Positions 1 through 64,000 of a DNA stretch of 64,000 bases are shown here, piece by piece (the first letter of the stretch is position 1; the number at the start of each line of letters is the position of its first letter). Source of the stretch: Bursaphelenchus xylophilus (taxonomy: Eukaryota; Nematoda; Chromadorea; Rhabditida; Aphelenchoididae); the NCBI GenBank assembly GCA_904066235.2, contig CAJFCV020000006.1, forward strand, positions 1 through 64,000, in the 5' to 3' direction. The position numbers were made by a program, and so were the translations under genes. The notes beneath the pieces were generated by a model, which worked only from the letters and a program-made list of their open reading frames with translations, did not search any database and had not been told where the DNA came from.

Positions 1-3000
1 AAAAACTAAAATCGTCGTAAGAATTTACAGTACGCTTATATTCACTGAATTCTTTTTTGTAGTATGTTTCTAATGTAGTGTTATCCAATTTCCTACCCAC
101 TGTTTTTTAATTTCCAAGCTCGGTCTGGCGATTTCGGTCTTTACCGGCAGATAGGCGCCGGACAGGCGAAAAAAAACTAAAATCGTCGTAAGAATTTACA
201 GTACGCTTATATTCACTGAATTCTTTTTGTAGTATGTTTCTAATGTCGTGTTATCCAATTTCCTACCCACTGTTTTTTAATTTCCAAGCTCGCTCTGGCG
301 ATTTCGGTCTTTACCGGCAGATAGGCGCCGGACAGGCGAAAAAAAAACTAAAATCGTCGTAAGAATTTACAGTACACTTATATTCTCTGAATTCTTTTTG
401 TAGTATGTTTCTAATGTCGTGTTATCCAATTTCCTACCCACTGTTTTTTAATTTCCAAGCTCGCTCTGGCGATTTCGGTCTTTACCGGCAGATAGGCGCC
501 GGACAGGCGAAAAAAAACTAAAATCGTCGTAAGAATTTACAGTACGCTTATATTCACTGAATTCTTTTTGTAGTATGTTTCTAATGTCGTGTTATCCAAT
601 TTCCTACCCACTGTTTTTTAATTTCCAAGCTCGCTCTGGCGATTTCGGTCTTTACCGGCAGATAGGTGCCGGACAGGCGAAAAAAAAACTAAAATCGTCG
701 TAAGAATTTACAGTACGCTTATATTCACTGAATTCTTTTTGTAGTATGTTTCTAATGTAGTGTTATCCAATTTCCTACCCACTGTTTTTTAATTTCCAAG
801 CTCGGTCTGGCGATTTCGGTCTTTACCGGCAGATAGGCGCCGGACAGGCGAAAAAAAACTAAAATCGTCGTAAGAATTTACAGTACGCTTATATTCACTG
901 AATTCTTTTTTGTAGTATGTTTCTAATGTCGTGTTATCCAATTTCCTACCCACTGTTTTTTAATTTCCAAGCTCGGTCTGGCGATTTCGGTCTTTACCGG
1001 CAGATAGGCGCCGGACAGGCGAAAAAAACTAAAATCGTCGTAAGAATTTACAGTACGCTTATATTCACTGAATTCTTTTTGTAGTATGTTTCTAATGTAG
1101 TGTTATCCAATTTCCTACCCACTGTTTTTTAATTTCCAAGCTCGGTCTGGCGATTTCGGTCTTTACCGGCAGATAGGCGCCGGACAGGCGAAAAAAAACT
1201 AAAATCGTCGTAAGAATTTACAGTACGCTTATATTCACTGAATTCTTTTTGTAGTATGTTTCTAATGTCGTGTTATCCAATTTCCTACCCACTGTTTTTT
1301 AATTTCCAAGCTCGGTCTGGCGATTTCGGTCTTTACCGGCAGATAGGCGCCGGACAGGCGAAAAAAAACTAAAATCGTCGTAAGAATTTACAGTACGCTT
1401 ATATTCACTGAATTCTTTTTGTAGTATGTTTCTAATGTCGTGTTATCCAATTTCCTACCCACTGTTTTTTAATTTCCAAGCTCGGTCTGGCGATTTCGGT
1501 CTTTACCGGCAGATAGGCGCCGGACAGGCGAAAAAAACTAAAATCGTCGTAAGAATTTACAGTACGCTTATATTCACTGAATTCTTTTTGTAGTATGTTT
1601 CTAATGTAGTGTTATCCAATTTCCTACCCACTGTTTTTTAATTTCCAAGCTCGGTCTGGCGATTTCGGTCTTTACCGGCAGATAGGCGCCGGACAGGCGA
1701 AAAAAAACTAAAATCGTCGTAAGAATTTACAGTACGCTTATATTCACTGAATTCTTTTTTTATTATGTTTCTAATGTAGTGTTATCCAATTTCCTACCCA
1801 CCGTTTTTTAATTTCCAAGCTCGGTCTGGTGATTTCGGCCTTTACCGGGAGATAGGCGCCGGACAGGCGAAAAAAACTAAAATCGTCGTAAGAATTTACA
1901 GTACGCTTATATTCACTGAATTCTTTTTGTAGTATGTTTCTAATGTCGTGTTATCCAATTTCCTACCCACTGTTTTTTAATTTCCAAGCTCGGTCTGGCG
2001 ATTTCGGTCTTTACCGGCAGATAGGCGCCGGACAGGCGAAAAAAAACTAAAATCGTCGTAAGAATTTACAGTACGCTTATATTCACTGAATTCTTTTTGT
2101 AGTATGTTTCTAATGTAGTGTTATCCAATTTCCTACCCACTGTTTTTTAATTTCCAAGCTCGGTCTGGCGATTTCGGTCTTTACCGGCAGATAGGCGCCG
2201 GACAGGCGAAAAAAAAACTAAAATCATCGTAAGAATTTACAGTACGCTTATATTCACTGAATTCTTTTTGTAGTATGTTTCTAATGTCGTGTTATCCAAT
2301 TTCCTACCCACTGTTTTTTAATTTCCAAGCTCGCTCTGGCGATTTCGGTCTTTACCGGCAGATAGGTGCCGGACAGGCGAAAAAAAACTAAAATCGTCGT
2401 AAGAATTTACAGTACGCTTATATTCACTGAATTCTTTTTTGTAGTATGTTTCTAATGTAGTGTTATCCAATTTCCTACCCACTGTTTTTTAATTTCCAAG
2501 CTCGGTCTGGCGATTTCGGTCTTTACCGGCAGATAGGCGCCGGACAGGCGAAAAAAAAACTAAAATCGTCGTAAGAATTTACAGTACGCTTATATTCACT
2601 GAATTCTTTTTGTAGTATGTTTCTAATGTCGTGTTATCCAATTTCCTACCCACTGTTTTTTAATTTCCAAGCTCGCTCTGGCGATTTCGGTCTTTACCGG
2701 CAGATAGGCGCCGGACAGGCGAAAAAAAACTAAAATCGTCGTAAGAATTTACAGTACGCTTATATTCACTGAATGCTTTTTGTAGTATGTTTCTAATGTA
2801 GTGTTATCCAATTTCCTACCCACTGTTTTTTAATTTCCAAGCTCGGTCTGGCGATTTCGGTCTTTACCGGCAGATAGGCGCCGGACAGGCGAAAAAAAAA
2901 CTAAAATCATCGTAAGAATTTACAGTACGCTTATATTCACTGAATTCTTTTTGTAGTATGTTTCTAATGTCGTGTTATCCAATTTCCTACCCACTGTTTT

Positions 3001-6000
3001 TTAATTTCCAAGCTCGCTCTGGCGATTTCGGTCTTTACCGGCAGATAGGCGCCGGACAGGCGAAAAAAAACTAAAATCGTCGTAAGAATTTACAGTACGC
3101 TTATATTCACTGAATTCTTTTTGTAGTATGTTTCTAATGTCGTGTTATCCAATTTCCTACCCACTGTTTTTTAATTTCCAAGCTCGCTCTGGCGATTTCG
3201 GTCTTTACCGGCAGATAGGCGCCGGACAGGCGAAAAAAACTAAAATCGTCGTAAGAATTTACAGTACGCTTATATTCACTGCATTCTTTTTGTAGTATGT
3301 TTCTAATGTCGTGTTATCCAATTTCCTACCCACTGTTTTTTAATTTCCAAGCTCGCTCTGGCGATTTCGGTCTTTACCGGCAGATAGGCGCCGGACAGGC
3401 GAAAAAAACTAAAATCGTCGTAAGAATTTACAGTACGCTTATATTCACTGAATTCTTTTTGTAGTATGTTTCTAATGTCGTGTTATCCAATTTCCTACCC
3501 ACTGTTTTTTAATTTCCAAGCTCGGTCTGGCGATTTCGGTCTTTACCGGCAGATAGGTGCCGGACAGGCGAAAAAAACTAAAATCGTCGTAAGAATTTAC
3601 AGTACGCTTATATTCACTGAATTCTTTTTGTAGTATGTTTCTAATGTCGTGTTATCCAATTTCCTACCCACTGTTTTTTAATTTCCAAGCTCGCTCTGGC
3701 GATTTCGGTCTTTACCGGCAGATAGGCGCCGGACAGGCGAAAAAAAACTAAAATCGTCGTAAGAATTTACAGTACGCTTATATTCACTGAATTCTTTTTG
3801 TAGTATGTTTCTAATGTCGTGTTATCCAATTTCCTACCCACTGTTTTTTAATTTCCAAGCTCGCTCTGGCGATTTCGGTCTTTACCGGCAGATAGGTGCC
3901 GGACAGGCGAAAAAAACTAAAATCGTCGTAAGAATTTACAGTACGCTTATATTCACTGAATTCTTTTTGTAGTATGTTTCTAATGTAGTGTTATCCAATT
4001 TCCTACCCACTGTTTTTTAATTTCCAAGCTCGGTCTGGCGATTTCGGTCTTTACCGGCAGATAGGCGCCGGACAGGCGAAAAAAAACTAAAATCGTCGTA
4101 AGAATTTACAGTACGCTTATATTCACTGAATTCTTTTTGTAGTATGTTTCTAATGTCGTGTTATCCAATTTCCTACCCACTGTTTTTTAATTTCCAAGCT
4201 CGCTCTGGCGATTTCGGTCTTTACCGGCAGATAGGCGCCGGACAGGCGAAAAAAAACTAAAATCGTCGTAAGAATTTACAGTACGCTTATATTCACTGAA
4301 TTCTTTTTGTAGTATGTTTCTAATGTCGTGTTATCCAATTTCCTACCCACTGTTTTTTAATTTCCAAGCTCGCTCTGGCGATTTCGGTCTTTACCGGCAG
4401 ATAGGCGCCGGACAGGCGAAAAAAAACTAAAATCGTCGTAAGAATTTACAGTACGCTTATATTCACTGCATTCTTTTTGTAGTATGTTTCTAATGTCGTG
4501 TTATCCAATTTCCTACCCACTGTTTTTTAATTTCCAAGCTCGCTCTGGCGATTTCGGTCTTTACCGGCAGATAGGCGCCGGACAGGCGAAAAAAAAACTA
4601 AAATCGTCGTAAGAATTTACAGTACGCTTATATTCACTGAATTCTTTTTGTAGTATGTTTCTAATGTCGTGTTATCCAATTTCCTACCCACTGTTTTTTA
4701 ATTTCCAAGCTCGGTCTGGCGATTTCGGTCTTTACCGGCAGATAGGTGCCGGACAGGCGAAAAAAACTAAAATCGTCGTAAGAATTTACAGTACGCTTAT
4801 ATTCACTGAATTCTTTTTGTAGTATGTTTCTAATGTCGTGTTATCCAATTTCCTACCCACTGTTTTTTAATTTCCAAGCTCGCTCTGGCGATTTCGGTCT
4901 TTACCGGCAGATAGGCGCCGGACAGGCGAAAAAAACTAAAATCGTCGTAAGAATTTACAGTACGCTTATATTCACTGAATTCTTTTTGTAGTATGTTTCT
5001 AATGTAGTGTTATCCAATTTCCTACCCACTGTTTTTTAATTTCCAAGCTCGGTCTGGCGATTTCGGTCTTTACCGGCAGATAGGCGCCGGACAGGCGAAA
5101 AAAAACTAAAATCATCGTAAGAATTTACAGTACGCTTATATTCACTGAATTCTTTTTGTAGTATGTTTCTAATGTCGTGTTATCCAATTTCCTACCCACT
5201 GTTTTTTAATTTCCAAGCTCGCTCTGGCGATTTCGGTCTTTACCGGCAGATAGGTGCCGGACAGGCGAAAAAAAACTAAAATCGTCGTAAGAATTTACAG
5301 TACGCTTATATTCACTGAATTCTTTTTGTAGTATGTTTCTAATGTAGTGTTATCCAATTTCCTACCCACTGTTTTTTAATTTCCAAGCTCGGTCTGGCGA
5401 TTTCGGTCTTTACCGGCAGATAGGCGCCGGACAGGCGAAAAAAACTAAAATCGTCGTAAGAATTTACAGTACGCTTATATTCACTGAATTCTTTTTTTAT
5501 TATGTTTCTAATGTAGTGTTATCCAATTTCCTACCCACCGTTTTTTAATTTCCAAGCTCGGTCTGGTGATTTCGGCCTTTACCGGCAGATAGGCGCCGGA
5601 CAGGCGAAAAAAAACTAAAATCGTCGTAAGAATTTACAGTACGCTTATATTCACTGAATTCTTTTTGTAGTATGTTTCTAATGTCGTGTTATCCAATTTC
5701 CTACCCACTGTTTTTTAATTTCCAAGCTCGGTCTGGCGATTTCGGTCTTTACCGGCAGATAGGCGCCGGACAGGCGAAAAAAAACTAAAATCGTCGTAAG
5801 AATTTACAGTACGCTTATATTCACTGAATTCTTTTTGTAGTATGTTTCTAATGTCGTGTTATCCAATTTCCTACCCACTGTTTTTTAATTTCCAAGCTCG
5901 CTCTGGCGATTTCGGTCTTTACCGGCAGATAGGTGCCGGACAGGCGAAAAAAACTAAAATCGTCGTAAGAATTTACAGTACGCTTATATTCACTGAATTC

Positions 6001-9000
6001 TTTTTGTAGTATGTTTCTAATGTAGTGTTATCCAATTTCCTACCCACTGTTTTTTAATTTCCAAGCTCGGTCTGGCGATTTCGGTCTTTACCGGCAGATA
6101 GGCGCCGGACAGGCGAAAAAAACTAAAATCGTCGTAAGAATTTACAGTACGCTTATATTCACTGAATTCTTTTTTTATTATGTTTCTAATGTAGTGTTAT
6201 CCAATTTCCTACCCACCGTTTTTTAATTTCCAAGCTCGGTCTGGTGATTTCGGCCTTTACCGGCAGATAGGCGCCGGACAGGCGAAAAAAAACTAAAATC
6301 GTCGTAAGAATTTACAGTACGCTTATATTCACTGAATTCTTTTTGTAGTATGTTTCTAATGTCGTGTTATCCAATTTCCTACCCACTGTTTTTTAATTTC
6401 CAAGCTCGGTCTGGCGATTTCGGTCTTTACCGGCAGATAGGCGCCGGACAGGCGAAAAAAACTAAAATCGTCGTAAGAATTTACAGTACGCTTATATTCA
6501 CTGAATTCTTTTTGTAGTATGTTTCTAATGTCGTGTTATCCAATTTCCTACCCACTGTTTTTTAATTTCCAAGCTCGCTCTGGCGATTTCGGTCTTTACC
6601 GGCAGATAGGTGCCGGACAGGCGAAAAAAAACTAAAATCGTCGTAAGAATTTACAGTACGCTTATATTCACTGAATTCTTTTTGTAGTATGTTTCTAATG
6701 TAGTGTTATCCAATTTCCTACCCACTGTTTTTTAATTTCCAAGCTCGGTCTGGCGATTTCGGTCTTTACCGGCAGATAGGCGCCGGACAGGCGAAAAAAA
6801 ACTAAAATCGTCGTAAGAATTTACAGTACGCTTATATTCACTGAATTCTTTTTGTAGTATGTTTCTAATGTCGTGTTATCCAATTTCCTACCCACTGTTT
6901 TTTAATTTCCAAGCTCGCTCTGGCGATTTCGGTCTTTACCGGCAGATAGGCGCCGGACAGGCGAAAAAAACTAAAATCGTCGTAAGAATTTACAGTACGC
7001 TTATATTCACTGAATTCTTTTTTTATTATGTTTCTAATGTAGTGTTATCCAATTTCCTACCCACCGTTTTTTAATTTCCAAGCTCGGTCTGGTGATTTCG
7101 GCCTTTACCGGCAGATAGGCGCCGGACAGGCGAAAAAAAACTAAAATCGTCGTAAGAATTTACAGTACGCTTATATTCACTGAATTCTTTTTGTAGTATG
7201 TTTCTAATGTCGTGTTATCCAATTTCCTACCCACTGTTTTTTAATTTCCAAGCTCGGTCTGGCGATTTCGGTCTTTACCGGCAGATAGGCGCCGGACAGG
7301 CGAAAAAAACTAAAATCGTCGTAAGAATTTACAGTACGCTTATATTCACTGAATTCTTTTTGTAGTATGTTTCTAATGTCGTGTTATCCAATTTCCTACC
7401 CACTGTTTTTTAATTTCCAAGCTCGCTCTGGCGATTTCGGTCTTTACCGGCAGATAGGTGCCGGACAGGCGAAAAAAACTAAAATCGTCGTAAGAATTTA
7501 CAGTACGCTTATATTCACTGAATTCTTTTTGTAGTATGTTTCTAATGTAGTGTTATCCAATTTCCTACCCACTGTTTTTTAATTTCCAAGCTCGGTCTGG
7601 CGATTTCGGTCTTTACCGGCAGATAGGCGCCGGACAGGCGAAAAAAACTAAAATCGTCGTAAGAATTTACAGTACGCTTATATTCACTGAATTCTTTTTG
7701 TAGTATGTTTCTAATGTCGTGTTATCCAATTTCCTACCCACTGTTTTTTAATTTCCAAGCTCGCTCTGGCGATTTCGGTCTTTACCGGCAGATAGGCGCC
7801 GGACAGGCGAAAAAAACTAAAATCGTCGTAAGAATTTACAGTACGCTTATATTCACTGAATTCTTTTTGTAGTATGTTTCTAATGTAGTGTTATCCAATT
7901 TCCTACCCACTGTTTTTTAATTTCCAAGCTCGGTCTGGCGATTTCGGTCTTTACCGGCAGATAGGCGCCGGACAGGCGAAAAAAAACTAAAATCATCGTA
8001 AGAATTTACAGTACGCTTATATTCACTGAATTCTTTTTGTAGTATGTTTCTAATGTCGTGTTATCCAATTTCCTACCCACTGTTTTTTAATTTCCAAGCT
8101 CGCTCTGGCGATTTCGGTCTTTACCGGCAGATAGGTGCCGGACAGGCGAAAAAAACTAAAATCGTCGTAAGAATTTACAGTACGCTTATATTCACTGAAT
8201 TCTTTTTGTAGTATGTTTCTAATGTAGTGTTATCCAATTTCCTACCCACTGTTTTTTAATTTCCAAGCTCGGTCTGGCGATTTCGGTCTTTACCGGCAGA
8301 TAGGCGCCGGACAGGCGAAAAAAACTAAAATCGTCGTAAGAATTTACAGTACGCTTATATTCACTGAATTCTTTTTGTAGTATGTTTCTAATGTCGTGTT
8401 ATCCAATTTCCTACCCACTGTTTTTTAATTTCCAAGCTCGCTCTGGCGATTTCGGTCTTTACCGGCAGATAGGCGCCGGACAGGCGAAAAAAAACTAAAA
8501 TCGTCGTAAGAATTTACAGTACGCTTATATTCACTGAATTCTTTTTGTAGTATGTTTCTAATGTCGTGTTATCCAATTTCCTACCCACTGTTTTTTAATT
8601 TCCAAGCTCGCTCTGGCGATTTCGGTCTTTACCGGCAGATAGGCGCCGGACAGGCGAAAAAAACTAAAATCGTCGTAAGAATTTACAGTACGCTTATATT
8701 CACTGAATTCTTTTTGTAGTATGTTTCTAATGTAGTGTTATCCAATTTCCTACCCACTGTTTTTTAATTTCCAAGCTCGGTCTGGCGATTTCGGTCTTTA
8801 CCGGCAGATAGGCGCCGGACAGGCGAAAAAAAAACTAAAATCGTCGTAAGAATTTACAGTACGCTTATATTCACTGAATTCTTTTTGTAGTATGTTTCTA
8901 ATGTCGTGTTATCCAATTTCCTACCCACTGTTTTTTAATTTCCAAGCTCGCTCTGGCGATTTCGGTCTTTACCGGCAGATAGGCGCCGGACAGGCGAAAA

Positions 9001-12000
9001 AAAACTAAAATCGTCGTAAGAATTTACAGTACGCTTATATTCACTGAATTCTTTTTGTAGTATGTTTCTAATGTAGTGTTATCCAATTTCCTACCCACTG
9101 TTTTTTAATTTCCAAGCTCGGTCTGGCGATTTCGGTCTTTACCGGCAGATAGGCGCCGGACAGGCGAAAAAAAAACTAAAATCATCGTAAGAATTTACAG
9201 TACGCTTATATTCACTGAATTCTTTTTGTAGTATGTTTCTAATGTCGTGTTATCCAATTTCCTACCCACTGTTTTTTAATTTCCAAGCTCGCTCTGGCGA
9301 TTTCGGTCTTTACCGGCAGATAGGTGCCGGACAGGCGAAAAAAAACTAAAATCGTCGTAAGAATTTACAGTACGCTTATATTCACTGAATTCTTTTTGTA
9401 GTATGTTTCTAATGTAGTGTTATCCAATTTCCTACCCACTGTTTTTTAATTTCCAAGCTCGGTCTGGCGATTTCGGTCTTTACCGGCAGATAGGCGCCGG
9501 ACAGGCGAAAAAAAACTAAAATCGTCGTAAGAATTTACAGTACGCTTATATTCACTGAATTCTTTTTTGTAGTATGTTTCTAATGTCGTGTTATCCAATT
9601 TCCTACCCACTGTTTTTTAATTTCCAAGCTCGCTCTGGCGATTTCGGTCTTTACCGGCAGATAGGCGCCGGACAGGCGAAAAAAACTAAAATCGTCGTAA
9701 GAATTTACAGTACGCTTATATTCACTGAATTCTTTTTGTAGTATGTTTCTAATGTCGTGTTATCCAATTTCCTACCCACTGTTTTTTAATTTCCAAGCTC
9801 GGTCTGGCGATTTCGGTCTTTACCGGCAGATAGGCGCCGGACAGGCGAAAAAAAACTAAAATCGTCGTAAGAATTTACAGTACGCTTATATTCACTGAAT
9901 TCTTTTTGTAGTATGTTTCTAATGTCGTGTTATCCAATTTCCTACCCACTGTTTTTTAATTTCCAAGCTCGCTCTGGCGATTTCGGTCTTTACCGGCAGA
10001 TAGGCGCCGGACAGGCGAAAAAAAACTAAAATCATCGTAAGAATTTACAGTACGCTTATATTCACTGAATTCTTTTTGTAGTATGTTTCTAATGTCGTGT
10101 TATCCAATTTCCTACCCACTGTTTTTTAATTTCCAAGCTCGCTCTGGCGATTTCGGTCTTTACCGGCAGATAGGTGCCGGACAGGCGAAAAAAACTAAAA
10201 TCGTCGTAAGAATTTACAGTACGCTTATATTCACTGAATTCTTTTTGTAGTATGTTTCTAATGTAGTGTTATCCAATTTCCTACCCACTGTTTTTTAATT
10301 TCCAAGCTCGGTCTGGCGATTTCGGTCTTTACCGGCAGATAGGCGCCGGACAGGCGAAAAAAACTAAAATCGTCGTAAGAATTTACAGTACGCTTATATT
10401 CACTGAATTCTTTTTGTAGTATGTTTCTAATGTAGTGTTATCCAATTTCCTACCCACTGTTTTTTAATTTCCAAGCTCGGTCTGGCGATTTCGGTCTTTA
10501 CCGGCAGATAGGCGCCGGACAGGCGAAAAAAAAACTAAAATCGTCGTAAGAATTTACAGTACGCTTATATTCACTGAATTCTTTTTGTAGTATGTTTCTA
10601 ATGTCGTGTTATCCAATTTCCTACCCACTGTTTTTTAATTTCCAAGCTCGCTCTGGCGATTTCGGTCTTTACCGGCAGATAGGCGCCGGACAGGCGAAAA
10701 AAAACTAAAATCGTCGTAAGAATTTACAGTACGCTTATATTCACTGAATTCTTTTTGTAGTATGTTTCTAATGTCGTGTTATCCAATTTCCTACCCACTG
10801 TTTTTTAATTTCCAAGCTCGCTCTGGCGATTTCGGTCTTTACCGGCAGATAGGCGCCGGACAGGCGAAAAAAAACTAAAATCGTCGTAAGAATTTACAGT
10901 ACGCTTATATTCACTGAATTCTTTTTGTAGTATGTTTCTAATGTAGTGTTATCCAATTTCCTACCCACTGTTTTTTAATTTCCAAGCTCGGTCTGGCGAT
11001 TTCGGTCTTTACCGGCAGATAGGCGCCGGACAGGCGAAAAAAAACTAAAATCGTCGTAAGAATTTACAGTACGCTTATATTCACTGAATTCTTTTTTTAT
11101 TATGTTTCTAATGTAGTGTTATCCAATTTCCTACCCACCGTTTTTTAATTTCCAAGCTCGGTCTGGTGATTTCGGCCTTTACCGGCAGATAGGCGCCGGA
11201 CAGGCGAAAAAAAACTAAAATCGTCGTAAGAATTTACAGTACGCTTATATTCACTGAATTCTTTTTGTAGTATGTTTCTAATGTCGTGTTATCCAATTTC
11301 CTACCCACTGTTTTTTAATTTCCAAGCTCGCTCTGGCGATTTCGGTCTTTACCGGCAGATAGGCGCCGGACAGGCGAAAAAAACTAAAATCGTCGTAAGA
11401 ATTTACAGTACGCTTATATTCACTGAATTCTTTTTGTAGTATGTTTCTAATGTAGTGTTATCCAATTTCCTACCCACTGTTTTTTAATTTCCAAGCTCGG
11501 TCTGGCGATTTCGGTCTTTACCGGCAGATAGGCGCCGGACAGGCGAAAAAAAACTAAAATCATCGTAAGAATTTACAGTACGCTTATATTCACTGAATTC
11601 TTTTTGTAGTATGTTTCTAATGTCGTGTTATCCAATTTCCTACCCACTGTTTTTTAATTTCCAAGCTCGCTCTGGCGATTTCGGTCTTTACCGGCAGATA
11701 GGTGCCGGACAGGCGAAAAAAAACTAAAATCGTCGTAAGAATTTACAGTACGCTTATATTCACTGAATTCTTTTTGTAGTATGTTTCTAATGTAGTGTTA
11801 TCCAATTTCCTACCCACTGTTTTTTAATTTCCAAGCTCGGTCTGGCGATTTCGGTCTTTACCGGCAGATAGGCGCCGGACAGGCGAAAAAAAAAACTAAA
11901 ATCATCGTAAGAATTTACAGTACGCTTATATTCACTGAATTCTTTTTGTAGTATGTTTCTAATGTCGTGTTATCCAATTTCCTACCCACTGTTTTTTAAT

Positions 12001-15000
12001 TTCCAAGCTCGCTCTGGCGATTTCGGTCTTTACCGGCAGATAGGTGCCGGACAGGCGAAAAAAAACTAAAATCGTCGTAAGAATTTACAGTACGCTTATA
12101 TTCACTGAATTCTTTTTGTAGTATGTTTCTAATGTAGTGTTATCCAATTTCCTACCCACTGTTTTTTAATTTCCAAGCTCGGTCTGGCGATTTCGGTCTT
12201 TACCGGCAGATAGGCGCCGGACAGGCGAAAAAAAAACTAAAATCGTCGTAAGAATTTACAGTACGCTTATATTCACTGAATTCTTTTTGTAGTATGTTTC
12301 TAATGTCGTGTTATCCAATTTCCTACCCACTGTTTTTTAATTTCCAAGCTCGCTCTGGCGATTTCGGTCTTTACCGGCAGATAGGCGCCGGACAGGCGAA
12401 AAAAAACTAAAATCGTCGTAAGAATTTACAGTACGCTTATATTCACTGAATTCTTTTTGTAGTATGTTTCTAATGTCGTGTTATCCAATTTCCTACCCAC
12501 TGTTTTTTAATTTCCAAGCTCGCTCTGGCGATTTCGGTCTTTACCGGCAGATAGGCGCCGGACAGGCGAAAAAAACTAAAATCGTCGTAAGAATTTACAG
12601 TACGCTTATATTCACTGAATTCTTTTTTGTAGTATGTTTCTAATGTAGTGTTATCCAATTTCCTACCCACTGTTTTTTAATTTCCAAGCTCGGTCTGGCG
12701 ATTTCGGTCTTTACCGGCAGATAGGTGCCGGACAGGCGAAAAAAAACTAAAATCGTCGTAAGAATTTACAGTACGCTTATATTCACTGAATTCTTTTTGT
12801 AGTATGTTTCTAATGTAGTGTTATCCAATTTCCTACCCACTGTTTTTTAATTTCCAAGCTCGGTCTGGCGATTTCGGTCTTTACCGGCAGATAGGCGCCG
12901 GACAGGCGAAAAAAAACTAAAATCGTCGTAAGAATTTACAGTACGCTTATATTCACTGAATTCTTTTTGTAGTATGTTTCTAATGTCGTGTTATCCAATT
13001 TCCTACCCACTGTTTTTTAATTTCCAAGCTCGGTCTGGCGATTTCGGTCTTTACCGGCAGATAGGCGCCGGACAGGCGAAAAAAAACTAAAATCGTCGTA
13101 AGAATTTACAGTACGCTTATATTCACTGAATTCTTTTTGTAGTATGTTTCTAATGTCGTGTTATCCAATTTCCTACCCACTGTTTTTTAATTTCCAAGCT
13201 CGCTCTGGCGATTTCGGTCTTTACCGGCAGATAGGTGCCGGACAGGCGAAAAAAAACTAAAATCGTCGTAAGAATTTACAGTACGCTTATATTCACTGAA
13301 TTCTTTTTGTAGTATGTTTCTAATGTAGTGTTATCCAATTTCCTACCCACTGTTTTTTAATTTCCAAGCTCGGTCTGGCGATTTCGGTCTTTACCGGCAG
13401 ATAGGCGCCGGACAGGCGAAAAAAAAACTAAAATCGTCGTAAGAATTTACAGTACGCTTATATTCACTGAATTCTTTTTTTATTATGTTTCTAATGTAGT
13501 GTTATCCAATTTCCTACCCACCGTTTTTTAATTTCCAAGCTCGGTCTGGTGATTTCGGCCTTTACCGGCAGATAGGCGCCGGACAGGCGAAAAAAAACTA
13601 AAATCGTCGTAAGAATTTACAGTACGCTTATATTCACTGAATTCTTTTTGTAGTATGTTTCTAATGTCGTGTTATCCAATTTCCTACCCACTGTTTTTTA
13701 ATTTCCAAGCTCGGTCTGGCGATTTCGGTCTTTACCGGCAGATAGGCGCCGGACAGGCGAAAAAAAACTAAAATCGTCGTAAGAATTTACAGTACGCTTA
13801 TATTCACTGAATTCTTTTTGTAGTATGTTTCTAATGTCGTGTTATCCAATTTCCTACCCACTGTTTTTTAATTTCCAAGCTCGCTCTGGCGATTTCGGTC
13901 TTTACCGGCAGATAGGTGCCGGACAGGCGAAAAAAAACTAAAATCGTCGTAAGAATTTACAGTACGCTTATATTCACTGAATTCTTTTTGTAGTATGTTT
14001 CTAATGTAGTGTTATCCAATTTCCTACCCACTGTTTTTTAATTTCCAAGCTCGGTCTGGCGATTTCGGTCTTTACCGGCAGATAGGCGCCGGACAGGCGA
14101 AAAAAACTAAAATCGTCGTAAGAATTTACAGTACGCTTATATTCACTGAATTCTTTTTGTAGTATGTTTCTAATGTCGTGTTATCCAATTTCCTACCCAC
14201 TGTTTTTTAATTTCCAAGCTCGCTCTGGCGATTTCGGTCTTTACCGGCAGATAGGCGCCGGACAGGCGAAAAAAAACTAAAATCGTCGTAAGAATTTACA
14301 GTACGCTTATATTCACTGAATTCTTTTTGTAGTATGTTTCTAATGTAGTGTTATCCAATTTCCTACCCACTGTTTTTTAATTTCCAAGCTCGGTCTGGCG
14401 ATTTCGGTCTTTACCGGCAGATAGGCGCCGGACAGGCGAAAAAAAACTAAAATCGTCGTAAGAATTTACAGTACGCTTATATTCACTGAATTCTTTTTGT
14501 AGTATGTTTCTAATGTCGTGTTATCCAATTTCCTACCCACTGTTTTTTAATTTCCAAGCTCGGTCTGGCGATTTCGGTCTTTACCGGCAGATAGGCGCCG
14601 GACAGGCGAAAAAAAACTAAAATCGTCGTAAGAATTTACAGTACGCTTATATTCACTGAATTCTTTTTGTAGTATGTTTCTAATGTCGTGTTATCCAATT
14701 TCCTACCCACTGTTTTTTAATTTCCAAGCTCGCTCTGGCGATTTCGGTCTTTACCGGCAGATAGGCGCCGGACAGGCGAAAAAAACTAAAATCGTCGTAA
14801 GAATTTACAGTACGCTTATATTCACTGAATTCTTTTTGTAGTATGTTTCTAATGTCGTGTTATCCAATTTCCTACCCACTGTTTTTTAATTTCCAAGCTC
14901 GGTCTGGCGATTTCGGTCTTTACCGGCAGATAGGCGCCGGACAGGCGAAAAAAAACTAAAATCGTCGTAAGAATTTACAGTACGCTTATATTCACTGAAT

Positions 15001-18000
15001 TCTTTTTGTAGTATGTTTCTAATGTCGTGTTATCCAATTTCCTACCCACTGTTTTTTAATTTCCAAGCTCGCTCTGGCGATTTCGGTCTTTACCGGCAGA
15101 TAGGTGCCGGACAGGCGAAAAAAAACTAAAATCGTCGTAAGAATTTACAGTACGCTTATATTCACTGAATTCTTTTTGTAGTATGTTTCTAATGTAGTGT
15201 TATCCAATTTCCTACCCACTGTTTTTTAATTTCCAAGCTCGGTCTGGCGATTTCGGTCTTTACCGGCAGATAGGCGCCGGACAGGCGAAAAAAAACTAAA
15301 ATCGTCGTAAGAATTTACAGTACGCTTATATTCACTGAATTCTTTTTTTATTATGTTTCTAATGTAGTGTTATCCAATTTCCTACCCACCGTTTTTTAAT
15401 TTCCAAGCTCGGTCTGGTGATTTCGGCCTTTACCGGCAGATAGGCGCCGGACAGGCGAAAAAAACTAAAATCGTCGTAAGAATTTACAGTACGCTTATAT
15501 TCACTGAATTCTTTTTGTAGTATGTTTCTAATGTCGTGTTATCCAATTTCCTACCCACTGTTTTTTAATTTCCAAGCTCGGTCTGGCGATTTCGGTCTTT
15601 ACCGGCAGATAGGCGCCGGACAGGCGAAAAAAAACTAAAATCGTCGTAAGAATTTACAGTACGCTTATATTCACTGAATTCTTTTTGTAGTATGTTTCTA
15701 ATGTCGTGTTATCCAATTTCCTACCCACTGTTTTTTAATTTCCAAGCTCGCTCTGGCGATTTCGGTCTTTACCGGCAGATAGGTGCCGGACAGGCGAAAA
15801 AAAACTAAAATCGTCGTAAGAATTTACAGTACGCTTATATTCACTGAATTCTTTTTGTAGTATGTTTCTAATGTAGTGTTATCCAATTTCCTACCCACTG
15901 TTTTTTAATTTCCAAGCTCGGTCTGGCGATTTCGGTCTTTACCGGCAGATAGGCGCCGGACAGGCGAAAAAAAAACTAAAATCGTCGTAAGAATTTACAG
16001 TACGCTTATATTCACTGAATTCTTTTTGTAGTATGTTTCTAATGTCGTGTTATCCAATTTCCTACCCACTGTTTTTTAATTTCCAAGCTCGCTCTGGCGA
16101 TTTCGGTCTTTACCGGCAGATAGGCGCCGGACAGGCGAAAAAAAACTAAAATCGTCGTAAGAATTTACAGTACGCTTATATTCACTGAATTCTTTTTGTA
16201 GTATGTTTCTAATGTAGTGTTATCCAATTTCCTACCCACTGTTTTTTAATTTCCAAGCTCGGTCTGGCGATTTCGGTCTTTACCGGCAGATAGGCGCCGG
16301 ACAGGCGAAAAAAAACTAAAATCGTCGTAAGAATTTACAGTACGCTTATATTCACTGAATTCTTTTTGTAGTATGTTTCTAATGTCGTGTTATCCAATTT
16401 CCTACCCACTGTTTTTTAATTTCCAAGCTCGCTCTGGCGATTTCGGTCTTTACCGGCAGATAGGTGCCGGACAGGCGAAAAAAAACTAAAATCGTCGTAA
16501 GAATTTACAGTACGCTTATATTCACTGAATTCTTTTTGTAGTATGTTTCTAATGTAGTGTTATCCAATTTCCTACCCACTGTTTTTTAATTTCCAAGCTC
16601 GGTCTGGCGATTTCGGTCTTTACCGGCAGATAGGCGCCGGACAGGCGAAAAAAACTAAAATCGTCGTAAGAATTTACAGTACGCTTATATTCACTGAATT
16701 CTTTTTGTAGTATGTTTCTAATGTCGTGTTATCCAATTTCCTACCCACTGTTTTTTAATTTCCAAGCTCGCTCTGGCGATTTCGGTCTTTACCGGCAGAT
16801 AGGCGCCGGACAGGCGAAAAAAAACTAAAATCGTCGTAAGAATTTACAGTACGCTTATATTCACTGAATTCTTTTTTGTAGTATGTTTCTAATGTAGTGT
16901 TATCCAATTTCCTACCCACTGTTTTTTAATTTCCAAGCTCGGTCTGGCGATTTCGGTCTTTACCGGCAGATAGGCGCCGGACAGGCGAAAAAAAACTAAA
17001 ATCGTCGTAAGAATTTACAGTACGCTTATATTCACTGAATTCTTTTTGTAGTATGTTTCTAATGTCGTGTTATCCAATTTCCTACCCACTGTTTTTTAAT
17101 TTCCAAGCTCGGTCTGGCGATTTCGGTCTTTACCGGCAGATAGGCGCCGGACAGGCGAAAAAAAACTAAAATCGTCGTAAGAATTTACAGTACGCTTATA
17201 TTCACTGAATTCTTTTTGTAGTATGTTTCTAATGTCGTGTTATCCAATTTCCTACCCACTGTTTTTTAATTTCCAAGCTCGCTCTGGCGATTTCGGTCTT
17301 TACCGGCAGATAGGTGCCGGACAGGCGAAAAAAAACTAAAATCGTCGTAAGAATTTACAGTACGCTTATATTCACTGAATTCTTTTTGTAGTATGTTTCT
17401 AATGTAGTGTTATCCAATTTCCTACCCACTGTTTTTTAATTTCCAAGCTCGGTCTGGCGATTTCGGTCTTTACCGGCAGATAGGCGCCGGACAGGCGAAA
17501 AAAAACTAAAATCGTCGTAGAATTTACAGTACGCTTATATTCACTGAATTCTTTTTGTAGTATGTTTCTAATGTCGTGTTATCCAATTTCCTACCCACTG
17601 TTTTTAATTTCCAAGCTCGGTCTGGCGATTTCGGTCTTTACCGGCAGATAGGCGCCGGACAGGCGAAAAAAAACTAAAATCGTCGTAAGAATTTACAGTA
17701 CGCTTATATTCACTGAATTCTTTTTGTAGTATGTTTCTAATGTCGTGTTATCCAATTTCCTACCCACTGTTTTTTAATTTCCAAGCTCGCTCTGGCGATT
17801 TCGGTCTTTACCGGCAGATAGGCGCCGGACAGGCGAAAAAAACTAAAATCGTCGTAAGAATTTACAGTACGCTTATATTCACTGAATTCTTTTTTTATTA
17901 TGTTTCTAATGTAGTGTTATCCAATTTCCTACCCACCGTTTTTTAATTTCCAAGCTCGGTCTGGTGATTTCGGCCTTTACCGGCAGATAGGCGCCGGACA

Positions 18001-18345
18001 GGCGAAAAAAAACTAAAATCGTCGTAAGAATTTACAGTACGCTTATATTCACTGAATTCTTTTTGTAGTATGTTTCTAATGTCGTGTTATCCAATTTCCT
18101 ACCCACTGTTTTTTAATTTCCAAGCTCGGTCTGGCGATTTCGGTCTTTACCGGCAGATAGGCGCCGGACAGGCGAAAAAAAACTAAAATCGTCGTAAGAA
18201 TTTACAGTACGCTTATATTCACTGAATTCTTTTTGTAGTATGTTTCTAATGTCGTGTTATCCAATTTCCTACCCACTGTTTTTTAATTTCCAAGCTCGCT
18301 CTGGCGATTTCGGTCTTTACCGGCAGATAGGCGCCGGACAGGCGA
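1..18345 (+). repeat. ~170-bp satellite array, left block (about 107 monomers, + orientation)
   Basis: This block is an uninterrupted head-to-tail array with a period of 170-173 bp; most of the length change comes from an A-run of about 6-9 bases. Each monomer reads: A-run, CTAAAATCGTCGTAAG, a segment with an EcoRI site (GAATTC), a T-run, a CCAATTTCCTACCCA block, and a GC-richer end with CCGGC...GCCGG and usually the palindrome GGCGCC. Variants recur at fixed places: TAATGTAG or TAATGTCG, CTCGGTC or CTCGCTC, GGCGCC or GGTGCC, ATCGTCG or ATCATCG, and a distinctive type with TTTTTTTATTATG, CCCACCG and TCTGGTGATTTCGGCC. Short open frames in the array are chance products of the monomer. I see no gene. 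It runs into the scaffold gap on the right. It is the same family as 38137-64000, in the opposite orientation to most of that block. Confidence 0.98.
5270..6632 (+). repeat. Two consecutive copies of a 4-monomer higher-order repeat in the left satellite
   Basis: Four monomer types follow in a fixed order: (A) TAATGTAG with CTCGGTC; (C) TTATTATG with CCCACCG and GGTGATTTCGGCC; (D) TAATGTCG with CTCGGTC; (B') TAATGTCG with CTCGCTC and GGTGCC. The order A-C-D-B' runs twice in succession here with a period of about 680 bp. It recurs near 13250-13930 and 15120-15790, with B-C-D-B' near 6800-7470. This is local higher-order structure, probably made by unequal exchange. Confidence 0.75.
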
Positions 18346-18815
18346 NNNNNNNNNNNNNNNNNNNNNNNNNNNNNNNNNNNNNNNNNNNNNNNNNNNNNNN
18401 NNNNNNNNNNNNNNNNNNNNNNNNNNNNNNNNNNNNNNNNNNNNNNNNNNNNNNNNNNNNNNNNNNNNNNNNNNNNNNNNNNNNNNNNNNNNNNNNNNNN
18501 NNNNNNNNNNNNNNNNNNNNNNNNNNNNNNNNNNNNNNNNNNNNNNNNNNNNNNNNNNNNNNNNNNNNNNNNNNNNNNNNNNNNNNNNNNNNNNNNNNNN
18601 NNNNNNNNNNNNNNNNNNNNNNNNNNNNNNNNNNNNNNNNNNNNNNNNNNNNNNNNNNNNNNNNNNNNNNNNNNNNNNNNNNNNNNNNNNNNNNNNNNNN
18701 NNNNNNNNNNNNNNNNNNNNNNNNNNNNNNNNNNNNNNNNNNNNNNNNNNNNNNNNNNNNNNNNNNNNNNNNNNNNNNNNNNNNNNNNNNNNNNNNNNNN
18801 NNNNNNNNNNNNNNN
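18346..18815. other. Assembly gap (470 N)
   Basis: All bases are N. The gap lies between the left satellite, cut within a monomer just after GGACAGGCGA, and base 23 of the first element copy. The true 5' junction of the element array is therefore not visible. The distance, and even the adjacency, of the two sides rests on scaffolding. Confidence 1.
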
Positions 18816-18931
18816 AAGGGACTCAAGTTACACGTCGACAGCGAACCAATACACAGATCGTAATTCGCGGCAATAAGAACCCCTTCGACGACGACTACAA
18901 TACAAACAATCCGTTTTCCCCTTACTACAAC

Positions 18932-18936
18932 TTCAG
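18932..18936 (+). promoter_or_regulatory. Possible spliced-leader acceptor TTCAG, copy 1
   Basis: TTCAG/G lies 10 nt upstream of the chosen ATG, after a moderately pyrimidine-rich stretch. In nematodes many mRNAs receive a trans-spliced leader at such a site close to the start codon. This would explain why translation starts at this ATG although the frame is open further upstream. No transcript evidence is available, and a cis acceptor for an unseen 5' exon is equally possible. Confidence 0.35.
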
Positions 18937-18946
18937 GCGCGAAAGA

Positions 18947-21900
18947 ATGAACCATCGTGTAATGTTGTCTCCCGACCAGTCAATGGGGTTCAAGTTTAAA
19001 ACAAAGCCCATTGTGCCATTCACGTGGATACCGACACCGAACAGCGCAGACCCCACCGCACAGGAGGACTACTTTCGCCGCCTTCTTATCCTATTCGGCC
19101 CTCCATGGCGAAACGAGGAGACATTGGCCTTCACCACGAACAATTACAAGGCGACGTGGAACCATTTTGCTGATCAGGAGAGTACCTCATCGGATGAAAA
19201 CAGGCGGAACGGAATAGCCGACGTAAAGCGATTACTGGGACAATACTACCGCGTTTACAAGTCACGAGATCCACTGTCAGAGAAGGAGATTTGCTTAGCG
19301 AATCAGGACAGCAGCTTACTCACGAGAACTACCCAACAAGCCGGAGGAACAATCATGTCAACAATGAAATCGACACCGGAAAGAGAGGTAGCACAGAAAC
19401 TGAGCACATTAAACGCGGCTCAGAGTGAGGTATTTCACATGGTAAGGCTGACACAATTCCAGAACCTACGCATGTTTAAAGGGGTTATAAATATAGTCAC
19501 TATTTTTAGATGCGGCACAAATATTTAAATCCCGCAACCGAACCGCCCATCTACGTTTGTGTAACTGGAGAACCAGGCGTTGGGAAGACTTTCTTGATTC
19601 GACGCATCCTTGAGTTCTTCAACAACAGCATCCCCGAATACGATTCAACGGGATTGCCCGTTGTCTTGGCGTTGTCGTTCACCGCGCAAGGCGCCAAAGA
19701 GATGGGAGGGGTTACAATCAACAGCGCCCTCAATTTGCAATTTGACTACGGAACAAAAGTGGCAGAGTATAACCCACTTCAAGCGGTTGTTCAATGCCGT
19801 TTAAAAAACGTGTTTGAGAAATTGCAGTTCGTGCTGATAGATGAAATAAGCGTGGTGAACGCGGAGTTGCTAATGGCGATCAATCTGAGGCTTATTGAAA
19901 TCACCGGAAACTCCGATCCGTTTGGGGGAATGAACATTGTCGCATTTGGCGACTTTTGCCAGAATCCTATCTTCGCAGGAACGCCCGTTTATAAAACAAT
20001 TCCTCCGAATGAGCAACGCAGAATCTTCAAAAATGTGGTCGAACTTCCTGCGCTGTGGTAAGGCAGAATTAAATATTTTCATATTTTTAGTTGCTACTAA
20101 GCGAGTTACTATAAAAACTTGGTTTCAGGGATTTATTCACCTTTTATCCACTCACAATCAATGTCCGCCAGTCAGAGGACAAAGTTTTTGCCAATTTACT
20201 TCATATTCTCAGAACGAGCGGGACAATCCCCGTTGGCGAACTGGCCATCTTGAAAAAAAGGGTAATCCCGTCAAACGTGGGGCTAACACGAGACTTTGCT
20301 GAGCGGTGGAATCCATACGACCACTGCCGCAACGGGGTACTGGTGGCTCAATCCAACGACACAGTACGACGACATAACGCAGAAATCCTCAACAGAGTCT
20401 ATGCGCTGTCTTTGAAAGGAAAATTTGGATCCGTCCACACAACAACAAAGACATTTGCGCCGATCACGATAAAGGCAATAACCTACAACAGCGACGGGGA
20501 GTTGGAAACACGAATCACAGCCGTGGACGACAAGTACTTTCCACCGTGTGCACCGTTCAACTTGAAAATGGCAATAAACGCTCGGGTTGCAATGACCGTA
20601 AACATGGCCCCATTATGTAACTCGCAGCTTGGACGAATAACCAAATTTTTCCACAACAAGACAACATGTGAGGTTGACGGCATTGAAGTTATGTTCGAGG
20701 AGATGGAGGCACCGATTGTTGTACCACGATATACTACGATAGGGTTTGGATGGTGCTCTAATTACATTCGAGAACAATTTCCGCTCACTCTAGCATTTTG
20801 CTCTACTTCGTACAAAGTACAAGGAACTACACAAGCGTCGGTGCATGTGGACGTCAACGATCTTATCAAACATCCTGCCGCGTTATATGTCGCCTTAAGC
20901 CGCGTGAAGAAGGTTGAACAAGTTTTCCTGTCCAACATGTTTCGCACATTGGATCCATTACCAGACGCTTATTTGGTGGCCCATCAAATCGCCTCTCGTC
21001 CAGCCTGTTACAAAAGTGGAACAATATGGGATAAAAAACAGCTGGAACAGGGAATTCCTCGGATTCTGTCCAACGCATTATCTGGGTCGCCAGCACACGT
21101 ACACGACGACGGCCCTGCTGCTTCAAAACCGAACGACGCACAAACAGTGAAAGAGCGAAAGAAACGACACTCGGATCTAGTTGATATACCATTTACCGAA
21201 TCCGGGAAAAAGCAAAGACTAACACCTCAGAGGAGCGAAGCGCGAGGCACAAGTGATGTGATAGGTAAGAGGAAAAAAAAACCTTATACCTTATTTTTAG
21301 GACAAGGATTCTCACTGTCCAATACCTCGGGGACCATATGCTGGCTTAACGCCAGCATTAATTTGCTATACCAACTACCAGCATTTGTTCACATGCTCGA
21401 AATGGAACAGCTAACTCCCGAATTCACAATTCTGCGCGACTCCCTGCTCGAAGAAAATCTGACAGCTTTCCGAGAACATGAAGCAATAGTGGAGGGGTTC
21501 GACGACGATTTGCATAGCCAGATTGATGCAGTTGACTATCTTACCCATTTTCTTCAACGTCATCGTGATATACAGTCAACAGTCAGCTGGAATTACGAAA
21601 TAACCCCACACGCTGGGTGCAGGACCTGTGGCACATCTCAAATGAGAGGATTCCGTCAAAACGTCGATTTAATACGAACTATTCCACGGCCTACAGAACG
21701 GGCAGTCCAAGCCGCCGTACTTGAATCCATGCTTTTGTCTTGTGGAAGGTGTGGCCGAAAATATTCACAAACCATAAATGTGACGTAAGTTCTCCGCATT
21801 ACATTAACAACGAATATTCGGCTTTTAGAATTCCTCCCTCCTTACGACATTTGTTTGTCGTCATAAACAGCCCGAATGTTGACGGAGGGAATCTAGAATT

Positions 21901-23151
21901 TTTGCATGAGTTGGACGATGACAGCATACACATATTTGGGGTTCCGTTTGAATTATGCGCCATTATGAGTCGCATTGGAGAATCCGGAGAGTTTGGACAT
22001 TTTTTCACACGAGTCAAAAATCGCGGAGCAACTTTTGTTGAATTCAACGATTCATCGATCAATTATGCGGTTCCATCAGCTACTGCCGTCGAGAATGCGT
22101 ATGTGGCATTGTTCAGACGGTTGGACGCAGACCCCAATCCCATTGAATGGAGAGAAAGCCGTGTACAAGCCAATCGGGCTGATCCCATCAACAAGCCGCA
22201 ACCTGCATCATCACGCGCATTGCAGGGCGAAAACATCGACATCAATCCGAATGAAATATTACCTTTTTCCAACCCCAACAACTCTTACTGTTGGCTGAAT
22301 GCCGATATGAACGCGATGTGGCAGATGAGAGAGGTTAGAGAATTCATCTTAAACGAGCAGATGGTCTACAACGGGTTGCCAACGTTGAGGAGGGCCATAA
22401 AAGCACAAGATTTGACGGAGTATCGAAAAGCACACCGCGAATTACGCAACCCCAGTAACGGCAATGCAATGTTAAGCACTCCACAATGGGACCCGGTGGA
22501 TGATCAAAGAGACTGCTTGGATTATATATGGGACTTTATATCACTCTTCCCCGCGCTGATGATTCCATTGATTCAGTTTGAAGTCCATGCGACGATCGAG
22601 CCCTGTATCCAACATCCGCAATCAGGCCGAGCTACAATGCAGCAGAAATACGAAGTCTTTTCGGCCGGGAATGTCCCAAAAACCGCTGCATGTCTGTCTG
22701 CTGAAAATGGCAAAATTAACATGTTGGCGCTGCTTACAATGTACACGTATAAGACATGTTCCAAATGTCGTAATGTGAGGCCCGCCGTTAGGAAAGTTAT
22801 GTAAGTTTGAAAAACGAAAATCTCTAAATTGTTTAATTTACGATAGCAAAAGTAATATCGGGGGTTTTCAGGTTCCCAACAACTATGCGGTACCTGTTCG
22901 TAGACATAGAATCAAGTCAAACTCTGTCGCTTCTGGAGGAGGCCGATTATTGGAACATACATATCGAAGGAGAATCATTTGAAATTTGTTGTGTTTTGGT
23001 ACGCATCGAATGTGCCGGAGGGCATCATTATTTTGCACGCGTCTTCGTAAATGGCAGAATTTATGAAGTGGATACGCTAACGGTCAGAAGAATCGAAGGA
23101 GAAAATCCCTTGAAAAACGCAAGATTTTTTATTTTGAGACGTCGTTTATAA
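18947..23151 (+). CDS. Pif1-family helicase fused to two USP-like (C19) domains, copy 1
   Basis: Inferred exons are 18947-19441, 19510-20057, 20129-21264, 21301-21784, 21829-22800 and 22872-23151. Introns are 68, 71, 36, 44 and 71 nt, all GT-AG, and every junction stays in frame (1304 aa). Residues 42-58 carry a Helitron-helicase-like linker (YFRRLL, PPWRNEE). Pif1 motifs follow: LNAAQ (155-159), Walker A GEPGVGKT (185-192), DEIS (276-279), GDFCQNP (312-318), INVRQSED after exon 3 begins, SYKVQGTT (575-582) and VALSRV (602-607). A basic, NLS-like stretch lies near 689-695. USP module 1 has Cys740 in TICWLNA, zinc pairs C833/C836 and C874/C877, His945 in GHFF and Asp962. USP module 2 has Cys1042 in SYCWLNA and a weaker His box near 1263. 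The likely role is ATP-driven DNA unwinding plus deubiquitination in the nucleus, inferred from the domains. The 36-nt third intron has no stop and could be retained (1316 aa). The start is the only ATG after the upstream stop. Confidence 0.82.
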
Positions 23152-23198
23152 ATTCATTGTTTGATTTTGTCGTGCGTCTAAATGTGCATATAAGAGGA

Positions 23199-23204
23199 AA
23201 TAAA
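23199..23204 (+). terminator. Polyadenylation signal AATAAA, copy 1
   Basis: A canonical AATAAA lies 48 nt after the stop codon of the helicase-USP gene, in AT-rich sequence and before the minisatellites. It occurs at the same place in all three copies and probably ends the mRNA upstream of the repeats. Confidence 0.6.
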
Positions 23205-23243
23205 AAATTATTTGGAACCTGCGTATTTGAAATTCCTCTATGT

Positions 23244-23979
23244 AAATTTCTGTAATATGCGTCTATGTAAGAAATGTTTCATTAGGATTTAATTCGAATG
23301 GTCTGGAAAACGCTTACCTGCTTTAGCTCGGCCCTAACTTCTCGCCGGCCTTCGGCCGCCGTCGCACGGCCCTCGCCGTCGCCCTCCGGGCGACCCCCCC
23401 CTCCCACATCCCTCACCTTCTGCGCATAAAAAAATTTCTGTAATATGCGTCTATGTAAGAAATGTTCAGTAGGATTTAATTCGAGTCGTCTGGAAAACGC
23501 TTACCTGCTTTAGCTCGGCCCTAACTTCTCGCCGGCCGCCGTCGCACGGCCCTCGCCGTCGCCCTCCGGGCGACCCCCCCCTCCCACATCCCTCACCTTC
23601 TGCGCATAAAAAAATTTCTGTAATATGCGTCTATGTAAGAAATGTTCAGTAGGATTTAATTCGAGTCGTCTGGAAAAACCTTACCTGCTTGAGCTCGGCC
23701 CTAACTTCTCGCCGGCCGCCGTCGCACGGCCTCGCCGTCGCCCTCCGGGCGACCCCCCCCCCTCCCACATCCCTCACCTTCTGCGCATAAAAAAATTTCT
23801 GTAATATGCGTCTATGTAAGAAATGTTCAGTAGGATTTAATTCGAATCGTCTGGAAAAACCTTACCTGCTTGAGCTCGGCCCTAACTTCTCGCCGGCCTT
23901 CGGCCGCCGTCGCACGGCCCTCGCCGTCGCCCTCCGGGCGACCCCCCCCTCCCTCATCCCTCACCTTCTGCGCATAAAA
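23244..23979 (+). repeat. GC-rich ~180-bp minisatellite, 4 units, copy 1
   Basis: Units start at 23244, 23432, 23612 and 23793 (188, 180, 181 and 187 bp); a short fifth fragment leads into the next repeat. Each begins AAATTTCTGTAATATGCGTC and continues through an AT-rich half to a strongly C/G-rich half. The GC half has a perfect hairpin GTCGCCC-TCC-GGGCGAC and, in units 1 and 4, CGGCC-TTC-GGCCG, then a C-run of about 7-9 and CACCTTCTGCGCAT. The minus strand of every unit carries CAGGTAAG, a perfect 5' splice-site match. No supported gene. Confidence 0.9.
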
Positions 23980-24008
23980 AAATTTCTGTAATGTGCGTCT
24001 AAATAGAC

Positions 24009-25366
24009 AGCCGCAAAAAAATGCAAATTTTGCCTGATTTGCATAAAAGACAAGGGGGTAAAAATTTTTTCTATTTTTCCCATCATGGCGGCACCGAACG
24101 CTTTCGAATGAGCCCACTCACAAGCTTAACGGAGCGAAAATAGAAAGCCGCAAAAAATGCAAATTTTGCCTAATTTGCATAAAAGGCAAGGGGGTAAAAA
24201 TTTTTTCTATGTTTCCCATCATCGCGGCACCGAACGCTTTCGAATGAGCCCACTCACAAGCTTAACGGAGCGAAAATAGAAAGCCGCAAAAAAATGCAAA
24301 TTTTGCCTAATTTGCATAAAAATGAAGGGTGTAAAAATTTTTTTCTATTTTTCCCATCATCGCGGCACCGAACGCTTTCGAATGAGCCCACTCACAAGCT
24401 TAACGGAGCGAAAATAGAAAGCCGCAAAAATGCAAATTTTGCCTAATTTGCATAAAAGACAAGGGTGTAAAAATTTTTTTCTATTTTTTCCCATCATCGC
24501 GGCACCGAACGCTTTCGAATGAGCCCACTCACAAGCTTAACGGAGCGAAAATAGAAAGCCGCAAAAAATGCAAATTTTGCCTAATTTGCATAAAAATGAA
24601 GGGTGTAAAAATTTTTTTCTACTTTTCCCATCATCGCGGCACCGAACGCTTTCGAATGAGCCCACTCACAAGCTTAACGGACCGAAAATAGAAAGCCGCA
24701 AAAAATGCAAATTTGGCCTAATTTGCATAAAAGACAAGGGTGTAAAAATTTTTTTCTATTTTTTCCCATCATCGCGGCACCGAACGCTTTCGAATGAGCC
24801 CACTCACAAGCTTAACGGAGCGAAAATAGAAAGCCGCAAAAATGCAAATTTTGCCTAATTTGCATAAAAGACAAGGGTGTAAAAATTTTTTTCTATTTTT
24901 TCCCATCATCGCGGCACCGAGCGCTTTCGAATGAGCCCACTCACAAGCTTAACGGAGCGAAAGTAGAAAGCCGCAAAAATGCAAATTTTGCCTAATTTGC
25001 ATAAAAGACGAGGGGGTAAAAAATTTTTTCTATTTTTCCCATCATCGCGGCACCGAACGCTTTCGAATGAGCCCACTCACAAGCTTAACGGAGCGAAAAT
25101 AGAAAGCCGCAAAAATGCAAATTTTGCCTAATTTGCATAAAAGACAAGGGTGTAAAATTTTTTTCTATTTTTCCCATCATCGCGGCACCGAACGCTTTCG
25201 AATGAGCCCACTCACAAGCTTAACGGACCGAAAATAGAAAGCCGCAAAAAATGCAAATTTGGCCTAATTTGCATAAAAGACAAGGGTGTAAAAATTTTTT
25301 TCTATTTTTCCCATCATCGCGGCACCGAGCGCTTTCGAATGAGCCCACTCACAAGCTTAACGGAGC
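24009..25366 (+). repeat. AT-rich ~136-bp minisatellite, 10 units, copy 1
   Basis: Ten units (1358 bp in total) each contain AGCCGCAAAAA, the inverted repeat ATGCAAAT-N8-ATTTGCAT, a variable AAGGG(G/T)GTAAAAATTTTT segment, CCCATCATCGCGGCACCGA, CGCTTTCGAATGAGCCC and CAAGCTTAACGGAG. In nearly all units the spacer of the inverted repeat plus its next base contains GCCTAA, the telomeric hexamer. Open frames through the array are products of the repeat. Confidence 0.92.
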
Positions 25367-25530
25367 AAAAAAATGTTTAATCTTAAGAAATCTAAAAAAA
25401 AAATTTTAAACACCAAAAACACATACTTCCCGGAGGGCTAGAGCGAAAATTCAAAAAGATCCGTGAAATTCAGCCGACTGGCTACCCGGACCGGGAAAAT
25501 CTCAGATTTGTCCTCAATCTAAGTATATAA
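25367..25530 (+). other. 3' terminal region of copy 1 with three small hairpins
   Basis: This is single-copy sequence after the minisatellite and before the next element. It has an A-run, then three short inverted repeats: AGCC-gact-GGCT (25472-25483), CCCGG-a-CCGGG (25485-25495) and AGATT-N7-AATCT (25504-25520). It ends CTAAGTATATAA. Hairpins close to a 3' end, followed by a CTRR-like CTAA, recall Helitron termini, but the distance to the copy boundary does not fit the usual pattern well. Confidence 0.55.
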
Positions 25531-25531
25531 A
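25524..25531 (+). promoter_or_regulatory. TATA-like box TATATAAA spanning the copy 1/copy 2 junction
   Basis: TATATAA is the last heptamer of copy 1 and the next A is the first base of copy 2. Transcription about 30 bp downstream would start near 25554 in the leader of copy 2, 130 bp before its ATG. So the 3' end of one element appears to provide the core promoter for the next, as is known for the telomeric retrotransposon HeT-A. Inferred from sequence only. Confidence 0.45.
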
Positions 25532-25668
25532 ACAACGGCACCAGTGCGGCAAAAGGGACTCAAGTTACACGTCGACAGCGAACCAATACACAGATCGTAA
25601 TTCGCGGCAATAAGAACCCCTTCGACGACGACTACAATACAAACAATCCGTTTTCCCCTTACTACAAC

Positions 25669-25673
25669 TTCAG
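25669..25673 (+). promoter_or_regulatory. Possible spliced-leader acceptor TTCAG, copy 2
   Basis: Same site as in copy 1, 10 nt before the ATG at 25684. Confidence 0.35.
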
Positions 25674-25683
25674 GCGCGAAAGA

Positions 25684-28600
25684 ATGAACCATCGTGTAAT
25701 GTTGTCTCCCGACCAGTCAATGGGGTTCAAGTTTAAAACAAAGCCCATTGTGCCATTCACGTGGATACCGACACCGAACAGCGCAGACCCCACCGCACAG
25801 GAGGACTACTTTCGCCGCCTTCTTATCCTATTCGGCCCTCCATGGCGAAACGAGGAGACATTGGCCTTCACCACGAACAATTACAAGGCGACGTGGAACC
25901 ATTTTGCTGATCAGGAGAGTACCTCATCGGATGAAAACAGGCGGAACGGAATAGCCGACGTAAAGCGATTACTGGGACAATACTACCGCGTTTACAAGTC
26001 ACGAGATCCACTGTCAGAGAAGGAGATTTGCTTAGCGAATCAGGACAGCAGCTTACTCACGAGAACTACCCAACAAGCCGGAGGAACAATCATGTCAACA
26101 ATGAAATCGACACCGGAAAGAGAGGTAGCACAGAAACTGAGCACATTAAACGCGGCTCAGAGTGAGGTATTTCACATGGTAAGGCTGACACAATTCCAGA
26201 ACCTACGCATGTTTAAAGGGGTTATAAATATAGTCACTATTTTTAGATGCGGCACAAATATTTAAATCCCGCAACCGAACCGCCCATCTACGTTTGTGTA
26301 ACTGGAGAACCAGGCGTTGGGAAGACTTTCTTGATTCGACGCATCCTTGAGTTCTTCAACAACAGCATCCCCGAATACGATTCAACGGGATTGCCCGTTG
26401 TCTTGGCGTTGTCGTTCACCGCGCAAGGCGCCAAAGAGATGGGAGGGGTTACAATCAACAGCGCCCTCAATTTGCAATTTGACTACGGAACAAAAGTGGC
26501 AGAGTATAACCCACTTCAAGCGGTTGTTCAATGCCGTTTAAAAAACGTGTTTGAGAAATTGCAGTTCGTGCTGATAGATGAAATAAGCGTGGTGAACGCG
26601 GAGTTGCTAATGGCGATCAATCTGAGGCTTATTGAAATCACCGGAAACTCCGATCCGTTTGGGGGAATGAACATTGTCGCATTTGGCGACTTTTGCCAGA
26701 ATCCTATCTTCGCAGGAACGCCCGTTTATAAAACAATTCCTCCGAATGAGCAACGCAGAATCTTCAAAAATGTGGTCGAACTTCCTGCGCTGTGGTAAGG
26801 CAGAATTAAATATTTTCATATTTTTAGTTGCTACTAAGCGAGTTACTATAAAAACTTGGTTTCAGGGATTTATTCACCTTTTATCCACTCACAATCAATG
26901 TCCGCCAGTCAGAGGACAAAGTTTTTGCCAATTTACTTCATATTCTCAGAACGAGCGGGACAATCCCCGTTGGCGAACTGGCCATCTTGAAAAAAAGGGT
27001 AATCCCGTCAAACGTGGGGCTAACACGAGACTTTGCTGAGCGGTGGAATCCATACGACCACTGCCGCAACGGGGTACTGGTGGCTCAATCCAACGACACA
27101 GTACGACGACATAACGCAGAAATCCTCAACAGAGTCTATGCGCTGTCTTTGAAAGGAAAATTTGGATCCGTCCACACAACAACAAAGACATTTGCGCCGA
27201 TCACGATAAAGGCAATAACCTACAACAGCGACGGGGAGTTGGAAACACGAATCACAGCCGTGGACGACAAGTACTTTCCACCGTGTGCACCGTTCAACTT
27301 GAAAATGGCAATAAACGCTCGGGTTGCAATGACCGTAAACATGGCCCCATTATGTAACTCGCAGCTTGGACGAATAACCAAATTTTTCCACAACAAGACA
27401 ACATGTGAGGTTGACGGCATTGAAGTTATGTTCGAGGAGATGGAGGCACCGATTGTTGTACCACGATATACTACGATAGGGTTTGGATGGTGCTCTAATT
27501 ACATTCGAGAACAATTTCCGCTCACTCTAGCATTTTGCTCTACTTCGTACAAAGTACAAGGAACTACACAAGCGTCGGTGCATGTGGACGTCAACGATCT
27601 TATCAAACATCCTGCCGCGTTATATGTCGCCTTAAGCCGCGTGAAGAAGGTTGAACAAGTTTTCCTGTCCAACATGTTTCGCACATTGGATCCATTACCA
27701 GACGCTTATTTGGTGGCCCATCAAATCGCCTCTCGTCCAGCCTGTTACAAAAGTGGAACAATATGGGATAAAAAACAGCTGGAACAGGGAATTCCTCGGA
27801 TTCTGTCCAACGCATTATCTGGGTCGCCAGCACACGTACACGACGACGGCCCTGCTGCTTCAAAACCGAACGACGCACAAACAGTGAAAGAGCGAAAGAA
27901 ACGACACTCGGATCTAGTTGATATACCATTTACCGAATCCGGGAAAAAGCAAAGACTAACACCTCAGAGGAGCGAAGCGCGAGGCACAAGTGATGTGATA
28001 GGTAAGAGGAAAAAAAAACCTTATACCTTATTTTTAGGACAAGGATTCTCACTGTCCAATACCTCGGGGACCATATGCTGGCTTAACGCCAGCATTAATT
28101 TGCTATACCAACTACCAGCATTTGTTCACATGCTCGAAATGGAACAGCTAACTCCCGAATTCACAATTCTGCGCGACTCCCTGCTCGAAGAAAATCTGAC
28201 AGCTTTCCGAGAACATGAAGCAATAGTGGAGGGGTTCGACGACGATTTGCATAGCCAGATTGATGCAGTTGACTATCTTACCCATTTTCTTCAACGTCAT
28301 CGTGATATACAGTCAACAGTCAGCTGGAATTACGAAATAACCCCACACGCTGGGTGCAGGACCTGTGGCACATCTCAAATGAGAGGATTCCGTCAAAACG
28401 TCGATTTAATACGAACTATTCCACGGCCTACAGAACGGGCAGTCCAAGCCGCCGTACTTGAATCCATGCTTTTGTCTTGTGGAAGGTGTGGCCGAAAATA
28501 TTCACAAACCATAAATGTGACGTAAGTTCTCCGCATTACATTAACAACGAATATTCGGCTTTTAGAATTCCTCCCTCCTTACGACATTTGTTTGTCGTCA

Positions 28601-29888
28601 TAAACAGCCCGAATGTTGACGGAGGGAATCTAGAATTTTTGCATGAGTTGGACGATGACAGCATGCACATATTTGGGGTTCCGTTTGAATTATGCGCCAT
28701 TATGAGTCGCATTGGAGAATCCGGAGAGTTTGGACATTTTTTCACACGAGTCAAAAATCGCGGAGCAACTTTTGTTGAATTCAACGATTCATCGATCAAT
28801 TATGCGGTTCCATCAGCTACTGCCGTCGAGAATGCGTATGTGGCATTGTTCAGACGGTTGGACGCAGACCCCAATCCCATTGAATGGAGAGAAAGCCGTG
28901 TACAAGCCAATCGGGCTGATCCCATCAACAAGCCGCAACCTGCATCATCACGCGCATTGCAGGGCGAAAACATCGACATCAATCCGAATGAAATATTACC
29001 TTTTTCCAACCCCAACAACTCTTACTGTTGGCTGAATGCCGATATGAACGCGATGTGGCAGATGAGAGAGGTTAGAGAATTCATCTTAAACGAGCAGATG
29101 GTCTACAACGGGTTGCCAACGTTGAGGAGGGCCATAAAAGCACAAGATTTGACGGAGTATCGAAAAGCACACCGCGAATTACGCAACCCCAGTAACGGCA
29201 ATGCAATGTTAAGCACTCCACAATGGGACCCGGTGGATGATCAAAGAGACTGCTTGGATTATATATGGGACTTTATATCACTCTTCCCCGCGCTGATGAT
29301 TCCATTGATTCAGTTTGAAGTCCATGCGACGATCGAGCCCTGTATCCAACATCCGCAATCAGGCCGAGCTACAATGCAGCAGAAATACGAAGTCTTTTCG
29401 GCCGGGAATGTCCCAAAAACCGCTGCATGTCTGTCTGCTGAAAATGGCAAAATTAACATGTTGGCGCTGCTTACAATGTACACGTATAAGACATGTTCCA
29501 AATGTCGTAATGTGAGGCCCGCCGTTAGGAAAGTTATGTAAGTTTGAAAAACGAAAATCTCTAAATTGTTTAATTTACGATAGCAAAAGTAATATCGGGG
29601 GTTTTCAGGTTCCCAACAACTATGCGGTACCTGTTCGTAGACATAGAATCAAGTCAAACTCTGTCGCTTCTGGAGGAGGCCGATTATTGGAACATACATA
29701 TCGAAGGAGAATCATTTGAAATTTGTTGTGTTTTGGTACGCATCGAATGTGCCGGAGGGCATCATTATTTTGCACGCGTCTTCGTAAATGGCAGAATTTA
29801 TGAAGTGGATACGCTAACGGTCAGAAGAATCGAAGGAGAAAATCCCTTGAAAAACGCAAGATTTTTTATTTTGAGACGTCGTTTATAA
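25684..29888 (+). CDS. Pif1-family helicase fused to two USP-like domains, copy 2
   Basis: Inferred exons are 25684-26178, 26247-26794, 26866-28001, 28038-28521, 28566-29537 and 29609-29888, giving 1304 aa with the same motif set as copy 1. The only protein change I found is residue 921, Met here against Ile in copies 1 and 3 (G at 28665). It lies in USP module 1, 24 residues before the catalytic-type His945. Third intron 36 nt. This is the copy with a fully visible upstream region: a TATA-like box at the copy 1/copy 2 junction, a ~130-bp leader and the possible trans-splice acceptor. All helicase motifs, Cys740, His945 and Asp962 are intact, so it could encode active protein. Splice sites are predicted by eye and unconfirmed by RNA. 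Confidence 0.82.
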
Positions 29889-29935
29889 ATTCATTGTTTG
29901 ATTTTGTCGTGCGTCTAAATGTGCATATAAGAGGA

Positions 29936-29941
29936 AATAAA
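29936..29941 (+). terminator. Polyadenylation signal AATAAA, copy 2
   Basis: AATAAA lies 48 nt after the stop of the copy 2 gene, as in copy 1. Confidence 0.6.
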
Positions 29942-29980
29942 AAATTATTTGGAACCTGCGTATTTGAAATTCCTCTATGT

Positions 29981-30716
29981 AAATTTCTGTAATATGCGTC
30001 TATGTAAGAAATGTTTCATTAGGATTTAATTCGAATGGTCTGGAAAACGCTTACCTGCTTTAGCTCGGCCCTAACTTCTCGCCGGCCTTCGGCCGCCGTC
30101 GCACGGCCCTCGCCGTCGCCCTCCGGGCGACCCCCCCTCCCACATCCCTCACCTTCTGCGCATAAAAAAATTTCTGTAATATGCGTCTATGTAAGAAATG
30201 TTCAGTAGGATTTAATTCGAGTCGTCTGGAAAACGCTTACCTGCTTTAGCTCGGCCCTAACTTCTCGCCGGCCGCCGTCGCACGGCCCTCGCCGTCGCCC
30301 TCCGGGCGACCCCCCCCTCCCACATCCCTCACCTTCTGCGCATAAAAAAATTTCTGTAATATGCGTCTATGTAAGAAATGTTCAGTAGGATTTAATTCGA
30401 GTCGTCTGGAAAAACCTTACCTGCTTGAGCTCGGCCCTAACTTCTCGCCGGCCGCCGTCGCACGGCCCTCGCCGTCGCCCTCCGGGCGACCCCCCCCCTC
30501 CCACATCCCTCACCTTCTGCGCATAAAAAAATTTCTGTAATATGCGTCTATGTAAGAAATGTTCAGTAGGATTTAATTCGAATCGTCTGGAAAAACCTTA
30601 CCTGCTTGAGCTCGGCCCTAACTTCTCGCCGGCCTTCGGCCGCCGTCGCACGGCCCTCGCCGTCGCCCTCCGGGCGACCCCCCCCCCCCCTCATCCCTCA
30701 CCTTCTGCGCATAAAA
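29981..30716 (+). repeat. GC-rich ~180-bp minisatellite, 4 units, copy 2
   Basis: Units start at 29981, 30168, 30348 and 30529. Unit-specific differences match copy 1 unit by unit: unit 1 has TTTCATTAGG and AATGGTC, units 1 and 4 have the extra CTTCGGC, and units 3 and 4 have GCTTGAGCTC. The whole element was therefore copied as a block. C-runs differ slightly in length from copy 1. Confidence 0.9.
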
Positions 30717-30745
30717 AAATTTCTGTAATGTGCGTCTAAATAGAC

Positions 30746-32103
30746 AGCCGCAAAAAAATGCAAATTTTGCCTGATTTGCATAAAAGACAAGGGGGTAAAA
30801 ATTTTTTCTATTTTTCCCATCATGGCGGCACCGAACGCTTTCGAATGAGCCCACTCACAAGCTTAACGGAGCGAAAATAGAAAGCCGCAAAAAATGCAAA
30901 TTTTGCCTAATTTGCATAAAAGGCAAGGGGGTAAAAATTTTTTCTATGTTTCCCATCATCGCGGCACCGAACGCTTTCGAATGAGCCCACTCACAAGCTT
31001 AACGGAGCGAAAATAGAAAGCCGCAAAAAATGCAAATTTTGCCTAATTTGCATAAAAATGAAGGGTGTAAAAATTTTTTTCTATTTTTCCCATCATCGCG
31101 GCACCGAACGCTTTCGAATGAGCCCACTCACAAGCTTAACGGAGCGAAAATAGAAAGCCGCAAAAATGCAAATTTTGCCTAATTTGCATAAAAGACAAGG
31201 GTGTAAAAATTTTTTTCTATTTTTTCCCATCATCGCGGCACCGAACGCTTTCGAATGAGCCCACTCACAAGCTTAACGGAGCGAAAATAGAAAGCCGCAA
31301 AAAATGCAAATTTTGCCTAATTTGCATAAAAATGAAGGGTGTAAAAATTTTTTTCTACTTTTCCCATCATCGCGGCACCGAACGCTTTCGAATGAGCCCA
31401 CTCACAAGCTTAACGGACCGAAAATAGAAAGCCGCAAAAAATGCAAATTTGGCCTAATTTGCATAAAAGACAAGGGTGTAAAAATTTTTTTCTATTTTTT
31501 CCCATCATCGCGGCACCGAACGCTTTCGAATGAGCCCACTCACAAGCTTAACGGAGCGAAAATAGAAAGCCGCAAAAATGCAAATTTTGCCTAATTTGCA
31601 TAAAAGACAAGGGTGTAAAAATTTTTTTCTATTTTTTCCCATCATCGCGGCACCGAGCGCTTTCGAATGAGCCCACTCACAAGCTTAACGGAGCGAAAGT
31701 AGAAAGCCGCAAAAATGCAAATTTTGCCTAATTTGCATAAAAGACGAGGGGGTAAAAAATTTTTTCTATTTTTCCCATCATCGCGGCACCGAACGCTTTC
31801 GAATGAGCCCACTCACAAGCTTAACGGAGCGAAAATAGAAAGCCGCAAAAATGCAAATTTTGCCTAATTTGCATAAAAGACAAGGGTGTAAAATTTTTTT
31901 TCTATTTTTCCCATCATCGCGGCACCGAACGCTTTCGAATGAGCCCACTCACAAGCTTAACGGACCGAAAATAGAAAGCCGCAAAAAATGCAAATTTGGC
32001 CTAATTTGCATAAAAGACAAGGGTGTAAAAATTTTTTTCTATTTTTCCCATCATCGCGGCACCGAGCGCTTTCGAATGAGCCCACTCACAAGCTTAACGG
32101 AGC
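30746..32103 (+). repeat. AT-rich ~136-bp minisatellite, 10 units, copy 2
   Basis: Ten units totalling 1358 bp, the same length as in copy 1, with matching unit-specific variants (first unit CCTGATTTGCAT; some units GGCCTAATTTG; some ATGAAGGGTG in place of GACAAGGGTG). Confidence 0.92.
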
Positions 32104-32267
32104 AAAAAAATGTTTAATCTTAAGAAATCTAAAAAAAAAATTTTAAACACCAAAAACACATACTTCCCGGAGGGCTAGAGCGAAAATTCAAAAAGATCCG
32201 TGAAATTCAGCCGACTGGCTACCCGGACCGGGAAAATCTCAGATTTGTCCTCAATCTAAGTATATAA
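32104..32267 (+). other. 3' terminal hairpin region of copy 2
   Basis: Same 164-bp tail as copy 1, with the three small inverted repeats and final TATATAA. It runs directly into AACAACGG of copy 3. Confidence 0.55.
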
Positions 32268-32268
32268 A
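32261..32268 (+). promoter_or_regulatory. TATA-like box TATATAAA spanning the copy 2/copy 3 junction
   Basis: Same configuration as at the copy 1/copy 2 junction. It would serve the copy 3 gene, whose ATG is 153 bp downstream of the last A. Confidence 0.45.
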
Positions 32269-32405
32269 ACAACGGCACCAGTGCGGCAAAAGGGACTCAA
32301 GTTACACGTCGACAGCGAACCAATACACAGATCGTAATTCGCGGCAATAAGAACCCCTTCGACGACGACTACAATACAAACAATCCGTTTTCCCCTTACT
32401 ACAAC

Positions 32406-32410
32406 TTCAG
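32406..32410 (+). promoter_or_regulatory. Possible spliced-leader acceptor TTCAG, copy 3
   Basis: Same site as in copy 1, 10 nt before the ATG at 32421. Confidence 0.35.
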
Positions 32411-32420
32411 GCGCGAAAGA

Positions 32421-35400
32421 ATGAACCATCGTGTAATGTTGTCTCCCGACCAGTCAATGGGGTTCAAGTTTAAAACAAAGCCCATTGTGCCATTCACGTG
32501 GATACCGACACCGAACAGCGCAGACCCCACCGCACAGGAGGACTACTTTCGCCGCCTTCTTATCCTATTCGGCCCTCCATGGCGAAACGAGGAGACATTG
32601 GCCTTCACCACGAACAATTACAAGGCGACGTGGAACCATTTTGCTGATCAGGAGAGTACCTCATCGGATGAAAACAGGCGGAACGGAATAGCCGACGTAA
32701 AGCGATTACTGGGACAATACTACCGCGTTTACAAGTCACGAGATCCACTGTCAGAGAAGGAGATTTGCTTAGCGAATCAGGACAGCAGCTTACTCACGAG
32801 AACTACCCAACAAGCCGGAGGAACAATCATGTCAACAATGAAATCGACACCGGAAAGAGAGGTAGCACAGAAACTGAGCACATTAAACGCGGCTCAGAGT
32901 GAGGTATTTCACATGGTAAGGCTGACACAATTCCAGAACCTACGCATGTTTAAAGGGGTTATAAATATAGTCACTATTTTTAGATGCGGCACAAATATTT
33001 AAATCCCGCAACCGAACCGCCCATCTACGTTTGTGTAACTGGAGAACCAGGCGTTGGGAAGACTTTCTTGATTCGACGCATCCTTGAGTTCTTCAACAAC
33101 AGCATCCCCGAATACGATTCAACGGGATTGCCCGTTGTCTTGGCGTTGTCGTTCACCGCGCAAGGCGCCAAAGAGATGGGAGGGGTTACAATCAACAGCG
33201 CCCTCAATTTGCAATTTGACTACGGAACAAAAGTGGCAGAGTATAACCCACTTCAAGCGGTTGTTCAATGCCGTTTAAAAAACGTGTTTGAGAAATTGCA
33301 GTTCGTGCTGATAGATGAAATAAGCGTGGTGAACGCGGAGTTGCTAATGGCGATCAATCTGAGGCTTATTGAAATCACCGGAAACTCCGATCCGTTTGGG
33401 GGAATGAACATTGTCGCATTTGGCGACTTTTGCCAGAATCCTATCTTCGCAGGAACGCCCGTTTATAAAACAATTCCTCCGAATGAGCAACGCAGAATCT
33501 TCAAAAATGTGGTCGAACTTCCTGCGCTGTGGTAAGGCAGAATTAAATATTTTCATATTTTTAGTTGCTACTAAGCGAGTTACTATAAAAACTTGGTTTC
33601 AGGGATTTATTCACCTTTTATCCACTCACAATCAATGTCCGCCAGTCAGAGGACAAAGTTTTTGCCAATTTACTTCATATTCTCAGAACGAGCGGGACAA
33701 TCCCCGTTGGCGAACTGGCCATCTTGAAAAAAAGGGTAATCCCGTCAAACGTGGGGCTAACACGAGACTTTGCTGAGCGGTGGAATCCATACGACCACTG
33801 CCGCAACGGGGTACTGGTGGCTCAATCCAACGACACAGTACGACGACATAACGCAGAAATCCTCAACAGAGTCTATGCGCTGTCTTTGAAAGGAAAATTT
33901 GGATCCGTCCACACAACAACAAAGACATTTGCGCCGATCACGATAAAGGCAATAACCTACAACAGCGACGGGGAGTTGGAAACACGAATCACAGCCGTGG
34001 ACGACAAGTACTTTCCACCGTGTGCACCGTTCAACTTGAAAATGGCAATAAACGCTCGGGTTGCAATGACCGTAAACATGGCCCCATTATGTAACTCGCA
34101 GCTTGGACGAATAACCAAATTTTTCCACAACAAGACAACATGTGAGGTTGACGGCATTGAAGTTATGTTCGAGGAGATGGAGGCACCGATTGTTGTACCA
34201 CGATATACTACGATAGGGTTTGGATGGTGCTCTAATTACATTCGAGAACAATTTCCGCTCACTCTAGCATTTTGCTCTACTTCGTACAAAGTACAAGGAA
34301 CTACACAAGCGTCGGTGCATGTGGACGTCAACGATCTTATCAAACATCCTGCCGCGTTATATGTCGCCTTAAGCCGCGTGAAGAAGGTTGAACAAGTTTT
34401 CCTGTCCAACATGTTTCGCACATTGGATCCATTACCAGACGCTTATTTGGTGGCCCATCAAATCGCCTCTCGTCCAGCCTGTTACAAAAGTGGAACAATA
34501 TGGGATAAAAAACAGCTGGAACAGGGAATTCCTCGGATTCTGTCCAACGCATTATCTGGGTCGCCAGCACACGTACACGACGACGGCCCTGCTGCTTCAA
34601 AACCGAACGACGCACAAACAGTGAAAGAGCGAAAGAAACGACACTCGGATCTAGTTGATATACCATTTACCGAATCCGGGAAAAAGCAAAGACTAACACC
34701 TCAGAGGAGCGAAGCGCGAGGCACAAGTGATGTGATAGGTAAGAGGAAAAAAAAAACCTTATACCTTATTTTTAGGACAAGGATTCTCACTGTCCAATAC
34801 CTCGGGGACCATATGCTGGCTTAACGCCAGCATTAATTTGCTATACCAACTACCAGCATTTGTTCACATGCTCGAAATGGAACAGCTAACTCCCGAATTC
34901 ACAATTCTGCGCGACTCCCTGCTCGAAGAAAATCTGACAGCTTTCCGAGAACATGAAGCAATAGTGGAGGGGTTCGACGACGATTTGCATAGCCAGATTG
35001 ATGCAGTTGACTATCTTACCCATTTTCTTCAACGTCATCGTGATATACAGTCAACAGTCAGCTGGAATTACGAAATAACCCCACACGCTGGGTGCAGGAC
35101 CTGTGGCACATCTCAAATGAGAGGATTCCGTCAAAACGTCGATTTAATACGAACTATTCCACGGCCTACAGAACGGGCAGTCCAAGCCGCCGTACTTGAA
35201 TCCATGCTTTTGTCTTGTGGAAGGTGTGGCCGAAAATATTCACAAACCATAAATGTGACGTAAGTTCTCCGCATTACATTAACAACGAATATTCGGCTTT
35301 TAGAATTCCTCCCTCCTTACGACATTTGTTTGTCGTCATAAACAGCCCGAATGTTGACGGAGGGAATCTAGAATTTTTGCATGAGTTGGACGATGACAGC

Positions 35401-36626
35401 ATACACATATTTGGGGTTCCGTTTGAATTATGCGCCATTATGAGTCGCATTGGAGAATCCGGAGAGTTTGGACATTTTTTCACACGAGTCAAAAATCGCG
35501 GAGCAACTTTTGTTGAATTCAACGATTCATCGATCAATTATGCGGTTCCATCAGCTACTGCCGTCGAGAATGCGTATGTGGCATTGTTCAGACGGTTGGA
35601 CGCAGACCCCAATCCCATTGAATGGAGAGAAAGCCGTGTACAAGCCAATCGGGCTGATCCCATCAACAAGCCGCAACCTGCATCATCACGCGCATTGCAG
35701 GGCGAAAACATCGACATCAATCCGAATGAAATATTACCTTTTTCCAACCCCAACAACTCTTACTGTTGGCTGAATGCCGATATGAACGCGATGTGGCAGA
35801 TGAGAGAGGTTAGAGAATTCATCTTAAACGAGCAGATGGTCTACAACGGGTTGCCAACGTTGAGGAGGGCCATAAAAGCACAAGATTTGACGGAGTATCG
35901 AAAAGCACACCGCGAATTACGCAACCCCAGTAACGGCAATGCAATGTTAAGCACTCCACAATGGGACCCGGTGGATGATCAAAGAGACTGCTTGGATTAT
36001 ATATGGGACTTTATATCACTCTTCCCCGCGCTGATGATTCCATTGATTCAGTTTGAAGTCCATGCGACGATCGAGCCCTGTATCCAACATCCGCAATCAG
36101 GCCGAGCTACAATGCAGCAGAAATACGAAGTCTTTTCGGCCGGGAATGTCCCAAAAACCGCTGCATGTCTGTCTGCTGAAAATGGCAAAATTAACATGTT
36201 GGCGCTGCTTACAATGTACACGTATAAGACATGTTCCAAATGTCGTAATGTGAGGCCCGCCGTTAGGAAAGTTATGTAAGTTTGAAAAACGAAAATCTCT
36301 AAATTGTTTAATTTACGATAGCAAAAGTAATATCGGGGGTTTTCAGGTTCCCAACAACTATGCGGTACCTGTTCGTAGACATAGAATCAAGTCAAACTCT
36401 GTCGCTTCTGGAGGAGGCCGATTATTGGAACATACATATCGAAGGAGAATCATTTGAAATTTGTTGTGTTTTGGTACGCATCGAATGTGCCGGAGGGCAT
36501 CATTATTTTGCACGCGTCTTCGTAAATGGCAGAATTTATGAAGTGGATACGCTAACGGTCAGAAGAATCGAAGGAGAAAATCCCTTGAAAAACGCAAGAT
36601 TTTTTATTTTGAGACGTCGTTTATAA
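32421..36626 (+). CDS. Pif1-family helicase fused to two USP-like domains, copy 3
   Basis: Inferred exons are 32421-32915, 32984-33531, 33603-34738, 34776-35259, 35304-36275 and 36347-36626. With splicing, the 1304-aa product appears identical to copy 1. The third intron (34739-34775) is 37 nt because its A-run has one extra A. If that intron were retained, the frame would shift and the protein would stop just after the helicase, losing both USP modules. If it is spliced, the change is silent. The extra A is thus mild evidence that the segment is a real intron, or it is a homopolymer error. The other four introns match copy 1 in length. Motifs and catalytic-type residues are as in copy 1. Confidence 0.8.
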
Positions 36627-36673
36627 ATTCATTGTTTGATTTTGTCGTGCGTCTAAATGTGCATATAAGAGGA

Positions 36674-36679
36674 AATAAA
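36674..36679 (+). terminator. Polyadenylation signal AATAAA, copy 3
   Basis: AATAAA lies 48 nt after the stop of the copy 3 gene. Confidence 0.6.
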
Positions 36680-36718
36680 AAATTATTTGGAACCTGCGTA
36701 TTTGAAATTCCTCTATGT

Positions 36719-37095
36719 AAATTTCTGTAATATGCGTCTATGTAAGAAATGTTTCATTAGGATTTAATTCGAATGGTCTGGAAAACGCTTACCTGCTTTA
36801 GCTCGGCCCTAACTTCTCGCCGGCCTTCGGCCGCCGTCGCACGGCCCTCGCCGTCGCCCTCCGGGCGACCCCCCCCTCCCACATCCCTCACCTTCTGCGC
36901 ATAAAAAAATTTCTGTAATATGCGTCTATGTAAGAAATGTTCAGTAGGATTTAATTCGAATCGTCTGGAAAAACCTTACCTGCTTTAGCTCGGCCCCAAC
37001 TTCTCCCCGGCCTTCGGCCGCCGTCGCCCGGCCCCCGCCGTCGCCCCCCGGGCGCCCCCCCCCCCTCCCTCATCCCTCACCTTCTGCGCATAAAA
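36719..37095 (+). repeat. GC-rich ~180-bp minisatellite, 2 units, copy 3
   Basis: Units start at 36719 and 36907. By diagnostic variants they correspond to unit 1 and unit 4 of the longer copies, so units 2 and 3 are missing. The GC half of the second unit carries a cluster of substitutions, all to C, between about 36990 and 37066. Confidence 0.88.
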
Positions 37096-37124
37096 AAATT
37101 TCTGTAATGTGCGTCTAAATAGAC

Positions 37125-37936
37125 AGCCGCAAAAAAATGCAAATTTTGCCTGATTTGCATAAAAGACAAGGGGGTAAAAATTTTTTCTATTTTTCCCATC
37201 ATGGCGGCACCGAACGCTTTCGAATGAGCCCACTCACAAGCTTAACGGAGCGAAAATAGAAAGCCGCAAAAAATGCAAATTTTGCCTAATTTGCATAAAA
37301 ATGAAGGGTGTAAAAATTTTTTTCTATTTTTCCCATCATCGCGGCACCGAACGCTTTCGAATGAGCCCACTCACAAGCTTAACGGAGCGAAAATAGAAAG
37401 CCGCAAAAATGCAAATTTTGCCTAATTTGCATAAAAGACAAGGGTGTAAAAATTTTTTTCTATTTTTTCCCATCATCGCGGCACCGAACGCTTTCGAATG
37501 AGCCCACTCACAAGCTTAACGGAGCGAAAATAGAAAGCCGCAAAAAATGCAAATTTTGCCTAATTTGCATAAAAATGAAGGGTGTAAAAATTTTTTTCTA
37601 TTTTTCCCATCATCGCGGCACCGAACGCTTTCGAATGAGCCCACTCACAAGCTTAACGGAGCGAAAATAGAAAGCCGCAAAAATGCAAATTTTGCCTAAT
37701 TTGCATAAAAGACAAGGGTGTAAAAATTTTTTTCTATTTTTTCCCATCATCGCGGCACCGAACGCTTTCGAATGAGCCCACTCACAAGCTTAACGGACCG
37801 AAAATAGAAAGCCGCAAAAAATGCAAATTTGGCCTAATTTGCATAAAAGACAAGGGTGTAAAAATTTTTTTCTATTTTTCCCATCATCGCGGCACCGAGC
37901 GCTTTCGAATGAGCCCACTCACAAGCTTAACGGAGC
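37125..37936 (+). repeat. AT-rich ~136-bp minisatellite, 6 units, copy 3
   Basis: Six units (812 bp) against ten in the other copies. The first unit (CCTGATTTGCAT) and the last (CACCGAGCGC, ending CGGAGCAAAAAAATG) are kept, so the loss is internal. Confidence 0.9.
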
Positions 37937-38100
37937 AAAAAAATGTTTAATCTTAAGAAATCTAAAAAAAAAATTTTAAACACCAAAAACACATACTTCC
38001 CGGAGGGCTAGAGCGAAAATTCAAAAAGATCCGTGAAATTCAGCCGACTGGCTACCCGGACCGGGAAAATCTCAGATTATTCCTCAATCTAAGTATATAA
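37937..38100 (+). other. 3' terminal hairpin region of copy 3, ending at the telomere tract
   Basis: Same tail as the other copies with a small change in the loop of the last inverted repeat (AGATT-attcctc-AATCT). Its TATATAA (38094-38100) is followed by GCCTAA hexamers instead of another element. Confidence 0.6.
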
Positions 38101-38136
38101 GCCTAAGCCTAAGCCTAAGCCTAAGCCTAAGCCTAA
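38101..38136 (-). repeat. Interstitial telomere repeat, six TTAGGC units (GCCTAA on + strand)
   Basis: Six perfect GCCTAA units. With the preceding TAA of the element end the tract is 6.5 units. TTAGGC is the nematode telomere repeat. The C-rich strand reads rightward, as at the left end of a chromosome whose body lies to the right. The tract is fused on the left to the element terminus and on the right to a satellite monomer cut at CGTAAG, so it is no longer terminal in this assembly. Confidence 0.95.
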
Positions 38137-38311
38137 CGTAAGAATTTACAGTACGCTTATATTCACTGAATTCTTTTTTTAGTATGTTTCTAATGTAGTG
38201 TTATCCAATTTCCTACCCACTGTTTTTTAATTTCCAAGCTCGGTCCGGCGATTTCGGTCTTTACCGGCAGATAGGCGCCGGACAGGCGAAAAAAAACTAA
38301 AATCGTCGTAA
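38137..38311 (+). repeat. Single + oriented satellite monomer between telomere tract and fold-back
   Basis: One monomer of the same satellite as 1-18345, in the same orientation. It begins at CGTAAGAATTT directly after GCCTAA and runs through the next CTAAAATCGTCGTA. It carries a private variant (GGTCCGGCG for GGTCTGGCG). The start at CGTAAG suggests that telomere repeats were added to, or recombined with, a broken satellite end. Confidence 0.9.
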
Positions 38312-38314
38312 ACA
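38310..38314. other. Inversion (fold-back) junction in the satellite
   Basis: The + monomer ends ...ATCGTCGTAA and continues as ACATACTACAAAAAG, which is the reverse complement of another part of the monomer (CTTTTTGTAGTATGT). One or two A bases are shared. From here on the satellite runs in the opposite orientation. Confidence 0.88.
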
Positions 38315-41300
38315 TACTACAAAAAGAATTCAGTGAATATAAGCGTACTCTAAATTCTTACGACGATTTTAGTTTTTTTTCGCCTGTCCGGCGCCTATCT
38401 GCCGGTAAAGGCCGAAATCACCAGACCGAGCTTGGAAGTTAAAAAACAGTGGGTAGGAAATTGGATAACACTACATTAGAAACATAATAAAAAAAGAATT
38501 CAGTGAATATAAGCGTACTGTAAATTCTTACGACGATTTTAGTTTTTTTCGCCTGTCCGGCGCCTATCTGCCGGTAAAGACCGAAATCGCCAGACCGAGC
38601 TTGGAAATTAAAAAACAGTGGGTAGGAAATTGGATAACACTACATTAGAAACATATTACAAAAAGAATTCAGTGAATATAAGCGTACTGTAAATCCTTAC
38701 GACGATTTTAGTTTTTTTTCGCCTGTCCGGCGCCTATCTGCCGGTAAAGACCGAAATCGCCAGAGCGAGCTTGGAAATTAAAAAACAGTGGGTAGGAAAT
38801 TGGATAACACGACATTAGAAACATACTACAAAAAGAATTCAGTGAATATAAGCGTACTGTAAATTCTTTCGACGATTTTAGTTTTTTTCGCCTGTCCGGC
38901 GCCTATCTGCCGGTAAAGACCGAAATCGCCAGACCGAGCTTGGAAATTAAAAAACAGTGGGTAGGAAATTGGATAACACGACATTAGAAACATACTACAA
39001 AAAGAATTCAGTGAATATAAGCGTACTGTAAATTCTTACGACGATTTTAGTTTTTTTTCGCCTGTCCGGCGCCTATCTGCCGGTAAAGACCGAAATCGCC
39101 AGACCGAGCTTGGAAATTAAAAAACAGTGGGTAGGAAATTGGATAACACGACATTAGAAACATACTACAAAAAGAATTCAGTGAATATAAGCGTACTGTA
39201 AATTCTTACGACGATTTTAGTTTTTTTCGCCTGTCCGGCGCCTATCTGCCGGTAAAGACCGAAATCGCCAGACCGAGCTTGGAAATTAAAAAACAGTGGG
39301 TAGGAAATTGGATAACACGACATTAGAAACATACTACAAAAAGAATTCAGTGAATATAAGCGTACTGTAAATTCTTACGACGATTTTAGTTTTTTTCGCC
39401 TGTCCGGCGCCTATCTGCCGGTAAAGGCCGAAATCACCAGACCGAGCTTGGAAATTAAAAAACGGTGGGTAGGAAATTGGATAACACTACATTAGAAACA
39501 TAATAAAAAAAGAATTCAGTGAATATAAGCGTACTGTAAATTCTTACGACGATTTTAGTTTTTTTCGCCTGTCCGGCGCCTATCTGCCGGTAAAGACCGA
39601 AATCGCCAGACCGAGCTTGGAAATTAAAAAACAGTGGGTAGGAAATTGGATAACACTACATTAGAAACATACTACAAAAAGAATTCAGTGAATATAAGCG
39701 TACTGTAAATTCTTACGACGATTTTAGTTTTTTTCGCCTGTCCGGCGCCTATCTGCCGGTAAAGACCGAAATCGCCAGAGCGAGCTTGGAAATTAAAAAA
39801 CAGTGGGTAGGAAATTGGATAACACGACATTAGAAACATACTACAAAAAGAATTCAGTGAATATAAGCGTACTGTAAATTCTTACGACGATTTTAGTTTT
39901 TTTCGCCTGTCCGGCGCCTATCTGCCGGTAAAGACCGAAATCGCCAGACCGAGTTTGGAAATTAAAAAACAGTGGGTAGGAAATTGGATAACACTACATT
40001 AGAAACATAATAAAAAAAGAATTCAGTGAATATAAGCGTACTGTAAATTCTTACGACGATTTTAGTTTTTTTCGCCTGTCCGGCGCCTATCTGCCGGTAA
40101 AGACCGAAATCGCCAGACCGAGCTTGGAAATTAAAAAACAGTGGGTAGGAAATTGGATAACACTACATTAGAAACATATTACAAAAAGAATTCAGTGAAT
40201 ATAAGCGTACTGTAAATCCTTACGACGATTTTAGTTTTTTTCGCCTGTCCGGCGCCTATCTGCCGGTAAAGGCCGAAATCACCAGACCGAGCTTGGAAAT
40301 TAAAAAACAGTGGGTAGGAAATTGGATAACACTACATTAGAAACATAATAAAAAAAGAATTCAGTGAATATAAGCGTACTGTAAATTCTTACGACGATTT
40401 TAGTTTTTTTCGCCTGTCCGGCGCCTATCTGCCGGTAAAGGCCGAAATCACCAGACCGAGCTTGGAAATTAAAAAACGGTGGGTAGGAAATTGGATAACA
40501 CTACATTAGAAACATAATAAAAAAAGAATTCAGTGAATATAAGCGTACTGTAAATTCTTACGACGATTTTAGTTTTTTTCGCCTGTCCGGCGCCTATCTG
40601 CCGGTAAAGGCCGAAATCACCAGACCGAGCTTGGAAATTAAAAAACGGTGGGTAGGAAATTGGATAACACTACATTAGAAACATAATAAAAAAAGAATTC
40701 AGTGAATATAAGCGTACTGTAAATTCTTACGACGATTTTAGTTTTTTTTCGCCTGTCCGGCGCCTATCTGCCGGTAAAGACCGAAATCGCCAGACCGAGC
40801 TTGGAAATTAAAAAACAGTGGGTAGGAAATTGGATAACACGACATTAGAAACATATACAAAAAGAATTCAGTGAATATAAGCGTACTGTAAATTCTTACG
40901 ACGATTTTAGTTTTTTTCGCCTGTCCGGCGCCTATCTGCCGGTAAAGGCCGAAATCACCAGACCGAGCTTGGAAGTTAAAAAACAGTGGGTAGGAAATTG
41001 GATAACACTACATTAGAAACATACTACAAAAAGTACTGTAAATTCTTACGACGATTTTAGTTTTTTTTCGCCTGTCCGGCGCCTATCTGCCGGTAAAGAC
41101 CGAAATCGCCAGACCGAGCTTGGAAATTAAAAAACAGTGGGTAGGAAATTGGATAACACGACATTAGAAACATATACAAAAAGAATTCAGTGAATATAAG
41201 CGTACTGTAAATTCTTACGACGATTTTAGTTTTTTTCGCCTGTCCGGCGCCTATCTGCCGGTAAAGGCCGAAATCACCAGACCGAGCTTGGAAATTAAAA

Positions 41301-43059
41301 AACAGTGGGTAGGAAATTGGATAACACTACATTAGAAACATAATAAAAAAAGAATTCAGTGAATATAAGCGTACTGTAAATTCTTACGACGATTTTAGTT
41401 TTTTTCGCCTGTCCGGCGCCTATCTGCCGGTAAAGGCCGAAATCACCAGACCGAGCTTGGAAATTAAAAAACGGTGGGTAGGAAATTGGATAACACTACA
41501 TTAGAAACATAATAAAAAAAGAATTCAGTGAATATAAGCGTACTGTAAATTCTTACGACGATTTTAGTTTTTTTTCGCCTGTCCGGCGCCTATCTGCCGG
41601 TAAAGACCGAAATCGCCAGACCGAGCTTGGAAATTAAAAAACAGTGGGTAGGAAATTGGATAACACGACATTAGAAACATATACAAAAAGAATTCAGTGA
41701 ATATAAGCGTACTGTAAATTCTTACGACGATTTTAGTTTTTTTCGCCTGTCCGGCGCCTATCTGCCGGTAAAGACCGAAATCGCCAGACCGAGCTTGGAA
41801 ATTAAAAAACAGTGGGTAGGAAATTCGGATAACACTACATTAGAAACATACTACAAAAAGAATTCAGTGAATATAAGCGTACTGTAAATTCTGACGACGA
41901 TTTTAGTTTTTTTTCGCCTGTCCGGCGCCTATCTGCCGGTAAAGACCGAAATCGTCAGAGCGAGCTTGGAAATTAAAAAACAGTGGGTAGGAAATTGGAT
42001 AACACTACATTAGAAACATACTACAAAAAGAATTCAGTGAATATAAGCGTACTGTAAATTCTTACGACGATTTTAGTTTTTTTCGCCTGTCCGGCGCCTA
42101 TCTGCCGGTAAAGACCGAAATCGCCAGACCAAGCTTGGAAATTAAAAAACAGTGGGTAGGAATTGGATAACACTACATTAGAAACATACTACAAAAAGAA
42201 TTCAGTGAATATAAGCGTACTGTAAATTCTTTCGACGATTTTAGTTTTTTTTCGCCTGTCCGGCGCCTATCTGCCGGTAAAGGCCGAAATCACCAGACCG
42301 AGCTTGGAAATTAAAAAACAGTGGGTAGGAAATTGGATAACACTACATTAGAAACATAATAAAAAAAGAATTCAGTGAATATAAGCGTACTGTAAATTCT
42401 TACGAAGATTTTAGTTTTTTTTCGCCTGTCCGGCGCCTATCTGCCGGTAAAGACCGAAATCGCCAGACCGAGCTTGGAAATTAAAAAACAGTGGGTAGGA
42501 AATTCGGATAACACTACATTAGAAACATACTACAAAAAGAATTCAGTGAATATAAGCGTACTGTAAATTCTGACGACGATTTTAGTTTTTTTTCGCCTGT
42601 CCGGCGCCTATCTGCCGGTAAAGACCGAAATCGTCAGAGCGAGCTTGGAAATTAAAAAACAGTGGGTAGGAAATTGGATAACACTACATTAGAAACATAC
42701 TACAAAAAGAATTCAGTGAATATAAGCGTACTGTAAATTCTTACGACGATTTTAGTTTTTTTCGCCTGTCCGGCGCCTATCTGCCGGTAAAGACCGAAAT
42801 CGCCAGACCGAGCTTGGAAATTAAAAAACAGCGGGTAGGAAATTGGATAACACGACATTAGAAACATACTACAAAAAGAATTCAGTGAATATAAGCGTAC
42901 TGTAAATTCTTACGACGATTTTAGTTTTTTTTCGCCTGTCCGGCGCCTATCTGCCGGTAAAGACCGAAATCGCCAGACCGAGCTTGGAAATTAAAAAACA
43001 GTGGGTAGGAAATTGGATAACACTACATTAGAAACATACTACAAAAAGAATTCAGTGAA

Positions 43060-46000
43060 TATAAGCGTACTCTAAATTCTTACGACGATTTTAGTTTTTT
43101 TTCGCCTGTCCGGCGCCTATCTGCCGGTAAAGGCCGAAATCACCAGACCGAGCTTGGAAGTTAAAAAACAGTGGGTAGGAAATTGGATAACACTACATTA
43201 GAAACATAATAAAAAAAGAATTCAGTGAATATAAGCGTACTGTAAATTCTTACGACGATTTTAGTTTTTTTCGCCTGTCCGGCGCCTATCTGCCGGTAAA
43301 GACCGAAATCGCCAGACCGAGCTTGGAAATTAAAAAACAGTGGGTAGGAAATTGGATAACACTACATTAGAAACATATTACAAAAAGAATTCAGTGAATA
43401 TAAGCGTACTGTAAATTCTTACGACGATTTTAGTTTTTTTTTCGCCTGTCCGGCGCCTATCTGCCGGTAAAGACCGAAATCGCCAGAGCGAGCTTGGAAA
43501 TTAAAAAACAGTGGGTAGGAAATTGGATAACACGACATTAGAAACATACTACAAAAAGAATTCAGTGAATATAAGCGTACTGTAAATTCTTTCGACGATT
43601 TTAGTTTTTTTTCGCCTGTCCGGCGCCTATCTGCCGGTAAAGACCGAAATCGCCAGACCGAGCTTGGAAATTAAAAAACAGTGGGTAGGAAATTGGATAA
43701 CACGACATTAGAAACATACTACAAAAAGAATTCAGTGAATATAAGCGTACTGTAAATTCTTACGACGATTTTAGTTTTTTTTCGCCTGTCCGGCGCCTAT
43801 CTGCCGGTAAAGACCGAAATCGCCAGACCGAGCTTGGAAATTAAAAAACAGTGGGTAGGAAATTGGATAACACTACATTAGAAACATACTACAAAAAGAA
43901 TTCAGTGAATATAAGCGTACTCTAAATTCTTACGACGATTTTAGTTTTTTTTCGCCTGTCCGGCGCCTATCTGCCGGTAAAGGCCGAAATCACCAGACCG
44001 AGCTTGGAAGTTAAAAAACAGTGGGTAGGAAATTGGATAACACTACATTAGAAACATAATAAAAAAAGAATTCAGTGAATATAAGCGTACTGTAAATTCT
44101 TACGACGATTTTAGTTTTTTTTCGCCTGTCCGGCGCCTATCTGCCGGTAAAGACCGAAATCGCCAGACCGAGCTTGGAAATTAAAAAACAGTGGGTAGGA
44201 AATTGGATAACACTACATTAGAAACATATTACAAAAAGAATTCAGTGAATATAAGCGTACTGTAAATTCTTACGACGATTTTAGTTTTTTTCGCCTGTCC
44301 GGCGCCTATCTGCCGGTAAAGACCGAAATCGCCAGAGCGAGCTTGGAAATTAAAAAACAGTGGGTAGGAAATTGGATAACACGACATTAGAAACATACTA
44401 CAAAAAGAATTCAGTGAATATAAGCGTACTGTAAATTCTTTCGACGATTTTAGTTTTTTTCGCCTGTCCGGCGCCTATCTGCCGGTAAAGACCGAAATCG
44501 CCAGACCGAGCTTGGAAATTAAAAAACAGTGGGTAGGAAATTGGATAACACGACATTAGAAACATACTACAAAAAGAATTCAGTGAATATAAGCGTACTG
44601 TAAATTCTTACGACGATTTTAGTTTTTTTCGCCTGTCCGGCGCCTATCTGCCGGTAAAGACCGAAATCGCCAGACCGAGCTTGGAAATAAAAAAACAGTG
44701 GGTAGGAAATTGGATAACACGACATTAGAAACATACTACAAAAAGAATTCAGTGAATATAAGCGTACTGTAAATTCTTACGACGATTTTAGTTTTTTTCG
44801 CCTGTCCGGCGCCTATCTGCCGGTAAAGACCGAAATCGCCAGACCGAGCTTGGAAATTAAAAAACAGTGGGTAGGAAATTGGATAACACGACATTAGAAA
44901 CATACTACAAAAAGAATTCAGTGAATATAAGCGTACTGTAAATTCTTACGACGATTTTAGTTTTTTTCGCCTGTCCGGCGCCTATCTGCCGGTAAAGGCC
45001 GAAATCACCAGACCGAGCTTGGAAATTAAAAAACGGTGGGTAGGAAATTGGATAACACTACATTAGAAACATAATAAAAAAAGAATTCAGTGAATATAAG
45101 CGTACTGTAAATTCTTACGACGATTTTAGTTTTTTTTTCGCCTGTCCGGCGCCTATCTGCCGGTAAAGACCGAAATCGCCAGACCGAGCTTGGAAATTAA
45201 AAAACAGTGGGTAGGAAATTGGATAACACTACATTAGAAACATAATAAAAAAAGAATTCAGTGAATATAAGCGTACTGTAAATTCTTACGACGATTTTAG
45301 TTTTTTTCGCCTGTCCGGCGCCTATCTGCCGGTAAAGACCGAAATCGCCAGACCGAGCTTGGAAATTAAAAAACAGTGGGTAGGAAATTGGATAACACTA
45401 CATTAGAAACATACTACAAAAAGAATTCAGTGAATATAAGCGTACTGTAAATTCTTACGACGATTTTAGTTTTTTTCGCCTGTCCGGCGCCTATCTGCCG
45501 GTAAAGGCCGAAATCACCAGACCGAGCTTGGAAATTAAAAAACGGTGGGTAGGAAATTGGATAACACTACATTAGAAACATACTACAAAAAGAATTCAGT
45601 GAATATAAGCGTACTCTAAATTCTTACGACGATTTTAGTTTTTTTCGCCTGTCCGGCGCCTATCTGCCGGTAAAGGCCGAAATCACCAGACCGAGCTTGG
45701 AAGTTAAAAAACAGTGGGTAGGAAATTGGATAACACTACATTAGAAACATAATAAAAAAAGAATTCAGTGAATATAAGCGTACTGTAAATTCTTACGACG
45801 ATTTTAGTTTTTTTCGCCTGTCCGGCGCCTATCTGCCGGTAAAGACCGAAATCGCCAGACCGAGCTTGGAAATTAAAAAACAGTGGGTAGGAAATTGGAT
45901 AACACTACATTAGAAACATATTACAAAAAGAATTCAGTGAATATAAGCGTACTGTAAATTCTTACGACGATTTTAGTTTTTTTTCGCCTGTCCGGCGCCT

Positions 46001-47310
46001 ATCTGCCGGTAAAGACCGAAATCGCCAGAGCGAGCTTGGAAATTAAAAAACAGTGGGTAGGAAATTGGATAACACGACATTAGAAACATACTACAAAAAG
46101 AATTCAGTGAATATAAGCGTACTGTAAATTCTTTCGACGATTTTAGTTTTTTTCGCCTGTCCGGCGCCTATCTGCCGGTAAAGACCAAAATCGCCAGACC
46201 GAGCTTGGAAATTAAAAAACAGTGGGTAGGAAATTGGATAACACGACATTAGAAACATACTACAAAAAGAATTCAGTGAATATAAGCGTACTGTAAATTC
46301 TTACGACGATTTTAGTTTTTTTTCGCCTGTCCGGCGCCTATCTGCCGGTAAAGACCGAAATCGCCAGACCGAGCTTGGAAATTAAAAAACAGTGGGTAGG
46401 AAATTGGATAACACTACATTAGAAACATACTACAAAAAGAATTCAGTGAATATAAGCGTACTCTAAATTCTTACGACGATTTTAGTTTTTTTCGCCTGTC
46501 CGGCGCCTATCTGCCGGTAAAGGCCGAAATCACCAGACCGAGCTTGGAAGTTAAAAAACAGTGGGTAGGAAATTGGATAACACTACATTAGAAACATAAT
46601 AAAAAAAGAATTCAGTGAATATAAGCGTACTGTAAATTCTTACGACGATTTTAGTTTTTTTCGCCTGTCCGGCGCCTATCTGCCGGTAAAGACCGAAATC
46701 GCCAGACCGAGCTTGGAAATTAAAAAACAGTGGGTAGGAAATTGGATAACACTACATTAGAAACATATTACAAAAAGAATTCAGTGAATATAAGCGTACT
46801 GTAAATTCTTACGACGATTTTAGTTTTTTTCGCCTGTCCGGCGCCTATCTGCCGGTAAAGACCGAAATCGCCAGAGCGAGCTTGGAAATTAAAAAACAGT
46901 GGGTAGGAAATTGGATAACACGACATTAGAAACATACTACAAAAAGAATTCAGTGAATATAAGCGTACTGTAAATTCTTTCGACGATTTTAGTTTTTTTT
47001 CGCCTGTCCGGCGCCTATCTGCCGGTAAAGACCGAAATCGCCAGACCGAGCTTGGAAATTAAAAAACAGTGGGTAGGAAATTGGATAACACGACATTAGA
47101 AACATACTACAAAAAGAATTCAGTGAATATAAGCGTACTGTAAATTCTTACGACGATTTTAGTTTTTTTCGCCTGTCCGGCGCCTATCTGCCGGTAAAGA
47201 CCGAAATCGCCAGACCGAGCTTGGAAATTAAAAAACAGTGGGTAGGAAATTGGATAACACGACATTAGAAACATACTACAAAAAGAATTCAGTGAATATA
47301 AGCGTACTGT
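43060..47310 (-). repeat. 5-monomer higher-order repeat, about five periods of ~848 bp
   Basis: The rare variants GTACTCTAAATTC and GGAAGTTAAAAAAC travel together. They occur near 43070, 43917, 45612 and 46459, spaced by one, two and one times ~848 bp. Each is followed by the CATAATAAAAAAAG monomer, then one with ACATATTACAAAAAG, then one with CAGAGCGAG, then one with TTCTTTCGACG. The block from 45.6 to 47.6 kb closely repeats that from 43.9 kb. Confidence 0.75.
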
Positions 47311-50300
47311 AAATTCTTACGACGATTTTAGTTTTTTTCGCCTGTCCGGCGCCTATCTGCCGGTAAAGACCGAAATCGCCAGACCGAGCTTGGAAATTAA
47401 AAAACAGTGGGTAGGAAATTGGATAACACGACATTAGAAACATACTACAAAAAGAATTCAGTGAATATAAGCGTACTGTAAATTCTTACGACGATTTTAG
47501 TTTTTTTCGCCTGTCCGGCGCCTATCTGCCGGTAAAGGCCGAAATCACCAGACCGAGCTTGGAAATTAAAAAACGGTGGGTAGGAAATTGGATAACACTA
47601 CATTAGAAACATAATAAAAAAAGAATTCAGTGAATATAAGCGTACTGTAAATTCTTACGACGATTTTAGTTTTTTTCGCCTGTCCGGCGCCTATCTGCCG
47701 GTAAAGACCGAAATCGCCAGACCGAGCTTGGAAATTAAAAAACAGTGGGTAGGAAATTGGATAACACTACATTAGAAACATACTACAAAAAGAATTCAGT
47801 GAATATAAGCGTACTGTAAATTCTTACGACGATTTTAGTTTTTTTTCGCCTGTCCGGCGCCTATCTGCCGGTAAAGACCGAAATCGCCAGAGCGAGCTTG
47901 GAAATTAAAAAACAGTGGGTAGGAAATTGGATAACACGACATTAGAAACATACTACAAAAAGAATTCAGTGAATATAAGCGTACTGTAAATTCTTACGAC
48001 GATTTTAGTTTTTTTCGCCTGTCCGGCGCCTATCTGCCGGTAAAGACCGAAATCGCCAGACCGAGTTTGGAAATTAAAAAACAGTGGGTAGGAAATTGGA
48101 TAACACTACATTAGAAACATAATAAAAAAAGAATTCAGTGAATATAAGCGTACTGTAAATTCTTACGACGATTTTAGTTTTTTTCGCCTGTCCGGCGCCT
48201 ATCTGCCGGTAAAGACCGAAATCGCCAGACCGAGCTTGGAAATTAAAAAACAGTGGGTAGGAAATTGGATAACACTACATTAGAAACATATTACAAAAAG
48301 AATTCAGTGAATATAAGCGTACTGTAAATTCTTACGACGATTTTAGTTTTTTTCGCCTGTCCGGCGCCTATCTGCCGGTAAAGACCGAAATCGCCAGAGC
48401 GAGCTTGGAAATTAAAAAACAGTGGGTAGGAAATTGGATAACACGACATTAGAAACATACTACAAAAAGAATTCAGTGAATATAAGCGTACTGTAAATTC
48501 TTACGACGATTTTAGTTTTTTTCGCCTGTCCGGCGCCTATCTGCCGGTAAAGACCGAAATCGCCAGAGCGAGCTTGGAAATTAAAAAACAGTGGGTAGGA
48601 AATTGGATAACACGACATTAGAAACATACTACAAAAAGAATTCAGTGAATATAAGCGTACTGTAAATTCTTTCGACGATTTTAGTTTTTTTCGCCTGTCC
48701 GGCGCCTATCTGCCGGTAAAGACCGAAATCGCCAGACCGAGCTTGGAAATTAAAAAACAGTGGGTAGGAAATTGGATAACACGACATTAGAAACATACTA
48801 CAAAAAGAATTCAGTGAATATAAGCGTACTGTAAATTCTTACGACGATTTTAGTTTTTTTCGCCTGTCCGGCGCCTATCTGCCGGTAAAGACCGAAATCG
48901 CCAGACCGAGCTTGGAAATTAAAAAACAGTGGGTAGGAAATTGGATAACACGACATTAGAAACATACTACAAAAAGAATTCAGTGAATATAAGCGTACTG
49001 TAAATTCTTTCGACGATTTTAGTTTTTTTCGCCTGTCCGGCGCCTATCTGCCGGTAAAGACCGAAATCGCCAGACCGAGCTTGGAAATTAAAAAACAGTG
49101 GGTAGGAAATTGGATAACACGACATTAGAAACATACTACAAAAAGAATTCAGTGAATATAAGCGTACTGTAAATTCTTACGACGATTTTAGTTTTTTTTC
49201 GCCTGTCCGGCGCCTATCTGCCGGTAAAGACCGAAATCGCCAGACCGAGCTTGGAAATTAAAAAACAGTGGGTAGGAAATTGGATAACACGACATTAGAA
49301 ACATACTACAAAAAGAATTCAGTGAATATAAGCGTACTGTAAATTCTTACGACGATTTTAGTTTTTTTTCGCCTGTCCGGCGCCTATCTGCCGGTAAAGA
49401 CCGAAATCGCCAGACCGAGCTTGGAAATTAAAAAACAGTGGGTAGGAAATTGGATAACACTACATTAGAAACATAATAAAAAAAGAATTCAGTGAATATA
49501 AGCGTACTGTAAATTCTTACGACGATTTTAGTTTTTTTCGCCTGTCCGGCGCCTATCTGCCGGTAAAGGCCGAAATCACCAGACCGAGCTTGGAAATTAA
49601 AAAACGGTGGGTAGGAAATTGGATAACACTACATTAGAAACATAATAAAAAAAGAATTCAGTGAATATAAGCGTACTGTAAATTCTTACGACGATTTTAG
49701 TTTTTTTTCGCCTGTCCGGCGCCTATCTGCCGGTAAAGACCGAAATCGCCAGACCGAGCTTGGAAATTAAAAAACAGTGGGTAGGAAATTGGATAACACT
49801 ACATTAGAAACATACTACAAAAAGAATTCAGTGAATATAAGCGTACTGTAAATTCTTACGACGATTTTAGTTTTTTTCGCCTGTCCGGCGCCTATCTGCC
49901 GGTAAAGACCGAAATCGCCAGAGCGAGCTTGGAAATTAAAAAACAGTGGGTAGGAAATTGGATAACACGACATTAGAAACATACTACAAAAAGAATTCAG
50001 TGAATATAAGCGTACTGTAAATTCTTACGACGATTTTAGTTTTTTTTCGCCTGTCCGGCGCCTATCTGCCGGTAAAGACCGAAATCGCCAGACCGAGCTT
50101 GGAAATTAAAAAACAGTGGGTAGGAAATTGGATAACACTACATTAGAAACATAATAAAAAAAGAATTCAGTGAATATAAGCGTACTGTAAATTCTTACGA
50201 CGATTTTAGTTTTTTTTCGCCTGTCCGGCGCCTATCTGCCGGTAAAGACCGAAATCGCCAGACCGAGCTTGGAAATTAAAAAACAGTGGGTAGGAAATTG

Positions 50301-53300
50301 GATAACACTACATTAGAAACATACTACAAAAAGAATTCAGTGAATATAAGCGTACTGTAAATTCTTACGACGATTTTAGTTTTTTTCGCCTGTCCGGCGC
50401 CTATCTGCCGGTAAAGACCGAAATCGCCAGAGCGAGCTTGGAAATTAAAAAACAGTGGGTAGGAAATTGGATAACACGACATTAGAAACATACTACAAAA
50501 AGAATTCAGTGAATATAAGCGTACTGTAAATTCTTACGACGATTTTAGTTTTTTTCGCCTGTCCGGCGCCTATCTGCCGGTAAAGACCGAAATCGCCAGA
50601 CCGAGCTTGGAAATTAAAAAACAGTGGGTAGGAAATTGGATAACACTACATTAGAAACATACTACAAAAAGAATTCAGTGAATATAAGCGTACTGTAAAT
50701 TCTTACGACGATTTTAGTTTTTTTCGCCTGTCCGGCGCCTATCTGCCGGTAAAGACCGAAATCGCCAGACCGAGCTTGGAAATTAAAAAACAGTGGGTAG
50801 GAAATTGGATAACACGACATTAGAAACACACTACAAAAAGAATTCAGTGAATATAAGCGTACTGTAAATTCTTACGACGATTTTAGTTTTTTTCGCCTGT
50901 CCGGCGCCTATCTGCCGGTAAAGACCGAAATCGCCAGACCGAGCTTGGAAATTAAAAAACAGTGGGTAGGAAATTGGATAACACGACATTAGAAACATAC
51001 TACAAAAAGAATTCAGTGAATATAAGCGTACTGTAAATTCTTACGATGATTTTAGTTTTTTTTCGCCTGTCCGGCGCCTATCTGCCGGTAAAGACCGAAA
51101 TCGCCAGACCGAGCTTGGAAATTAAAAAACAGTGGGTAGGAAATTGGATAACACGACATTAGAAACATAATACAAAAAGAATTCAGTGAATATAAGCGTA
51201 CTGTAAATTCTTACGACGATTTTAGTTTTTTTTCGCCTGTCCGGCGCCTATCTGCCGGTAAAGGCCGAAATCACCAGACCGAGCATGGAAATTAAAAAAC
51301 AGTGGGTAGGAAATTGGATAACACTACATTAGAAACATACTACAAAAAGAATTCAGTGAATATAAGCGTACTGTAAATTCTTACGATGATTTTAGTTTTT
51401 TTCGCCTGTCCGGCGCCTATCTGCCGGTAAAGACCGAAATCGCCAGACCGAGCTTGGAAATTAAAAAACAGTGGGTAGGAAATTGGATAACACGACATTA
51501 GAAACATAATACAAAAAGAATTCAGTGAATATAAGCGTACTGTAAATTCTTACGACGATTTTAGTTTTTTTCGCCTGTCCGGCGCCTATCTGCCGGTAAA
51601 GGCCGAAATCACCAGACCGAGCATGGAAATTAAAAAACAGTGGGTAGGAAATTGGATAACACTACATTAGAAACATACTACAAAAAGAATTCAGTGAATA
51701 TAAGCGTACTGTAAATTCTTACGACGATTTTAGTTTTTTTCGCCTGTCCGGCGCCTATCTGCCGGTAAAGACCGAAATCGCCAGACCGAGCTTGGAAATT
51801 AAAAAACAGTGGGTAGGAAATTGGATAACACTACATTAGAAACATACTACAAAAAGAATTCAGTGAATATAAGCGTACTGTAAATTCTTACGACGATTTT
51901 AGTTTTTTTTCGCCTGTCCGGCGCCTATCTGCCGGTAAAGGCCGAAATCACCAGACCGAGCTTGGAAATTAAAAAACGGTGGGTAGGAAATTGGATAACA
52001 CTACATTAGAAACATAATAAAAAAAGAATTCAGTGAATATAAGCGTACTGTAAATTCTTACGACGATTTTAGTTTTTTTCGCCTGTCCGGCGCCTATCTG
52101 CCGGTAAAGACCGAAATCGCCAGACCGAGCTTGGAAATTAAAAAACAGTGGGTAGGAAATTGGATAACACTACATTAGAAACATACTACAAAAAGAATTC
52201 AGTGAATATAAGCGTACTGTAAATTCTTACGACGATTTTAGTTTTTTTTCGCCTGTCCGGCACCTATCTGCCGGTAAAGACCGAAATCGCCAGAGCGAGC
52301 TTGGAAATTAAAAAACAGTGGGTAGGAAATTGGATAACACGACATTAGAAACATACTACAAAAAGAATTCAGTGAATATAAGCGTACTGTAAATTCTTAC
52401 GACGATTTTAGTTTTTTTTCGCCTGTCCGGCGCCTATCTGCCGGTAAAGACCGAAATCGCCAGACCGAGCTTGGAAATTAAAAAACAGTGGGTAGGAAAT
52501 TGGATAACACGACATTAGAAACATACTACAAAAAGAATTCAGTGAATATAAGCGTACTGTAAATTCTTACGACGATTTTAGTTTTTTTTCGCCTGTCCGG
52601 CGCCTATCTGCCGGTAAAGACCGAAATCGCCAGAGCGAGCTTGGAAATTAAAAAACAGTGGGTAGGAAATTGGATAACACGACATTAGAAACATACTACA
52701 AAAAGAATTCAGTGAATATAAGCGTACTGTAAATTCTTACGACGATTTTAGTTTTTTTTCGCCTGTCCGGCGCCTATCTGCCGGTAAAGACCGAAATCGC
52801 CAGACCGAGCTTGGAAATTAAAAAACAGTGGGTAGGAAATTGGATAACACTACATTAGAAACATACTACAAAAAGAATTCAGTGAATATAAGCGTACTGT
52901 AAATTCTTACGACGATTTTAGTTTTTTTCGCCTGTCCGGCACCTATCTGCCGGTAAAGACCGAAATCGCCAGAGCGAGCTTGGAAATTAAAAAACAGTGG
53001 GTAGGAAATTGGATAACACGACATTAGAAACATACTACAAAAAGAATTCAGTGAATATAAGCGTACTGTAAATTCTTACGACGATTTTAGTTTTTTTTCG
53101 CCTGTCCGGCGCCTATCTGCCGGTAAAGACCGAAATCGCCAGACCGAGCTTGGAAATTAAAAAACAGTGGGTAGGAAATTGGATAACACGACATTAGAAA
53201 CATACTACAAAAAGAATTCAGTGAATATAAGCGTACTGTAAATTCTTACGACGATTTTAGTTTTTTTCGCCTGTCCGGCGCCTATCTGCCGGTAAAGCCC

Positions 53301-53343
53301 GAAATCACCAGACCGAGCTTGGAAATTAAAAAACGGTGGGTAG

Positions 53344-55760
53344 GAAGTTGGATAACACTACATTAGAAACATAATAAAAAAAGAATTCAGTGAATATAAG
53401 CGTACTGTAAATTCTTACGACGATTTTAGTTTTTTTTCGCCTGTCCGGCGCCTATCTGCCGGTAAAGACCGAAATCGCCAGACCGAGCTTGGAAATTAAA
53501 AAACAGTGGGTAGGAAATTGGATAACACTACATTAGAAACATACTACAAAAAGAATTCAGTGAATATAAGCGTACTGTAAATTCTTACGACGATTTTAGT
53601 TTTTTTCGCCTGTCCGGCGCCTATCTGCCGGTAAAGACCGAAATCGCCAGAGCGAGCTTGGAAATTAAAAAACATTGGGTAGGAAATTGGATAACACGAC
53701 ATTAGAAACATGCTACAAAAAGAATTCAGTGAATATAAGCGTACTGTAAATTCTTACGACGATTTTAGTTTTTTTTCGCCTGTCCGGCGCCTATCTGCCG
53801 GTAAAGACCGAAATCGCCAGACCGAGCTTGGAAATTAAAAAACAGTGGGTAGGAAATTGGATAACACTACATTAGAAACATACTACAAAAAGAATTCAGT
53901 GAATATAAGCGTACTGTAAATTCTTACGACGATTTTAGTTTTTTTTCGCCTGTCCGGCGCCTATCTGCCGGTAAAGGCCGAAATCACCAGACCGAGCATG
54001 GAAATTAAAAAACAGTGGGTAGGAAATTGGATAACACTACATTAGAAACATACTACAAAAAGAATTCAGTGAATATAAGCGTACTGTAAATTCTTACGAC
54101 GATTTTAGTTTTTTTTCGCCTGTCCGGCGCCTATCTGCCGGTAAAGACAGAAATCGCCAGACCGAGCTTGGAAATTAAAAAACAGTGGGTAGGAAATTGG
54201 ATAACACTACATTAGAAACATACTACAAAAAGAATTCAGTGAATATAAGCGTACTGTAAATTCTTACGACGATTTTAGTTTTTTTTCGCCTGTCCGGCGC
54301 CTATCTGCCGGTAAAGGCCGAAATCACCAGACCGAGCATGGAAATTAAAAAACAGTGGGTAGGAAATTGGATAACACTACATTAGAAACATACTACAAAA
54401 AGAATTCAGTGAATATAAGCGTACTGTAAATTCTTACGACGATTTTAGTTTTTTTCGCCTGTCCGGCGCCTATCTGCCGGTAAAGGCCGAAATCACCAGA
54501 CCGAGCTTGGAAATTAAAAAACGGTGGGTAGGAAATTGGATAACACTACATTAGAAACATAATAAAAAAAGAATTCAGTGAATATAAGCGTATTGTAAAT
54601 TCTTACGACGATTTTAGTTTTTTTTCGCCTGTCCGGCACCTATCTGCCGGTAAAGACCGAAATCGCCAGAGCGAGCTTGGAAATTAAAAAACAGTGGGTA
54701 GGAAATTGGATAACACGACATTAGAAACATACTACAAAAAGAATTCAGTGAATATAAGCGTACTGTAAATTCTTACGACGATTTTAGTTTTTTTTCGCCT
54801 GTCCGGCGCCTATCTGCCGGTAAAGACCGAAATCGCCAGACCGAGCTTGGAAATTAAAAAACAGTGGGTAGGAAATTGGATAACACTACATTAGAAACAT
54901 ACTACAAAAAGAATTCAGTGAATATAAGCGTACTGTAAATTCTTACGACGATTTTAGTTTTTTTTCGCCTGTCCGGCGCCTATCTGCCGGTAAAGGCCGA
55001 AATCACCAGACCGAGCATGGAAATTAAAAAACAGTGGGTAGGAAATTGGATAACACTACATTAGAAACATACTACAAAAAGAATTCAGTGAATATAAGCG
55101 TACTGTAAATTCTTACGACGATTTTAGTTTTTTTCGCCTGTCCGGCGCCTATCTGCCGGTAAAGGCCGAAATCACCAGACCGAGCTTGGAAATTAAAAAA
55201 CGGTGGGTAGGAAATTGGATAACACTACATTAGAAACATACTACAAAAAGAATTCAGTGAATATAAGCGTACTGTAAATTCTTACGACGATTTTAGTTTT
55301 TTTCGCCTGTCCGGCGCCTATCTGCCGGTAAAGACCGAAATCGCCAGAGCGAGCTTGGAAATTAAAAAACAGTGGGTAGGAAATTGGATAACACGACATT
55401 AGAAACACACTACAAAAAGAATTCAGTGAATATAAGCGTACTGTAAATTCTTACGACGATTTTAGTTTTTTTTCGCCTGTCCGGCGCCTATCTGCCGGTA
55501 AAGACCGAAATCGCCAGACCGAGCTTGGAAATTAAAAAACAGTGGGTAGGAAATTGGATAACACGACATTAGAAACATACTACAAAAAGAATTCAGTGAA
55601 TATAAGCGTACTGTAAATTCTTACGACGATTTTAGTTTTTTTTCGCCTGTCCGGCGCCTATCTGCCGGTAAAGGCCGAAATCACCAGACCGAGCTTGGAA
55701 ATTAAAAAACGGTGGGTAGGAAATTGGATAACACTACATTAGAAACATAATAAAAAAAGA
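53344..55760 (-). repeat. Long-range satellite duplication, proximal copy (partner at 60292-62705)
   Basis: Rare markers recur in the same order at a constant offset of 6946-6948 bp: GAAGTTGG (53344/60292), CATTGGG (53673/60621), ACATGCTAC (near 53708/60656), GAGCATGG (53994/60942, 54334/61281 and 55013/61959), GTATTGTAAA (near 54590/61537) and AAACACACTAC (near 55403/62350). The offset is about 41 monomers. The match weakens after about 55760 (GGCACC at 55992 has GGCGCC in the partner). Confidence 0.75.
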
Positions 55761-58700
55761 ATTCAGTGAATATAAGCGTACTGTAAATTCTTACGACGAT
55801 TTTAGTTTTTTTCGCCTGTCCGGCGCCTATCTGCCGGTAAAGACCGAAATCGCCAGACCGAGCTTGGAAATTAAAAAACAGTGGGTAGGAAATTGGATAA
55901 CACTACATTAGAAACATACTACAAAAAGAATTCAGTGAATATAAGCTTACTGTAAATTCTTACGACGATTTTAGTTTTTTTCGCCTGTCCGGCACCTATC
56001 TGCCGGTAAAGACCGAAATCGCCAGAGCGAGCTTGGAAATTAAAAAACAGTGGGTAGGAAATTGGATAACACGACATTAGAAACATACTACAAAAAGAAT
56101 TCAGTGAATATAAGCGTACTGTAAATTCTTACGACGATTTTAGTTTTTTTCGCCTGTCCGGCGCCTATCTGCCGGTAAAGACCGAAATCACCAGACCGAG
56201 CTTGGAAATTAAAAAACGGTGGGTAGGAAATTGGATAACACTACATTAGAAACATAATAAAAAAAGAATTCAGTGAATATAAGCGTATTGTAAATTCTTA
56301 CGACGATTTTAGTTTTTTTTCGCCTGTCCGGCACCTATCTGCCGGTAAAGACCGAAATCACCAGACCGAGCTTGGAAATTAAAAAACGGTGGGTAGGAAA
56401 TTGGATAACACTACATTAGAAACATAATAAAAAAAGAATTCAGTGAATATAAGCGTACTGTAAATTCTTACGACGATTTTAGTTTTTTTCGCCTGTCCGG
56501 CGCCTATCTGCCGGTAAAGACCGAAATCACCAGACCGAGCTTGGAAATTAAAAAACGGTGGGTAGGAAATTGGATAACACTACATTAGAAACATAATAAA
56601 AAAAGAATTCAGTGAATATAAGCGTATTGTAAATTCTTACGACGATTTTAGTTTTTTTTCGCCTGTCCGGCGCCTATCTGCCGGTAAAGGCCGAAATCAC
56701 CAGACCGAGCTTGGAAATTAAAAAACGGTGGGTAGGAAATTGGATAACACTACATTAGAAACATAATAAAAAAAGAATTCAGTGAATATAAGCGTATTGT
56801 AAATTCTTACGACGATTTTAGTTTTTTTTCGCCTGTCCGGCACCTATCTGCCGGTAAAGACCGAAATCGCCAGAGCGAGCTTGGAAATTAAAAAACAGTG
56901 GGTAGGAAATTGGATAACACGACATTAGAAACATACTACAAAAAGAATTCAGTGAATATAAGCGTACTGTAAATTCTTACGACGATTTTAGTTTTTTTCG
57001 CCTGTCCGGCGCCTATCTGCCGGTAAAGACCGAAATCGCCAGACCGAGCTTGGAAATTAAAAAACAGTGGGTAGGAAATTGGATAACACTACATTAGAAA
57101 CATACTACAAAAAGAATTCAGTGAATATAAGCGTACTGTAAATTCTTACGACGATTTTAGTTTTTTTCGCCTGTCCGGCGCCTATCTGCCGGTAAAGGCC
57201 GAAATCACCAGACCGAGCATGGAGATTAAAAAACAGTGGGTAGGAAATTGGATAACACTACATTAGAAACATACTACAAAAAGAATTCAGTGAATATAAG
57301 CGTACTGTAAATTCTTACGACGATTTTAGTTTTTTTCGCCTGTCCGGCACCTATCTGCCGGTAAAGACCGAAATCGCCAGAGCGAGCTTGGAAATTAAAA
57401 AACAGTGGGTAGGAAATTGGATAACACGACATTAGAAACATACTACAAAAAGAATTCAGTGAATATAAGCGTACTGTAAATTCTTACGACGATTTTAGTT
57501 TTTTTCGCCTGTCCGGCGCCTATCTGCCGGTAAAGACCGAAATCACCAGACCGAGCTTGGAAATTAAAAAACGGTGGGTAGGAAATTGGATAACACTACA
57601 TTAGAAACATAATACAAAAAGAATTCAGTGAATATAAGCGTATTGTAAATTCTTACGACGATTTTAGTTTTTTTCGCCTGTCCGGCACCTATCTGCCGGT
57701 AAAGACCGAAATCACCAGACCGAGCTTGGAAATTAAAAAACGGTGGGTAGGAAATTGGATAACACTACATTAGAAACATAATAAAAAAAGAATTCAGTGA
57801 ATATAAGCGTACTGTAAATTCTTACGACGATTTTAGTTTTTTTTCGCCTGTCCGGCGCCTATCTGCCGGTAAAGACCGAAATCACCAGACCGAGCTTGGA
57901 AATTAAAAAACGGTGGGTAGGAAATTGGATAACACTACATTAGAAACATAATAAAAAAAGAATTCAGTGAATATAAGCGTATTGTAAATTCTTACGACGA
58001 TTTTAGTTTTTTTCGCCTGTCCGGCGCCTATCTGCCGGTAAAGGCCGAAATCACCAGACCGAGCTTGGAAATTAAAAAACGGTGGGTAGGAAATTGGATA
58101 ACACTACATTAGAAACATAATAAAAAAAGAATTCAGTGAATATAAGCGTATTGTAAATTCTTACGACGATTTTAGTTTTTTTTCGCCTGTCCGGCACCTA
58201 TCTGCCGGTAAAGACCGAAATCGCCAGAGCGAGCTTGGAAATTAAAAAACAGTGGGTAGGAAATTGGATAACACGACATTAGAAACATACTACAAAAAGA
58301 ATTCAGTGAATATAAGCGTACTGTAAATTCTTACGACGATTTTAGTTTTTTTCGCCTGTCCGGCGCCTATCTGCCGGTAAAGACCGAAATCGCCAGACCG
58401 AGCTTGGAAATTAAAAAACAGTGGGTAGGAAATTGGATAACACTACATTAGAAACATACTACAAAAAGAATTCAGTGAATATAAGCGTACTGTAAATTCT
58501 TACGACGATTTTAGTTTTTTTCGCCTGTCCGGCGCCTATCTGCCGGTAAAGGCCGAAATCACCAGACCGAGCATGGAAATTAAAAAACAGTGGGTAGGAA
58601 ATTGGATAACACTACATTAGAAACATACTACAAAAAGAATTCAGTGAATATAAGCGTACTGTAAATTCTTACGACGATTTTAGTTTTTTTCGCCTGTCCG

Positions 58701-60291
58701 GCGCCTATCTGCCGGTAAAGGCCGAAATCACCAGACCGAGCTTGGAAATTAAAAAACGGTGGGTAGGAAATTGGATAACACTACATTAGAAACATACTAC
58801 AAAAAGAATTCAGTGAATATAAGCGTACTGTAAATTCTTACGACGATTTTAGTTTTTTTCGCCTGTCCGGCGCCTATCTGCCGGTAAAGACCGAAATCGC
58901 CAGAGCGAGCTTGGAAATTAAAAAACAGTGGGTAGGAAATTGGATAACACGACATTAGAAACACACTACAAAAAGAATTCAGTGAATATAAGCGTACTGT
59001 AAATTCTTACGACGATTTTAGTTTTTTTCGCCTGTCCGGCGCCTATCTGCCGGTAAAGACCGAAATCGCCAGACCGAGCTTGGAAATTAAAAAACAGTGG
59101 GTAGGAAATTGGATAACACGACATTAGAAACATACTACAAAAAGAATTCAGTGAATATAAGCGTACTGTAAATTCTTACGACGATTTTAGTTTTTTTTCG
59201 CCTGTCCGGCGCCTATCTGCCGGTAAAGGCCGAAATCACCAGACCGAGCTTGGAAATTAAAAAACGGTGGGTAGGAAATTGGATAACACTACATTAGAAA
59301 CATAATAAAAAAAGAATTCAGTGAATATAAGCGTACTGTAAATTCTTACGACGATTTTAGTTTTTTTCGCCTGTCCGGCGCCTATCTGCCGGTAAAGCCC
59401 GAAATCGCCAGACCGAGCTTGGAAATTAAAAAACAGTGGGTAGGAAATTGGATAACACTACATTAGAAACATACTACAAAAAGAATTCAGTGAATATAAG
59501 CGTACTGTAAATTCTTACGACGATTTTAGTTTTTTTTCGCCTGTCCGGCACCTATCTGCCGGTAAAGACCGAAATCGCCAGAGCGAGCTTGGAAATTAAA
59601 AAACAGTGGGTAGGAAATTGGATAACACGACATTAGAAACATACTACAAAAAGAATTCAGTGAATATAAGCGTACTGTAAATTCTTACGACGATTTTAGT
59701 TTTTTTCGCCTGTCCGGCGCCTATCTGCCGGTAAAGACCGAAATCACCAGACCGAGCTTGGAAATTAAAAAACGGTGGGTAGGAAATTGGATAACACTAC
59801 ATTAGAAACATAATACAAAAAGAATTCAGTGAATATAAGCGTACTGTAAATTCTTACGACGATTTTAGTTTTTTTTCGCCTGTCCGGCGCCTATCTGCCG
59901 GTAAAGACCGAAATCGCCAGACCGAGCTTGGAAATTAAAAAACAGTGGGTAGGAAATTGGATAACACTACATTAGAAACATACTACAAAAAGAATTCAGT
60001 GAATATAAGCGTACTGTAAATTCTTACGACGATTTTAGTTTTTTTTCGCCTGTCCGGCACCTATCTGCCGGTAAAGACCGAAATCGCCAGAGCGAGCTTG
60101 GAAATTAAAAAACAGTGGGTAGGAAATTGGATAACACGACATTAGAAACATACTACAAAAAGAATTCAGTGAATATAAGCGTACTGTAAATTCTTACGAC
60201 GATTTTAGTTTTTTTCGCCTGTCCGGCGCCTATCTGCCGGTAAAGACCGAAATCGCCAGACCGAGCTTGGAAATTAAAAAACAGTGGGTAG

Positions 60292-62705
60292 GAAGTTGGA
60301 TAACACTACATTAGAAACATAATAAAAAAAGAATTCAGTGAATATAAGCGTACTGTAAATTCTTACGACGATTTTAGTTTTTTTTCGCCTGTCCGGCGCC
60401 TATCTGCCGGTAAAGACCGAAATCGCCAGACCGAGCTTGGAAATTAAAAAACAGTGGGTAGGAAATTGGATAACACTACATTAGAAACATACTACAAAAA
60501 GAATTCAGTGAATATAAGCGTACTGTAAATTCTTACGACGATTTTAGTTTTTTTCGCCTGTCCGGCGCCTATCTGCCGGTAAAGACCGAAATCGCCAGAG
60601 CGAGCTTGGAAATTAAAAAACATTGGGTAGGAAATTGGATAACACGACATTAGAAACATGCTACAAAAAGAATTCAGTGAATATAAGCGTACTGTAAATT
60701 CTTACGACGATTTTAGTTTTTTTTCGCCTGTCCGGCGCCTATCTGCCGGTAAAGACCGAAATCGCCAGACCGAGCTTGGAAATTAAAAAACAGTGGGTAG
60801 GAAATTGGATAACACTACATTAGAAACATACTACAAAAAGAATTCAGTGAATATAAGCGTACTGTAAATTCTTACGACGATTTTAGTTTTTTTTCGCCTG
60901 TCCGGCGCCTATCTGCCGGTAAAGGCCGAAATCACCAGACCGAGCATGGAAATTAAAAAACAGTGGGTAGGAAATTGGATAACACTACATTAGAAACATA
61001 CTACAAAAAGAATTCAGTGAATATAAGCGTACTGTAAATTCTTACGACGATTTTAGTTTTTTTCGCCTGTCCGGCGCCTATCTGCCGGTAAAGACCGAAA
61101 TCGCCAGACCGAGCTTGGAAATTAAAAAACAGTGGGTAGGAAATTGGATAACACTACATTAGAAACATACTACAAAAAGAATTCAGTGAATATAAGCGTA
61201 CTGTAAATTCTTACGACGATTTTAGTTTTTTTTCGCCTGTCCGGCGCCTATCTGCCGGTAAAGGCCGAAATCACCAGACCGAGCATGGAAATTAAAAAAC
61301 AGTGGGTAGGAAATTGGATAACACTACATTAGAAACATACTACAAAAAGAATTCAGTGAATATAAGCGTACTGTAAATTCTTACGACGATTTTAGTTTTT
61401 TTCGCCTGTCCGGCGCCTATCTGCCGGTAAAGGCCGAAATCACCAGACCGAGCTTGGAAATTAAAAAACGGTGGGTAGGAAATTGGATAACACTACATTA
61501 GAAACATAATAAAAAAAGAATTCAGTGAATATAAGCGTATTGTAAATTCTTACGACGATTTTAGTTTTTTTTCGCCTGTCCGGCACCTATCTGCCGGTAA
61601 AGACCGAAATCGCCAGAGCGAGCTTGGAAATTAAAAAACAGTGGGTAGGAAATTGGATAACACGACATTAGAAACATACTACAAAAAGAATTCAGTGAAT
61701 ATAAGCGTACTGTAAATTCTTACGACGATTTTAGTTTTTTTCGCCTGTCCGGCGCCTATCTGCCGGTAAAGACCGAAATCGCCAGACCGAGCTTGGAAAT
61801 TAAAAAACAGTGGGTAGGAAATTGGATAACACTACATTAGAAACATACTACAAAAAGAATTCAGTGAATATAAGCGTACTGTAAATTCTTACGACGATTT
61901 TAGTTTTTTTTCGCCTGTCCGGCGCCTATCTGCCGGTAAAGGCCGAAATCACCAGACCGAGCATGGAAATTAAAAAACAGTGGGTAGGAAATTGGATAAC
62001 ACTACATTAGAAACATACTACAAAAAGAATTCAGTGAATATAAGCGTACTGTAAATTCTTACGACGATTTTAGTTTTTTTCGCCTGTCCGGCGCCTATCT
62101 GCCGGTAAAGGCCGAAATCACCAGACCGAGCTTGGAAATTAAAAAACGGTGGGTAGGAAATTGGATAACACTACATTAGAAACATACTACAAAAAGAATT
62201 CAGTGAATATAAGCGTACTGTAAATTCTTACGACGATTTTAGTTTTTTTTCGCCTGTCCGGCGCCTATCTGCCGGTAAAGGCCGAAATCGCCAGAGCGAG
62301 CTTGGAAATTAAAAAACAGTGGGTAGGAAATTGGATAACACGACATTAGAAACACACTACAAAAAGAATTCAGTGAATATAAGCGTACTGTAAATTCTTA
62401 CGACGATTTTAGTTTTTTTCGCCTGTCCGGCGCCTATCTGCCGGTAAAGACCGAAATCGCCAGACCGAGCTTGGAAATTAAAAAACAGTGGGTAGGAAAT
62501 TGGATAACACGACATTAGAAACATACTACAAAAAGAATTCAGTGAATATAAGCGTACTGTAAATTCTTACGACGATTTTAGTTTTTTTTCGCCTGTCCGG
62601 CGCCTATCTGCCGGTAAAGGCCGAAATCACCAGACCGAGCTTGGAAATTAAAAAACGGTGGGTAGGAAATTGGATAACACTACATTAGAAACATAATAAA
62701 AAAAG
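60292..62705 (-). repeat. Long-range satellite duplication, distal copy (partner at 53344-55760)
   Basis: Second copy of the marker series described at 53344. Some small differences, such as T-run lengths and AAGGCC for AAGACC near 62280, show that it is not a perfect assembly echo. Confidence 0.75.
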
Positions 62706-64000
62706 AATTCAGTGAATATAAGCGTACTGTAAATTCTTACGACGATTTTAGTTTTTTTTTCGCCTGTCCGGCGCCTATCTGCCGGTAAAGACCGAAATCG
62801 CCAGACCGAGCTTGGAAATTAAAAAACAGTGGGTAGGAAATTGGATAACACTACATTAGAAACATACTACAAAAAGAATTCAGTGAATATAAGCGTACTG
62901 TAAATTCTTACGACGATTTTAGTTTTTTTCGCCTGTCCGGCGCCTATCTGCCGGTAAAGACCGAAATCGCCAGAGCGAGCTTGGAAATTAAAAAACAGTG
63001 GGTAGGAAATTGGATAACACGACATTAGAAACATACTACAAAAAGAATTCAGTGAATATAAGCGTACTGTAAATTATTACGACGATTTTAGTTTTTTTTC
63101 GCCTGTCCGGCGCCTATCTGCCGGTAAAGACCGAAATCGCCAGACCGAGCTTGGAAATTAAAAAACAGTGGGTAGGAAATTGGATAACACTACATTAGAA
63201 ACATACTACAAAAAGAATTCAGTGAATATAAGCGTACTGTAAATTCTTACGACGATTTTAGTTTTTTTTCGCCTGTCCGGCACCTATCTGCCGGTAAAGA
63301 CCGAAATCGCCAGAGCGAGCTTGGAAATTAAAAAACAGTGGGTAGGAAATTGGATAACACGACATTAGAAACATACTACAAAAAGAATTCAGTGAATATA
63401 AGCGTACTGTAAATTCTTACGACGATTTTAGTTTTTTTCGCCTGTCCGGCGCCTATCTGCCGGTAAAGACCGAAATCGCCAGACCGAGCTTGGAAATTAA
63501 AAAACAGTGGGTAGGAAATTGGATAACACGACATTAGAAACACACTACAAAAAGAATTCAGTGAATATAAGCGTACTGTAAATTCTTACGACGATTTTAG
63601 TTTTTTTCGCCTGTCCGGCGCCTATCTGCCGGTAAAGACCGAAATCGCCAGACCGAGCTTGGAAATTAAAAAACAGTGGGTAGGAAATTGGATAACACGA
63701 CATTAGAAACATACTACAAAAAGAATTCAGTGAATATAAGCGTACTGTAAATTCTTACGACGATTTTAGTTTTTTTTCGCCTGTCCGGCGCCTATCTGCC
63801 GGTAAAGGCCGAAATCACCAGACCGAGCTTGGAAATTAAAAAACGGTGGGTAGGAAATTGGATAACACTACATTAGAAACATAATAAAAAAAGAATTCAG
63901 TGAATATAAGCGTACTGTAAATTCTTACGACGATTTTAGTTTTTTTCGCCTGTCCGGCGCCTATCTGCCGGTAAAGACCGAAATCGCCAGACCGAGCTTG

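Follow-up and report, generated by a model that had tools for sequence, protein, structure and literature searches.

A probable Helitron-derived element encoding a helicase joined to two USP-like modules abuts telomere repeats at a contig end of Bursaphelenchus xylophilus

Introduction

Yeast Y' elements carry helicase genes in repeated telomere-adjacent units, with internal telomere tracts and tandem copies; they spread by recombination and are amplified when telomerase is lost. The telomeric retrotransposons of Drosophila (HeT-A and TART) and of the silkworm (SART and TRAS) form head-to-tail arrays in which the 3' ends face the chromosome body. Helicase genes in repeats beside telomeres have also been described in fungi as telomere-linked helicase genes (TLH; PMC8381367). 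In the nematode Oscheius tipulae, the telomeric extensions contain Helitron-like elements with a Pif1-type helicase, which score poorly in helitron searches; nuclease and helicase domains are stated for these elements, whose longest gene is given a length of 3895 or 3985 amino acids, and neither "ubiquitin" nor "protease" appears in the main text of that report (PMC8022731). Helentrons and Helitrons carrying OTU or VTD deubiquitinases have likewise been published, including a zebrafish element with a pair of VTD domains, and the activity of VTD has been demonstrated (PMC9741609, PMC4067079). Helitrons at telomeres, as in O. tipulae, and OTU or VTD deubiquitinases in helitrons have published precedents; in the literature searched we found no USP class in Helitrons, no USP duplication and no Rep-less unit.

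Here we describe a locus at one contig end of Bursaphelenchus xylophilus that we consider, on balance, to be a Helitron-derived element in three tandem copies, the last with its 3' end on telomere hexamers. The predicted protein, a Pif1-type helicase followed by two USP-like modules, is likely a DNA-unwinding enzyme that would also take off ubiquitin during the probable copying of the element onto telomeres.

Results

Three tandem units end on a telomere tract

The window analysed is the first 64 kb (C6:1-64000) of a chromosome-sized contig of 12.82 Mb, referred to as C6. Its outermost part is an array of about 108 copies of a 170-bp satellite (1..18345, plus strand), which lies on the distal side of a 470-bp N gap (18346..18815) that conceals the 5' end of the first element unit and its junction with the satellite. 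Three near-identical units follow in tandem on the plus strand: unit 1 (18816..25530), with its 5' end lost in the gap, unit 2 (25531..32267; 6737 bp), with 99.88% identity to unit 1, and unit 3 (32268..38100), which has fewer minisatellite copies and ends at TATATAA. This last end, ..CTAAGTATATAA, stands directly on (GCCTAA)6 (38101..38136, plus strand), that is, on the TTAGGC telomere repeat, with its G strand running leftwards to the contig end. Proximal to the telomere tract lie about one copy of the 170-bp satellite in plus orientation (38137..38311) and an array of about 152 copies in minus orientation (38310..64000), which runs on beyond the window. No terminal telomere tract was seen in the stretches of C6 that were read.

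In unit 1, the stop codon of the gene is followed on the plus strand by an AATAAA poly(A) signal-like hexamer (23199..23204), a GC-rich 180-bp minisatellite of 4.1 copies whose minus strand bears G-quadruplex-type motifs (23244..24001), a 137-bp minisatellite of 10 copies (24001..25371) and the 159-bp 3' tail of the element, with terminus CTAAGTATATAA (25372..25530). Two of the window tails continue straight into the next unit. The motif CTAA starts 12 bp before the 3' end of the element. Searches for tRNAs and Rfam families gave nothing, nor did a bacterial promoter and terminator scan, whose models are not apt for this genome; pattern searches of viral contigs gave 12 and 2 matches, none a relative, and the satellite pattern had 0 matches in viral and genome contigs.

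One predicted gene joins a helicase to two USP-like modules

A preliminary description of this DNA had proposed a six-exon, in-frame gene at 18947..23151 (plus strand), and that observation holds: in silico splicing of the predicted exons (18947-19441, 19510-20057, 20129-21264, 21301-21784, 21829-22800 and 22872-23151) gives a 1304-codon frame and a predicted protein of 1304 aa, with GT..AG borders at all five predicted introns. Every motif it listed is present in the spliced protein, both in the helicase part (GEPGVGKT at 185, DEIS at 276, GDFCQNP at 312, SYKVQGTT at 575 and VALSRV at 602) and in the USP part (TICWLNA at 738, CRTC at 833, CGRC at 874, GHFF at 944, FND at 960 and SYCWLNA at 1040), as is the 17-residue spacing of His945 and Asp962 in module 1. 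It covered only one of three copies, and the tandem arrangement, the telomere junction, the common 3' tail and the wider family all escaped it. Copy 2 (25684..29888, plus strand) differs from copy 1 by the single amino-acid change I921M; copy 3 (32421..36626, plus strand) encodes the same protein as copy 1, its intron 3 being longer by a 1-nt insertion. With a single residue distinguishing the three proteins, selection tests on the window copies would be uninformative.

The fusion could be an artefact of the gene model, with the helicase and USP parts being separate genes or decayed pieces, since the splicing is predicted and intron 3 is short (36 nt), in frame and just upstream of the USP part, whereas the other four introns shift the frame. 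We regard this as very improbable: in copies 1 and 2 intron 3 is itself open, so that exons 3 and 4 share one open frame even if it is left unspliced, and a diverged helicase-then-USP order, in separate ORF pieces, is seen again at the left end of contig C4. The sequence supports a helicase joined to two homologous USP-like (C19) modules in one predicted gene, as first proposed.

The Pfam search suggested earlier matched PIF1 in the spliced protein (E 1.8e-14), and the helicase exon resembles a Dda-like helicase in PHROGs (E 5.4e-15). For the whole protein, the 7993 database candidates sharing most words were scored, which gave 6 matches and no close relative. Four of the six carry Helitron_like_N (PF14214); one (P0001; pair E 3e-34) combines PIF1 with an endonuclease-type domain and aligns through the pre-helicase PWRNE linker, and one (P0006) is Pif1-like without Helitron domains. 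The Helraiser structure 7lcc was the last of 19 PDB matches (E 2.7e-7). In a tblastn search of the same genome with the whole helicase, however, the best single stretch, with 75 bits, came from an internal Helitron (C6:11.90 Mb), above three C4 stretches (65, 47 and 40 bits). Judged by the protein, profile and structure matches, the predicted helicase is a Helitron-class SF1B (Pif1-like) enzyme.

The USP assignment was only partly borne out by the proposed Pfam check, as UCH (PF00443; cut-off 23.9 bits) scored just below threshold on the full protein (23.7 bits) and above it on excised module 1 (25.9 bits), with no match to module 2. Against the PDB at E<=10, module 2 had 3 weak matches, all thioredoxin-type, and 0 USPs. 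It is, however, homologous to module 1 (BLASTP E 1e-13, 22% identity) and we count it as USP-like for that reason, despite having no profile match of its own. A two-row profile of both modules matched 24 PDB sequences at E<=10 (best E 0.0027), of which 22 are USPs and 2 are SLX4, and C740/H945/D962 and C1042/H1264/D1279 are invariant columns of the two-module alignment. Each module thus has a Cys box and then a His box with a Cys/His/Asp triad, that of module 2 being assigned through its homology to module 1. Protein database searches gave no match to the double module (589 aa, E<=0.1) or to residues 757-1304, a query without the first Cys box (E<=10). NCBIfam returned 1 weak match for three exon pieces (E 0.11), PHROGs gave only weak matches for the USP exons (E 0.1 and above), and AlphaFold on exon 5 alone was unusable (mean pLDDT 32). 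The modules are putative deubiquitinases.

The unit lacks a recognisable Rep, which a diverged relative possesses

In Helitrons and Helentrons, a Rep (HUH nuclease) is fused before the helicase. No Rep was recognisable in the window unit, whose 5' frame has no Pfam match, and PF14214 was found at 17 places in the genome, 0 of them in the window. The termini also depart from those of known elements, since neither a Helitron 5'TC and 3'CTRR with hairpin nor Helentron inverted repeats were seen: the 3' end is TATATAA with a weak hairpin (z -0.89), and the longest inverted match was 8 bp, a length that 87 of 200 shuffles matched or surpassed. Helitrons and Helentrons insert into AT or T-rich DNA and duplicate no target; here the 3' side joins GCCTAA and the 5' side lies in the gap.

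The left end of C4 carries a diverged Rep-helicase-USP set as separate ORF pieces in opposite orientation, so that helicase and USP occur together at two contig ends. Its two separate Rep pieces scored 24.1 and 28.8 bits against PF14214 (cut-off 28.9), and Rep with its neighbours in frame scored 49.6 bits. The genome-wide tail search found no 159-bp tail on these pieces, and tblastn with the USP modules of the window, in which the module-1 query lacked the first Cys box, gave no match to their USP parts.

A common 3' terminus recurs at contig ends

Searching the whole genome for the tail gave at least 19 matches, comprising 18 tails (a lower bound) and 1 leader. The listed tails belong to four contig ends, with 12 on C1, 2 on C4, 3 at the left end of C6 and 1 at its right end, and all listed matches lie within 38.1 kb of a contig end. 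In 18 of the 18 listed tails the 3' end is proximal, pointing inward, and 17 reach position 157 or further. Within this search, the tail-bearing copies were confined to chromosome ends in a fixed orientation. The exact joint of CTCAATCTAAGTATATAA to GCCTAA is found in 3 of the 18 tails (C6 left, C6 right and C4:28538), and at these three places TATATAA meets GCCTAA at the same base of the 3' terminus; there, a precise element end is joined to telomere repeats. At C4:28538, only GCCTAAGCC stands before the degenerate repeats that open the next unit, and C4:33853 has an end resembling the exact joint. A variant end, ..ATATATTGAAAGCCTGAGCC, occurs in the C1 tails whose ends were inspected (6 of 12) and at C4:24668; in C1-type tails degenerate repeats come after it. 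One of the C1 tails is truncated. At the left ends of C1 and C4, telomere tracts lie on both sides of the elements, one distal and one proximal. Small internal fragments of unit bodies are also present in the genome. The position, and the telomere hexamers adjoining the last unit, lend support to an earlier guess of a telomere role.

These units could instead be a passive subtelomeric amplicon of the yeast Y' kind, spread by recombination without transposition, in which the helicase-USP gene is a passenger or an aid to recombination. Like Y' and TLH, the helicase gene lies in repeated telomere-adjacent units with tandem copies and an internal telomere tract, and size and minisatellites also resemble Y' elements; near-identical units on C1 (99.9%) and in the window fit recent amplification by exchange. 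Unlike Y' and TLH, the window has a Pif1/Helitron-type helicase with USP-like modules and a common 3' terminus on a telomere hexamer. Moreover, one terminal base meets GCCTAA at three places even though the other two tails show 7-12% divergence from that of the window, and this end is common to tails whose bodies are not alike, a pattern better matched by a defined element terminus than by exchange through homology. We therefore consider passive amplification unlikely, while noting that exchange between ends, instead of separate insertions, could have distributed the tails.

Frames open in all three copies would also suit a Helitron-derived helicase-deubiquitinase domesticated by the host for telomere management or for programmed elimination of chromosome ends, and co-option was raised by the authors who found helitrons in the O. 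tipulae telomeric extensions (PMC8022731). Such a role sits poorly with several tandem copies lying next to satellite and telomere DNA, with derivative units elsewhere at contig ends (the single C1 unit analysed has no frame >138 aa) and with genome searches that gave no other close full-length gene copy, and we think it improbable.

Discussion

We favour a Helitron lineage that lives at telomeres and is likely copied onto their 3' ends, by a route, and with enzyme activities, that we infer. It shares with the O. tipulae elements a home at nematode chromosome ends, a Pif1-type helicase and TTAGGC telomeres, but differs in the window unit, where two USP-like modules are present and no Rep can be recognised. 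As in OTU- and VTD-bearing Helentrons and Helitrons, a Helitron-class element carries a predicted ubiquitin-cleaving protease; here, however, the protease is of the USP (C19) class, is placed after the helicase and lies at telomeres, and no endonuclease or Rep was seen in the window unit. The inward 3' ends and head-to-tail order recall HeT-A/TART and SART/TRAS, whereas the window protein is a predicted DNA helicase, with no reverse transcriptase among its Pfam matches. A Telomerase_RBD profile search was uninformative, with no match anywhere, controls included.

In the mechanism we propose, the 3' end of the telomeric G strand (..GGCTTA) would pair with the TAA at the end of the element, along which it would be extended, and a circular template would yield head-to-tail arrays. 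The helicase would open the duplex, and the USP modules may guard the helicase or its partners against ubiquitin-driven removal. A nuclease, if needed, could be supplied in trans by Rep-bearing relatives such as that on C4. We also speculate, with considerable doubt, that this lineage shed its own nuclease since telomeres offer a free 3' end: the overhang would prime directly on a circular element at its terminal TAA, with the helicase-deubiquitinase driving rolling-circle copying onto chromosome ends, making this a HeT-A-like telomere-extending DNA element without reverse transcriptase.

Helitrons at nematode chromosome ends have been noticed before, without a settled reason. A common 3' terminus that meets the telomere hexamer suggests a concrete route for a DNA element to persist on telomeres and perhaps extend them. 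The USP class would join OTU and VTD among the ubiquitin proteases borne by Helitrons, given a helicase-USP order that takes two widely different forms at two contig ends of this one genome; the recurrence of that order would suggest that escape from ubiquitin-driven removal is a repeated need of Helitrons.

A helicase gene with two USP-like modules

The gene at 18947-23151 was proposed in the preliminary description to be an in-frame gene of six exons, and a frame of 1304 codons was indeed obtained with five predicted GT..AG introns of 68, 71, 36, 44 and 71 nt. Splicing is required because four of these introns change the reading frame; intron 3 (36 nt) keeps the frame and has no stop codon in gene copies 1 and 2, and its version in copy 3 is one base longer. 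The GC content of third codon positions is 49%, that of first and second positions 45% and that of the introns 31%. The 139 bases scanned 5' of the start codon of copy 2 are ATG-free and, by motif reading, a TATATAA lies ~150 bp upstream of this codon and an AATAAA downstream of the stop codon.

A Pfam profile search of the window protein matched PIF1 (E 1.8e-14), in agreement with the helicase assignment made earlier. The whole-protein database search returned six proteins, of which four contain Helitron_like_N (PF14214); the six include P0001, a Holothuria protein with PIF1 and an endonuclease-type domain, and P0006, which is Pif1-like and lacks Helitron domains. The pair alignment with P0001 (E 3e-34) begins ahead of the helicase at residue 185 of that protein, which by our reading lies after its Rep part, and includes a PWRNE linker common to both proteins. 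Among the 19 PDB matches at E<=0.01, Pif1-type helicases predominate, and Helraiser, a Helitron transposase, comes last. The relatives with Helitron_like_N, the linker and the PDB matches together place the helicase in the Helitron class by similarity, while the unit that carries it has neither a recognisable Rep nor canonical ends and is not formally a Helitron.

Two tandem USP domains had also been claimed. When cut out alone, module 1 scores 25.9 bits against PF00443 (cut-off 23.9), falling to 23.7 bits, under the cut-off, inside the full protein, whereas no UCH match to module 2 was found in the search of the full protein. The USP-like Cys boxes reported for both modules are present. Module 1 is homologous to module 2 (E 1e-13, 22% identity), and the invariant columns of their alignment include the USP triad Cys/His/Asp (C740/H945/D962 and C1042/H1264/D1279). 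Module 1 alone had 17 PDB matches at E<=1, 15 of them USPs (best USP E 0.076), with an unrelated top match (E 0.056), and module 2 had three weak matches, none to a USP. A two-row profile of both modules gave 24 matches at E<=10 (best E 0.0027), 22 of which are USPs, and in the three alignments shown the Cys-box and then the His-box parts are matched in order. At the sequence level, these comparisons support a USP catalytic layout in both modules.

Tandem units at a telomere joint

The gene occupies part of a 6737-bp unit; downstream of it come a 180-bp minisatellite, a 137-bp minisatellite and the 159-bp tail (25372-25530 in unit 1), and three such units are arranged head to tail (18816-25530, 25531-32267 and 32268-38100). 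Identity between units 1 and 2 is 99.88%; unit 3 contains fewer copies of the minisatellites, and the proteins of the three gene copies differ at one residue. All ten G-quadruplex-type motifs found in the window lie on the minus strand of the 180-bp minisatellite (23244-24001, 29981-30738 and 36719-37117), the strand that is also the telomeric G strand here. Pif1 helicases are known to unwind G-quadruplex-type structures. In unit 2, the one unit scanned, the 137-bp minisatellite (30738-32108) contains nine GCCTAA hexamers, all oriented like the telomere tract; TTAGGC is absent from that strand. The extreme 3' terminus of the element, TATATAA (25524-25530 and 32261-32267), is a TATA-like box, so that each unit could promote the next, as has been reported for HeT-A.

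Unit 3 terminates in ..CTCAATCTAAGTATATAA at 38100 and is directly adjoined by (GCCTAA)6, the TTAGGC telomere repeat in the orientation found at a left chromosome end. A genome search located the window at positions 1-64000 of C6, a 12.82-Mb contig, in a genome of 78.25 Mb in eight contigs (six >12 Mb and two ~15 kb). The short introns, the telomere repeat and this arrangement of contigs point to a nematode source. The orientation of the 170-bp satellite reverses about one copy past the telomere tract (38137-38311, then 38310-64000) and is plus to the left of the N gap (18346-18815); the flanking arrays are therefore mutually inverted, and the gap could mark an erroneous scaffold join.

Related units at other contig ends

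Searching the whole genome, including the right ends of contigs C1-C5, with window positions 25372-25683 returned at least 19 places (18 tails and one leader), all within 38.1 kb of a contig end. The tails, as lower bounds, number 12 at C1, two at C4, three at the left end of C6 and one at its right end. The 3' end is proximal in 18 of 18 tails, and 17 reach query position 157 or beyond, where the common tail ends; the innermost C1 tail is cut off at 29322. The joint of CTCAATCTAAGTATATAA with GCCTAA is identical at both ends of C6 and at C4:28538, where just GCCTAAGCC precedes the degenerate repeats that open the next unit. A variant end, ..CTCGATCTAAATATATTGAAAGCCTGAGCC, leads into degenerate telomere-like repeats in the six C1 tails inspected and at C4:24668. 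An end of similar appearance, ..TATATATTAA followed by GCCTAA, precedes the proximal tract at C4:33853. Telomere tracts flank the elements at the left ends of C1 and C4, distally (6-1663 and 16-1311, respectively, with interruptions) and proximally (29348-29567 and 33854-33955). The C1 units are mostly ~2250 bp and 99.9% identical, and the one examined has no frame >138 aa. Small pieces also occur internally: C2 carries a 147-bp match to exon 5 (93%) at 10.55 Mb, and C1 carries fragments of the 2.25-kb unit at 11.41 and 13.57 Mb.

Adjoining the distal telomere of C4 (minus strand, ~8.2 to 1.8 kb), and opposite in orientation to the window-type elements, are ordered, separate ORF pieces with Rep, helicase and USP matches. 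The order is DUF6570 (21.6 bits), Helitron_like_N (24.1 and 28.8 bits, cut-off 28.9; 49.6 with in-frame neighbours), UvrD_C_2 (20.9 bits) and UCH, the last in a Cys-box piece (24.0 bits) and then a His-box piece (22.5 bits); of these single matches, just the Cys-box piece is over its cut-off. AEPGCGKT is legible by eye, and the sequence also contains CGALHVHILLW, of HUH type. In PDB searches at E<=0.1, every match to the two USP pieces is a USP (14 for one, best E 0.029; 7 for the other, best E 0.0045); tblastn from the window USP modules found no match to them, and hhalign a weak one (probability 26%, E 7e-4). Judged by exon 2 of the window helicase, its best match outside the window is this locus (E 3.7e-13, 32%); for exon 3 there is a tie between this locus and an internal Helitron (E 3.4e-5 and 3.9e-5), and with the whole helicase the internal Helitron gives the best single stretch (75 bits, versus 65, 47 and 40 bits for three C4 stretches). 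By sequence, these separate pieces appear to represent a Rep-bearing relative; against this count their opposite orientation, the absence of a 159-bp tail here in the whole-genome tail search, and the missing tblastn and weak hhalign matches to the window USP modules.

Within C6, the RepHel frame at 11.90 Mb stops within ~35 residues of the last helicase motif, with no USP. Eight further internal loci have Helitron_like_N in unbroken frames (C1:3.18-4.92 Mb and C5:10.84-12.29 Mb); in seven, the frame runs to 2282-2836 residues. Close to the left end of C2 (6732-6887, minus strand) is a Helitron_like_N fragment (49.7 bits) that contains a stop codon. C7, an unplaced ~15-kb contig that is perhaps another chromosome end, has a telomere tract at its start (6-89) and a Helitron_like_N match at 13754-14068.

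Implications for chromosome ends

Helitron-like Pif1 genes were reported on 11 of 12 telomeric extensions in O. tipulae (PMC8022731), and for two Caenorhabditis species Helitron enrichment was described in eliminated DNA, mostly at chromosome ends; of 26 non-eliminating ones, 5 show such enrichment at their chromosome ends (PMC13370393). OTU and VTD proteases within Helitrons are already published (PMC9741609, PMC4067079); at title or abstract level, our literature search found no USP-bearing Helitron.

At the exact joints, the element end and the telomere hexamer have TAA in common (TATATAA and GCCTAA). We propose that, viewed on the G strand, a telomeric 3' end (..GGCTTA) could be extended along the element from the element's 3' terminus, and that copying from a circular template would produce head-to-tail arrays whose units are near-identical, like those on C1 and in the window. 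The main rival explanation is recombination between chromosome ends, by which yeast Y' elements spread. Under extension along the element, the helicase would open the duplex, and the USP modules may protect the helicase or its partners against removal driven by ubiquitin, a role similar to that proposed for VTD Helitrons (PMC9741609).
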